The notes beneath the pieces were generated by a model. It worked only from the letters and a program-made list of their open reading frames with translations. It was not told the origin of the DNA and searched no databases. A program made the position numbers and the translations under genes. Shown one piece after another: positions 1 to 64,000 of a stretch of DNA of 64,000 nt (its first letter is position 1; each line of letters opens with the position of its first letter). The stretch comes from Strobilurus pachycystidiatus. Taxonomy: Eukaryota; Basidiomycota; Agaricomycetes; Agaricales; Physalacriaceae. The stretch spans positions 682,001 to 746,000 of the forward strand of contig JAHLMK010000020.1 in the NCBI GenBank assembly GCA_019915135.1. The letters are read 5' to 3'.

Positions 1-23
1 ATGAAAGATCGATCATTGACAGC

Positions 24-534
24 TAGGCTCGTGACCATCCGCTTCGCCACGTGGCTCCGCTTTTCACTTTTGGCGAAGCGGCTGGTCCCAACTGAGCCGG
101 ATTTGGCTGATGCTGCCAATCCAGCCCCCGCACTTTTATTTGACGATGAGGTTTCACGATAAAAAAAGTCAAAAAGTTCACTAAATGAAAAGTGATTTTT
201 ATCGCATTTGAAGGCATCTGGGATAGCAAAAAAAATTTAGTTACACCCGAGCTAATTCATGTCGAAGTCCCTGCCACTGAACGGACACCTGGCGAGGAAG
301 TTCACTTGTGAAAAAAGTTGAAAAAGTCATTTCTTAAAAGTTGCTTAGAATACAAAAATAATCATCTTTTGTTTAGTGGAAAAAATACATTTTTCTGGGA
401 GAGAGGACGTCGAAAAGTAAAAGTTCGGTGCCTGGATTGGCAGCATCCGCCAAATCCGGCTCAGTTGTTCCCAGCCGCTTCGCACTAGTGATAAGCGGAG
501 CCACGTGATGCGAAGCGTGCTGGTTGCGAGCCTA
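24..534. mobile_element. hAT-type MITE with 9-bp direct flanks
   Basis: The ends are inverted copies (TAGGCTCGTGACCA at the left, TGGTTGCGAGCCTA at the right). The inverted similarity runs inward for over 100 bp on each side, through a CACGTGGCTCCGC block. The flanks repeat ATTGACAGC at 15-23 and 535-543. TAG..CTA ends with an 8-9 bp duplication fit hAT-type non-autonomous elements. No coding capacity is visible in the 511 bp. Confidence 0.75.
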
Positions 535-543
535 ATTGACAGC

Positions 544-823
544 GTTCCGTGGGTTCCGACTCAGGCCACGTGGGTTTGTCTCTTTGACGGACGTTTGTAT
601 CTCCCGCGCTCCTCAGGCTACGGGCACCAAAATTTCTGCTACAAGATGTCATTATCTTATAGTTAGAGACAATCAGAGGTCCCAAATTAATATTAAGCAC
701 GTCCGCTAAGTAGATAGAGGTTGTCGACTTGTGCCACATGGCTTTGTCTTGTCTCAATTACCCGGGTCAACTCTCCCTTAATATATAGGATGAGAATGAT
801 CGAAATATTTTCTGGTTCTTCCC
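544..823. other. Spacer without recognised feature
   Basis: This stretch between the MITE and the next TIR element shows no coherent reading frame or repeat that I can support. Confidence 0.5.
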
Positions 824-867
824 AATTGGGAACTACACACCGGGCTTTGGGCCAAATATTGACCCGC

Positions 868-1406
868 TGTCACAAATTGCCTCCATTCTTCTCCCTCCAT
901 CATGTGCTTCCCACTCTCGACACCGTCATATTCTCCCGTCTCTGCATCCACCTCGGCCTGGGCCTAGCTCACCTCTCTCTTTCATCCATCGTCTTGGCAT
1001 TGCCTAGACAGATCACAGGTTCCATCATGGGATGGGTGTCCAAATGCGGACCGTAGATTCCGGCCCGCTGAAGACTGCAAGTCAATGATGTCATTGCCAT
1101 ACGAGGCGAGGGCAGCCTTTCTCTGGACATCCATGACATCATTTACCCGGGTCCCTCTGCCAAATCTTCGCAAGTACTTTGGTTATGCTACCTTAGTCCG
1201 TACTCTGGATTCTCTGTATATATTCATGGACTCTCTAGTTAGTTCCGCAGTCTGTTCTCTTCGTCTACTCACTGCTCGGTCGCTCCTAGTACTGGTGTAG
1301 CTTGACACACTCCTCCTTCATATCTATCTCTATCTCTATTCCTTTCTCCTTGTCTCGTTCGTGTGACTTGGGTGGTTGCCTTAGTATTCGGGCACCAGTC
1401 TTGACA
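868..1406 (+). repeat. 5' LTR of the first Gypsy element
   Basis: It begins TGTCACAAATTG and ends CAGTCTTGACA. The boundaries are fixed by comparison with the 3' LTR and with the solo LTR at 59912-60450, which has its own clean target duplication. CCCGC flanks it directly on both sides. Confidence 0.92.
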
Positions 1407-2111
1407 CCCGCAGTTATCTGGTTGATATAGGCAGTATAAACCGAATATATACAACATTTGTGAAAGATAACTGCCGGAAGGGAAGTTATTTGGTAAATAT
1501 ATGCCCTATTCACCAAATATTTCCTGCATGTTTGACGAATATTTGCCATGTAGTATTGCCACTATATTTCAGTGAGGCTCAGGCCAGTAACAATAGGTTA
1601 TAGTTGATGATCATCCCAAGTCTCATATTTTGACTATGCTACGAACATAGGGTATCAAACTGGTTCTAAGCAATAATGCATACTCCATCAATGTAGCCTG
1701 CACGCCGCAAGCGCTTGTCTGATATCAAGGTGAGAACAGCTCGGAGAACGCATCAGAAGTCTTACCGTTACATTGGCTTGGATGGAGGAGTACTTGAGGA
1801 AAATTGCGTCGGCCGTGCTTGCTACCAGAAGCAGAAAGATAATCAACAAATGGGTTATAGGGCTAAAAGACGAGACTTACCGCGTGCGTGAAGGTCGCAC
1901 AATGTGATTCTGACGCGTCCAGTGCACACAGGCACAGACTGCAACTAATGATGGCAAAAAGGAGAGAGAATGCACCCGTGATGTCAAACGCTGAAGCCGG
2001 CAACACCGCGAGGGTCGATGCGTTCTTGCAGAGCGAGGGATTCTGCCACACTGCAACAGTCAGATATGAGAAAGAACGCGACAAGAGGCCACAGACCTTT
2101 TCCATCCCATT
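1407..2111 (+). repeat. 705-bp duplicated flank, copy 1
   Basis: This segment appears identical to 8706-9410, the genomic sequence that follows the 3' LTR. Here it replaces the primer-binding site, leader and start of gag. The junction to gag is at 2111/2112, where the two copies diverge (CCATCCCATTGACC against CCATCCCATTTCCG). On the minus strand both copies hold a short hydrophobic reading frame (1863-2105) of unknown meaning. Confidence 0.85.
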
Positions 2112-3257
2112 GACCCCGAACCCTCTGAACCATCGACTCCCCCGTCTTCATCGTCATCTTCTTCTTCCTCCTCCAATCCCTCTCGGTCATCGTCTCCATC
2201 TTTTCCAGTTCACCCAGTCCCTCCTATCGGAGCTAAGCTTGACGACTTCGTCGGCGACCGCGCCACATCTACTACATGGCTGGCCCAATACCGCAACCAC
2301 ATGCGGCTGAACACCGCCCGCTATTCTACTGAGATCGAGAAGGTCTCGGTCTTCCTTTCATATTTCAAGGGACCTCTCGCCGGTAAATGGGCAGAACGCC
2401 GCATGAAAGAGTATGATGCCGATCAGGACGATAATACCATCCCAGCTGCCAGCAAACGCTGGACCACACAGGCGTCTATCATCGAGAAGTTCAAAGCCGA
2501 CTATGCGGCCATCGACCCAATCACCGCTGCGCGTACCGCCATCGAGACCATCCGCCAGGAAAAGGACTTATCTTCAATTGATAAGTTCATCACTGCCTTT
2601 GATGGCTACGCTGATGACTCCCAGTTTGACAAAAGCTCGTTACTCTACTTCTTCAAACGCGGCTTGAACCCCAGTCTCTTGGACCAAATCTGCATGTCCT
2701 ACCCCATTCCCGATACCCTTGACAAGTTCAAGACCCGCGCTGTTGAGATGCAGCATGCCTATGAAGCCCGCAAGGCTGAAAAGGCTAACTGGACACAGCG
2801 CTCCCATTCCTCTCCGGGCATTTACGCTCCTCGCGCCCCGCCTCAGCGCGCCCCGGCTCCCGCTCAAGATATGGGAGTACCTATGGATGTAGATGCATCC
2901 CGTAACACAGGTGCTACCTCGTCCTCTCCTTTGACTAGGCTGACCCCCGAGGAGCGCGAAATCCTTTGCAGGAAGGGCGCTTGCTTTAGGTGCCGCGGCC
3001 CCAACCACATGTCCAAGGACTGTCCTACTCGCTTTGGTACCAGCGCCTCTGCTCCGGCCGCAAACCGCACCATTTGCGCCGCTGACACGTCCGCCGCTGT
3101 CACGGCTGTTCCCACTTCCTCCGACACTGCTCCCGCATCGTCTGCCGATGCAATTCAACAGATTAGCAACGCGGCCAACTTGCTCCGTGGCCTACAGGGA
3201 GATGAGAAGGCGCAGGCCTTGGCTTTCTTGAAGGATGTCGCTGGCCTGGATTTTTAG
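2112..3257 (+). pseudogene. Gag of the first Gypsy, 5'-truncated
   Basis: Gag packages the element RNA. The coding frame is open from the junction at 2112. A serine/proline-rich stretch is followed by a capsid-like helical region (AKLDDFVGDRATSTTWLAQY and onward) and a C-terminal CCHC zinc knuckle, CFRCRGPNHMSKDC, near 2979-3020. The first ATG (2301) lies inside the conserved capsid part, and in-frame upstream sequence belongs to the duplicated flank with a stop at 2067. The native start is therefore missing. Pol follows in another frame about 70 bp after the gag stop. Confidence 0.8.
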
Positions 3258-3328
3258 AGCGCTCCCCTACCCCGACGTTAGGAGGAGCTGTACGCAATTC
3301 TGTCACAAATTTTACCAATCGATTCTCT

Positions 3329-4938
3329 GTGTTATCAACCCTTTGTGAGCGTACCCATCCCAAAGAACTTCGAATGTCAGCAGTCACCCAGAACCGACAG
3401 ACACCCTCGATCACACTGGAACTTAAATTCATTGGCAAAATCACTGGCAGAAGAATCGTCGCACAAGCTCTAATTGATAGTGGCGCTGAAGGTATTATTA
3501 TCAACGCCCGCTATGCAAACCAGCATCATTTCACCCTCATGCCCCTTTCCTCCCCTTTCCCTGTTCGCAACGTTGACGGCACCGAAAACGTTATGGGCTG
3601 GGTCCGGCACTATACTACCCAGCGCATCCGGATCTATAGCCGAGACGGTCATTCCTATCACGAAGAGCTAATCGAGCTCTACGTCACTGACATTGGTGAT
3701 CACGACGTTATCCTTGGCACTGACTGGCTCGACGAACACAACCCAGAAATAGACTGGGCTGGTGTCCAGATAGATTTCACTCGCTGTCCCAACTCTTGTA
3801 CCCTCAACAACCCCCCGGTGACTGACGTACGTGCTCACGCCAAACGCATTCCCATCCCCACTAAACGCTCTCCTCACGACCCTCGTCTTCACCATCGAGA
3901 CTACCAAGTTCAATGGAAGGATCGCAAAGGCAACCTCCGGCCTGTCCCAGTCCAGCGTACAGCCGGACAACGTCGAAGTATCCGACCCCGCGTTTACAAT
4001 CGGGTTCAAATTCCCGTCGTCTTGTTCACCGAGGACGATGAAGAAGAAGTGGAGGTCCCAAGAGAATGGGAAGAGCAGATGTACACTCAAGTGTTTCGGG
4101 ATGACTATCCCCGCCCAGTGCGAGATCCACAAACTCCTGATGGTCCCTCTATTCAAATACGTGCTGGATTTAGCAAGGCGCAGGAACTTGCCGAAGCTAG
4201 CCAAATGCCCAAGGATACCCGTCCTCTCGCTGAGCGTATCCCTTCTCAATATCATGCCTATCTCACTGTCTTTGACAAGCACACATCGGACCGGCTTCCC
4301 CAACACAGCCCCTGGGATCATGCTATTGATCTCAAACCCGGTTTCGAGCCAAAACCATGCAAAACCTACCCATTGTCCCCAACCGAACAAGCTGAACTTG
4401 ACGCATTTCTTGACGAAAACCTGGCAAAAGGATACATACGTCCTTCCAAGTCCCCCATGGCGAGTCCCTTCTTCTTCGTTAAAAAGAAAGACGGAAAACT
4501 ACGCCCCGTCCAGGATTATCGCGAACTTAACAAAGGCACCATCAAGAACGAGTACCCACTCCCGCTCATTGGAGAATTGATCGATAAACTCAAGGGTGCT
4601 CGTTACTTTTCAAAGGTAGACCTTCGTCAAGGCTACAACAACTGCCAAATCAAGGCAGGAGACGAGTGGAAAGGCGCATTCAAGACAAACCGCGGCCTGT
4701 TTGAACCCTTGGTGATGTTCTTTGGTCTTATGAATTCTCCTGCCACGTTTCAAGCAATGATGAATACCATTCTCAAGGACCTGATCGACTCCGGCAAAGT
4801 TGTCGTATACATGGACGACATCTTGATCTTCACCAAGACCTTAGAAGAACACCGCAAGGTCGTCTTGCAGGTTCTCCAGCGCCTGAAGGAGCACGATCTC
4901 TATGCTAAGCCCGAGAAGTGCACCTTTGAAGCTGAGTC
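3329..4938 (+). pseudogene. Protease and reverse transcriptase part of pol
   Basis: Retroviral-type aspartic protease: the catalytic triplet lies in LIDSGAEG near 3470-3490, with ILGTDWL as the partner motif. Reverse transcriptase follows (SPFFFVKKKDGKLRPVQDYR, then YMDDILIF near 4810). Reading stops being pol-like at 4938, where a hAT-like element begins. RNase H and the integrase N-terminus are absent from the element. The first in-frame ATG is at 3374; codons before it are also open. Confidence 0.88.
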
Positions 4939-5787
4939 TAGGGTTTTAAAGTCCAGTCCATGTGGACCGGTAAGACCGGTGGACTGGACCGGACTGGACT
5001 GGTCACATGACCAGTCCAATATGGACCGGTCTTACCAGTCCTACCAGTCCCGGTCCTAGGTCCAGAGCTCAACCCAGATTTATTAGGACTGGTAAAGACT
5101 GGTCTAGGACCGGTTTGGACCGGTCTATTCAGGGTTCAGTTAGGACTAGTCAAATATTCCTCAAAAGGGTCGTTATATATAAGTTCATGGTAAACTTACC
5201 TTGACTTAATTGATCCAATGGTAAACTTACCCTCATTGAGGCGTTCTTATGGTAAACTTTCCATGACTTATATACACATATGATACATTTAGCTGCACAT
5301 ACTCACTGCGTTTCTTGCTTTCTGAAAGACTTCGGATAGGTGGGTACTAGGTGACCATACAGGCAGAGTAATCATACGGTGGAACAGCTTCAGCTATCCA
5401 AGGTCTGACCATATAACGCGTAAGAGTACATGAAAATTACAACTGAAGGTAACATGCTGACGATACACAAACTATCATTACTGGACAGTTACAACAATCA
5501 TACCCTGTCTCGTGAGTCGTGAACTGCATAGGATGTTATAGTCAATCTGTCATTTTGTTATGAGTAGCTCATAGCCTCACTTAACACGGACAATAAAAGA
5601 ATATAAATAATGAAACTTGTATTCTTTGATGAGATGGATGGAGTACAGACAAAACGGTACCATACAATAGCTAATAGTAATTATATAACACATATTTTGA
5701 ATAATATAGCACCACCGCTAAGATACTAAGCCATGATTGTTGTGCTGTCTTATACGCGCTAGTCATCATCCACCTCTGGGTAAACCA

Positions 5788-6010
5788 ATGGTCCTCGTCC
5801 TTGTCCTTGTTAGGATTGGTCCTTGCCCGTGTTCAATTGGTGCTTGTCCACGTTCCGTTGGTCCTCGTCAGTGCCCAGTTGGTCCTCGTCCGCGTCTGCG
5901 TTCAGTTGGTCCTCGTCTGCGCCCAGTTGGTCCTCGTCTGCGCCCAGTTGGTCCTCGTCCGCGCCCAGTTGGTCCTCGTTCAAGCTCAGTTGATCCTTGT
6001 CCTCGTAGTT
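5788..6010 (+). repeat. Minisatellite of about 24 bp period
   Basis: GTTGGTCCTCGTC-type units repeat about nine times with drift, interspersed with GCGCCCAG. Open frames across it, giving Val-Leu or Gly-Pro-Arg repeats, are a by-product of the repeat. Confidence 0.75.
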
Positions 6011-6342
6011 GGTTGAGCGGTCTATGCACTAGAGACAAAATAAGGAAAAGGGAGAAGACGGGAGAGAAGGAAGTGAATAAACCCCGAGTTTGATCGAATT
6101 AAAAACCAACCAGCACGTGAGACGCACATGTGCCAACGGCATGCGGACTCCGCGGACTCTGAGAAAAGTGTGATATTGGGAATATTAATGGCACTCCGTG
6201 TCGCTCAGATGGTAGCCGGCACCTGCCGCTGCACATCCCAACTCAGCTGCAGTGCTTCCATTGCTGTATTTTGCCTGCTTATAAATCTAACACTTCTGTA
6301 CACCCCTAGCAGTCTCAATGAGCGAGCACCAAGTGAAGTGTG

Positions 6343-6403
6343 GGTTAGGGTTCAAGTGTAAGGGTTCACCGCGGGGGAGAACACCTAAATCGGAACCCTA
6401 ACC
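6343..6403. repeat. Short inverted repeat with telomere-like core
   Basis: GGTTAGGGTTC (6343-6353) and GAACCCTAACC (6393-6403) are perfect inverted copies 39 bp apart and could form a hairpin. The core matches the TTAGGG unit used by many fungal telomeres, but there are only single units. Confidence 0.5.
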
Positions 6404-7037
6404 TTACAAATTTTGCTCTGCTGCGCTTGAATGACTTATGCTAGACATGTCTGTTGTTACACTGATAGCTAGGATACGCAGGTGACAAGGTCATACAGCT
6501 AGCAGTTGTCAAGGTGTGCTATACATATACCTGTCTGAAGATTGATCATTAATGATTTGCGCACTGACAGCTTGATCTATATTGGCTGTGTTAGATGCAC
6601 CCATCACTGATTATACAGTAGGACTATCTAGACATAATGTCTTTGTTACTTGCGTCTACATCAAGTATCCAACATCTGACAAGTTGGAGAAAACGCAGTG
6701 ACTCTCTCACATTCAGATAAGTGTGGCCAAAACATATTATACAAGCCTAACTAGTCATTAACTTGACTGTCATATACTATCTGATCCATATGGTAAACTT
6801 ATATGATGGTAAACTTACCAAAAAAATTACAAAAATGTAAGTTTGAGCTTGTAATGATATGGACCGGTCCTAGACCGGTTTAGGACCGCAAACCGGACTG
6901 ATTAGGACCGGTTTTTGTGGTCCTAACCAGTCCAGTCCTAGGTCCAGCCAGATTTAAGAATTTGGTGGACCGGTCCGGTCCCCAGTCCATGACCTCAGAG
7001 GTCAAAAGACCGGACCGGACCGGACTTTTGAACCCTA

Positions 7038-8306
7038 CGGTTGACCAACACAATGGATACTATCCATTGTGTTGTTGACCGCTTCACCAAGACGGTAATT
7101 GTATCTCCATGCCGCAAGACCATTGATGCGGATGGTACGGTTGATATCTTGGTGGATGGTGTTTATCGACGCTACGGTCTCTGGGACAAGATGATCTCTG
7201 ATCGTGGTCCTCAGTTTGCAAGCAAGGTCATGCAAGCCGTTCACGCTAAGCTAGGAATTACCTCTGCGCTTAGTACGGCTTACCATCCTCAAACAGATGG
7301 CGAAACCGAGCGTTATAATCAAGAACTTGAACAATACCTCCGCGTTTTCTGTAACTACCGACAAGACGACTGGGTCAAATACCTTCCCTTTGCGGAATTC
7401 TCTCACAACAGTCGCATTCACTCCACCACGGGCAAGTCCCCCTTTGAACTTCTTCACGGTTTCAAACCCCGCTTATACCCCTCTTTGAACCCCACGTCCA
7501 ACATTCCCACTGTCGAAGAACGGTTGACCAACCTGGAACGGCTTCGCGAGGAAGTCAAGGCTAGCCTTACCACCGCCGCAGAGATCATGAAGGGGAACAA
7601 CGGAGATGTCACCAAGAAGGGCATTACGTTCAAAGTTGGTGACAAGGTGTTGCTTGACGGAAAGAATCTCAAGACAACGCGACCCAAAGCTAAGCTCTCA
7701 GACAAGCATCATGGGCCTTTTGAAGTCACTGACGTACTTGGACCAGTCAACTATCGTCTCAAACTTCCTCCCACATGGCGTATACACCCTGTCTTCCACG
7801 CCGCCCTCCTCCTTCCTTTTGTGGAGACCGAGGCTCATGGGCCTAATTTCCCATCTAATCCGCCCGACCTCATCGACGACAAGGAAGAGTTTGATGTTGA
7901 AGCCATACTCGACTCTCGCCCAACTCGTAACAAGCGCGGCATTCAGTACTTGGTGAAGTGGTTGGACTACCCGTCATCAGAGAACACCTGGGAACCCAGT
8001 TCCAACCTCACAAAGGCACTCCCTTTGATCAAGGAATTCCATCGTACACATTCCACGGCTTATTCCAAACCTCTTCCCCACCTTCGCACTCTCGGTGTCA
8101 CCGTTAACGATATCTGGACGGGGACTACTGCGCTCCAGGCGCAAGCGCATCCTAAAGAGGGGGTATTGTCACAAATTGCCTCCATTCTTCTCCCTCCATC
8201 ACGTGCTTCCCACTCTCGACACCGTCATATTCTCCCGTCTCTGCATCCACCTCGGCCTGGGCCTAGCTCACCTCTCTCTTTCATCCATCGTCTTGGCATT
8301 GCCTAG
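7038..8306 (+). pseudogene. Integrase C-terminal part plus chromodomain
   Basis: Integrase resumes after the hAT-like element just before the first catalytic Asp region (VVDRFTKTVIV). It then shows SDRGPQF with the second Asp, YHPQTDGETER, and the catalytic Glu region (KSPFELL). A GPF-type region (HHGPFEV) and a chromodomain near 7880-8030 (VEAILDSRPTRNKRGIQYLV, then YPSSENTWEP) follow. Chromodomains of this kind direct integration to modified chromatin. The frame starts without a usable ATG because the zinc-binding N-terminus was deleted. Confidence 0.88.
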
Positions 8307-8705
8307 ACAGATCACAGGTTCCATCATGGGATGGGTGTCCAAATGCGGACCGTAGATTCCGGCCCGCTGAAGACTGCAAGTCAATGATGTCATTGCCATA
8401 CGAGGCGAGGGCAGCCTTTCTCTGGACATCCATGACATCATTTACCCGGGTCCCTCTGCCAAATCTTCGCAAGTACTTTGGTTATGCTACCTTAGTCCGT
8501 ACTCTGGATTCTCTGTATATATTCATGGACTCTCTAGTTAGTTCCGCAGTCTGTTCTCTTCGTCTACTCACTGCTCGGTCGCTCCTAGTACTGGTGTAGC
8601 TTGACACACTCCTCCTTCATATCTATCTCTATCTCTATTCCTTTCTCCTTGTCTCGTTCGTGTGACTTGGGTGGTTGCCTTAGTATTCGGGCACCAGTCT
8701 TGACA
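8167..8705 (+). repeat. 3' LTR of the first Gypsy element
   Basis: It is 539 bp, starts TGTCACAAATTG, ends CTTGACA, and is preceded by a polypurine tract at about 8151-8163. It is followed by CCCGC, the target duplication. Confidence 0.92.
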
Positions 8706-9410
8706 CCCGCAGTTATCTGGTTGATATAGGCAGTATAAACCGAATATATACAACATTTGTGAAAGATAACTGCCGGAAGGGAAGTTATTTGGTAAATATA
8801 TGCCCTATTCACCAAATATTTCCTGCATGTTTGACGAATATTTGCCATGTAGTATTGCCACTATATTTCAGTGAGGCTCAGGCCAGTAACAATAGGTTAT
8901 AGTTGATGATCATCCCAAGTCTCATATTTTGACTATGCTACGAACATAGGGTATCAAACTGGTTCTAAGCAATAATGCATACTCCATCAATGTAGCCTGC
9001 ACGCCGCAAGCGCTTGTCTGATATCAAGGTGAGAACAGCTCGGAGAACGCATCAGAAGTCTTACCGTTACATTGGCTTGGATGGAGGAGTACTTGAGGAA
9101 AATTGCGTCGGCCGTGCTTGCTACCAGAAGCAGAAAGATAATCAACAAATGGGTTATAGGGCTAAAAGACGAGACTTACCGCGTGCGTGAAGGTCGCACA
9201 ATGTGATTCTGACGCGTCCAGTGCACACAGGCACAGACTGCAACTAATGATGGCAAAAAGGAGAGAGAATGCACCCGTGATGTCAAACGCTGAAGCCGGC
9301 AACACCGCGAGGGTCGATGCGTTCTTGCAGAGCGAGGGATTCTGCCACACTGCAACAGTCAGATATGAGAAAGAACGCGACAAGAGGCCACAGACCTTTT
9401 CCATCCCATT
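8706..9410 (+). repeat. 705-bp duplicated flank, copy 2 (native position)
   Basis: This copy continues into TCCGGCTCAAAAC and the rest of the TIR element, so it is the original flank. The copy at 1407-2111 is derived from it or from an allele of it. Confidence 0.8.
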
Positions 9411-9881
9411 TCCGGCTCAAAACTGCAGGTCGCGTCTATCACCGTTCTAGATTCACGCACTTTGTTGGCATATTGACGGGGTGATCCCTTGTCATTGAGA
9501 GCGGAACGTTGTTGACAGCAGAGCGATGAGACGGCTCAGTATTAGGACTGTCGAATAGCGTGTTTTGTTGGACATTGTCTAGGACGATGAACGTCGGCGA
9601 GGTAGAGAGGCGGTGATGATGGGGGTAGCTGGTCAAGCAAGGTTGATCGCGTCAGCCGTCGACGCCTCATCTGCCGACATGACCCCACGTCTGAACTTGT
9701 GCTTTTTCTTGGAAAGCATCCAAAACATCTGCCAAATATGTGGAAGACACAGCTTGTATTTACCAAATAATCACTCTGGTAATATTTGGCAAATATTTGT
9801 GATTTACTGCTGGTATCTACCAGATAACTGCGGGTCAATATTTGGCCCAAAGCCCGGTGAAACCCTCAGTTCCAATTTCCC

Positions 9882-10263
9882 TTGACTTTTGCCTCACCAA
9901 AAGACTGCCCAGTGGCTTCCTGAACATACCAGAGCACCCGATGTCACCAATACTTGCCAAATCAGAGCTGATCGGCACTTTCTCAGTTGACACCTAGATG
10001 CTCCATGTACACAGCCACCCAGCACAGGCTTATTCCCATTCTTGCACAGTACCCTCCTGCCGCATATAGCAGCGAGCGGCACCACATTCGGCAGCTATAT
10101 TGGCATCCTAAAACGGACGGCCGTCTCTGCACCGTCCCAGAATGGATTGTCCTCGACCTAAAGTGGATTGTCCTCGACCTAAAGTGGAATGTTTTTGTCT
10201 TACTGGGATGCTACCTAAATACATGCTTCTAGACTAATACTGGTAGAGCTATCGAAGTGGTCA
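9882..10263. other. Spacer; 3' side of KDZ element B
   Basis: No gene is seen here. A 20-21 bp unit, TGGATTGTCCTCGACCTAAAG, occurs twice in tandem at about 10144-10185. The left end of KDZ element B should lie here if the model for B is right, but I could not identify it. Confidence 0.4.
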
Positions 10264-12025
10264 CTATATATCACGATGGTCGCCACTTGTATTGGCGACC
10301 GCTTCCTCCATCACGGCGTCCTCGGTCAGCTCCTCCACGGCCTCGCTAAGCGTACTGACGACGACTTTCTCCACCGCCACAACTCCAGTGTCATCTACCT
10401 CTTCCTCCTCGCCGTCACCTCCAGGCCCTCCGCCCGTCAATTCCGTATCCTGCCAGGGCAGATCTTGATAATCCCCATCCTCGTCTGTGACGTCCCACAT
10501 GGCTGCAAAGGAATTCCGCAGGTCCCGGTGGATATGCGCCTGACGTGTTGCGTACGATATTGATCCCTCCCGAATGGCAGGATCCGCTGAGGCGCGCCAC
10601 GTCTTCCCAGTCTCCCACCACAACTCTGTGTACCGCAACGTCACGCGTACGCGCCGCATCTCCTCAACCACCAAGGCCAACTCTTCCGTCCAACGTCCCA
10701 CCCTAGCTCTACTCTTAAGCCACTCGACCTTCGCCATCTCCAACATATGTACATCCGACCCATCTCCCATTGCACCAGTTGCGGTCCAGATCCACGGCAA
10801 AACATACGTCCCTTGACCCAACGGAAGCAGCGTCTCGGTGTCATACTCTGCGCCTTGGAGGGACTGACAGTCTGCTTGTGTCAGCTCCCTGAACTCGGCT
10901 TGCCAGGAGATATCGGAGCCCTTCAATCTTGCTAGGGCCGCCCAACAGAATCCGTACCGTTCCCTGGCCTCCTTTGTGAGCTTTTTGTGTTGTTCGACGA
11001 ATGAAGCGGCCCGCGTGAGTGCATGCTGTCCCCTCGCATTCTTCCTTCGATGCGCATGCGAGCAACCGATCATGGTTTGACTCGAGCGTATGGTCGCCAA
11101 CGAATCCCGCATCTGGCTCACTCGGTGCTCCACTTCCACGACATCCAGACCCTCTGAGAACGCCTTCGCATAATCAGAATGCTCGAAGTCCGATGGCAAC
11201 CACAAGACCTCGTCCTCGACATCGGCCGACCCAGAGAGAGACACCATTGCCTCCCGACATCGTATCCCAGCACCAGGCATGTACGCGAACTGCATCGAAC
11301 GAAGGTGTTTAATTCGCCGTCTGAGGGTAACGCGTCGGCGATGTAAGTCGCTGGCCTGATGTGATGTCAACAATCCATCGAGCGCTCCCTTGCGATCCCG
11401 ACGAATGGACAGTCTAGAGCTTGTGTTATTATTGACAGTGATGTATGACGACTGCACTCACTGTATTTCCTCGACATCAAATGCGTAGGCTAGAAATTGG
11501 GCCACGGTGGATGTTACTAGCTTCAATTCACCTGCCTCACGGCGTCGACGGTCGTGTTCCGCTAAACGCAGACGGAGCATTTGCTCGGACTCGTCTAGAA
11601 CGAACACGTCAGCGACTCTCGATACGAGCGTTCAAGCACGGCAAACTCACGCTTGACGACTTTTCCATACGGACTCGGTCGTGCGAAACGATTGCTCTCC
11701 CAAGTTGTAACTTCTTCCGTCCACCTCTTCACCGTGTCGTCGCCAGGTATGATCGAGGTGAGCTGGTCGTGTATTCCGGCTTGGCGCGTCGCTTCGAAGC
11801 GAGCCTGCTTTCGCTTCTTGAGGAGCGTCAAACCTTGAAGCAGATGTCAGTCGTTGCCCGATGCACCAAGTAAACCAGGCTCACCGAAAGAGATATATTT
11901 ACACCAATTCATATAATGGAAATGGGTGTCCAGGGTGTCGTGACGATGCCCGGGACCCATCTCTTTCGTACTTGCCGCGCAGCCGTTAAGGAACGCCCAC
12001 ATCCGCTCGATACCTTCTCCGTCTG
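10264..12025 (-). pseudogene. KDZ transposase of element B, C-terminal part
   Basis: This part opens at the broken catalytic motif PDGEGIERMW (about 12000-12025). It continues with AASTKEMGPGHRHDTLD, the KKRKQARFEATRQAG region (11595-11831), and the C-terminal helical region (10264-11457) with LPWIWTATGA and MAKVEWLKSRARVGRW. All are typical of KDZ transposases. Short introns separate the blocks. The N-terminal part of the same gene lies at 25812-27854 on the same strand. Element A sits between them with CCGTCTG duplicated at 12019-12025 and 25812-25818. Confidence 0.85.
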
Positions 12026-12110
12026 GAGTCCTAGCTGTAGATCGGAGCCTCATTTCCCTAGCAATTGCCCGGGGTATCTGAGGCTCGGAATCCATCAATT
12101 GCCGTAGTCT
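12026..12110 (+). repeat. Left terminal inverted repeat and subterminal motifs of A
   Basis: The terminal 42 bp match the right end in inverse orientation at roughly three quarters of positions. CTAGCAATTG (12058-12067) and CATCAATTGC with CTAGCAAC follow. Repeats of this kind are probable transposase-binding sites, which is inference. Confidence 0.75.
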
Positions 12111-13007
12111 AGCAACTATGTGTCACGTCGCGCCAGCCTTAGCGGAGCACGTGCTGTACACTGCCACAGTGCTCCGCCGCCCCGCCGCCCTCTGTACACT
12201 ACCCGAATGGGGCTCGGCACCCTGACCCTTCCCTGGCTCATTCCCTGGCTCGTTCATGCATCCGAATCGGGCTCCTTCCAGCGCCCATCAAAACCATCAA
12301 CCCAGTGTGATGCCAGATGCCGCTAGATCCCCTCGCTGCCGTGCATTAGATAAGCGGGCTCGCTGCACAATCGGAAATTAATGCGCCACAATATTCCGGG
12401 CTGCCCTTCCTATATATTTGGCTTTTTTGCGGCTGTTCCCAATGCTAGATTATATAATGTGTTACTGATGATACAAGTAGTACCTCCCGCACTGACGATG
12501 ATGCCCAGTAGGGTCACCGACCACCCGTTCCCCAAAATGCGCCACAAAAGAAATTTCTATTTTTTTCCAATATTTGCTGTGCTGTACCTAGTGTTACCCC
12601 AGCGTTACTACGGCCGCTCACGATGCTTCTGTTGCTGTACGAGCGCCTCCGACCGGGTGCACCCTGAGCTTTCGGCGGGTCGTGGTTATTTCTGCACACA
12701 GCCACCCACTAACATGAAAATTCATAAGTTCGAATTCCAGCCCGATGACTGTGACTCATCCAGCTCCACGTCATATCGGCAGCTCGGCAACGTGACGCCT
12801 AGACTCGCACACGTCCAACATGCTGACGTCATCATGTCAAGACTTTGTAGCCACCAAGTCCGTATCAGCGCCACAATTCCAAGCATCGCTCTCTCTTTCA
12901 CCAACTTAAGATACGCCGCGGTTGCACCCAATACGTTTCGGATGCAATTAAGCACGCGGATCCATACATTTTACGACATCGGACACGGTACAGTAACCCT
13001 GCCATCT
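12111..13007. other. Left subterminal non-coding region of element A
   Basis: About 900 bp lie between the left end and the stop of the HMG-like gene. Long open frames here (for example 12381-13118, plus) show no domain signal and partly overlap the real gene in antisense, so I call no gene. Confidence 0.5.
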
Positions 13008-15299
13008 TTAGGGCGACAAACCCTCGAGAATCCACGTCACATCATCAACCGTTTCCTCCCATTGGTCCCAATCCTTCTGCGTTCCTCCCTCCATGGTCGC
13101 TTGCGCCCACCAGAATAGGCTTGCCATGACGCTCAACCACCCGTTGACGCCATAAACCTCTACCAGCTCCCAGCCGAAAGTCCTCCATTTACCCACTTTG
13201 GGCCTGTGCCACAACCCTCCTCTCTTCTCGCGCCACTCTGGCTGCATTCCACTGTACCAGACGCCGAACGCCCGCTTGAAGCCTGGTAAGTCCTTTGGGT
13301 CCAACTTGAGCATGTTTGACGTCCTACTCATCCTTCCTCCTTTCACCCAGGCGTCCACTGTCTCTGGACGGCCATTCGACGGCAATTGGCCCTCCCTCAT
13401 CCAGCCGCTCTCGCCCTCCCTCAGTGTATACACGTCAAGCAGCTTTCTCCACCTGGGACCGAACTCATCCACGCGGCCATTGAAGTGCGAAACGACGGAG
13501 GTGTACCAGGCGGGTGCGTCTTCCACGGCGAGCTCGACCTCCGTCGCTCTGGCTGCCATGTAGTCGTCGTAAAAGTCGCCCAAGCGCGGCTTAGTGCGTG
13601 CAGCGGGCTCAGACGCGGCATCCTCGATAGGTCCAGCGTCAACCCGCTTCGGGATTTCTGCCAGACGACTCGAGCGGCGAATTTCACCGGCAGCGGGATC
13701 CTCATTCATGGTAATGTCGCCACCACTTGAGGGGCCAATCTCGCCGGGAGCGGGATCCTCGTTCATAGAAAGGTCGGCAGGTCCATTGCTCGGATTCAGG
13801 CCGTCAGCCTCGCCAGCGTCGTTACAAGCCGTCGCTGGGGAAACTGCCGGAGCGCCCTTGTTCAACTGGGTCGGATTTGGGCGGCTCGCCCGTTTCTTCG
13901 CTGGCTGGTCGCCCTCGTCGCCGTCATCGACGCGAGAGCGTTTATCACCGCTGGCAGCGCCTTCGTGCTCAGCACCGTCATCCCCTCTCCCTCCCTCTGC
14001 ATCGTCATCATCGTCATCATCCGCATTGTCCTTCTCTCCCGCCTTCGCGAGCCCCCTGATCGTGCTCAGGTTGTAGGAAACGTCTTCAGGCGGCGCACAG
14101 CTACTGCCCGTTGTGTTTTCGGGGAGCTTCGCGGCGGCCAGCTCATCGGAAGTGTAGCAGCTGCGACCGAACTCCTCGAGATACGTCTTGTACGCCTTGT
14201 GTGCTTGCGGCTTGAACTTGGTAGCGGACTTCGGATCGTCTTCGAGGTTATCACCCCCGCAAATCCTGCAAGCAATGTAAGTTCAGGATTCACCACCAAG
14301 TGCCAACAGCAATACTGACGTGGCAACAGATACTTCGCCATTGTAATGCGGCATTGGACCCACAGCATGAATGACTAGCTGCAAGCCTGTTGCCGCGCCA
14401 ACCATTTCCGCCAGCGGTTGAAACAGAGTCGGAAGGTCCATGATGCACCTGCGAAAATATGTCAACCACGTCCTGCGCTCGGCCAACTGTTCGACTTACT
14501 TTGCGCGGATATCGGGATCCTGCGACGGCGGTCCGTTAATCGCCTCATCCCAACTCTCCTTTGCAGTCTCCGCATCGGCCTTGGCTTTGGCGGCGTACTC
14601 GGCCTTGTCCTCGGCGGTGAGCTGGCTGAACATTTCCCTCACCACCTTCTGGCGGAAGCCTCCGTCCAGTTGTTGGTTCGAACCGCCCTTCTTGAGTTCG
14701 TCGTGTCGCCTCTTGACCTCGGCATTGACGAGCTCCCGATTCTCGACCTGGTATTGCTGCGCTGGCTGGCGGCGCTTCGCTGGCCTGCCCACGCCACTAA
14801 TGCGAGCGAAGATGGCCGTCATTGGATCGTCGACCCGCCCCTTCCGTAGCTTCGTGCCGACGTTCTTCGAAATAGTCTCCACCCGGCGTTTTAACCAACG
14901 GTGAATTGCCTACACTGTCCATAAGCATACATTTGTACGGAAATACTAACATTATCTTACACTCTTGTGCCGCTCGACGATGGCGCGTTTCTCCACCATC
15001 TTTTCGTTGCTCAAGCGCTCGACTTCGACCGGCACCTCGGGTCTCCACTCGTTGACAGGGAATGGGGGTTCCTCGTAGTCCTGCAGCCACCAAGGAATCT
15101 TGATGAAGTATTGGCGGTAAAGCTCCTCGAGACACTTCCGTTCTGCGTCCGCCCCGCGCTGCATCGCGTCAGCGTAGCGAGGCAGCCAGCTGGTCAGGTA
15201 GACACCTCGGTACCCATCGGCCCAGCCGCGACGTGTGGCCCGCTCTTCTTTCGCGAGTGGTATGTAGACCTTTTTCCTGTTCGCAGGTCGGGAAGGCAT
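13008..15299 (-). CDS. Cargo protein with HMG-box-like segment and Trp-rich C-terminal domain (A copy)
   Basis: The model is complement(13008..14265, 14320..14448, 14500..14909, 14961..15299), 711 aa, with a true ATG at 15299. Each junction keeps the frame with GT..AG. Residues about 175-240 resemble an HMG box (FRQKVVREMFSQLTAEDKAE with a following Ala-rich helix). An acidic, KR-rich linker (KRSRVDDGDEGDQPAKKRAS) looks like a nuclear signal. The C-terminal domain carries WYSGMQPEWR, YGVNGWLSVMASLFWW and DDVTWIL. The gene at 44226-47254 shares this layout, including an exon of exactly 129 bp in the same place. It is divergently paired with the RNase H1-N gene at 15566 (266 bp apart). The family is unnamed to me; a DNA-binding role is inference. 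Confidence 0.8.
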
Positions 15300-15565
15300 A
15301 GTGACAGCTGGTGGGGCAAGTACTGGGCAAAGCGCACGAAGATGTCACGTTGCTAGCATTTCTTTGCGCGTCATCCGGCAATTGCTTGCAAATTGCACTT
15401 CATGTCGGGCCTCACAATCGCGACCGACAAATTCCTCAATTTGTCCTCACATCGGGAGATGTAAACTTTGTACTTTCTGGTTTTGGAAGGTACCCCTCTT
15501 TGGTGCGTTCCTTCCCCTGGCGCCGCGTCATAAGTATCCCAAGAGCTCAGTGTCACACCAGGTCG

Positions 15566-16160
15566 ATGTCTCATTCTGGTGCCACTCTATCCCAAGCGAT
15601 AACAGTTGTTTCCTCCGACGAGGAAGACAGTGCTAGCTCCCGCCCATCCTCCGACAGCGAAATCGAAGTCCAGATTGGTAAGTTACATGCTACCCATTCC
15701 TCATATCATTGCTTATCAAGTCTCCAGAACTTAACAGTTCCTCTCGTCGCCCTCGTCGCCGCCGTACAACGCCCACCCTAACTGCCGCAATGTCGCACAA
15801 TACCGCGCCTGCAGCCGCGCCTGTACCGGCTCCGGTTCTCAACCCGGTCCCCCCCGTCCATCGTGCCGGCGTCGCTTACAATGTCGTTCCCGCCTCCGCG
15901 CTCGAGGCGGACCCGAAGATCTTTGCTTCTCGTTGGCAGGTGGTAGTTCGCGGTCGTCAAGTTGGCGTGTTCCCTCAGGCTCAAAGGTAGACTCCTCTTA
16001 CTCTTACATCCTTTCCTTGCTGATCTCCATTGACAGTCAAGTTGCCGACCGCGCCGTACTTGGCGTCCCGCATGCCCTTCGAGAAAGTGTCAGTACGCAG
16101 GAATTTGCTCTGGATCTGTTCAACGGCGCATTGGCCCGCGGCCATGTGATTGTTCTGTAA
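15566..16160 (+). CDS. RNase H1 N-terminal (viroplasmin-like) domain protein 1 of A
   Basis: The model is join(15566..15677, 15728..15986, 16037..16160), 164 aa. Residues 1-40 are Ser/Glu/Asp-rich and are followed by an Ala/Pro-rich linker. The last 60 residues form the domain: WQVVVRGRQVGVFPQAQ, then DRAVLGVPHALRESVST and a closing helix. This fold in RNase H1 binds RNA-DNA hybrids and double-stranded RNA; the same fold occurs in caulimoviral viroplasmin. No catalytic RNase H domain is present. It is divergent from the HMG-like gene, suggesting a shared promoter at 15300-15565. Confidence 0.82.
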
Positions 16161-16223
16161 TGCTTATCATATTAGTCGCCCAATATACGAAGCTTTTATC
16201 CACACCATCATCTGCAGGCGATA

Positions 16224-17197
16224 ATGCCTTCTGTCAGCTATTCTTCTGACTCCTCTGATGACGACTATCTCACGGCTTCTGAGGGAGGCATCTCCGACGC
16301 TTCCTCCCAATATGATGATCCGGAAATTGAGGCGCTCATTGTCGCTTTTCATGAGGCGGATATCAACGGTGATTTCTGAATACAGGACTGACACGTATTT
16401 TCTCACTGAGCCTCATATGGTAGCGGCCCCCGCTAGCCCTCCGCGGCGCCCGATTCCACCTTTAGAGCGAGAGCTCCACCCGACCCAGGCAAATGCCACG
16501 GAATATAGCGTTACCACTCGAAATGGGGTAACTCGCACCACTCCCAATTGGTCAGTATTCCTAGGTATTCCTTGATTACTGCTGATGGAAACTCAATTTG
16601 ATTAGGTCTACCGCTGCGAGTCTATCACTCGATCAGGGAGCGCATGTTCACGCCACTCGCAGGCGTGATAAGGGTCGAAACAAAGGTATCTCTCGCGAGC
16701 AGCCTTGCGTCGTATTCGCGGGAGTCAATACTGGGCTCTTCGACACCTGGGACGAAACGAAACCCCAGGTACATAGGGTGAAGAAGAGTATCTGCGTGCG
16801 GTATGACAACCGCCACCAAGCAGAACAGGCTTACGCGTATGCACTTCACAAGGGCTGGGTGCGATCGAGCGCGGGTGGGGTGTATAGAACAATTCGCATT
16901 TCCTCCCGGCAGGACTTCGGGGTTTCAGATTATTCCAATCCCTTGTCCGGGCCGGCCCCCAGTTGGTGGTATTGTGTCTATCGTGGCTTGACACCGGGCG
17001 TATACGCATCGCTGTAACTTGGAACTATGTTCATGTGATTTTCTCGCTAATCTCTGTCTTTTCGTAGGCTCGAAGCAGCGCTCAATGTTATGGGCGTTTC
17101 AGGATGCTCCCATGACTCATGGGAAGATCTGGATACGGCCTTGACGAAATTTGAAGAGGCGCAGAGGGTTGGTGATGTGAGAGTCATCGGTATCTAA
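16224..17197 (+). CDS. RNase H1 N-terminal domain protein 2 of A, two domains
   Basis: The model is join(16224..16368, 16424..16550, 16606..17013, 17068..17197), 269 aa, starting 63 bp after the previous gene. Residues 1-50 are acidic. The first domain is near residues 125-180 (CVVFAGVNTGLFDTWDE, then YDNRHQAEQAYAYALHKGW). The second is at the C-terminus (WWYCVYRGLTPGVYASL, then GVSGCSHDSWEDLDTALTKF). The 55-nt first intron (16369-16423) removes a stop that would end the protein after 51 residues. Tandem placement suggests duplication from gene 1 followed by internal domain duplication. Confidence 0.78.
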
Positions 17198-17704
17198 TAA
17201 TGTGGTTCTCGCAGGGCTGTGATAGCATACTTTTTGTTCTGGACACGCATGCAATAATTATCACCTGTCCCCTTCATCCACAAGCCCATACAAAAAACTT
17301 GTCTAAAAATTTAGCCGAGTCATTTGTTCAATCTCCAGACCATACGCAACGATGGATGCAAGCAAATTCGACGGTTCGTGTCAATGCTACGGACTCCCGC
17401 CAATACAGAGGTGGTACGCGTCTGCGCCTGCCCCACCACGACGACACATGGCACACTCACTAATTTTCTTTCCATCAGTAGCGTCCGACTACACGTTCCT
17501 AACCCCGAAACACCCACATGATCAGGATTTATCTATCTTAACAGCTATCTGATTTGAGGAGCTCGACCTGAGCTTGACGTCGCAGGTCCTCTTTCGTCTG
17601 CATTGGGTCCCGGGCCTCGCTGTCTTGACTCTTTTGGGGGAGTCATCGATCTCGCGCAATAGGTTGATAGCAAGTGTGGCGCAAAAGGCGCAGTCTTTAT
17701 GCTC
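17198..17704. other. Spacer between convergent cargo genes
   Basis: I see no supported gene here; overlapping short frames lack domain signals. It lies between the 3' ends of two convergent genes. Confidence 0.4.
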
Positions 17705-18367
17705 CTACAAGAATGCAAATACCTTTTCGTCTACGTACTCCTCCAAAGTCCCATCAATGATACACTGGTTGACTCCATCCAACCAATCCTCCAGCTGCTT
17801 GAATTTCTTGTCAACATCGTTTGCCGCGATGTATTGGGAGGAGAACCGTCCGAGATGTCTGGATATCCCCTCCAGCGCGTCCAAAACCGGTCGTCGTATG
17901 GAAACGACGCGTCGTAAGGCTTCTTCAATTGCCTCGGCTGCATCTGGCGAACCATCCCCTCGATCCTCCAATGCGGACATGGTTAGACCGCGCATATATA
18001 GCCTCGGGGTGGTCTCTATGAATAGATCCAATCGCCGTTTTTGCTCACGGACCTGCGCGAGTAGAAGTTCGGTCGCGTCAACCCCATGATTCACTCTATG
18101 GAGCGTGTCAGTGGGTGCAACCGTCCGTAATACGCCAGTCGGCTCACCCGTCACTGTTGACTTTGGATGAGGGAGACTTGCCCTGACGTCTCGCGGCGTT
18201 TCTTTCATTTTGTCGCCCCAAGATGCCGACCCGGTTCCTGTATAGTGTCAGATACAATTCGAGTGTCGAAAGTTGTAATGAACAGACCGATAATACGAAT
18301 CCATACGCTGCACCCTTCTCGCCGCTTTTCTCTCCTCAGGACTGTCATATTTTTTGTGTCGTCCCAT
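17705..18367 (-). CDS. Small basic (bZIP-like N-terminus) cargo protein of A
   Basis: The model is complement(17705..18095, 18148..18237, 18288..18367), 186 aa, ATG at 18367. The first about 45 residues are strongly basic with repeated R/A spacing (SPEERKAARRVQRMDSYYRN, then QNERNAARRQ), like a bZIP basic region. The remainder is helical and heptad-rich (LLLAQVREQKRRLDLFIE, LEGISRHLGRFSSQYI). The gene at 30900-37460 has the same plan. Binding DNA as a dimer is possible but not shown by the sequence. Confidence 0.68.
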
Positions 18368-18859
18368 GTTCCGAAGACGTGTCTTCAGAGTTAGGAAGGT
18401 TTGTACACGCAAGGTCGGTGTAGTCGGCGGGAGAGAGAAAGAGAAGTGGATCCCTAACCGTAAACATGAATCGGATCGACTATGGCTTTGGACACTTATT
18501 GGACATTTATTGGACACTTATAACATGTAGCGTCCATCCTCTGCGCCCTCAAAAAACTAGTACTTTCTTTGCGGGTGGTATGGGTGTACATTGCCCCGTT
18601 CTCCCGCTGCACACTGCCGACCAATGGGCGGACTTGCTCAAAAGGGCAATGCGAACACCGACTTGCCCGATTCAGCCTGCAACTGGTCAGTGTCACTGGT
18701 ACATGATACTCGCACGTCCATTACGCACACCTATAATTCGCATATCAAGAAGGGAACTTCAGAAACTTCATTGGATTATGGAACAACAGATGGTATTGCT
18801 GGACTACTCTGGCCAACCAAGCAACCTCAACAATCGGTACCAAGAAACCTCGTCAAGCT

Positions 18860-19177
18860 TTAGCCCCATGCCTCTCGCAAGTGCAAGACGGAATTCCTGT
18901 CCCCCAACAATTTCCTCAAATTGACTACATCCTCCCATGTCAATACTCCCGACGACTCCAGGCATTCAATGAACGAAAACCCGCCCCCTTCTTTGAGGTA
19001 GTCCCCCAGGTGCTCGTCCATCTGGAAATGCAAAGGAACGTATCCCTCGGCGTTCTCGGCGTAGCGGTCACGCACGGCGAGTCGAAGAGAGCGTGGTCGC
19101 AGGAGCCCGCACCCGGTCATGATGTAGATTGGGCGTCGTTCGCGCAAGGCTCGCTCAACGATACTAGGGTTTGGCAT
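18860..19177 (-). CDS. Small unrecognised protein, 105 aa
   Basis: A single-exon frame with ATG at 19177. The C-terminal part (FIECLESSGVLTWEDVVNLR) faintly resembles a SAM-like helix bundle and a segment of the gene at 20166 (RFLQRLELVHLSPRFLRMGV, then TEEDIITLA). It may be a decayed or divergent relative of that gene. No promoter or intron supports it further, so expression is uncertain. Confidence 0.4.
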   Translation of the reverse strand: MPNPSIVERALRERRPIYIMTGCGLLRPRSLRLAVRDRYAENAEGYVPLHFQMDEHLGDYLKEGGGFSFIECLESSGVLTWEDVVNLRKLLGDRNSVLHLREAWG

Positions 19178-19460
19178 GTCAGTATCGCGGGCTGTGCAGA
19201 TGTAAAAGTGTCACATTTGATCTTCAACGCTGGCCTCTCGAGGGGCGGAGTGCTTTGGGCTGGTTGGTGCGACCATGGCTGTCAGGATTGGAGAAAGACT
19301 TCAGTCGAGCAAGATCGCGGTCATCCTGCTCGACGATAAGTGGTTGGCGGGACTTGAATAGGAAATTCAAATATCATTCGTAGATCATGGTGCATACGCC
19401 AAGGGCGTAAGTAAGGACTGGTAATCATAATACACACGAGACGCTGCACGATGCGAGACT

Positions 19461-20118
19461 TTAGGCACTGCTTCCGGCAGTAGGCTCTAAATACAGAGTC
19501 GACCACACTCTCTCCACCCCTTCGCCATCCGTCTCGTTACGCTGGATAGCGATCTTGCGATATATTCCAGCGGCGTCGCGATATCTTCCACACAGGGGAC
19601 AGACATTGCGGTACTCCTGACAGACGGTCTCGTATGTGACCGTTGCTTTGGCAAACCAAGAGGCCCAATAACGCCTCAAGACTACAACGAAATTAGCGAC
19701 GCTGTAACGATGTTATAAATATTGATTTTACCGGCTTGTCTCCTCGCCCATCGGGTCTGTACATGGCGCGGGATGGAGAGATTTTGAATTGCGGCTCTTG
19801 TAATGCGCTTGTGTCGTTCGAGAGACACCTGATAGGCCAGGAATCCTGAGGAGTGGGACCAAGTCAGCGTGCGCCTTGGCGAAGGTGGCTAAAAGACTCA
19901 TACATACTCTGATGAGCATCGCAGTGCGTTGGGGCAGCTACCGTTGCGGCTGCCATTGCGAGAAATGCGAGTAACGTCCACGAAAGATAAAGACTGGGCA
20001 ATGGCAAAGGAATGAGGCGAAAGGAACGGTACGATCGATCGCACTCTCTGCGCCCCGACAAATTGCAATTGAGGCGTTACCTTATGGCCGCCTGTCGACC
20101 TTGATAAGGGAGCGCCAT
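19461..20118 (-). CDS. Small membrane or secreted protein ending in a KDZ-like DGEGVERVW motif
   Basis: The model is complement(19461..19681, 19732..19845, 19908..19993, 20081..20118), 152 aa, ATG at 20118. All three junctions are in frame. Residues about 13-33 (SLYLSWTLLAFLAMAAATVA) are a hydrophobic helix followed by APTHC, fitting a signal anchor or signal peptide. A CPLCG pair occurs mid-protein. The C-terminus reads NETDGEGVERVWSTLY, nearly the catalytic-motif segment of the KDZ transposase 4 kb away. Its start codon is only 47 bp from the divergent gene at 20166. Function unknown. Confidence 0.55.
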
Positions 20119-20165
20119 CAAAAGCCCTTTCGTTCTACCCTTCTTCGCACCTTTTCACATCGCCA

Positions 20166-21136
20166 ATGTCGTTGAGTGGACGCAGCTCCCCTAGTATTGG
20201 GGAATTCATTCGCTCGCGCCGCCGACTCAGCCCCCACCACGACGACGACGACGACGAGGATATGGAGGACTATGAGGTTGATGACGATCGTCCGGTTCAC
20301 AAAAAATTGCGCATGGACAAAGGACCCAATCTCCCGCCTCCCATCCTGCCTGATGCCGATCTCTCAGTTCGGATGTCCGTCGTGGTGAATCGCGCGGGCA
20401 TCGACAACCTCACCCTCGCGCAAGCACTCAAATACCCCGACGAAGAGATCAAAGGTCGCGCTCACGCCAAGCTTAGCCGGCTGACGGCCGAGAGTCTGTA
20501 CACCACCCTTGGCTGTATCCGGTATGAATCCTGACCGTCGGCTGAGGCCTCATTCTAACATGATTCAACAGACGTGTCCAACGTAGGTTGCGAGCGGCGC
20601 GCCCCCTGCGTACCAATTACGTGCTGGGAGAAGGTGCAGACGATGAGGGTACGTCCAGAAGGCGTTTATTCGAGAGTCAGGCTGATCACCGTCTAGAGTC
20701 GGAAGAAAATCCGAACCCTCGCATGGCCAGGTCCGCCACGGGTGACTATCCGATTCCAGAGGATTGTGTCGTTCCGGTGGACCAGAAGTTTCTTCATCAG
20801 GCCGTCGTCCGCTTCCTGCAACGCCTGGAGCTGGTCCACCTGTCGCCACGCTTCCTTCGGATGGGCGTGTACACCGAAGAAGATATCATCACGCTTGCGC
20901 TCGAGGTGCACAAGCCGAAGCAAATCGATCAGTTGGCGTGTGCCGTTGATTGCACCTGGGCAGAATGGATCAAGTTGAAAGGCGCATTGTTTAGCTACGC
21001 GCGTCCTTGGCGCATCTCCTACTTCAACCCGGACACGCCAGACGGAAGGGACGAAGGGCTGCCTGACCTTCTGAACGAGGAAGAGGAAACGGTGCTGGAT
21101 TACGAGGGCGATTATATACTGACCCGTAACTTCTAG
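20166..21136 (+). CDS. Unrecognised cargo protein with acidic N-terminus
   Basis: The model is join(20166..20521, 20572..21136), 306 aa. A further 48-nt GT..AG segment near 20650-20697 could be spliced without changing frame. Residues 20-45 are Asp/Glu-rich (HHDDDDDEDMEDYEVDDD), followed by KKLRMDK. The C-terminal half (FLRMGVYTEEDIITLALEV, CTWAEWIKLKGALFSY) looks helical and perhaps SAM-like. It lies directly upstream of the KDZ transposase on the same strand, 261 bp away. I do not recognise a family. Confidence 0.65.
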
Positions 21137-21396
21137 TACAATATCACTGTTCTGTTAAATCATCAGTTTGAGTTTGTCGTCTCATGAAAAGGAAAATTCA
21201 CATAGAAATTGTTACCGCTGCGACTAGCACATGAACGGTACTTGCGTTGAAGAGAGACCGGGTCAACATGTATCGCTCAAGACTTTAAGATGCAAGTGTA
21301 ATCTTCCGGTTGAAGCGGCCCGCATCAGCCGCTGGATTACAAACCCCCACGCGTACTGAGTAGGTGGCTGTGCATCCCCATCGCTGAGCTTCGGCC

Positions 21397-24300
21397 ATGA
21401 CTACTAGGGACACAAGACGCCGGGCCAGCGCTTACGAACGCGAACAACGGGAACAATGGGAAGACCAGAATTATCTTCTCAATGGCTACACCCTGCCCGT
21501 CCGTCGCAGGACTTCAATGCCTTGGCGAGTGCCCGTCACCCGTGCTCGACTATACGTTTTCGAAGGACGGGAAGCGCGTCCATGGAGAGCGGGGTTTGCG
21601 CTCTCCTCAGAAGCGTGTGCGGCGGGCGGGACAGGGCCAGAGCGGCGGCGTGCACGGCCCGATCGCGTCAGGCAGCGGTAGCGGGAGTGGAGGCGGCCAC
21701 TGGCAGCCGTTGCAAGACTCGCTCGATGATACCGTCCCACCCGACTCTCACCCCAATGACTGGGAGGATTACGACCCTCCTACTTCGCCAGCATCAAACT
21801 TCACGCCCAGTTCACCCCCACAACCTCTTGGCGGGCAGGATCTCCCACCAACTTCCGGACTTCCTCGTACATCCACCCGAACTGGCCCAGAAGGCGATAA
21901 GGGCCCGGCCAAGCGTTATAAAACGTCAGTACGTGCCGCCATTACATGCGGACGCGCACTCTCTGATATATCTTAAACAGGACGACACTATGTCGGTTTG
22001 GTTGCCCTTGCAGGACGAATTCATGGCGGAAACTTTCGTCGGCGAGATCCTTGAGGACGACGCTGCGTGTGCAACATGCGCCAAGAAGTGGTTACCCGAA
22101 CTCGCCATAGCGCAACTTTCCCCGGAGGCTCGCGCCGAGGCAGTTCCCGCCCTCTATCGCTGCCATACATGTGGGCGTTTCTTGGAGTGTGAAGACTGTT
22201 GCCGGCGGAGGCATGCGCGCTCACCGTTGCACGTTCTTCGCGTAAGCTAGTACCTAGTCATCCCCAGCTATGATTGACTTTTCACTTATAGGTCTGGCAT
22301 TCCGATTCGTTCGAGCCCGCCTGGCTCATCGATTTGGGCCTGCGGTACCAACTCGGTCATGGCGGTGGTATCTGCGCGGTCCCAAAGCCTGTTCGCATCG
22401 CCACAGTACTGCACGATAACGGTGTGCATCGAGTCTCTATCACGTCATGCGGCTGTGATCGCCACGCCGACAACATGGACGGATGGAGGGAACCGTTGGG
22501 CAACGGTTGGTATCCCGCGACCACCATTCAACCGCAGACGTATGCCACCTTCGAGTGCTTGAACCTTTCCGCCGCTTGAACGTCACAGCCCAGGTCAATG
22601 CTCGAGACTTTGTGACGACTTTGGAGTGTCTGACGGACCCACTTGGGCAGCATTACGTCCCGGACAGGTACAAGGCGTTCCAAACGATGTCCCGTCAATG
22701 GTCGTTCCTCAAACGCATGCGGAGACTCGGGTTGGGTCATCGGGAGAGGATCAGCAGCGCTCCTTTGGGTGCCGCGGCCGTGAGATGTTGGGCTTGTCCG
22801 CGGGCGAAGGTGAACCTTCCTGAGGGATGGGAAAAAGTCGCAGAGAATTTGAAGTGAGCTTCCAGATTGGTTCCAACGCTCGTCAGAGGGCTAACGAGTC
22901 ACGACACTTGACCAGATTTAAATTTCAACTCTTTTTGGGGCTCGATGCTAATTTTCGGATGGAGAGCAAGCTGCGAAAAAAGAGCAAAAATAAAGCGTAT
23001 CCGATTTTGGGCGATGGTCTGGGTTCCATGGTTCCAACGGACGAGTATTTGGACCATCTCAAGAAGTATGTCAAAGAGGAAGACGTGAGTTGGTCCAATA
23101 TTTGTGTGGAGTCGTGCTAACATGTTTTATCCTAGGTTTCAACTTGTATCGCCTTCGCGGCGCTGATGCAGAAAGAGACGCGCCGTGCCTCGGGTTTGCG
23201 GTGCACAGGCATCGGCGGCTGTATATGTACTCGACATGAGCTGATTCGTCCCCTCGGGTTGGGAGATTTGCTGAAGGGTGAAAGGTATGTTGCGCAGGTT
23301 GTAAAACACAAGCTTGACTAACATACGAACATTCTCAGATACGCCAACATGGACTTCATCTTTTGGGGAGCGATTTTAGGAGAGCAGGTCGACACAATCC
23401 TCGTATCATACGACATAGGATGCCAATGGAAAGTCCACCTCCTCGAGCGGCGCGAGGCGATGCCTTCGATGCTGCAGGCGGACCCTGGGGTTGATGGACC
23501 CAAGGTGAGGGTCGCATTGCCGGTGTGGCACGGTGCTGTTCACGAGGAGGATTGCACCATGTGCAACTCACTGAGGTGGAAGATGGGTGCGGCGATGACG
23601 GACGGTGAGGGTGTAGAGCGAGTTTGGGCCAAGCTGAACGGATTGGCGACTTCAACGAAGGAGATGCACGCCGACGGCCGCCACGAGGCAATCGAGGATG
23701 CAGTCGACGATCATAATTTCCAGAAGAACATCGGCCTCTGTGAGTCGTGCGCGCACTACCGGTATAATGATGGGTTCTGATGCGCAAAATGCTAGGTTCT
23801 CTCATCTCTCGTCGCTTGGAGGTCGCCATTGAGGAGCGAGCGATCCAGATGAGGAATTTTTCGGAGGTTTCTGATTCGCTTGACGAGGAGCTAATGACTG
23901 AATGGGAGAACGAGATCAAGAGGTGGCATGCCGCGGAGGATCACCCCAGGAAGAACGGCGACCCAAACGTCAAAAACCCATACGTTTTGGGCGTTAAGCA
24001 GGGTGCGTAGTGCGTTTGGAGCTTTTAGTCGTCTGAACTAACAGTCACTGGCCAACAGATATTGTCAAGATTGCTGACGTGCGCAAGCAGCTCGAGCTCG
24101 AGGAGAAGGCAGCCCATGACATCTTGGTCACGGAATCCGCTCAACGAAGCCAGCGGAAGGGAAGTCAAGCCATGTTCCTAACCCTCGGTCTACGATTGGA
24201 GGATATGCAGTCAGTGATTTGCGTGCTCCACGTGTACATGAACTGACCATTTGCTAGGGGTCGGATCAAGGACCTCCTGCGTTCTCGAAACAAGCCCGCT

Positions 24301-25409
24301 GGGAAGGATGGGGACGACAAGCTACAGGAACGGCGCGAGAGTTTCTTCAAGATCATGCGACGGTTCCGTTCCCTCCAGGATACGTATATGCCCGGAGTCG
24401 CCGGTCTCGTGGACAACGACGAGGAGGTGGCTTCGAGGGGCTCTGTTCCGACACCTGCTGAGTCGGTTAAACTGTGGATGCCTTCCGAATTGCCCTCAGC
24501 ATTACGCCACATGGGCCGCAAGGGTATTTTTGAGGCGGAGGAAAAGCTTCGTCGCGCGCAATGCTCTTCTTCACTCAATGCGCTTCGTCTGCGCCTCCAC
24601 ACTAAACGTCACCTGATCATGTTCCGGAACGCTTACCTACGTGGCCAACGACGCTCTGGACGCGCACGAACCGTCATCAATGGTGTCAGTGATAGCGTGG
24701 ACGCTATAGCTCGCGTATACCGTCGGGGGTGGGCCGCTTTGGTAGGTTTGGTAGGCGAGATAGGGTGTGGGGAGTATAGATTGTTGAACAAGGAGGACGT
24801 AACATTGCGGTACGTCCAAGATCACGATGCAAAGGCCAGCCGCCGCCTGGCAAAGTTAGCTGGCCGACAGACTCAGAACATGATGGCGGGGGCGGACTTG
24901 TTTCAGGACAGCGAGGAGGAGGATGCTACGGACGAGGCTGTCATTGCGGCCAGACAGACAGCCGACAACGCAGAAGGGAACGAGATGAACGGCGCCAGTC
25001 GTCGAACCCTGTCCTGGATCTGGACGGCTCAGGGAGCGCCTGATGAGTCAGACGAGTATCTTCGAGAATGTGCGGTTTTTTTTGCATGGATTTGGTGCAG
25101 GGCTGATTTTCTTTGGTAGCCGTGCGTGTCGAGTGGTGGAAGGCGTATGCTCGGAAGGAGCGGTGGCGAGAGGAGGTTTTGCTGGGGGAGGCCGAGAAGG
25201 AGTTCACTTTGGCTTCTTTGAGATTTGAGGCAGCGGAATGGCGGCGTCGAGGGGAGGTGTCATTTGGAGGTTACTTGCAGCAGAGGGGCCGCGAGGCGTA
25301 TGCGCGACGGCAGGCCCGGGTTTACGACAACCTTTGTGCATCTTTTGCACGCCGCTGGGCGCAGGGTGGGTCGATTGGCAAGCGTGTACGGCGGAAAGAC
25401 AATGAATAG
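21397..25409 (+). CDS. KDZ-type transposase of element A (one apparent frameshift)
   Basis: A multi-exon gene. A CxC2-like cysteine cluster (CATCAKKW, CHTCGRFLECEDCCRRRH) is followed by LGLRYQLGHGGGICAVP and VSITSCGCDRHAD. The catalytic core has FLGLDANFR (about 22935), VSYDIGCQW (about 23410) and TDGEGVERVWAKLN (about 23600), as in KDZ families. The C-terminal block has RTLSWIWTAQGAPDESDEYL and VRVEWWKAYARKERW, ending at 25409. Introns lie near 21925, 22245, 22855, 23085, 23290, 23740, 24010, 24210 and 25070. At about 22560 the frame changes by one base inside a conserved stretch (YATFECL then EPFRRLNVT), so the copy may be inactive or the base may be an error. The first intron and N-terminus are uncertain. 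Confidence 0.85.
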
Positions 25410-25770
25410 ATATGTTTCAATTGATGTGTCCTGTCCGCAATGGATTTCTTGTGCGCCACACTGCGTACACAAGTAACAGGTGACGAGTAACGATTAGATC
25501 TATTTCCCATTACGGTAGGTCTAGTCCGTGCTTTGGGTCAGGGTCTATGCTTGGGAGTCGAGTAGGCGCCGGATTGGGAAGGCCCTGAGGGCACTCTGAA
25601 GATCAGTACAGACCCATTCCGCATTAGGCAGGAGGGTGGGCGGAATGGCGCGCACGGCCTTACATAACCTGGCTCACTGGCGCGACGAAGACCCTGAGCA
25701 TGAGCGCTCGTGCCCTAGCAATTGCCCGGCCCTAGCAGTTGATGTGTTTGGAGGCTGAATGGGACCCCAT
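25410..25770. other. Right subterminal region of element A
   Basis: Non-coding. It contains CCTAGCAATTGCCCGG at 25714-25729, matching the left subterminal motif, and CCCTAGCAGTTGATG just after it. Confidence 0.55.
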
Positions 25771-25811
25771 CAATTGCTAGGCCATGAGCCTCATACCCAC
25801 AGCCACTGGTG
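25771..25811 (-). repeat. Right terminal inverted repeat of element A
   Basis: Read on the minus strand it starts CACCAGTGGCTGTGG, runs through TGAGGCTCAT and ends CCTAGCAATTG, mirroring the left end with one gap. It abuts the duplicated CCGTCTG at 25812-25818. Confidence 0.75.
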
Positions 25812-27854
25812 CCGTCTGTCCTGCCCATGCCGATAATTAGAGCAAGCGAGAAGAGTAACTGACACATGATCTTGTGCGCCTTGCAGTGGAGCTTGGGCAC
25901 GCCTGCGTCAATCTTTGTATTGGTAGGAATCCAGAGCCTCTCGGGAAGCTCTTTGAATCGCTCTGCCATCTTGACGAACCACTGGCACGCAACATCGTAG
26001 GAGAGGAAGACCTTCTTGACTTTGACGGGATAGAGACCGGAGGCGACAATGTAGTTGGTATTGCAGTATCTTCCATACCAGAGTTAGAGCAATAAAAATG
26101 AGATGCAATGACGCGACGAACCGCTCTCCCTTCTGCAGGTCGCCGACTCCCTGCCCGGGAACCATCTCGTGACGAGCGCAGGCGGTCATCACGACACCAG
26201 TTGCACGTAGGCCGGTGGAGTTCTTCGACTCGGCATGCGCCAGGGTTTTGAAGCCACTGCATGTGGAGATCTATACGCAAGGAACGCGTAAGCCGCGGTA
26301 GGCTAAATATATGATGAAGGAGAAGAACTTACATCTGTCTGTGTCGCAAATTTCGCGTAATGTTCCTTGTATCCCTTCTCCTCGACAAAATAGGCTTGGC
26401 CCGTGTGCAAGCCAGGGTCGGCTTCTTTGGTCGAGCGAAAAAGGCTTTGAAGACGAAAGTTGGCGTCCGAGGCCTGGATCTGCTGGTACAGGTACCTGTG
26501 GATTTGTCAAGACCCGCTCCGAAGATAAAGAGAAACACAAGCTTACTCCTTGTCGGGTGGGACGTCACGCCAACTCTTCAGAAGGTTGATTTCAGGGCGC
26601 GGACAGGCAGGACACTTGAGAGCCAGTTCGCCAATGCCGACGTTGCTATAACCATCATCTTCGCAGCCCTTCCCACCTCGCATCATCAGCGTGAGATGGC
26701 GGTATTGCCGAACGACTCGCAGGAAAGGTTTATATCGATCCTGTCAATTTCATCAATACATTCGTCGTCAGAAGAGCAAGCTAACATGCATACCTTAGGC
26801 ACGCACAATCCCGCGGCATCCGTTCTATACACCAGGTGCTTATAGTAATCGTAGGCCAAAAGCTTGCCAGCCAGAGTTAGAGCATCGAATTGCTCGAGAG
26901 ATTTGAACGTCACTGCTGTGCGCGGCCGCGTCACAGTAGCGGGAAACATCCCGGCACGGAGGAGTTGTATGCGTGGAGGTTGTTGTTCGACGCAGCCGCA
27001 AAAATCAACCGTGGCTTCATGAAGTGCGTTGTCGTGGATGATCACAAATTGTTCGTGGGCAGGGATGGGCACAGGACATTGGTCGGTATCTTCATGGCCA
27101 AGTTGCACCGTAGACCAAGAGCGCGAAGAGGCGTTCGCTCAAAGGTCCCGCCCTTCCACTCCTGTAGACAATTAGTTACCGGGTGCGATGAGACCGAAAT
27201 GAATAATCGCACCTGCACCACATGGCACGGCAACGACAGATGACGACGCACGATGCACGAACGACATTCGAGGCGAGTGGCATGACATTCTTTGCAGCGG
27301 AAAACAGCTGGGCGGGAGATGACGGTTTCGCCAGGAGCAAGAGGGAAATCTATAGTGCATTGGCAGCAAGGATGTCGATAACCGCCGCGGCCTTTGCCCC
27401 GTGTCAACTCGTTCAGGTACTCGGGACGGTAATCTGGACCGCCACCAATCCCACGCCAGCGGTGCAGCTCACGCAGCTACCAGGGGTGTCAATCGCACTC
27501 TGTAATTGTTGGGAGTCAACGACATACCTTCTTCGACGAAGCTTTGGCAGCATTCTTATGAAGGCGACGCTCTCTACCCAAACAAACCATCTCAAAGACT
27601 TGATGGACGACCGGAAAGGGCATATTCTCGGCGGAGACTGTCGAGTCCAGAATCGGGAAGTCGTCAACGTCCATTCCGAATGAGTCTCCAACATCTACGG
27701 CTGGAGTATGGCGATTTGTGTGGGCTTGGGAGACTTGTATTGGCGCGCTGCCCCGCTGACAGAGCCGACCTTGGTTACCACGATAGTAGGAGCCAACCGA
27801 AATGTCGGAGGACTTGTCGTGATGTCGATGCACTCTCAGACCTTGAGTCTTCAT
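25812..27854 (-). pseudogene. KDZ transposase of element B, N-terminal part
   Basis: The ATG is at 27854. The order is: basic N-terminus, DVDDFPILDSTV segment, CxC2-like cluster (CCQCTIDFP, CKECHATRLECRSC), VDFCGC, then CPACPRPEINL, SDANFRLQSL, ARHEMVPGQGVGDLQKGER and LSYDVACQWFVKMAERF. It ends in GMGRTDG exactly at element A (25811/25812). The C-terminal part resumes at 12025 and the two join in frame across the duplicated bases. Near 27108 the frame changes by one base within LGLR/VQLGHED, a second lesion. Intron junctions seen include those near 27180, 26780, 26530, 26310 and 26090. Confidence 0.85.
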
Positions 27855-28020
27855 GACGAGTCAGATGGAAGGATCGTGGTCAGCGGAGGGAGGGGAAGGC
27901 GCGAGAATAAGATATTTGCGAGAGTGGCGGTTCTGCCTCTGCGAATGCGGCACGTCAAGTCACACAACCCAAACGGGTGACCGCGAACACCCACCTTTGA
28001 CGTATGAGTCTTATTCTCCT

Positions 28021-28026
28021 TATAAA
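28021..28026 (+). promoter_or_regulatory. Possible TATA box
   Basis: TATAAA lies 36 bp before the ATG at 28062, in the 207-bp interval between two divergent genes. The position is short for a TATA-to-ATG distance but usual for compact fungal leaders. Confidence 0.4.
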
Positions 28027-28061
28027 CCGTATCTTGGTTCTCGATCTCCCTCCCAAACACC

Positions 28062-28653
28062 ATGCCGCCCATCATCTCTCAGTACATCGCGAACGCTACG
28101 CAAGGTGAAGGCACCGAGTTGGCCTGGGCTTCGCAGTCCCTCCATGTTGTAGGCCCGTTGCAAGCCCCTGCCTGGGTTAGAACGTGAGTAATATGCTGGT
28201 CTCGACGGACTGCTCCCTGCTCACCATGAGACCAGCGAGTTCAAATTTCACCGCGGGCAATACAATATGCTCCTCGAAGAGGTGGACGGTTTGACGCGCG
28301 TTGTGGCCGGGGCGCCTGGCTGTGACCGCGACGAATACTTGCTCGGCTTGTTCGAGATCTGGTTCTTGCTGTACCCCGAGGAGCGCGAGCGTCGCGAGGC
28401 GCGCTGCAAGGTCGGTTCTCTGGTTGTTTGCCGAAGTATGTATTGAACCAATTGGCAGGAAGTCACATTGGCGTTAGCCGACTTGGTTCGGACCGCCGTT
28501 GGTAGCCGCAGGAAGGAGAAGAAGGTTCGGGCGCGTCTCGGGCTGGAGTTCTCTCGGTCCACGACGCCGCTGATTGAGGTTCTTGATGACTTCGAGATGT
28601 GGGTTATGTTAGACTTTACGCACGAAAGGTACAGATACCCACTGTATCTGTAG
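28062..28653 (+). CDS. Unrecognised cargo protein of B, 163 aa
   Basis: The model is join(28062..28183, 28236..28410, 28459..28653); both introns (52 and 48 nt) keep the frame. It is helical and charged (YNMLLEEVDGLTRVVAGAPG, then LFEIWFLLYPEERERREARC), with no membrane segment or cysteine motif. It diverges from the KDZ transposase of B. No family recognised. Confidence 0.62.
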
Positions 28654-29285
28654 TAGTTGTTCAGAAAGTCATTTGTTTCTTGTCGCACAATGCTCTCGCT
28701 TGCTTGAGGATGTCGCAGTATGAGACGGCCGTATTCTTGGCGTTTTCTGGGCGTGTTCGGATGCTGGCGAGACTGGTGGGTTGCGTTCAATAAAAGAAGG
28801 CTGTGGATCGTGCTGCAAAGAGAAACTCTTGAGACGTATTGTTTGGACAGACGGCGACTTGGTTGGAGGACGGACAAGGTGTGGGTTTGAATGGGAAAGA
28901 TGTGGGAAAAATTGAATAGGGGAAGAGAGAAGGGCCGCAAGTCTAGGCTCAACTGTTATCACGCTGACTCACGGATCACGGGCACACTGCATTTATCATT
29001 GTCAAGATGTTTCAACCGGGTACAATCATAGAAAACAGAAGATACATAACTAAGTGATAACGCCACGGCGCAGAGAAATGAATGGGTACCAAGATGATAC
29101 GAGGGAATGAAAGGAATTAAACAGGGATGTGAATGAGCTATCATAGAGGGAGGAGTAAAAACGAGGTCACATCAAACGTCGCGTGGAAAAAGTCCAGGTC
29201 AAGTGAGATCAGAAAGCAAAAGATACCAAACTAAATGAACGTGGCGTTCTCTGAAAGGACTGCGCAGCGCGGGGCCTTCAACGCT
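28654..29285. other. Spacer without supported gene
   Basis: An antisense frame (28248-28952) overlaps the coding exons of the previous gene and has no domain signal. I see no independent gene. Confidence 0.4.
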
Positions 29286-30627
29286 TCAGCCGGTTGAGGT
29301 TGACGGTTTCGCCGCCGTCCCGCTTCCGGAGGCACGGGAGACCACCTGGAATGTCGGCACAACAACTCTGAACGAATGGGGGCACGGGTGACAGCCCATG
29401 TGGCACGTAGGGTCGTAGGAGGACCTACTGCTGAGTAGATGATCATTAGCTCCTTGTTCTGCCCGATGGTCGGGGGACGAACTTACTTGTTCAGGGTTTC
29501 GAGGGTGAGCTCAGGGGATTGGCGCTCTCCCTTGATGAAGTCGACAACGTTTCCGAGGTTGGCGTTCACCGAGGGCGAGGCTGGGCCGGTCATAAAGGGA
29601 GTGCAGCTAGGTGAGTTTGGAGATGGATCGTCAGAGAAATTTGCCCGTGTAAACGAAGCTCACACTCACATGCGTTTCTCGGTGCTGAGACACTGGCAGT
29701 CTTCGACGCAGCAATCCGAACAATAGCCATCGTCGTCAGCGAGCCCTCCCATCTCATCGTCAGAGTCCGTATCCCTGAAGTGATGGATTGAGTTCAGGAT
29801 AAATGGATGGAGGAAAGAAAGACAAACCATGAAACAGCGCAAGAACCCTTGAGGGCTCCAGCTACTTCCCGGATCTCATTCTCACTCTCCATGCTATCGA
29901 CGGACGGTGCAGAATCTCAGAGATTGGCCGAAAATACGACTATGCAAGACGACGTACCTGTTCGCAGTCTTCGTGGGCGAGATGAGCGAAATCACACGAG
30001 GGCCAGCACGAGGAGTGACTGGCTCGGGCGACCCGTTGTTCCCACTGACAGAAGTAGCGTCAGCCGCTCCGGCAGCAGGATCGTCGCCGAGCATTTCCTG
30101 GAGGGCTGCAAGAGTAGGGCCGTCCAAGTCGTGGTCCACGAATTCTCCGGACGTCCAGTCGACGCGCGTGTCTACCCACTGATCTACCTCTGCTTTGAGG
30201 CGTTCACGCTGGGGAAACCCACACCACGCTTTCCATCGCATGAGATTGAACAAGACCTACGACATGTTCAGTTGCAATGACGGTGGGCTGGATGGAGAGG
30301 GAGCACATACCTTGCGATCCCGGGCCCACGCATATCGGGTACCCTCATTGTTCTGCAGGCTGTCGCCATACAGCATGTCGCACCAGTAGAGGGACAGGCG
30401 TTCAACCAGCGCGACATGTGCAGCTTTCGGTAGAAGCTTGTGGCGTACTCGAAGTTCGACGGCTAGGAGGAACATACCGTCGCGCGCGGCGCGAGCGTGG
30501 AGGAACGGCGTGAAGTCCGCCACGTCGAATGGCGCGGGGACGGCTATCGTCTGATGTGTGTTAGAATAGACTCAGAATGGAAAAGGTGACATACCACGGC
30601 TTTTGCTTTGCGGGCCACTGCTGGCAT
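29286..30627 (-). CDS. Unrecognised seven-exon cargo protein of B, 335 aa
   Basis: The model is complement(29286..29430, 29487..29606, 29670..29774, 29828..29893, 29958..30256, 30311..30550, 30595..30627). All six introns are GT..AG and frame-consistent, which supports a genuine gene. The N-terminal part (residues 10-150) is helical with WCDMLYGDSLQNNEGTRYAW and WKAWCGFPQRERLKAEVDQW. A cluster of cysteines follows an acidic stretch (DSDDEMGG..., then YCSDCCVEDCQC). Start chosen at the first ATG before a conserved-looking exon. It has no counterpart in element A. Function unknown. Confidence 0.65.
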
Positions 30628-30899
30628 CGTAGTCGTAGGATGGCGTCGAGTACTGGGGAGGTGAGGGCAGAAAGGAGACAGACGTAGGGAAAAAAGAACC
30701 CTACACGGACTGCTTTATAGGACTGTCAGTTCGAGATCGTGCAAGATTGGGTCCCAATCGGGGAGACGTTAGAAGCCAGGGTGACTGGTCACATAAGAAA
30801 AGAACAGGAACTCGCTTTTATTCGCTTTGGTGATATAGTAGGCCCGCGCGATAATCCTCCCTCAGTCGATCCCGGCTGATGTTGAGAGCATACAGAATA
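30628..30899. other. Spacer between two same-strand cargo genes
   Basis: No gene or repeat is supported here; it likely holds the 3' end of one minus-strand gene and the promoter of the next. Confidence 0.4.
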
Positions 30900-33800
30900 C
30901 TATCCGACATAAGGTATGCCTCGTGAATTTTGTCGTAGAGAGGAACGGCCAAGGCACTCCGCGGATTCAGTGTATCCGTCCTCGAGCTTGTTGAGCATGT
31001 CGCTTGCGTTGTCGTTCAGCAAGGACAAAGCAGAGTGCTCTGCTGAGATAACCTTGTACGGGTCCTTCGATCCCAAAGTCCTCTTGGCTCGGAATTCGGC
31101 ATGCTGAGTGAGGGTTCGCGTTTTGATGAGGCGTTGCAGGTCGAGATGTGCTCGGTGGATGCGGGCGTAGTAAAATTCCCGATTACGCTCGTCCATGACG
31201 GCTGTATCAGACATGCTGAGGAAGTTGAGCACGGTGCCAGAGACGCTGGTAGCTGTCAGCGTCGGGCCTATTCGTCTATAGCGAGGGCGCACGAGGCAAC
31301 GACTGGAGAGCGGTGTAAGAGGTGGTGTATTGAATCCCGGGGGAAAGACAACGGTTCTCTGAAGAACTACTCTACTGACTACTGACTCTTTTATACAGTT
31401 CCCGACGCCCGACGCCCGATGGGCGCGGGTGCGCCCCTCTGACTCATTCCCGAGTCATCGCACGAGTCATCGCGCCATCCCGCCCGTGATTGGTCGGGAG
31501 CGCGCCCTATCCCGCCCGATCCCGCTCTCCCGTAGGCCAAGCTCCGCCACCATGTGCTACCGTCGGACGGCCGTCGGATAGATCCCGACGATGGGCGCGA
31601 TACCGTGGCTCCCGCCCGCGCAGGCGTCGTCTTCGATCGGCTAGGCGTCTGTGGCGCAGTCAAGTCATGACAATATCCCCTCTTCAAGGCGCATGTCCCC
31701 ATGGCGCGAATCTTAGCGCGACGCTGCGATCGGGACTGACTTCCTGCTGGTAGAACGTCGGCTACGATCCCTTCGCTCTTCTTGTAAGCCCGGAGAAGGG
31801 CCGGTGCTTGAATATCCGCTTCGTACGTCCAAGCGTTCTCCTCTAGGGGGTATCCTTTCCATTTGAGGAGGTATTGGGTCCGCCCACGGAACTTCTTGTG
31901 TCCCACGATTTTCTCGACCTCCCATTGTTCCTCGTCATCCACGATGACGGGATCGGGTCGCGTATAGGTCTGGTGAGGAAGTCCTTCGATGTAGGGTCGG
32001 AGGTAAACCGTGTTGAAGACATTGTGTATCTTGAACGAGGCAGGGAGCTGAATGCGATACGATGCCTTACCGATCTTCTTCAGGACTTTGAAAGGCCCGT
32101 ATCGTTTATCGGCGAGTTTCATAGAGGGACGATCGATCTTGAGATTGGTGGTCTCGAGAAGTACTTTGTCCCCGACTTTGTAGTCCGGATCCGGTCGTCG
32201 TTTCTCGTCGTAAAACCTCTTCATAGTGGCGGCGGCGGCCGTCAGGGCGGCGCGAGCTTCCTCCCTAGCCCTGTCCAGGCGAGTGACGAACTCGTCCGCA
32301 CTCTCGTTCCGAGTGGCGGTGCGGGGTTCCGTGCCTCGAAGCGGGTTGATGCCATACATCAGTTGGAAGGGGGATTTCTTCGTAGACGAGCTGGCCTTGT
32401 CGTTATAAGAGAATTCCGCTTGGGACAGCCAGGATGCCCAGTCGTTTTGTTGGTGATTGGTGAAGACGCGGAGGTACTGTTCCAGTTCCTGATTGATACG
32501 TTCCGTCTGTCCGTCCGTCTGTGGATGGTACGCGGTGGATGCTCGCTGTTTGACGCCAAGTCCTTGGTATAGTGCCGTGGTGAACTGGCCCACGAATTGG
32601 CCTCCTCGATCACTGATGACACTTATCGGGAATCCGAAGTCCTTCCAGACGTGATCCTGGAACAGCCTCGCTGCTCCTTCTCCCGTAATGTGAGTGGTGG
32701 TGGGCATGAACCTTGCCATCTTCGTAAATCGGTCGACCACTACCATGATGGAGTCGTATCCGAGGGACTCGGGGAGTTCGACGATTAGGTCGACGCTGAT
32801 ATGCTGCCAGGGCGCCGAGGGGATCTCGTTAGGTTGCAGTTGTCCGACTTTGAGTTGTCGGGACGATTTGGTCCTCTGACAGTCGAGGCATCCGTTACAA
32901 TAGCGCGCCACGTCTGCGTATAGTCCGGGCCACCAATAGTTCCGTAGCACTAGCTCCGTGGTTCGGAATCGTCCAGGGTGGCCCGCTATTGCGGTGTCGT
33001 GATGTTGCCGCATGATTCGTTGGCGTAGTGTGCGGTTGGCCGGGACATAGAGTAGTCCTTCTTTGGTAAGGTATCCTCCCTTATCTTCTACAGTCTTCCC
33101 GATCATCTTCTTCACTTTCTCCTCCCACTCGTCCTTCGCGGCGATTATTCGGTCCATAAAGTCGTTCCCTTTGGTGGCGATCGTGACTTCATCCATTGCC
33201 CGAATATGGTTATAATCGTCGATCGAGATCGGCGTGGCGAAGATGCGGCTGAGATATTCCTTTTTGAGTAATATGGTGTCGCGGTTGTCGTCCGCCCCCC
33301 TCTCATGTCCTTGTCGTCTCGACAAGAGATCGGCCTTTTTGTTCTGCGCCCCCCGGGCGGTGAACCAGCGTGAAGTTGTATTCCGCCAGATCGAGTGACC
33401 ACCGTGCCTGGCGGCGATTAAGCTTCTTGGCCTGCATGAAAACTTCGAGGTTCTTGTGATCCGTCAGGATGAGGGTTGGTTCCGGTGCTCCGAGAACGTA
33501 ATGCCTCCAGTCCGCCAGGGCTCTCATGATGGCCAACATTTCCTTGTCGTGTATGTCGTAGTTTTGTTCCGCGGGGCTCAGTGATTTGGACATGAATGCG
33601 ATGGGGACCGTCTTGCCGTCTTGTTCCTGGCTTAAGACGCCGCCCGTTGCGAATTCCGATGCGTCCACCTCGATGCGGTAGCGACCTGTTTGTGTTGGGA
33701 AGTGCAAGATGGGTTCCGAAGTGATTCGTTCCTTCAGATCCGCGAAGGCTTCTTCCTCCGCGTCTCCCCATCTCCAGGGGATATCCTTCTTCGAAAGGGA

Positions 33801-36800
33801 GTGAAGGGGCTTTGCTACCTGTGCAAACCCCTCGATGAACCGCCGGTAGAAGTTGGCGAATCCGAGGAAGGATTGGACCTCTTTGACGGTTCTGGGTGTG
33901 GGCCACGCCCTAACACCCTCGACTTTGACGGGATCCATACGGAACTGTCCGTTCCCCACAATCAGTCCCAAGTACTCCACTTCTGATTTCTCGAAATCGC
34001 ATTTGGATCCTTGTACGCTGAGATTGTTGTCTTGAAGGATGCGTAGGACCTCCCTCATAACCTGTCGATGTTCATCGATGCCCTCGGTGAACACCAGGAT
34101 GTCGTCCATGTATACGATCACCTTGCCGCGCAAGATCAAATCGTGGAACAGGTCGTTCATCATGGTCTGGAATGTCGCCGGACTATTCGTTAGTCCAAAG
34201 AACATGACTAGAGGCTCAAAGAGTCCTCGGTTGGTGATGAAAGCGGCTTTATGTTTGTCGCCTTCGACGATGCGGACATTGTTGTATCCCCACCGAACGT
34301 CCAGTTTAGAAAACAGCTTCGCGTTTCGTAGTTTGTGAAGGACGTCGGAGAGGAGGGGAAGGGGGTACGAGTTCTTCACCGTCATGGTATTGAGCTGGCG
34401 ATAGTCTTGGATGGGGCGGAGGCGCCCGTCTTTCTTCTTGACGAAGAAGAATGGAGAGGCGTAGGGGGATTTGGAGACGCGGATTCTCCCTGACTGGAGG
34501 TGCTCTTCGATGAACTTGTCGAGTTCCACTTGTTCGGAGGGGGCGAGGGGGTATATCTTCCCCTTGAACTCCGTTGCGTCGGGTTTAAGTTCGATAGCGT
34601 GGTCCCACTTCCTACGCTCCGGCAACCGATCGAACTCGGTTTTCTCGAACACCCGTCGGAATTCCTCTAAATATTGCGGGGGAACGAGTTCTTCTAAGGG
34701 CGCCTCGCCCTTAGCTTTGGCTTGGTCCCCCGCTAACTGGGTCGATTTAGTGGCGAAAGCGCGGATTCGTTCTGCGTCGAGCTCTCTTTGCTCGTACCGA
34801 TTCTGCGGGACGTCCCACATCTTCACGACTAGAATTCGATCCCCCTCCTCGAGATCTTCTTCATCTTCTTCTCGCCATACGCGGCGAGCCTGGCGTCGTT
34901 GACACTCTGGCGGACACCTCGTGAACGCCAGGGTTCCCTTGACCCAGTCGACCTCGGGATTATGCTTTTTCAGCCATTCGTATCCCAGGATAATGTCGAC
35001 GTCGCCGGTGTTAGTCACTGCGAATGTGAAAACATCTTCGTGTTCGTTGTCGGTTACGACCCGCAGATCCACGATCTGCTCTATTGGCCCGTTATTATTG
35101 GGGGTTCCGTCGACGTTGGACACAGCGATGGGGCGTGGCAGTCGTTGGGTGTCCATTCCTTCGTTTTCGGCAAAGTCTCGATTGACATAGGCTCCGGTAG
35201 CTCCGGAGTCGATGAGGGCGACCACAGTGAGGGCCTTGCCACTATTCAGGAATTTGAGGGTGATGGGGATTTTCATACAGCGCCCCGGGCGTGTAGATCG
35301 AATCCAACGACGAGGTTGCCGGAATTCCTGGATAGCTGCTTGGGCGTGGCGGGAGTCCAGGCCCAAGATGTCCTGGACCGCCTCCTGGGTGACCTCGGAC
35401 TCCCTATCGGTCCGAGCGTATTTCCGGAGTACTTTGAGAGCTTGGCGGGGGTTAACCTGCATTTCGTGCCAGATGAAAGGGAGGGTCCCGCGGACATGTT
35501 TGATGGGTTTGATCCGCGAACTTCCCTTTTTGGCTATTTTGTTCTTTCTTTCACGCGAGGGTTTTGGTTCGTCGAAGTCCATGGGATCGGATTGTTCGTT
35601 ACTACTGTCACTGGCTTCAACAAGTAGACTACTGAATCGATTGGTCCATGGACCCGAGGAAGGGGGACTGGAAGACTCGCTCTTCACTCCAGTCCCGCGC
35701 CAAAACCCTGCTCCTGCAGCGTCTGAGCGAGATCCTCTCGTTCTTCGTTGCTAAGACCTTCTACGAGTCCCTTGACGGACTCGCGTCTCTCCGTGCAATT
35801 CCTCGCGAAGTGCCCGGATTTCCCGCAGTTGTAGCATTTTAACGAGGCCGCGCCTCGCGTTCTGTCAATGCTCATGGGTTCGCCTTTTCCTCCGTAGGTG
35901 ATTCCGGTGACTGGGGGATTGTTGATTACTGTCGTAGTACTAGGACGCGGGAAGTTTTTGGAAACGAAGGGGGCAGGGTTCTTGTATCCCTGGGTGGGGG
36001 CCGTGCCTCGATTAGCGTCGAATCGAGTGGCGAACTTCTTGTACGCATCGTAGGTCTCGGGGATATTCTCCATTTCGGTGATGCGTTCAACCAGAGAGGA
36101 GTCCAGCTGGTGGCGTAGAAGGGAGATGAGGGCATCGTCGTTGAAACCTGTGTCGGCTTTGTACTCTTCGAAGTCGATGAAGAAGGACTGGGCGTCCTGT
36201 CCTTTCTTCTGTTTCAATTTCTTGATTTCCTCCTGGGCGATTGTCTTCGAGTTGGTCCCTCCGAAGGCTCTTTTCAAGGCGTCCTTGAAGTCCGTATAAG
36301 TCAGGTATGGCTCCTCTCCTTTCTCGTAGAGGGCGGTCTGCGTGCTGGCCCATTTGATAACGGCGGGCCCCTCAGTCATGTACGATAGCGCGGCGAACAC
36401 TCTGTTGCGCACGGTCTCGTAGGCTCGAGGTTCGGAGGCGAAGAGGATGTGGAGTTGGGAGAAGAACGGCTCAATGCCGTCCGACTTCCCGCTAAACTTG
36501 GCCGGGGTCCCGAAGCGCGCCTTGGATGCGCGATGTTGCGCGGCTTGCGCTTGTGCTTGGGACGCGGCCAGCTGGACGCTGCTGAGCTCGACGATACGCT
36601 GAAGAAGCTGAGCGTGGAGGTTCGCCACCTCGTGGCTCCTGTTGATTTCGTCCTGCGCGATGGTGGTGATGCGCTGGTTCAGATTGTCGAGGGCCGTCCC
36701 TATGCCACTGAACATGCTATGCAGCTCTCTCTGCTCGTTGGTGGGCTCGGTGGCCGGGGTCATGGGGGCGTCTTCAGTGCTCATAGTCGTTGGGTCGTCG

Positions 36801-37460
36801 AAAGGGGAGAGAACCGTATTGTCAGCGTCGGGCCTATTTGTCTATAGCGAGGGCGCACGAGGCAACGACTGGAGAGCGGTGTAAGAGGTGGTGTATTGAA
36901 TCCCGGGGGAAAGACAACGGTTCTCTGAAGAACTACTCTACTGACTACTGACTCTTTTATACAGTTCCTGACGCCCGACGCCCGATGGGCGCGGGTGCGC
37001 CCCTCTGACTCATTCCCGAGTCATCGCACGAGTCATCGCGCCATCCCGCCCGTGATTGGTCGGGAGCGCGCCCTATCCCGCCCGATCCCGCTCTCCCGTC
37101 GGCCGAGCTCCGCCACCATGTGCTACCGTCGGACGGCCGTCGGATAGATCCCGACGATGGGCGCGATACCGTGGCTCCCGCCCGCGCAGGCGTCGTCTTC
37201 GATCGGCTAGGCGTCTGTGGCGCAGTCAAGTCATGACAGTAGCCCACTCACGCCGTTAGATTGTGCTCAAATCGTTCGGCCTCTGCCTTGCGCTTTCGAT
37301 AGCGGTCGCGGTCGCGAAGTCGGCGCTTGTGAGTTTCCTTGTTCCTGTATTGAGTCAGTAAGTTGCCCAAGTGAGAGTGCTTTGCCTTGCCGTACCTTTC
37401 ACTCCATCTCGTGCTGGCAGCAGCCTGAGCTTGTCGCCGCTGGGAGTCTGTTGACGGCAT
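30900..37460 (-). CDS. Small basic cargo protein of B, intron interrupted by a Gypsy element
   Basis: The model is complement(30900..31215, 37252..37344, 37396..37460), 157 aa, ATG at 37460. Residues 15-45 are basic with bZIP-like spacing (STRWSERNKETHKRRLRDRD, RKRKAEAERFEHN). The rest is helical (ARIHRAHLDLQRLIKTRTLT, LLNDNASDMLNKLEDGY). The second intron starts GTGAGTGGGC and ends TTCCTCAG, and contains the whole Gypsy element at 31254-37238 with its GTAGC duplication. Without it the intron would be about 50 nt. Whether the enlarged intron is still spliced is unknown. It has the same plan as the gene at 17705-18367. Confidence 0.65.
31254..31672 (-). repeat. 3' LTR of the second Gypsy
   Basis: On the plus strand it starts TGTCAGCGTCGGG and ends AAGTCATGACA. 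The pol reading frame runs about 280 bp into it before stopping at 31391. Confidence 0.92.
31391..33325 (-). CDS. Integrase and chromodomain part of pol (second Gypsy)
   Basis: Zinc-binding HHCC region (RQHHDTAIAGHPG, then CNGCLDCQRTKSS), catalytic core with VVVDRFTKMARFMP, ISDRGGQF and the Glu region in STKKSPFQLMYG, a GPFKV segment, and a chromodomain (WEVEKIVGHKKFRGRTQYLL, then YPLEENAWTYE). It belongs to the same polyprotein as the upstream frame but is shifted by one base near 33354, at the linker after RNase H. The frame ends inside the 3' LTR, so part of its C-terminus is LTR-encoded. Confidence 0.9.
   Translation of the reverse strand: MSRRQGHERGADDNRDTILLKKEYLSRIFATPISIDDYNHIRAMDEVTIATKGNDFMDRIIAAKDEWEEKVKKMIGKTVEDKGGYLTKEGLLYVPANRTLRQRIMRQHHDTAIAGHPGRFRTTELVLRNYWWPGLYADVARYCNGCLDCQRTKSSRQLKVGQLQPNEIPSAPWQHISVDLIVELPESLGYDSIMVVVDRFTKMARFMPTTTHITGEGAARLFQDHVWKDFGFPISVISDRGGQFVGQFTTALYQGLGVKQRASTAYHPQTDGQTERINQELEQYLRVFTNHQQNDWASWLSQAEFSYNDKASSSTKKSPFQLMYGINPLRGTEPRTATRNESADEFVTRLDRAREEARAALTAAAATMKRFYDEKRRPDPDYKVGDKVLLETTNLKIDRPSMKLADKRYGPFKVLKKIGKASYRIQLPASFKIHNVFNTVYLRPYIEGLPHQTYTRPDPVIVDDEEQWEVEKIVGHKKFRGRTQYLLKWKGYPLEENAWTYEADIQAPALLRAYKKSEGIVADVLPAGSQSRSQRRAKIRAMGTCALKRGYCHDLTAPQTPSRSKTTPARAGATVSRPSSGSIRRPSDGSTWWRSLAYGRAGSGGIGRAPDQSRAGWRDDSCDDSGMSQRGAPAPIGRRASGTV
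33303..35687 (-). CDS. Protease, reverse transcriptase and RNase H part of pol (second Gypsy)
   Basis: Aspartic protease with LIDSGATGAYVN (residue about 160) and ILGYEWLKKHNP, reverse transcriptase with FFFVKKKDGRLRPIQDYR and VIVYMDDILVF, and RNase H with RIEVDASEFATGGVLSQEQD and LTDHKNLEVF. The frame overlaps the gag stop by four bases, fitting a shift for pol expression. It stops early because CCCGGGGGGC has six G where five would keep the LLSRRQ continuation in frame. Confidence 0.92.
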   Translation of the reverse strand: MKSESSSPPSSGPWTNRFSSLLVEASDSSNEQSDPMDFDEPKPSRERKNKIAKKGSSRIKPIKHVRGTLPFIWHEMQVNPRQALKVLRKYARTDRESEVTQEAVQDILGLDSRHAQAAIQEFRQPRRWIRSTRPGRCMKIPITLKFLNSGKALTVVALIDSGATGAYVNRDFAENEGMDTQRLPRPIAVSNVDGTPNNNGPIEQIVDLRVVTDNEHEDVFTFAVTNTGDVDIILGYEWLKKHNPEVDWVKGTLAFTRCPPECQRRQARRVWREEDEEDLEEGDRILVVKMWDVPQNRYEQRELDAERIRAFATKSTQLAGDQAKAKGEAPLEELVPPQYLEEFRRVFEKTEFDRLPERRKWDHAIELKPDATEFKGKIYPLAPSEQVELDKFIEEHLQSGRIRVSKSPYASPFFFVKKKDGRLRPIQDYRQLNTMTVKNSYPLPLLSDVLHKLRNAKLFSKLDVRWGYNNVRIVEGDKHKAAFITNRGLFEPLVMFFGLTNSPATFQTMMNDLFHDLILRGKVIVYMDDILVFTEGIDEHRQVMREVLRILQDNNLSVQGSKCDFEKSEVEYLGLIVGNGQFRMDPVKVEGVRAWPTPRTVKEVQSFLGFANFYRRFIEGFAQVAKPLHSLSKKDIPWRWGDAEEEAFADLKERITSEPILHFPTQTGRYRIEVDASEFATGGVLSQEQDGKTVPIAFMSKSLSPAEQNYDIHDKEMLAIMRALADWRHYVLGAPEPTLILTDHKNLEVFMQAKKLNRRQARWSLDLAEYNFTLVHRPGGAEQKGRSLVETTRT
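35684..36784 (-). CDS. Gag (second Gypsy), 366 aa
   Basis: It forms the retroelement particle and binds its RNA. The ATG at 36784 comes 35 bp after the 5' LTR. A coiled N-terminus (NLNQRITTIAQDE) precedes the capsid-like region (ARFGTPAKFSGKSDGIEPFF, then FKDALKRAFGG) and one CCHC knuckle, CYNCGKSGHFARNC, near residue 325. It is intact in length and motifs. Confidence 0.92.
   Translation of the reverse strand: MSTEDAPMTPATEPTNEQRELHSMFSGIGTALDNLNQRITTIAQDEINRSHEVANLHAQLLQRIVELSSVQLAASQAQAQAAQHRASKARFGTPAKFSGKSDGIEPFFSQLHILFASEPRAYETVRNRVFAALSYMTEGPAVIKWASTQTALYEKGEEPYLTYTDFKDALKRAFGGTNSKTIAQEEIKKLKQKKGQDAQSFFIDFEEYKADTGFNDDALISLLRHQLDSSLVERITEMENIPETYDAYKKFATRFDANRGTAPTQGYKNPAPFVSKNFPRPSTTTVINNPPVTGITYGGKGEPMSIDRTRGAASLKCYNCGKSGHFARNCTERRESVKGLVEGLSNEEREDLAQTLQEQGFGAGLE
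36820..37238 (-). repeat. 5' LTR of the second Gypsy
   Basis: 419 bp, near-identical to 31254-31672, and followed on the plus strand by GTAGC. It contains a direct GACGCCCGACGCCC repeat near 36969 in common with the other LTR. Confidence 0.92.
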
Positions 37461-37917
37461 GAAACCAAACTGTCTTGGGTGGCTATGCCCATTATCATGC
37501 CCTCGGCAATTTCCATGAGAGCAGTTTTCTTACGATGCGCATGCAACAACTCACTGATTCGGGCACTGGTGCACCTCGGATGGCGAGCCGAATACTTGTA
37601 ATCACTCGTGCTGGAACATTGCTCAAAATGACCAAAACGTCAAAAATTGGGAGGGAGTAGGTACTCGCACCGGAGCACTTGCTAGCTTTGGCCCTTGGTT
37701 GATTATCGACATGGATGTTGCAACCCAAGTGAAGCGGCGAAACTGTTTGGATCCTCTTGACGTCAAGGCTACAGTTCCCTGAGCTTCACAAACTCTCTAC
37801 TTGCCTTGGTTTGGGTGGACAAGTAAATGAGTTTATGAGCCGTATATTTTGTAGGGACGGTCGGCAACTAAATCGGGAAACACCGAGTCGGGAAAGACCA
37901 GATTGAGACTCGGGAAA
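37461..37917. other. Spacer before the 850-bp-LTR element
   Basis: No supported gene. GCAGTTTTCTTACGATG at about 37521 recurs at about 42405, on the other side of the LTR element. This hints at an older repeat split by it. Confidence 0.4.
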
Positions 37918-38767
37918 TGTCATGATGTGGCCTCGCCATAGATCAAGGTCCTCCACTTTGGTCACACTTAGGCGTCCTGATACTACGGCTACACGAACCA
38001 GCGCCACACCGGAAGATGCCGAGAAATATACCAAGGGGTTGAGAGTTCGATCCCTTATGGCGACAGAACCGGGATCTTGAAGTCCCGCCCTTGTCGGGCT
38101 TCCCGCCATCCCGGTTACACTTTGGAGCAAGCGCACATGGTGTCGGATACCTCGGGAATATACTTAGGCCGCGTGAGTCAGGCGGGAGTCGGTACCCGAC
38201 CAAACCCGCCTTCCCGACCAATGGGCGGTCATCGATCTGACGGGCGGTCATCGGGACGTCGGGATCTCCGTCATCCGCAGCGTCGGACCACTCCCGACGC
38301 ATCGGGAGTATGTGGTAGAAGCTTCGAGAAGAGGAACGATGAGCAAGCATGGGATTAGTATAAATACAGAGACAACGCTGTACTAGCTACTCAGACTTCG
38401 TCCTTAACCAGTTTTCCCCCATACAACTCCGTTGGGCACTCTGAGCTCTCCGTGGTAGGACTCACCCACATGTCTCCCTTCGATACCTCCGTCAACGTCG
38501 TGGACTCCGACGAGAGAAGGCTCTTCGACGCCACACCTGGGACTAGGTCCGGCGGCGAGCCTTGTACCTTGGGATTAGGTTCCTACGGTATCTCGGTCTC
38601 TGACAAGATGGATGTGCGACTGTCGAGGGACCCTACAACTGGTACAGCACGACCAGTTGAGCACGATAGAAGGATGTACGTGGTACGCTCGCAGGAAAGC
38701 TATGGGTTGACTACAGGGGTAGTCTCTCATGAGCGAGTCCATGTCACGGCGGGACCAGGTCGTAACA
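37918..38767 (+). repeat. 5' LTR, 850 bp
   Basis: Boundaries are fixed by the GGAAA duplication and by the other LTR. A TATAAATA motif at about 38359 probably starts transcription. Confidence 0.88.
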
Positions 38768-39981
38768 ATAGGACGAAGTCTCCATACTGCCCACGTACCA
38801 CTGCATCGGAACCTTCCCCCTCCCCCGGCGTTGGGGTAACGCCTCCAATCACCACAGCCTCCGACACTCTCCCCCCCCCTTGTACGAGCTCGCAGAACCG
38901 AACATCGAGTACTCTCCCTCCTTAGGGAGTTGACCATCCACATCGCGGAATTCAAACCAACAGTACGATCAGGTCCTACTCAATACCGGAGCCTTCTGGG
39001 CAGAGCTGCATGGGTCATAGACGTGGTCTATAGGTTGCTGGGACTAGAGGAAGACTGGGTTCTTCTTCGGTCTCTGGTGAACGGACATATCCCCATCATG
39101 GCACGATGTATGGAAGTTCTGTGGAGAACCCCCCAACATCTATCTCGACACACGAAAGCGGGATTATGCCTTCTTCAGGCAAGATATCTACGAGGGCCAC
39201 TACGACGTATACGAACCCCGACATTCTATACCAAGCCACGCCTAGATCTCACGGTGTTCTACCACCCCCCTTCCCTCACCCTAGACGCCTGGGCCGTGCA
39301 CCTATACAGCGCAGAACAAACTTGCAACACCCCGCACCACCTACGTCTCCTATACGGAGTGGAAATCGGGAGATCCACGAACCCCGCCCAACCTTTGGAT
39401 CAAGGACTCACCCTCTTTCAACATCCCGTACTCTATTCCGACAACGGAGAACCTTTCCGCACGAACCAGGAATAAAAACACCCAGACGACACAATGGATC
39501 TCCTCGTGGAGGAGAGTCCTGACATGAAACGGAAACTAGCAGTGGAAAAACCGAGAAAATAGATTTCGAGCCAGAAAATTCGGATCCACCGATCGAAGCA
39601 AACGACCACCTTCGCCAAATAGCAAAAGCTCCACACTATAAAACGCTACGCCACCTTCCGACAAGGGCGAGCATCCATCACCCATCAGCATGCCCGCAGG
39701 AACACCGCCGAAACGAGCACTCGCATCATCCGGACGCCTGATCCTAAAGGATAAGTCAGACGACAGAATATCTCCGGGAACGATCGACCATGACGCAAAT
39801 CAGGAACATCATCCGTCGCCACTAGTACGTGTTTGTTAAAACACACGCGACGCGTTGAACACAGCAAAACGACGCGGCCAAAAAATCAGATTTGGGGGTA
39901 TCACAAAACAAAGGTGGTATACATCCCCACACGAACCACGGGAAATAAAAAAAAAAATCCAAGAAAGGATCCGTCAACACC

Positions 39982-40741
39982 CTATCGAATGAAGTCCATC
40001 ACCCCGAGCCACCACTCCTCGGTCACCTCCTCCCACTCGCTCGCCATCCCCGCCTCGGACAGACCTTCCGTCTTCGCCCTCTCCTCCCACTGATCCCTTT
40101 CCTCCCCATCCGTCGACGCCCAGAACGCCGTCACGATGTCCCTACGGGACACGTACCGCCAGAAATGTCGAAGTGGGAAGTGGAAATCGACATTCCCTCG
40201 AATGATGACGGCAGGAGGGAGTTCCTCGGCCACTGATTCCACTGCGTCAGGCGAACGAGAAAAGAAATAAAAAGAGATGGACGCACCAGGAGGCAACAGG
40301 AGTGCCCAGGCACATACGGCCAACGCGCAGGAAGTTTCACTGCCCTGGGACGGAACGAGCGAAAGACGTCGCCACGCCGGCGGAGGAAGGAACTCGACGT
40401 CCTTCACGAGAACGAGTGCGGCGCGCAGAAGAGTAAACTAAAAAGGAAAACGCACCCACGACCCCCGACGTCCAGTCAAACAGTCCCGGCGCGGAATAGA
40501 CCAACAAACTTACCAAGGCCAGCCACTCCGACGACGACAAGGGCTCTAGTCCGAACGAATTATTATTCGTCAACCCATCGTCAACGGCGACGATACATCG
40601 TATCCACTCCTCCAGAACGAGGCCCGAGATTCGCGCAGGGCGCGCGTTGATGCGAAAGCCGCGATGATTGACAACCAGGACGGCGTCAGACGGCGCGGCT
40701 GTCGAACGACGCGTGATCAGAGCAAGCAGGGAGGTGGGCAT
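39982..40741 (-). CDS. Intron-containing gene antisense inside the LTR element, 212 aa
   Basis: The model is complement(39982..40241, 40287..40437, 40514..40741), ATG at 40741. Both introns (76 and 45 nt) are GT..AG and keep the frame; the total is a multiple of three. Mid-protein segments are hydrophobic (CALAVCAWALLLPPG) and the C-terminus is acidic and helical (WEERAKTEGLSEAG, WEEVTEEWWLGVMDF). I do not recognise the family. Introns on the strand opposite to the element mean it can survive passage through the element's RNA, unlike a sense gene. Confidence 0.6.
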
Positions 40742-41476
40742 CGTTGCGGGGCGTAGGAGAACGGTTCTGGGGACCTTCTCCAGGGTGGCGCCATTATAAC
40801 TGCGCGCGCAAGCGCTCGTTCCCGCACCCAATCTCTGGGACTTCTGGGATATCAGCAATAGGCTTTCAAGAAGCGCACCTGGGTCCAGAGAATAGACTCA
40901 CTTGAATGATTCTGCAGATCATTCCGCGAGACCCTGGGATCTGTACCTCAGATGGATATCTGAGGGTGCAGATATGGGGGCTTGAGCACTCAGATGGGGG
41001 TTTGGACTCGCAGGGAGTCCTGACTGCCCGGAGAAGGCACGACCACGGTACCGAGCGCGTGGCGCGGGTACTGTTCAGAGCTCGGGGAGCTCGAACGATG
41101 AAATCATGACCGATGCCGGCGGCAATGAAAAAATCGATTTCTGTACGATCAGAGGCGCATTCTCGGGGACATCTCAGGACGAGTATCGAAAATATACGCC
41201 ACACAAAATCGATCACGTGACCCGGACAACAAAAAATCGTCTTTACGATACAAACACTTCTGTCTATTCAGAATTCTCTCCAAACGCGTCTTCATCGAGG
41301 AAAACGCGTCTCGGCCCCCCGTAGCAGGTTCCGAGCCATCACGCCCTCTGTCGCAACTACACTTTGGCTCTAACAAGACTCGGGGAGTCCTGTAGAAAGC
41401 ATCGACGCGACCGTAGGAGCCCATAAAAAGGATCACTCTTTCGTTTCTCGGGACGAGAAACTTAAAAAGGGGATAT

Positions 41477-42326
41477 TGTCATGATGTGGCCTCGCCATAG
41501 ATCAAGGTCCTCCACTTTGGTCACACTTAGGCGTCCTGATACTACGGCTACACGAACCAGCGCCACACCGGAAGATGCCGAGAAATATACCAAGGGGTTG
41601 AGAGTTCGATCCCTTATGGCGACAGAACCGGGATCTTGAAGTCCCGCCCTTGTCGGGCTTCCCGCCATCCCGGTTACACTTTGGAGCAAGCGCACATGGT
41701 GTCGGATACCTCGGGAATATACTTAGGCCGCGTGAGTCAGGCGGGAGTCGGTACCCGACCAAACCCGCCTTCCCGACCAATGGGCGGTCATCGATCTGAC
41801 GGGCGGTCATCGGGACGTCGGGATCTCCGTCATCCGCAGCGTCGGACCACTCCCGACGCATCGGGAGTATGTGGTAGAAGCTTCGAGAAGAGGAACGATG
41901 AGCAAGCATGGGATTAGTATAAATACAGAGACAACGCTGTACTAGCTACTCAGACTTCGTCCTTAACCAGTTTTCCCCCATACAACTCCGTTGGGCACTC
42001 TGAGCTCTCCGTGGTAGGACTCACCCACATGTCTCCCTTCGATACCTCCGTCAACGTCGTGGACTCCGACGAGAGAAGGCTCTTCGACGCCACACCTGGG
42101 ACTAGGTCCGGCGGCGAGCCTTGTACCTTGGGATTAGGTTCCTACGGTATCTCGGTCTCTGACAAGATGGATGTGCGACTGTCGAGGGACCCTACAACTG
42201 GTACAGCACGACCAGTTGAGCACGATAGAAGGATGTACGTGGTACGCTCGCAGGAAAGCTATGGGTTGACTACAGGGGTAGTCTCTCATGAGCGAGTCCA
42301 TGTCACGGCGGGACCAGGTCGTAACA
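41477..42326 (+). repeat. 3' LTR, 850 bp
   Basis: Same ends as the 5' LTR and followed by GGAAA. It begins immediately after GGGGATAT. Confidence 0.88.
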
Positions 42327-43120
42327 GGAAAGACCAAGGGCTAGACCGAAAGCACACCCGAAAACTGCCCGAGAAGGCTTGGCTGGCAAATTCCATAATT
42401 GCAGTTTTCTTACGATGAAAGGACAACGTTCACGCGAAGATAGCCCGCACAGACTTCGGATAGAGTGCCATAAGATGAGGTACGTAGGGGCTCGCATTTT
42501 GACCAAAATAGTTGGAACACCCAAATTTAAGCACGGAGGCAAGGGAGATAGATAGTCCCCTTGCGCAACTGTGCACACAACCGTAGGACCGCATCATCGA
42601 CGCCAAGCGCCGTCTCATCACGCTACGCGCCCAAGTCAACGAGCGATGGTTGATCTTTTAGGACCGTACAGCCCGAGATGTATTCCGCAAAATTTGTACA
42701 ACACTCTGATGATACTGACGAACACTCGAAACAAATCAAAATGACAATATGTAACAAGCACTCGCCAACATCTCCTCAGGCACAATTGACCCCAGTGTTA
42801 CTCAGGACCAGCTCAGGACTCATTTTGTTCTATTTACTGTCTCGTAGCGATTATAAATTCTCAATTTACAGCAACGCAAGGTAAGGGACCACTGATTGTT
42901 ATTCGCATTCGCAGGCATACATCGTTCAACCTCTACAGTACATTTCATACACTAAATCTGGTGGTCATAAATAGAAAAGGCAGGCGGTATGATCCAAGAG
43001 ATTAGCGCAACACCGTGGTGTTGCCTTTGATGCTAATCAGTGACCGAGCCGACGGTTGGGTTGGCCTTGAAGAAATTGATTAGGGCCCACGCAAACGAAA
43101 ATGCATGCACTGACATACCT
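42327..43120. other. Spacer without supported gene
   Basis: Only short frames without domain signals occur here. It would belong to the interior of element B. Confidence 0.4.
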
Positions 43121-43906
43121 TCAGTTGATGATGCCAGCGTTCTGGGCCTGGATGGCCGCCTCGACGGCCGAGATGCCAGCTTGAAGAGACCCCACACGAT
43201 GATACGCGGCGCCACTAACCCCAGTAACGTAGGCACTGGTCCTGCCCCTGACAAACAGAAAGAAGTAAGGATGATGCTCAGCGATTCACAAGAGGGAGGT
43301 GCTTACCAGCCACAAAAGACACCAATCTTTTTGCCCCTTGTAATTGCATAATACGGGGGCTGGGCGTTAGCAAGCGGGCACTCATATTCGAAGCCAACAG
43401 GGACAGTCGTCAAGTTGACAACGGGCGCGGCGGCAGCAACTGTGCTGGGACCAGGGACAGGAGCGACGGCGGACGCGGCAGGGGCGGCGGACGCGGCAGG
43501 GGCGGCGGACGCGGCAGGGGCGGCAGCAGGCGGGGCGGCCGCGGGGGCTGAGGTGCTCGCGGCGCCGATGAGGCCACCGTTGTCGTCTTCATCGTCGTCG
43601 TCGCTGGCCCCGACGTCAGAGGCGGAGGCGGGCCTCGGCCATCCCGCAGCATACGCCGATCCAGGAGGACCAGTCATTTGCGCGAAGATGATAACGCGGC
43701 CAATGTGCCAGAGGAAGCGACACTGGGGGGCGTCCAGGTTCAAGGTCTGGAGCTTTCGCGCCAGAACTACGCAGGAGTTTGAGACACAGGCGGGAACGCA
43801 GCAGCGGAGGGGACTAACCAATGATCTCGTCAGAGATCTTTACGCCAGAGGCCGAAACAGGCTTGGTCCATTCATCGTCGTGGTGAGCTGCGGTGGTCTG
43901 AGTCAT
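43121..43906 (-). CDS. RNase H1 N-terminal (viroplasmin-like) domain protein of B
   Basis: The model is complement(43121..43247, 43307..43766, 43819..43906), 224 aa, ATG at 43906. An N-terminal helix region is followed by an acidic stretch (GASDDDDEDDNGG) and a long Ala/Pro repeat (PAASAAPAASAAPAASA). The C-terminal domain contains PYYAITRGKKIGVFCGW, joined by splicing to VTGVSGAAYHRVGS and a closing helix. These are the hallmarks of the RNase H1 N-terminal hybrid-binding fold, here without a nuclease domain. It is head-to-head with the HMG-like gene at 44226 (319 bp apart), as in element A. Confidence 0.85.
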
Positions 43907-44225
43907 GGTTGGGGGACGGTGGCAAAGGTTGAAGATGGTGGGGAAGAGAGGGAAAGAATGAAAGGGTGGGAATCAAAGGGAACGAGATGGCGTCGTTTTC
44001 TATGTCCCCGGCAAGGCGTCCTTTAGGTAACGAGACGTGACAGAGACCTGGAGTCGGTCTATCTGTTTGCGTTTCAAGTCGCCGTTGAAGAAGAGACTCG
44101 CACCTGGTAAACGTCGCTCACTGCAGACGCCGTCGAAGTTAGGTAACCACCCTACGAAGCATGTCGGTCTACATAATAAGAGGTCAGTCAAAGTGACATG
44201 GCAGCTAGCAAAAATCGCACCTTTG

Positions 44226-47200
44226 ATGACCAGCCTGGCCGCCAACACATCGAGCAGCGCCGGAGCGCCTACAGCGGAAGTCAGCGAGGACATAGTGATG
44301 ACGGAGGGAGGAGAGGGAGGGATGGTGACTAACACCGAGAAAGTGGCCGACACCGAGTAAGTTCTGTTAGAACATGACGAAAAACCAAACAATAACGTGT
44401 CATCTTTAGGTCTTCCAAACTCTACACGCCGCCCGAGCTCACCACCGCCTTTCTTCAGGACTTGAAGGTGTATGCCAACAAGCAACATATGAAGAATTGG
44501 CTCCGAGGGGAACCACTCGAATGTCTCAAGTCACACGCTCTCGCCCGCTACACGGCTGCACGTAAAGCTGCCGACAATAACAGTTGCAAGGACATTGCCG
44601 ATGCCGCCGCCAATGACCTGTTGCAACGCTACGAATGGCGCCATCTCCTCCGAGCAGCCGATCCAGGCGAGCCAGCGTATTCATTCGCTCAGGACACTAT
44701 CCGCGACGAGGAGAAGGATTATTACGCTATGATTGTGTTGGCTACACGTAGCGTATGTCATCAATTCTACATCGTCAGACAAGTCAATAACTAGATCCCT
44801 CCAGGGCGTCGCAAATATGCTCAAAGGCCTAGCTGATATGCAGTTGAAGACAGGCGTGTCGACCGTCAAAAACAGCGCAAAAGGCCACGCCAAGGATCCG
44901 ATCGCTGTCCTCCTTGCGCGTGCACTCGGCGATGACGGAGGAGCTGTTCGTGGATCTCACGGGTTTCAGCTGTGGGCGGCGACGCAGCCTGAAATGTTGG
45001 AGGCCTGCAAAGTGGAGACGGCGAAGGTGGCGGCTAATGAGAGGAATGGTTTTCGCACGAAATATTGGGCGGACGAATTTGGCAAGCAGCCAGAGGACGT
45101 TCGAGCTGAGTACACTGCCAAGGCGGCGGCCAACATCAAAGCGGCGAAGGCGGCCCGCGACGCCCTCTTTCAGAAGGTGACAGTGGCATTACCACCGGCC
45201 GAGGCGCAAGAGTAAGTGTTTTCTCTTCTACCCTCATTCGTCGCTGATCACTGTCTTGTTAGGGTGATTGATCGTATGATGTCCGTCCTCCATCCTATTT
45301 GCGATGCCCTGTCTACTATGTCGGGGATGAATATCAGTCTCGCCGTCGGCGGAAATGAACCACGCAACGGAGGGCGTCCAAACGTTATGACGTGAGTTTA
45401 TCTTGCTCTTTCTTTTCTGTTTGAATTGTCGCTAACTGTCGTACGCGAATGAAGAATGCACTTTGGAAAGAGCAACGGCCCGGTCCCAATGACATTCGAC
45501 GCCGACCCGGTCTTGTACCCAGTCTGGGTGAATTCATTTTCCACATGGTGCTGGAATAACTCCAGTGAGTACTCTTTTCTGTTGTTCTCGTTCGAGCGTT
45601 GGCTCACCGTCCTGACCATGAAGGTCCGGAGATCGAAAAGGCTCGAGCCCTACCATCTTCGCTAGAACCGGAAGAAACTGCATTAGAACTTGGAGAACGT
45701 GCACCCGGTCTACGGATGCGTCAACTCATAGTGACGCCGGATGGCCCCGCTTACATCGTCAAGAATAACTCCGGTCATGGCGAGACTCCCATCCTCTTCG
45801 GCGACACGCAGTTCGCAACAGGCGCAAGTCAGGCTGGCTCGCAGTCAACTATGGCTCGGAAGAACAAGCGTGGCGCAGCGGCTGGTGGAAAACAGCGTGA
45901 ACCGCCGCACAAGAAGAGCAAAAAGTCCACCGCTGAAAGTGCCGCTGCTGGTGCAGCTGGAGGCTTGACGTTTGCTGGGGACGGTGGTAGCCGCGCCAAG
46001 ACTCGTCATCAGTTGCCAGCGACAAATCCTGACGTGGACCGCACCTTAGAGATGATCAGAGATACTTTGGCGGCGGCGACGCCGAGCGCCAAACCCAATT
46101 CGTCGATTCCATCTGTCTCAAACATCGTCCCTCTCCCTGACGTCGAGTCCGGGTTAATCCCTTTCGAAGACACGGATCCCGACATGGCAAACATCGACCC
46201 GCAACTTCTGTCGTTGGGATCCGTCGCGGCCGAGCGCAGCGACGATGCTACCTCCTCGAGCAGCAGCGTTGGTGACGACGACGACGACGCTGCCTTCTCC
46301 AGCAGAATTGTTGCTCCATGGACGGTGGGAGGCCCCAACGACGGACATGACATGCGTCGTCCAGTCCAGGTCAATCCGCCAGTGCCGACCTTTACCATGC
46401 TCATGACATCTCCGCGACGCCCCACGGCCACGGTCTTCTCCCCCCCTTGGCACAAAATTCCCCGATCAACGACGTTGAAGACCACGCCGCTTTCCGCTAC
46501 CGCCCCGACGAGTCTTGCTAGGCCCGTGAGTCCACGCGCGATCTCCCCGGTACCTGCTTTCGCAGCGTCGACATCCTCTAGCGACTCCTCCGATAACGAT
46601 GATGACAATGGGCCTGTCACTGCCCGGCCAAATGTCAAGGATGTCGTCTCGGGTGACGAAGATGTCGTTTCGGAGAGTGAAGGTCTGCCGCCCATCGCCT
46701 TGAACCTCCTTGAGAAGGAGGGTTGGCCGAACTGGTTCCGCGAGGCGAGGGAGTATTTGCTGTTCGATGGAGAGGCGGGAGATTGCTTGAAGGATGAGGC
46801 TTGGAAGGACCTTATCTTTGCTTGGACAGTCATGGAGGGACGGGATGGTTTCTGTAACGATCGCGCGGCTCTCCCTTCCACAAGTCGTCCTCCCGAGGTT
46901 GGACAGTGGATCAAATCGCGTCGATGTCCCGATTACACGTTCGTCAAGATCGAGGACTATGCGCCGTTCGTTGCGAAGTTCTGCAAATGGTGGAGTACCA
47001 TCCAGCCGTCTTGGAGAGGTGTTGCGGGGATCGACGTACCTTTGACGGCCAACAATTGCGCTATGGGATCTTGGGCGGGAGTTCGCAAGCCTGGGATCAA
47101 CGGCTACTACTCCGTGGTTGCCTGCTTGGCCTGGTGGGGTCGGAGTGTGGATCTGGTGACGGCAAAGAAACGCCATGCGGAGGCGAGAGAGGATTGGATG

Positions 47201-47254
47201 TCTGCCGTGCAGGATGCGACTTGGGTCTTTACGGCTGCCGGAAATTCCGCTTGA
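44226..47254 (+). CDS. Cargo protein with HMG-box-like segment and Trp-rich C-terminal domain (B copy)
   Basis: The model is join(44226..44356, 44410..44752, 44805..45211, 45263..45391, 45455..45564, 45624..47254), 916 aa. The HMG-like segment is in exon 3 (FRTKYWADEFGKQPEDVRAE with an Ala/Lys-rich helix). The 129-bp exon 4 (VIDRMMSVLHPICDALSTMS) matches the 129-bp exon of the A copy. A basic stretch (KKSKKS) and a Ser/Asp-rich middle precede the C-terminal domain with WWSTIQPSWRG, GINGYYSVVACLAWWGR and VQDATWVF. It is longer than the A copy mainly in the low-complexity middle. The acceptor of the last intron (45623) is the least certain. Confidence 0.78.
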
Positions 47255-48602
47255 ACGGGTTCTTTTTTGTCTCTTCTCTTTTCGTGTCGTTGTGTGTAGT
47301 CTTAGCAGTGATTCCCGAACGAACAAATAGTTTCAATAGCACTAAGTATCTTGTAGTTACATACCTCTCGAGACAGCTGTAGGTTGGGTAGCGTAGTATT
47401 GTATTTAAAGAATGATATGAAAATGTTTTGAGAATGAAAACGGCGTGTGGTTGGATTTCGGCCTCTGTCTATATGCGGACCCGCAGGAGAAATCACTTGT
47501 GAAGTGAACGAGTATGTCAGAGTCGGCGTAGGTTGGGTTAACGTGGCATAGCAAACATAGCACGTGTCCTCGGGAAGTTTGGGAATGAGTGGGTTTGATT
47601 TGGGGTATATAGTCATACATGTGAGGAGGCATAGTCGACGTAGGCCGGGGTCGTTCAGGAAAGTAGGCGCATATCCCAATAAGGGTGGCACAGGAGGTGC
47701 CGGTGGCGCCATGTCCTGATTAGGGTGAGTGCTGGATTGTTATTATGCCGGAAGCGTAAGCTTGTCTACTATAGTAAAAGAGGGCGCGAAGCTTAGCTAA
47801 GAAAAGGGTCGTTATATTTACTTAAGCAAAAGTTCGGCCATTGGATGAGGCCGAACCGGTCCGGGTGCTGTCAATGCCGACTCACCGGTTCAAGTCACAG
47901 CGATGCTATCCTCATATTGGACTCAACGGGTACGCCACGGGCCCGCCTCAATAAAGAGTCTACATGGGCACGCACTGAGATAAAGTGAGCAGTCTGTTTG
48001 AAGATGTCGGACTGTTATTGGAGCAATTCTACTTTTTGTATGTACTGTGGTCCGAGTCAATATTTGATCATTTGATTAGGTAGAAGACAACGCATGCCAA
48101 GAGCTGAAAGAGTATTGGTGCTTTACCGAGCTGGATTTGGATGGGTTCTGAGCAATATATCAACAATTTTTTCCCTGCGGGGCCTGGCGCGACCGGTCCG
48201 AGACCCGTGTTATGTGGCTGTGCATGACTGGCCATATTTGCCACCCCGTCCGGGTGCCTCACGGCACTCTAATTTGGCTAGAAATGGGTACATCGCCTGC
48301 CCAGAGACCTCTATCGTCATTCTGTGCACTGTTCCTGGAGTTGGTGTGACTGTGTTGCTGTTGGAGAATCAGAAAGAAGGTCACAGGCAACCTCAGCGTT
48401 TCTCGCCCCGCTACGTTGCTGAGCTTGGACCTTTCAGCGGTATAGCGCGTTGTGTGTCTAATCTGAGATTATCTTAATGTTTTTACCTGCCTACAAAGCT
48501 GTGGGTGCCGTGCCCGTCACATTCTGGATGGTCGTCCCGATTGGGAAGACCTAAAAAATATTTCGATCATTCTCATCATTTACTGAAACCCCAGTAATCA
48601 TA
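47255..48602. other. Spacer; expected right side of element B
   Basis: No gene is supported. An open frame at 48094-48477 (plus) has no recognisable domain. By analogy with element A the end of B should lie within about 1 kb of 47254, but I could not find an inverted partner for the left side. Confidence 0.4.
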
Positions 48603-48722
48603 ATGCGTTTCTATTTAACTTCTTTTGCCACTGCTGCACTCGTAACACTGGCACTTTTCTCGTTGTCTCTGGCGGTGCGGACCTTGCCAAAAGTGGGGAT
48701 CCAGCAGAGACGGTGCACATAA
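48603..48722 (+). pseudogene. Signal-peptide-bearing gene fragment
   Basis: The ATG at 48603 opens MRFYLTSFATAALVTLALFS, a good secretion signal, followed by LSLA. The frame ends after 39 residues. A neighbouring frame (GADLAKSGDPAETVHITDWF) continues to a GTAAG splice donor at about 48738, suggesting the first exon of a secreted protein broken by a frameshift. Family not recognised. Confidence 0.4.
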
Positions 48723-48749
48723 CTGACTGGTTCAATTATGTAAGCGTCT

Positions 48750-50099
48750 TGACTGCTTGGCACGCGTTCACCTTTCGCACCGTTCGGCCTAGTCTAGGAC
48801 TTGTTACAGGGTCTTGCATGTGAGACGGCAGGTCACACATCGCGAAATCGTGTTGAGACTTATTTGCGTATCCAGGGTCTGCCGCGAAGCCGAGGGTAAG
48901 GAGCATCCTTCAGGACGCACAAGGCTCCCGGAGTAGCTACAAAATCCCCGCTGGTGTCCAGGATCCAGCCCATCTGGTTTTGAGAAGTTCAAGTGCGCCT
49001 AAAAAGCCAGAGGCCGCGGGATCTCATTGAGGGCATCTTGGAGCCGAGAACGGCAACACCCTGAATGTCCAAATAAACAAGGAGATGCGCAAATGGTGAC
49101 AGGCAGTTTCCTTGCGTTAAGCATAGGACTCTCCCAAGCGTCGAAATAAGGAAATTCTGTGATCCGGGTAGTACGGCAAGCAATGCCGGGCCATGCCAGC
49201 TAAGATCGAGCCCGTATGAGGTAATAGCCCCTAGCAAGGACAGACAACAACGGTTCGGCTGCTGTTGGCCACTTAATTTCTGCCATGGCATGGCTCGGTT
49301 CAACCACATACATTCCTAATGACAATGACCACCCGCCCAATACCACGAGAAGACGGATATACCGCTCTGCCTGCGCATTTTTCGACCTACCTACATTCTC
49401 TTGCTGCTTTGGTGGCTCCTTTCCCTACTCCCATGTCTCAGAATGACGGAATTGTACAGCTGGAACACACACAATAAACTCCGGGGCGTCAGACCAGCCT
49501 CAAATACCGTGCCGCCACTACCATTCCTCCGCGGAACACTTTGAACACCACTGGCAGTGCATCATCTGCTGTAGTAAACAAATACTCCAGGCAAAAGCAT
49601 GTGAGCAAATGGGGGCAAAGCCGCCATTTGGCGAGCGTGCTTGAGCGGATGTTCTGCAGCTGACATTCAAGCGTGGACCCTCCAACTCGGAAATCCTGTG
49701 TTTTATCATCTTCAAGACTGTTTGTTCAGACAACTAGGAACTCTGTACTTGAAGTGAGTAGTGTAGTAGTACAACCATGAGTAAGGATAAGGCCCTCAAA
49801 GACCCCTAGTTTCATATGCAAACAGCTGTAAGGGGGGCCCTCATAGGCGTGCCTCGGACTTTGAATATCACGATGGCTGTCAAGGCAGCAGGAGACCGAA
49901 GTCCCTTGAGATCTCAATCCATCTGCTTTTGGGACGCCCATCATTCTTCCCTACCACTGACATCGTTGCACAATGTCATTCAGCCAGGAATCCTTCAATG
50001 CTTTGATCAGTGATAGGACGTCGATGTCATACTTACCAAAAAAAATTTGACAGCCCAAACTCATTGACGGGGAGTGGAGACCGAGAATGGAATACAGAA
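48750..50099. other. Degenerate region without supported gene
   Basis: Several frames of 60-110 codons exist on the minus strand, but none carries motifs and none joins by splice signals into a longer model. Confidence 0.35.
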
Positions 50100-50129
50100 A
50101 GTTACATAATTGTACAGCTTGGACGTGTC

Positions 50130-51238
50130 GTCGAATATACTTGTGAGGTATCTTTCCTTGCCGCACAGCAGGGCCGGCTACACAGATAGATGATTGTCAA
50201 TAACACATTTCCAAATTGTATGAGAAGACACTCACGAGCGACGTATCCAGCATACCCCGCTGGCTGGGAGTAGATGTCTAGGAAGTAAAACCATGATCAG
50301 CACGAAATTCTGCGTCTCATTCGTGAAGGACGTACTAGTACAAAATGCCAGATTCATTTCCCGTATACACACCGGGGATGGATACGGTCAACGATGGGGT
50401 ACCACTGTCACCGAAGTTGATGATATTCAACTAGGCGCATCCGAGATAGAACTGCGCTCCGCCACTGAAGCTGCTGGCCGAATGGAGCGCGATGTGTTCG
50501 CCGCGGAGGAGGGACTGGCTGTTCACTGAGTACGATTCCGAGTCAGCGCCCAACAAGGAAAAAAAAAACAAAGATTGAATTGACGTACCCACTGGGCAGG
50601 TTCTTCGGGACGGTAAACGTGAACTGGGTCATGCCTAGACAACTTGAAACTATGAATATGGCTGTTCATCAAATTAGAACAGGATCACCTACTTTCAGAT
50701 GGGAAGACAAATTCAGTACTTGCGGGATACGTCGGGGCGAGCTCTCATATCTTGAACCATGTCTGGCTGGTGCCAGCACTAGTCGAGTTGGCGCTGGGTA
50801 AAGCTGGTGATATGTATGCAGAGAAGTACTGATTGACCCAAGGAAACGTTAGAGCGGACAGAATCACGAAATATGATACATACACCAGGATGGAAGATGG
50901 CATTGTTGGCCTTGAAGCCAATGGTAGAGCCAGCTTAGTCGCGATAAGCAGACATGCTGTCGAGTTCGTTGCAGCAAATGGACGTCGGTGACCTATCAAT
51001 ATATTACTTGTTGAAAACTCTGAAATTAGCGACACAAAAGCGTACAGGTCCATTGCTGTAATGTCTGCAGTTACGAGGACGTATTGCCAATACGCAGCGG
51101 TCGCGCCATTGTCGGTCAGGTCTGGGTGTCTAGAAACGTAGAGAAAGTTTAGTACATGCGGAGAGACCCTGAAGAGTGAGACGGACAGTGAGCTAGAGCA
51201 GCCGAGAGGACGGCGAAGATGAGAGGGTAGTACAACAT
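50130..51238 (-). pseudogene. AA9 lytic polysaccharide monooxygenase, decayed
   Basis: AA9 enzymes are secreted copper oxidases that cleave cellulose. The ATG at 51238 opens signal peptide MLYYPLIFAVLSAALA followed by His, the expected copper-binding N-terminal residue. Further matches in order: PDLTDNGATAAYWQYV, AGSTIGFKANNAIFHP, SAGTSQTWFKI, FTFTVPKNLPSG, RGEHIALHSASSFSGGAQFY, GTPSLTVSIPGVY and APGPAVR. In-frame stops interrupt it: TAA before AGSTIGF, TGA after WFKI where Trp or Tyr is usual, and TAG replacing the Gln after FYLGCA. The exon 1-2 junction is also out of frame. It is a wood-decay gene that has died. Confidence 0.82.
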
Positions 51239-51239
51239 T

Positions 51240-51960
51240 GCGTTCGCTCGACTTGGTAAACTCCAATACATTTGCGGTATATATCCGTGGCGGAATATTC
51301 ATGGTCGAAATAAAGTACGCAACGAGGGATATAACCAAGAGGTCTAAAATGTCAATGTAAGCAGCAAGCAAGGAACGGTACCAGGAAGAGTCGCGCCTGA
51401 TATAACTTTCGGAAATGAAGCAGGGCACGGAAATCATTGAAAGCAGTGATTACGATGGGAGAGTGGATTGATTCTGGGTGTTTCAGTATATGAGGATCTG
51501 CGCGTGGGTAATGAGCCAAACTGCTCGCTATAGCACTGGAGAGATGCCACTCACGGAAACATCTCGTGGCAATGGTGTCAGCCGAGTTGATGTACCATGA
51601 TTCATCCACGAGATTACGGGCACCTCATATGGTGCTTGTATTACGATTGTCAGTTCGGCTTGGCAATTCAAGGACCATGGAATGACCGACTCTACTAGCA
51701 GTCACGCCTATGATTCGTTCCACTTCGAAAGACGAAAAACTGCAAAACTAATGGGCTTCGCTTCCAGAAGCCATCGTATATGAAGAAACCTTGACGTTGC
51801 GACAACAGAACTGGGCAGTGACTCGGAGGGAGAAAGACGCGGAACAGGTTGCCAGAACCCATGACATAGGCGGTACGCGTTCGTCCAGCAAGGCAGGATG
51901 GCAAAGCTCGAAACCCTAACCCAAAATATACTAACAGGAATGACAAGCAGCGACAAACCC
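51240..51960. other. Spacer upstream of the AA9 pseudogene
   Basis: No gene or repeat is supported in this stretch. Confidence 0.4.
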
Positions 51961-52309
51961 AGACTCCTTCCCATTCGCTATAACACCTAGCAAAGTCACC
52001 TTGAATCCTAGAGCGAGATACTCAAACATAAATGATAATATGAACTTGAAATGAATATTGTTATTGTCATGATTCGAACCCTCGTCTGATCACACTGGGT
52101 GAGGATTTCGCATTTTTCCCGCAAAAAACGCCGTGAAAAAACCTCTGTCTTTTTCAGCACTTTTCCAGCAAAAAAACTTCAAGATATTTCATTGAGTTTT
52201 CATAGACTTTTTCACTGTAAATACATGTGAAAATGATGCTGTAAAATACCGTAATAAATGCAACTAGTTAGTATCAAAAGTTTCACTATTTTTTACGCCC
52301 GGGAATCAA

Positions 52310-52974
52310 TAGGGTTTTAAAGTCCAGTCCATGTGGACCGGTAAGACCGGTGGACCGGACCGGACTGGACCGGTCACATGACCAGTCCAATATGGACCGG
52401 TCTTACCAGTCCTACCAGTCCCGGTCCTAGGTCCAGAGCTCAACCCAGATTTATTAGGACTGGTAAAGACTGGTCTAGGACCGGTTTGGACCGGTCTATT
52501 CAGGGTTCAGTTAGGACTAGTCAAATATTCCTCAAAAGGGTCGTTATATATAAGTTCATGGTAAACTTACCTTGACTTAATTGATCCAATGGTAAACTTA
52601 CCCTCATTGAGGCGTTCTTATGGTAAACTTTCCATGACTTATATACACATATGATACATTTAGCTGCACATACTCTCTCACATTCAGATAAGTGTGGCCA
52701 AAACATATTATACAAGCCTAACTAGTCATTAACTTGACTGTCATATACTATCTGATCCATATGGTAAACTTATATGATGGTAAACTTACCAAAAAAATTA
52801 CAAAAATGTAAGTTTGAGCTTGTCCTAAACCGGACTGATTAGGACCGGTTTTTGTGGTCCTAACCAGTCCAGTCCTAGGTCCAGCCAGATTTAAGAATTT
52901 GGTGGACCGGTCCGGTCCCCAGTCCATGACCTCAGAGGTCAAAAGACCGGACCGGACCGGACTTTTGAACCCTA
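52310..52974. mobile_element. hAT-like element, second copy
   Basis: It begins TAGGGTTTTAAAG, ends CTTTTGAACCCTA, and has GGAATCAA duplicated at 52302-52309 and 52975-52982. It matches the element in pol at 4939-7037 without the CACTA-like insertion, and so fixes the boundaries of both. Confidence 0.88.
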
Positions 52975-53635
52975 GGAATCAACATGAAAAAGTTAAAATT
53001 TGAAAATTGAATGTTTCATACAAGTTTAACATGAAAATGATGGTGAAAGTACACGTAAAATAAAGAATAGAACTATCAAAGTGTGGGTTTGGATTTTCCA
53101 TCAAAATTTTCATGCACCTTTTCACAAAACTTTTATATGGCATTTATAGGTAAACATCATAAAGATTTTCAGAGATCAAATTATAATGAAAAAGTCAAAG
53201 ATTTTGACATACAGATTATTCACAGATGTTTTCACCCTAACTGGGTGAAAAAGAATGTATAAGTTCTGTGAAAAAACAACAAGAATTAGCAGGTGTAAAG
53301 AATATAGAGTTTTGATGAAAACTTTGAAACCTACTTTTGCGTAATGAGTAATGAATAGCTTGTGTGCATGTCTCTTTGACAACTCTGTCATTGTTACACC
53401 CTCTTCTCAGGGAAGAACTTTATGTGCTACATTTGAGACAAGATCTGCAAATGAGCGCAATGTCGTAGGCCGAGGCTCCCAAAGTATTGCCTCTATTAGC
53501 GATACAGAGGTGTAACTTTTCATACACAATTAGGCAAGCACATCCCAGTATATGTGTGTTGTGCCTGCAAAAAAGCAACATCTGGGACACAGGAGCATAT
53601 CCGTGTGCACGAGTCCTTGACAAGGAACAAGGTTC

Positions 53636-53973
53636 AATGTTATCAAAACTTAGCGGGAATTTACATAGTGTTAGCGGGGATTGACGGCGACTTGACGGAT
53701 GTTATCCAAACTTAGCAAGGGTTGACGAGAGGAAGTCCAATGTTAGCAAAACTTGGGGGGAATTCACATAGTGTTAGCGTGGATTGACGGTGACTTGACG
53801 GATGTCATCCAAACTTAGCAAGAGTTGACGAGCCGAGGTCCAATGTTAGCGCAACTTGGCGGGAATTCACATAGTGTTAGCGGGGACTGACGGCGACTTG
53901 ACGGATGTTATCCAAACTTAGCAAGGGTTGACGAGAGGAAGTCCAATGTTAGCGAAACTTGGGGGAATTCACA
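53636..53973 (+). repeat. Tandem repeat of about 103 bp
   Basis: CATAGTGTTAGCG recurs at about 53664, 53766 and 53870, each followed by GATTGACGGCGACTTGACGG and ATCCAAACTTAGCAAG. Related inverted units occur at 55667-55990 in the other arm. Confidence 0.7.
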
Positions 53974-55666
53974 TGTTACGACCTGATCCCGCCGTGACAA
54001 GGACTCGCTCACGATGGCGCGTCTCTACGCTCCAACCGTGGCTTTCCTGCGGGCACAACACGCATATCTCCGGGGCGCATCCGTCCGGTCGCTTGGGAGG
54101 GATCGCGGAGAACCTCGACGGATGCTCCTCCGTATCGCCCAGAGAGTGAACACCCAGGAGACCCCGTCTCCTGGTGTCGCGCGATTCATCGGACCCGGTC
54201 CGAGATGTGGCACATTGGGATCCTTCGTTCGAGGAGTGGGGGGCGATACTGGAGTTACCGAGGGAGGGCATGGGGGGGGAGCCCTTGCTCAGAGGGAGTC
54301 AGAGTATCCGGCAAGAAAATGCGGAAGGAAACTTGATAAGGACGAAGTCTGGCTATCTACTACAAAGAGCGTCTGTATTTATACGTCGACCTCTTGATGA
54401 ATAACTCTTCTTCTCGAAGGTTCCGTAGCGTACCACGTACATCCTCGTATTGTGCTGGACTGGTCGTACTGTAGGGACCCTTGATGGTTGCACGTCTGTC
54501 TCGCCAGAGACTGTAGTACCGTAGGAACCTAATTCCAAGGTATGAGGCTGAGGGCTCCCCACCGGTCCTGGTCCCAGGTGTGGCGTCGGGGAGCCTTCTC
54601 TCGTCGGAGTCAACGACGTAGGCGGAGGTATCGACGGGAGACATGTGGATGAGTCCTACCACAGAGAGCTCAGAGTGCCCAACGGAGTTGTATGGGGGAA
54701 AACTGGTTAAGGACGAAGTCTGAGTAGCTAGTACAGCGCTGTCTCTGTATTTATACTAATCCCATGCTTGCTCATCGTTCCTAGAGATGTCCACGAATAT
54801 ATATTCGAGTATATTCTTATTCATGCGCACGAATAATCCCCCCTCCAAGGGTCATAATTGTTATTCATGAATATACTCTTAATCTTATTCGTCAACTTAA
54901 TCTTCACTGCGAATATTTTGCTTTTATTCATGAATATTCACGAATATACAAGTATAATCATCTCAATGTCACTCAAGATCATAGTTAAAGTTATTGAATG
55001 ACCTATAAATCATTCAAACAACATCTAAATTTATCATAAACTTGTCTTTAGTACTGAGAATTCAGTATTGTCAGACACTCATGAATGAGTTGAGGATTAT
55101 GTGAACTTAAAGGTTCATATTCTATATTCGTCAACTTATTCTTATTCACGAATATAATATATTTGTCATATTCATATTCATGAATAAGATTAAGAATATA
55201 TTCATGAATATTCTCCTTTACTCCTTATTCGTGGTCATGTCTAATCGTTCCTCTTCTCGAAGCTTCTACCACATACTCCCGATGCGTCGGGAGTGGTCCG
55301 ACGCTGCGGATGACGGAGATCTTGACATCCCGATGACCGCCCGACAGATTGATGGCCGCCCATTGATCGGGAAGGCGGGTTTGGTCGGGTACCGACTCCC
55401 GCCTGACTCACGCGGCCTAAGTATATTCCCGGGGTGTCTTACACCATATGTGCTCGCTCCAAAGTGTATCCAGGAGGGCGGGAAGCCCGACAAGGGCGGG
55501 ACTTCATGATCCCAGTTCTGTCGCCATAAGGGATCGAACTCTCAACCCCTTGATATACCTCTCGGCATCTTCCGGTGTGGCGCTGGTTCGCGTAGCCGTA
55601 GCATCAGGACACTAAAGTGTGACCACAGTGGAGGGCCTTGGGTTACGGTGAGGCCACATCATGACA
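53974..55666 (-). repeat. Mosaic solo LTR related to the 850-bp LTR
   Basis: The ends match the reverse complement of the 850-bp LTR (TGTTACGACCTG at left, ACATCATGACA at right). From about 54420 it follows that LTR closely. From 53990 to 54419 it follows a diverged version and then jumps back near CTTCTTCTCGAAG, as if two LTR subfamilies recombined. A hAT MITE interrupts it at 54782. No 5-bp duplication flanks it. Confidence 0.65.
54782..55243. mobile_element. AT-rich hAT MITE
   Basis: Ends TAGAGATGTCCACGAATA and TATTCGTGGTCATGTCTA, with ATCGTTCC duplicated at 54774-54781 and 55244-55251. The interior is rich in ATTCATGAATA palindromes and non-coding. Confidence 0.88.
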
Positions 55667-57675
55667 GTTATCCAAACTTAGCAGGAGTTGACAAGACGAG
55701 GTCCATTGTTAGCACACTTGGCAGGAATTCACGTAGTGTTAGCATGGATTGACGGCGACTCAACATATGATATCCAGACTTGGCAAGAGTTGACGAGACT
55801 TGCTAAGTTTGGACAACATCCGTTAAGTCGACGTCAATCCTGGATAACATCTGTCAATTTGCCATCAATCCTCACCATCACTACGTGAATTCTCGCTAAG
55901 TTTCGCCAACATTGGACCTTGTCTCGTCAACTCTTCCTAAGTTGCTGTCAATCCCTGCTAACACTACGTGAGTTCCCCCTAAGTTTTGATAACATTAGAC
56001 CTTGTTCCTGTTATAGACTGATCTTGCCGTGTCAAGGACTTGTGCACACGGATATGCCTCTGTGTCCCAGACGTGGCTTTCCTGCGGGCACAACACACAT
56101 ATACAGGGGTGTGCTTGCCTAATTATGTATGACTAGTTGCACCTCTGTATTGCTAATAAAGACAATACTTTGGGAGCTTCAGCCTAGGACATCGCGCTCA
56201 TTTGCAGATCCCGTCTCAAATGTGGCACATAAGGGTCTTCTCTGAGAAGAGGGAGTAACAATGACAGAGTTGTCGAAGGGACATGCACACAAGCTATTCA
56301 TTACTCATTACGCAAAACTAGGTTTCAACTTTTTCATCAAAACTCTATATTCTTTACACCTGCTAATTCTTGTTGTTTTTTCACAGAAATTATACATTCT
56401 TTTTCATCCAGTTAGGGTGAAAACATCTGTGAATAATCTGTATGTCAAAGTCTTTGACTTTTTCATTATAATTTGATCTCTGAAAATCTTTATGATGTTT
56501 ACTTATAAATGTCGTATGAAAGTTTCGTGAAAAGGTGCGTGAAAATTTTGATGGAAAATCCAAACCTACACTTTGATAGTTCTATTCTTTATTTCACGTG
56601 TACTTTCACCATCATTTTCATGTTAAACTTGTCTGAAACATTCAATTTTCAAACTCTTGACTTTTTCATGTTGATTTGCGGGCGTAAAAGATAGTGAAAC
56701 TTTTGATACTAACTATTTGCATTTATTACGGTGTTTTACGGCATCATTTTCATATCTATTTACAGTGAAAAAGTCTATGAAAACTCAATGAAATATCTTA
56801 AAGTTTTTTGGCTGAAAAAGTGCTGAAAAAGACAGAGGTTTTTTCACGGTGTTTTTCGCGGGAAAAATGCGAAATCTTCACCCAGTGTCAATTGATGGCA
56901 TTATATAATTGAAACCTTAATGACTTTGCTAAGGTGTTATAGCCACTGGCATAACTTGTCGGACCTGTTGTGCCGTGTTTGGTCACCTTGCGCATTCCTC
57001 AGTGCTGCATCACTTGCTGTATCACCCGCTGCAGCCTTCATCCGTCTCCTATCCGTGCCTCAGTTGACTTGTATATATGCCTCGGATCATACTTGTTCTC
57101 ATTTTAATTTTTTTTGGCTTCCGGGTTGATGAATGAATTGGTGCGACCGCCTTGCAAATGCACTAACTTCCAAATTGGGTCCCGAGTCCCGACATTTGCG
57201 TCGGTAATGCCCAACATTCTACTCAACACGATATTTACACGGCCTAACTAGTCAAGATGCAGGCACAGGAGGTAATTTGATGATACAATGTCATTCATGG
57301 AGGTTTGAGATACAAAAGTGGTGAGGAACAGGGAGTGCAGGTGGGCGGGGGCCAGAGGGCCAGCAGCGACGATGCCAAACAAGCCAAGCAAAAGGGGACA
57401 AGTTATGCCAGTCGCTATAACACCTTAGCAAAGTCATTAAGGTTTCCATTATATAATACCATCAATTGATCAAGCGAGGGTTCGAATCATGTCAGTGTCA
57501 GTACAAAAACTCATTCAGGGGATATTATTTAGGACTGAGTATTTCGCTACAGGATTTAGGATGACTTTGCTGGGTGTTATAGCGAATGGGAAGGAGTCTG
57601 CAACAAACCACTCTTCCTCGTCGACTAGCACGTCACCGACACATTTCCCGCCTCTCTTCCTCGTCTTCGGCAGCC

Positions 57676-57750
57676 ATGGACAAACTCGAGTCGCTGACGA
57701 GTCAGCTCTCGCACATCACAATGTACGACATCAAGAGCATGTACTACCAG
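57676..57750 (+). pseudogene. Stranded first exon of an epsin-like (ENTH domain) gene
   Basis: The exon opens MDKLESLTSQLSHI and continues through TMYDIKSMYYQ, where a GTCAGT donor follows at 57751. TMYDIKSMY(N/Y)Q is the start of the ENTH fold of epsins, endocytic clathrin adaptors that bind phosphoinositides. The next exon, which should begin AKN, is not found in the following 3 kb. The gene therefore appears truncated, or its second exon lies beyond an insertion. Confidence 0.6.
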
Positions 57751-58731
57751 GTCAGTGGACCCGCGCCTTGCGAGGACTAAGGCTCTGTGGGGAATTAATT
57801 GGCCTGTTAATAACATGACGTGAATATATACCGCCTCAGAACCCACTTGTTCACGTAGTTAATAACATAATTCTCATATTATGTAATTGCTCTCAAAAGT
57901 GGTCAAAAACTGCATTTTTCAGCGCCACAACAATGTAGAAGCTCAGGGAGGTTAAAACAAATAGGCTCTGGTGGGTATTATCATCATAGCAGTCAAAACA
58001 AACATGTTTGGCGTTGGGTGGTTGACTTCCAATGATGTCCGGAAAGTGCCGTACTGTGCCACAGATTTGGCACAAACAAATGCTGCAGTGTAGACTTGTA
58101 CTATTTCGGCACCTGTAGTGCAAAATTTTTTCACTTCTGGCAGCACTCCCTCAAATCGTGTCCGGTTGCTTTCAAAACTCAGTATGATGGTCTTTGGCTG
58201 TTACCTGAGGGTTTCTTGATTTATCTCAATTTTACGGGGCCTCCCAAGATTGCCAGCTCGTTGCCGGCGACGACGATCGGATCACACGCCAAAGTCAGAG
58301 CCAGATTTCTTTTGCATTTTGACCGTTGGTCATGCGCCTCAATATTTTCCTGACATGTGGCTACTTGAGAAAGTTGATGTAACGATACATACTGAGTGTT
58401 TCCACCTGGATTAAATCTGTGAAGAGCTACTTGTACGCGAGTCACCTTAAACATGCGAAGAGGTCGGTTTTTTTGCACTTCCGATCGTTTTTGCACTTCA
58501 GGCGCCGAAATAGTACTGTGGAATTTTGATCTGAGGACGTTTGACGGACGAAATTCGTCAGGTGTCATAGGTCATCGTGAGGCTCGACGAATTCACCAAA
58601 CCAAGCTTCAAAACACAGAAAATTGCTAGAATAGAGTTGAAGTAATTACTATAGAGATGTGCCTTGTTACGTCCACGGGACCCACGGACACGATGTGAAC
58701 CCAAATCTGGACCATGCCTTGTTCACCGCTG
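57751..58731. other. Spacer without supported gene
   Basis: No exon of the epsin-like gene and no other domain was recognised on either strand. Confidence 0.4.
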
Positions 58732-61700
58732 TCAGTCATCTTCATCAGAACCCTCATCGTATCCATGCCTCCAGAACGCCTCATACTTCACGGTTCCCGT
58801 CCGAACACGAGTTCCCCTTCGACTTGGACCAGCTGCATCGTTTGCCGGAGGTACGTGAACAAAGGCACCTTCAAAAGTCTCAGCTGCTGACGACGCTGCC
58901 AGCCCATCCAGGTCATTCTTCGTGACACGACGACGGGACACTTTCTTGGGCCTTGCAACCTGCTGAATTACGGCTGCGCATGGGACATCACAGTCATCTT
59001 GAGCAGAAGGCTCAATGCCATTGTTCCAGTCGTCTTCAGGTACTGTGCCTCCGTGTTCGTTTGCAACGGGTTGCCCAACCTTGCCACCGAGCAACTCTGA
59101 CCATAATGCAGGGTTGTCAACCTTCATCGAACGCAGGCGCTCTCGGGCTCCAACACTGGTCAAGCTCTCGTACGACAGGTTCCATCCCTTGACGCGACAC
59201 AACTCGAATGCCTACAGAATGAGTAGCGGGATCAGTTGGTGTCTCAGTTGGATACAAGGCTAGTCTTGCCTTCTTTACAATTTCCACCTTGTTAACCGTG
59301 ACGAACGCATTCCAGAGCCAGGCCACGCTCTGATCACGGACCGTTCCCTTTCGTGTATCAATCTTCAGCTGTGGCCTCCCTGCATCAAGCTGCGCCAAGA
59401 TCTCCTTCACGATGTCTTCGTGGTATGAGCGTGTGATGGAGTGCTTGAATATGCGCTGGATTCCAACATCGCACGCCTGGAACAGCCCTGTACATCCTCC
59501 CGGAATGAAGAAAATGATGATGTTTTCGTAATGTAACTCCATCCATCCTTGGAACTCTTTGGAGCGGTGTACTGACCACACGTCGATGATCCAGATGGCT
59601 TTCTGCGTCTCCGACAGGCCCAATCGCTTGCGATGTCTATCGAAGTAAGGTGCGATGATCTTGTCGACGAGGGAATGCATTGTTTCGTGGGTGGACCAGT
59701 AAGTTTGTGTCTTCGAGTATTCAAAGAGAAAGCCGTTACTGATAGATTCAGCATAGAATGGCGCAGTTGTCAAAGGGAGTGAGGCCGGTGTCATGCCGTC
59801 ATAGACCGCCTGAAGTGGGAGCATCTCGCCGCTGTTTGAGACGGAGACGACAGCGGTGAATGCGCGCTTCTCCTCCTGTCCAATAACAGACACCTGCTTT
59901 GCCCCCGTCTCTGTCAAGACTGGTGCCCGAATACTAAGGCAACCACCCAAGTCACACGAACGAGACAAGGAGAAAGGGATAGAGATAGAGATAGATATGA
60001 AGGAGGAGTGTGTCAAGCTACACCAGTACTAGGAGCGACCGAGCAGTGAGTAGACGAAGAGAACAGACTGCGGAACTAACTAGAGAGTCCATGAATATAT
60101 ACAGAGAATCCAGAGTACGGACTAAGGTAGCATAACCGAAGTACTTGCGAAGATTTGGCAGAGGGACCCGGGTAAATGATGTCATGGATGTCCAGAGAAA
60201 GGCTGCCCTCGCCTCGTATGGCAATGACATCATTGACTTGCAGTCTTCAGCGGGCCGGAATCTACGGTCCGCATTTGGACACCCATCCCATGATGGAACC
60301 TGTGATCTGTCTAGGCAATGCCAAGACGATGGATGAAAGAGAGAGGTGAGCTAGGCCCAGGCCGAGGTGGATGCAGAGACGGGAGAATATGACGGTGTCG
60401 AGAGTGGGAAGCACGTGATGGAGGGAGAAGAATAGAGGCAATTCGTGACAGTCTCTGCCCAGGTGAGTTTCGTTCCCTGAGCATACACGACCTGTGTCTG
60501 ATCTGTGTTCACGATAAGCTCCGACGGTACGTCCTCCATCTTGATGGTATGGGCAATTCGGAAGAAGGTGTCCTCGCATTTGTCCTCCCAATCAACAGGA
60601 ATCTTCTGCGCTGCACGAGTTGACCGTCGTGGAGACCATGCCATTGTCTCGTGGAGCCAGTGGCGCAGGTACCCCTCCAACACTTGAAATCTGCTACCAT
60701 CTGACGCAGTCTTTTCGAAGATTTTGGGGCACATGCGTAGGAGTGTAGCAACAACAACACCACGGACTGTAACAAGCGTGACTGCTGCCCCGCCCTCGCG
60801 AAGCTTTTGAAGCCGTGTCCTAATTGTGTCTACAACCTCAGGATATGGTTCCTGCATCCGTAAGTCAGTCTCTGTCTTTATGAGCTATGCACTAATGGTT
60901 TACTCACCAGAATGCCTCGACGTCCACCACGATTGTTGAGGCCTTGATGGCTTCCGTATCCAGCCCGCCGAAGACATGATTCCTTCCAGGATGGCTTCTC
61001 ACCATCATAGTTAATCCATCCGGAGACAGTGTTGCGTGACAGGCTCCCAAAAAGCACCGAGTCGCGAGATTTCAGGCGGGAGACAATGTCTGCTGCTTTC
61101 CAGCCCGGCACCTTTGGAGCTTCTTCGGCGATGATGTTCCAGAGGAATGGCTGAAACCAGTTGGTATACTTGGTTGCAACAGACTCTCGGGCACGCGGAC
61201 GCCCAACCTTTGTGGTCTTGGGCTTCGACCGTAAGATGTCTCTGTATTCGTGATCTGGGCGTGAAGCTGATGCTACATCAAGTTTTGGCGCGTCATCACG
61301 GTCTCGAAGAGTGAGTGTCGGTTTCTAAAACACTCCCCGTGAATTGACATTTCTGCAGAAGTGATCAGGACACACCACTTTCTTTCGTTTCCCTTCTGTA
61401 TCCCTTTCACCAGCTGCAATCTCCCGCTCCCGCTTACGCTTTCGGGACTCGCGTTGGGCCTCTGTATTCTTCTCGCGTGCTGTCTCGTTCTTTTTATGAC
61501 GCATTGCGGCCTTTGCAGCTTCTTCGTCCTCAATCCGCCGTCGAACAGCTTCAGCATCAACTCGCTTTGCCATGACCCGTTCCGCCTCGGGTGGATTGGC
61601 GTGGAAGAAGTTCAATAACCCCTTCTTCTCGCCCACTGCCTGCCCAAACCGAATTTCCTTCTTGAGCGCCGGCTTCATTGCCAACTTTGACTTCTTTGGC

Positions 61701-62165
61701 GGTGAGCTCGATAACGGCCTAGAACATGAGCTTTCTGGCTTTGTATCCACCACATGCTTGTCACCCAATGTCGCGTCGGAAAGTTCCTCATTGGGTAGTG
61801 GACCCGGTGCATCAGACGTCGATGGTGATGCAGCATGGGGATGATGTAGGGGTTGCAAGGGGAAAGGAACGATGTCCTTGTCGGGTACGTCCTCATCATT
61901 CTCGCTTGTTTCTTCCCACAGGCTCATATGACCTTCACTAGGTGATGAGGTTGGTGGCGCATCCATATCAAGATCGCTCAAGGCATCCGGTGAGGCCGCT
62001 GGGACCGCTGCAAATACAAGTGGTGATTTATCGCTGGTGAAGGCAAGCTGGGTAGGTGCAGAAAAGGTGAATTCGTAGTCCTGCAATGACGCCTCGAATG
62101 ACTAAGAATTCTTGTTAGAATTGAGCACAGATTGAGAAGAAATACGTACGTTGATACGCAGGGTA
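58732..62165 (-). pseudogene. DDE_1-type transposase-like gene, interrupted
   Basis: Coding pieces run 62165 to 58732. The Ser/Glu-rich N-terminus has a basic coiled segment (AQRESRKRKREREIAAGE). It is followed by KVGRPRARESV and WKAADIVSRL, TLLRMCPKIFEKTASDGS, and the catalytic core: VNTDQTQVVYAQGTKLTWAE, then GAKQVSVIGQEEKRAFTAV, WIIDVWSVHRSKEFQGW and GGCTGLFQACDVGIQR. Lesions: an in-frame TAG at 61325-61327, a solo LTR between the two catalytic segments (59912-60450), an unresolved frame change near 59215, and a missing start. Introns such as 60858-60905 are intact. It could be a pogo-like transposase or a domesticated relative. Confidence 0.8.
59912..60450 (-). repeat. Solo LTR of the first Gypsy family
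   Basis: 539 bp, same ends as the LTRs at 868 and 8167 with a few substitutions (ACGAATTGCCTC against ACAAATTGCCTC). GTCTC is duplicated at 59907-59911 and 60451-60455. It arose by recombination between the LTRs of a full insertion in the DDE_1 gene. Confidence 0.93.
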
Positions 62166-64000
62166 CTATTCCAGTACTAGAAACGGGGAATTTTGCGATT
62201 CCTGAACAGCCCAAAGACCTTAGGAACCTCCAGTCAAGTACTTAGGATAGAGCACGCAGGAGTTACTGCCTTGACGCGGGCAAGCCTCCAGGACAAGGTC
62301 CAGGCGCCTTAACAAGTCCTTTAGGACAGGCGCGATCGAAACCTTCGATCACCTTCATCCGAATACCCTTATCCGCGCGTTGGATCCCTTTCAAGATCCC
62401 GTACCTTTGCGTGTACCTTGTACTACAGACGATGTGCTATAACCATTCGCACCCAAGGAGGGTCCAAGGTCTCCAGGCGGTTCAGTTTGAGCGACCCAAG
62501 ACCTGCGCACCTCAACCCAAAGACCTGGAAGGTCCCGAAATAGTTCAAGGACATCACAACCCTTTTGGGGAAACAATCTTCGGAGCTGTCAAGGACTCCG
62601 AACCGACGCCTTCCGCTATGCCGATCGATCATGATCCACGATCAAGGACCACCCGAAAGCAGGGTGTATTACCACTTTAAGAAAGCACTCCCCTGTAGTG
62701 TCTGCGCTCGAAAGGACGTTCTTAACGATCTCCATCCAACCTATCCACAAGAAAGCAGGTGTCCGTAGGACCTTGCAACATAAAGATACCTAAGGATCGA
62801 AGTCCTTATCGGACCTTGATCTCCTGGGCACAAGGATTGTACCATACCGCCAAGGTGGCGTATATGGCTAAAGGACCAAGCGGCCTGTCCGCAGTTGTTT
62901 CGACCAGGGATAGCCAATAAGAATCCAGTACTTGTATGACTCGAAAGTCCGATGTATCCGATCCTAGAATAGATGCTTACTCAGTAGGAACCCACCAGTA
63001 GTATAAAAGGGCCCAAAGGACCCATATTTCAGTAGCTTAGAGCCCCCTCCAGTAGCCGCTAGTCAGACGCAGCCATTGTAGTGAATCTATCTCGAGTTTC
63101 GACTCATTTCTGCAAAGTACACAAAGACCCCAAAGACCTTTCCAAGATTTAAAAGACATCAGGTGTTGCCAAGCTCCTTGAAAGACTCGAAAGAACCTTA
63201 TTCCGACGTACCAAGTCAAGTACCAACGAATCTACTTGGTGTTAGAACCTTGTATTCGCAAGAAGGCCGGTTTGCAAGTGGTTCTGCCCTGCACTCACGC
63301 TCTTTCGTGAAGTACTTCCCTTTGAGGAATAAGTCGAGTTTGAACGAGTGTTGTCAACGTCTGAGACACCTTTCGGAACCTTTGGTCCCGGTGCAAGACA
63401 CTAGAAGTTTGGTTTAAGTGCAAGAAGGAGTCCTTATCGTTAGCAGTCCAGTGGCGTAAAACCTGCGGTAGCGGCCTGACGATTCCAAGACAAAGTCCTT
63501 GTACACCAGAGCACTTGATAGGTAGAAGCTACATTGCCTCGCGCTGTTTAAGGTCTTCATACGTCAAGAGGTTCGGCCTACGACTTCAAGGTTTTCTTGT
63601 GTCATTTCGATCAGAATCCCTACACCCCCAAAAAACAACTCGTAGTTTAACTACAGCATTCGGAATACCTCTCTATTTCTCCATTACCCAAAAACACCTT
63701 GTTCTCTCGAACCTTTGTGCACCCCAGCTCCCTTACAAGGAGTGTTAGTTGTGATAAGGATTGATAGTGTGGTTAGACGATAGCTTCTTTTTCAGAGGTC
63801 TATTCCGAACTTGCACATCATATTTTGGAGCCCACCGCGAGGGGGTGTAAATTTTGATTTCGAAAGAGACTTCTAAGTCGACCTTGAGATCAGAATCTCC
63901 ATAAACAAAAGACACTGGCTGCAAGGAACTCTGGTCGTTACACCAACAGCCAGAACCGCGCAAATCCACAACCCCCAAAAGGAGACCCAGTTATTGCCGG
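62166..64000. other. Repeat-like region without recognised gene
   Basis: No domain-bearing frame exists on either strand. Short AAGGACCTT/CAAGGTCC-like words are frequent. TATAAAA at 63003-63009 (AGTATAAAAGGGCC) looks like an LTR or gene promoter. The DDE_1 gene loses its 5' end at about 62165, so a mobile element may begin there and run past the window end. Confidence 0.4.

Follow-up and report, generated by a model that had tools for sequence, protein, structure and literature searches.

The window analysed here, 64,000 nt of contig JAHLMK010000020.1 (C20; positions 682,001-746,000, forward strand) from the 51.8-Mb genome of Strobilurus pachycystidiatus, contains two divergent gene pairs, A1/A2 and B1/B2, each within a KDZ transposon with mapped ends. 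A divergent pair with the same plan in both elements had been proposed in a sequence-only reading of the window, and is borne out by gene models spliced by hand and predicted from sequence alone: the intergenic gaps are 266 bp (A1/A2) and 319 bp (B1/B2), and the translations of the four models contain no internal stops. A1 (13008..15299, minus strand; exons 13008-14265, 14320-14448, 14500-14909 and 14961-15299) is predicted to encode a protein of 711 aa that is HMG-like and has conserved domains in its central and C-terminal parts, and A2 (15566..16160, plus strand; exons 15566-15677, 15728-15986 and 16037-16160) a small protein of 164 aa with a C-terminal RNase H1-N-like domain. The counterparts in element B are B1 (44226..47254, plus strand; exons 44226-44356, 44410-44752, 44805-45211, 45263-45391, 45455-45564 and 45624-47254), a predicted HMG-like protein of 916 aa, and B2 (43121..43906, minus strand; exons 43121-43247, 43307-43766 and 43819-43906), with a predicted product of 224 aa containing one RNase H1-N domain. 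The 129-bp exon noted earlier as common to both large genes was found at 14320-14448 in A1 and 45263-45391 in B1. Beyond the pair described in the sequence-only reading, element A contains a third gene, A3 (16224..17197, plus strand; exons 16224-16368, 16424-16550, 16606-17013 and 17068-17197), with a predicted product of 269 aa that contains two tandem RNase H1-N-like domains.

Element A (12026..25811, plus strand) is 13,786 bp long, has both ends, and is flanked by the 7-bp target-site duplication CCGTCTG (12019..12025 and 25812..25818). Its insertion site is in element B's KDZ gene, a nesting that corrects the sequence-only reading. The ends of A were located by comparison with a partial copy of B on contig C26, which lacks A: there, the KDZ gene is continuous across the insertion point of A (86 bp, 100% identity), and homology with B is broken exactly at the ends of A. 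The termini of A, GAG..GTG, recur in seven short elements, of which six have a perfect 7-bp duplication and the remaining one a duplication with 6 of 7 bases identical. The order A1-A2-A3, with the KDZ gene downstream, recurs in one further element examined, on contig C6, at 23-35% identity per stretch.

Element B (9935..48299, minus strand) was delimited using paralogues of its empty site, which is kept on contigs C13 and C9; the partial copy on C26 is 98-99% identical to B in the aligned pieces. The flanking target-site duplication reads ACCAGAG on the left (9928..9934) and CCCAGAG on the right (48300..48306). Because only the last 6 of the 7 bases are identical, a duplication of 6 bp is certain, and the termini of B are CA..TG if the duplication is taken as 7 bp. 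Homology with the C26 copy extends only to 47624; this position was rejected as the end of B because the empty sites put the end at 48299. Insertions nested in B include, along with element A, a Gypsy element, an LTR-type element and an insert of ~0.3 kb.

Both transposases contain the KDZ core (PF18758) and the CxC2 zinc cluster (PF18803), with part of the core matched in B. In A, the matched parts span 22325..23717 on the plus strand (CxC2, 22325-22588; KDZ core, 22923-23291 and 23337-23717), with in-frame stops in the first two matched stretches that represent either introns or decay. In B, the gene is split by element A; the near part occupies 25811..27111 on the minus strand (KDZ core, 25811-26074, corresponding to model positions 97-180 of 217; CxC2, 26809-27111), and the remainder lies below 12025. 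We classify A and B as large CxC2-type, Kyakuja-like KDZ DNA transposons, with the lineage name being provisional. The available text of the description of Kyakuja (Kojima 2025, PMC12730594) reports the same combination of KDZ core and CxC2 with accessory genes next to the transposase; the 7-bp target duplication of Kyakuja is likewise present in A and, in 6 of 7 bases, in B, whereas CA..TG termini are absent from A and present in B only if its duplication is counted as 7 bp. The accessory genes differ: according to the same text, TET-carrying Kyakuja elements encode TET/JBP, whereas A and B carry HMG-like and RNase H1-N-like genes instead. The idea that either element carries TET/JBP was considered and rejected, given that an exon-wise search detected no Tet_JBP match on C20, and none of the 15 matches in the genome scored over the cut-off. 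Another basidiomycete, Cryptococcus, has active KDZ elements, KDZ1-KDZ3, with lengths of about 9-11 kb, but as far as the accessible part of that report goes (PMC12810828), these differ from A and B in having CxC1 transposases, duplications of 4-8 bp and inverted repeats of 139-241 bp; the word HMG is absent from its main text.

The large proteins A1 and B1 are homologous: their C-terminal domains match with 64 bits, and another match spans the HMG-like and central regions. In profile searches, no member of the family matched the Pfam HMG_box above the cut-off (A1, E = 1.2; B1, no match), and 8 of the 10 members yielded matches below it, the best with E = 0.0036. A search of the 10-member family profile against the PDB produced 39 hits at E <=10, 30 of which are HMG-box proteins by name. 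The best of these, HMGB1, reaches its E-value of 9e-4 by combining two stretches that are weak individually (2 and 5.1), and the hit to TOX is a single stretch with E = 0.0043. Thus, the HMG-like partner postulated in the sequence-only reading stands as far as remote similarity to solved HMG boxes goes, but not as a Pfam-level assignment, and we describe A1 and B1 as putative, divergent HMG-box-like proteins. The C-terminal domain had no match in Pfam (searched with nine members), NCBIfam (P0001 only) or PDB sequences. A protein database search with B1 recovered no relatives among the 7991 candidates scored, in a database that appears to be poor in mushroom proteins, and a profile search recovered a single relative among 7993, the metagenomic protein P0001, which is 45% identical to the last exon of A1 over 403 columns. 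Two AlphaFold2 predictions were of low confidence (mean pLDDT 46.9 and 38.3).

The sequence-only reading had named Cauli_VI (PF01693) and HMG_box as the Pfam profiles against which the pair should be compared; of the small proteins, B2 matches Cauli_VI above the cut-off (28.1 bits against 21), but A2 has no Pfam match. Apart from HMG_box, which stays below its cut-off in the large proteins, the outcomes that would have counted against the proposal did not arise. A3 matches Cauli_VI with 51.6 bits over two stretches, the second domain alone scoring 26.0 bits (cut-off 21). When A2 was compared with a profile built without it, the score was 25.9 bits, against a maximum of 6.6 among 1000 shuffles. 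The closest sequence relatives of the domain in the PDB are RNase H1 structures 1qhk and 3bsu, and, as read off the models, the domain of A2, that of B2 and the second one of A3 are each interrupted by a phase-2 intron. A search for the RNase H catalytic domain (PF00075) gave no match on C20, so the proposal of an RNase H1-N-type fold without nuclease is upheld. The possibility that the small genes represent the host RNase H1 was rejected, as the presumed host gene, on contig C8, includes a nuclease domain ~0.5 kb from its RNase H1-N domain and on the same strand. Among 1984 candidates, the A3 profile recovered one protein, P0002 from Mycena.

The RNase H1 hybrid-binding domain, recognised once in B2 and twice in A3, differs here from that of RNase H1 itself in the absence of the nuclease, in the tandem arrangement in A3, and in its key residues. 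In human RNase H1, hybrid binding requires W43 and K59/K60, according to the available text of PMC10639055. With positions set by alignment to 3bsu, 7 of the 11 domains compared (nine from this genome and two from the Mycena protein) retain W43, and the K59/K60 pair is missing in all 11. Given this loss, the RNA-DNA hybrid binding that the sequence-only reading attributed to the small proteins is doubtful.

To define the genomic context of the large gene, we compared the 100 matches to the C-terminal domain of B1 in the genome, B1 and A1 included, with the 174 matches to the KDZ core. Of the 100 matches, 72 have a listed KDZ core no more than 15 kb away, and 58 of these are upstream of the core at two preferred spacings; the predicted association with KDZ transposases elsewhere therefore holds within this genome. 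With CxC2 added as a marker, 78 matches are near KDZ or CxC2, and 22 have neither within 15 kb. Several multi-copy groups have a fixed KDZ-to-HMG spacing (for example, 7263 bp and 7538 bp, each shared by three copies), and in others it varies by up to ~480 bp; some of the equal-spacing groups may be segmental duplications. Chance clustering of KDZ, HMG-like and RNase H1-N genes in repeat-rich regions could in principle produce such proximity, and the KDZ-linked elements do cluster, because matches shifted by 30-100 kb are still near a KDZ hit in a mean of 19.2 of 89 cases. However, the observed number, 65 of the 89 matches on contigs with known extent, exceeds both the maximum of 32 in 1000 such shifts and the maximum of 19 in 1000 random placements (mean 9.8), and strand and distance fall into preferred classes. 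For A and B, chance clustering is refuted outright because the exact element ends enclose the genes, and overall we consider this explanation to have a negligible probability.

The co-inheritance of the two genes proposed in the sequence-only reading applies to part of the elements. An RNase H1-N gene accompanies the HMG-like gene in 10 of 33 opposite-strand KDZ pairs but in none of 25 same-strand pairs, both figures being lower bounds because the search misses genes that are divided into exons as A2 and B2 are; proximity of the HMG-like family to KDZ, seen in 72 of 100 matches, is much more frequent. The small gene seems dispensable, as the same-strand elements in which it was not detected include multi-copy groups.

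A comparison of synonymous and non-synonymous changes, also envisaged in that reading, was made for the C-terminal domain in 17 pairs. The three pairs with dS of 0.2-0.55 have dN/dS of 0.24-0.29; five pairs are saturated, and ten finite values are below 1, six of these with dS >1. The nearest pair (L009/L010) has a dN/dS of 1.15, on very few changes. The C-terminal domain looks constrained in the diverged copies. These values bear on the view that the genes are passive cargo, that is, host genes that were picked up in a single event and have been carried since with no role in transposition or silencing. Mushroom mobile elements with captured genes have been reported (Castanera 2014, PMC4289320); in the available text of that paper, the HELPO1.3 insert of Pleurotus, flanked by inverted repeats, contains captured capE, with a viroplasmin domain, and capF, a putative transposase. 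As in A and B, a mushroom mobile element there has a Cauli_VI gene close to a transposase-like one. There are also differences: that text interprets the insert as Helitron capture of viral genes, with no HMG-like partner and no KDZ named. Passive cargo is hard to reconcile with the low dN/dS values obtained for diverged copies, with the recurrence of the architecture in a diverged element, with the 100 genome matches, and with the two preferred spacing classes, and we regard it as very unlikely.

At the sequence level, the analysis establishes the element ends, the target duplications, the nesting, the association of the large gene with KDZ across the genome, and the constraint on its C-terminal domain. 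We consider it almost certain that the divergent pairs lie in the mobile unit and are mobile accessory genes of KDZ elements. The explanation to which we assign about an even probability is that they form a KDZ accessory module consisting of an HMG-like architectural cofactor and small nucleic-acid-binding proteins. The HMG-like region of the large protein would bind and bend DNA, and the protein would act as an element-encoded architectural cofactor that draws the ends of a ~14-kb element together or opens its chromatin. HMGB1 is an HMG-box cofactor of the cut-and-paste transposases Sleeping Beauty and RAG, and by analogy, a DNA-bending HMG-type protein would assist synapsis here; unlike HMGB1, the HMG-like protein of A and B is an element-encoded product with a further conserved domain at its C-terminus. 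Such a role as a DNA-architectural transposition cofactor is a reasonable possibility, somewhat short of an even one. The small nuclease-free proteins would be co-expressed with the large one from the shared divergent promoter region and might bind structured nucleic acid, either protecting transcripts or R-loops of the element against silencing or bringing the complex to element DNA that is being transcribed; that they act against RNA-based silencing or on R-loops is doubtful.

In an alternative scenario, the whole cassette would be a counter-defence module: the small proteins would bind dsRNA or RNA:DNA hybrids of the element and block quelling or the formation of heterochromatin, and the HMG-like protein would only position them on element DNA, without a part in strand transfer. 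The domain family is shared with the viroplasmin of caulimoviruses, whose P6 protein, with a domain of the Cauli_VI family, suppresses RNA silencing, as stated in the accessible portions of PMC3469532 and PMC3836500, and a further epigenetic counter-measure, TET/JBP, occurs on KDZ elements according to the available text of Kojima 2025. This scenario is at odds with the multi-copy groups among the 25 same-strand KDZ pairs in which no RNase H1-N gene was detected and with the partial loss of the canonical hybrid-binding residues, and appears unlikely. Returning to the module with an architectural cofactor, we tentatively propose, with less than even confidence, that a large mushroom KDZ lineage encodes its own HMG-like DNA-architecture cofactor, with the C-terminal domain that is new to Pfam, together with nuclease-free, sometimes tandem, RNase H1-N-type readers of R-loops or dsRNA, expressed from a divergent promoter, for synapsis and escape from silencing.

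We found no description of this cassette in the open literature on KDZ elements, the domains involved and mushrooms, a scope outside which the founding 2014 KDZ paper falls, nor in the available texts of PMC12730594, PMC4289320, PMC7641404, PMC12810828 and PMC12062965. Judging from the available text of Kojima 2025 (PMC12730594), little is known of KDZ movement and silencing escape beyond TET/JBP capture, and a module located near the transposase in scores of places provides concrete candidate proteins. The module also gives a functional context to a domain family that Pfam does not model and that has 100 matches in this genome. The findings further suggest that mushroom proteins with the RNase H1 N-terminal domain may often be encoded by transposons, and not be host RNase H or remnants of viruses, and the mapped ends, together with the short derivatives, are ready substrates for a transposition assay.

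Hand-made spliced models of the two divergent gene pairs that the sequence-only reading had placed in KDZ elements agree with its account of them. Element A, a plus-strand KDZ transposon, encodes the large protein A1 (711 aa, minus strand) and the small protein A2 (164 aa, plus strand), 266 bp apart, and element B, a minus-strand KDZ transposon, encodes the large B1 (916 aa, plus strand) and the small B2 (224 aa, minus strand), 319 bp apart. All four models are free of internal stops, with GT..AG introns of 50-63 bp, and a 129-bp exon is common to A1 and B1. These two large proteins are homologous across the HMG-like and central region (24% identity over 181 columns) and in the C-terminal domain (30% over 148 columns). 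Element A carries a third gene, A3 (16224-17197, after A2; 269 aa), which was absent from the earlier reading; no A3-like match was found in element B.

Contig C26 (57001-77000) contains a partial copy of element B that lacks element A and shows 98-99% identity to the window wherever pieces of element B align. This copy is continuous across the break at 12025/25812, where the two sides overlap by 7 bp and identity extends 86 bp further, and thus element A corresponds to 12026-25811; it is flanked on either side by CCGTCTG. Element A sits in the KDZ gene of element B, where the KDZ-core match halts at 25811 (model position 180 of 217) and the adjoining sequence picks up from 12025 downwards. 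The first ~45-92 bp and the last ~121 bp of A occur jointly in seven short elements (L041-L047; 346-645 bp, ends 85-96% identical), which represent six independent sites, two copies having a common flank. The 7-bp duplications are perfect in six of the seven and agree at 6 of 7 bases in the remaining one. The short elements look like non-autonomous derivatives and confirm the ends of A. The in-frame stops in the CxC2 match and the first KDZ stretch of the A transposase may reflect introns or decay.

Empty-site paralogues of element B on contigs C13 and C9 join the left flank (to 9934) to the right flank (from 48301), with CCAGAG in common; six bases of the duplication are certain. If one mismatch is allowed and the duplication counted as 7 bp, B spans 9935-48299 (minus strand) with CA..TG termini, and only with this count does it match the CA..TG termini and 7-bp duplication of Kyakuja, as described in the accessible text of Kojima 2025 (PMC12730594). 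Nested in B are element A; a Gypsy element with a chromo-domain integrase (31254-37238), missing in the C26 copy, whose junction shows 5 bp of overlap; an LTR-type insertion (37918-42326) with identical 300-nt direct repeats (37918 and 41477); and an insert at 47746-48072. Subtraction of these leaves 13,851 bp, similar to A. The 29647-30895 segment of B is unmatched in the C26 copy (L039/L040), which has a different ~1.5 kb, a variable segment inside near-identical elements.

The window also contains another Gypsy-type retroelement (868-8705) with ~540-bp direct LTRs (868-1406 and 8167-8705), gag, RT and a chromo-domain integrase; a ~21-bp repeat array lies inside it (5795-6000), and its LTR reappears inverted at 59912-60451. 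A large inverted repeat (52999-56653; 627-nt arms, 93%) encloses 103-bp-spaced tandem repeats (53630-53965), and arms related to the 37918-42326 insertion occur, inverted, within 54470-55669. An ORF with a DDE_1 endonuclease domain occupies 59120-60028 on the minus strand.

The proposed RNase H1 N-terminal (RNase H1-N) fold without a nuclease was recovered in the small proteins. Pfam Cauli_VI matches B2 (28.1 bits) and, twice, A3 (51.6 bits combined), over the cut-off, and no PF00075 (RNase_H) match was found on C20, the contig of the window. The second A3 copy, formed only by splicing, reaches 26.0 bits by itself (cut-off 21), in support of the A3 splice model. A2 had no match in the Pfam scan; it scores 25.9 bits with a profile made without A2, the top score among 1000 A2 shuffles being 6.6. 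In the hand models, a phase-2 intron directly follows the GVF/GVY strand in A2, B2 and the second A3 domain. On contig C8, the presumed host RNase H1 (562168-563010) combines an N-terminal-domain match (562930-563010) with RNase_H (562168-562386) on one strand, and it makes a useful control for genes of the elements.

The RNA-DNA-hybrid binding ascribed to this fold fared differently. According to the accessible text of PMC10639055, mutating human RNase H1 by W43A or KK59/60AA impairs its binding to RNA:DNA. We aligned 13 segments: two RNase H1 references, nine from the S. pachycystidiatus genome (A2, B2, both A3 domains and, for five of the eight loci L001-L008, the first domain) and two from one Mycena protein. 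The K59/K60 pair, as placed by the alignment, is missing in all 11 non-reference segments, with an arginine at its second position in B2, the first A3 domain and the L006 domain. W43 is retained in seven of the 11 (B2 and the first domains of A3, L003, L005, L006, L008 and the Mycena protein, P0002) and is missing in A2, L004 and both second domains. Because of these losses, RNA:DNA hybrid as the ligand does not follow from the RNase H1-N family assignment, which itself stands.

For the large proteins, the HMG assignment is weaker than the RNase H1-N assignment: remote profile similarity to HMG-box structures stood, and the Pfam matches fell below the cut-off. Of 39 PDB hits of a 10-member family profile (E up to 10), 30 are named HMG-box proteins; the best, HMGB1 (E 9e-4), is the sum of two weak stretches, and TOX is a single stretch (E 0.0043). 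Subthreshold Pfam HMG_box matches were found in 8 of 10 family members; A1 by itself gave E = 1.2 and B1 by itself no match to HMG_box. The C-terminal domain had no match to Pfam at E up to 0.1 (nine members scanned) or to PDB at E up to 1.

The association with KDZ holds elsewhere in the genome (51.8 Mb in 61 contigs). The 200-aa C-terminal part of B1 gave 100 matches (E up to 0.01), B1 and A1 among them; 150 of 174 KDZ (PF18758) matches were listed and merged to 120 places, so the linkage counts are lower bounds. No more than 15 kb separates at least 72 of the 100 C-terminal matches from a listed KDZ place; among the matches listed, 58 of these are upstream and 14 downstream. With the same limit, 33 of the upstream pairs are on opposite strands, 32 of them spaced 9.1-13.9 kb apart, and the other 25 share a strand, 23 of them at 6.4-8.3 kb; at least 66 of the 120 KDZ places have a C-terminal match within 15 kb upstream. 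B1 itself scored as a miss, 20.6 kb from its KDZ match, because nested insertions push them apart. For the 89 C-terminal matches on contigs of known extent, at least 65 were within 15 kb, compared with a mean of 9.8 (maximum 19) under random placement and of 19.2 (maximum 32) under 30-100 kb shifts (1000 runs each). With CxC2 (145 matches) as an added marker and KDZ among the matches listed, 78 of 100 were within 15 kb and 22 beyond; 74 of 92 were near these markers versus a shifted mean of 23.4 (maximum 35; 300 runs). Some copy groups have equal KDZ-HMG spacing (for example, 7263 bp in three, 7670 bp in two and, on opposite strands, 11209/11210 bp in two) and may in part be segmental duplications; in others the spacing differs by up to ~480 bp.

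Two pooled RNase H1-N searches yielded 22 merged places, including A3 (the query of one search) and the presumed host RNase H1. Of these, 12 have an opposite-strand large-protein match no more than 6 kb upstream, 11 have same-strand KDZ no more than 15 kb downstream (among the matches listed), and nine have both neighbours; these counts are lower bounds, since the search cannot see genes that are split into exons as A2 and B2 are. An RNase H1-N gene lies inside at least 10 of the 33 opposite-strand HMG-KDZ pairs and in none of the 25 same-strand pairs, within the pair or 4 kb beyond, by this search, which exon-split genes escape. The one further opposite-strand element examined, on contig C6, repeats the gene order of A, A1-like (minus), A2-like (plus), A3-like (plus), with KDZ downstream (C6:2084254); the one same-strand element examined, on contig C1, has an HMG-like gene, and its RNase H1-N matches do no better than E = 5.9. 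Loci L001 (C38) and L003 (C17) have A3-like genes without KDZ among the 150 matches listed; an A2-like stretch lies downstream of each on the opposite strand (E 2.0 and 0.005, respectively).

In 17 pairs of C-terminal domains, finite dN/dS below 1 (0.05-0.29) was obtained for 10. In six of these dS exceeds 1, the L028/L025 value comes from a small number of changes, and the remaining three, with dS 0.2-0.55, gave 0.24-0.29. Synonymous sites were saturated in five pairs; for L009/L010, where changes are very few, dN/dS was 1.15, and synonymous changes were absent from L017/L018. Whole B1 and its C26 copy, which is without stops, differ by pS 0.020 and pN 0.0095; the second exon of B2, which contains an 18-bp repeat, is 18 bp longer in that copy. 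Just two relatives were found in the protein database: the metagenome protein P0001, 45% identical over 403 columns to the last exon of A1, and P0002 of Mycena galericulata (239 aa), which matches Cauli_VI in two stretches and lacks a nuclease match, so that tandem nuclease-free proteins occur outside S. pachycystidiatus.

In the accessible KDZ, domain and mushroom literature, a scope outside which the founding KDZ paper (2014) falls, we found no description of the accessory module. The consulted portion of Castanera 2014 (PMC4289320) describes a Pleurotus insert in which a gene with a viroplasmin domain neighbours a putative transposase, interpreted as Helitron capture; that of the Pleurotus MSH4 paper (PMC7641404) places CxC2 ahead of intact KDZ transposons, the word HMG being absent from it; and that of PMC12062965 concerns CxC7 and F-box fusions, with no mention of either HMG or RNase H1-N. 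The gene pairs are almost certainly mobile accessory genes of KDZ elements. Within this transposon-borne accessory module, the small RNase H1-N-like proteins may be nucleic-acid binders, and the HMG-like large protein may serve as a DNA-architectural cofactor of the KDZ element.
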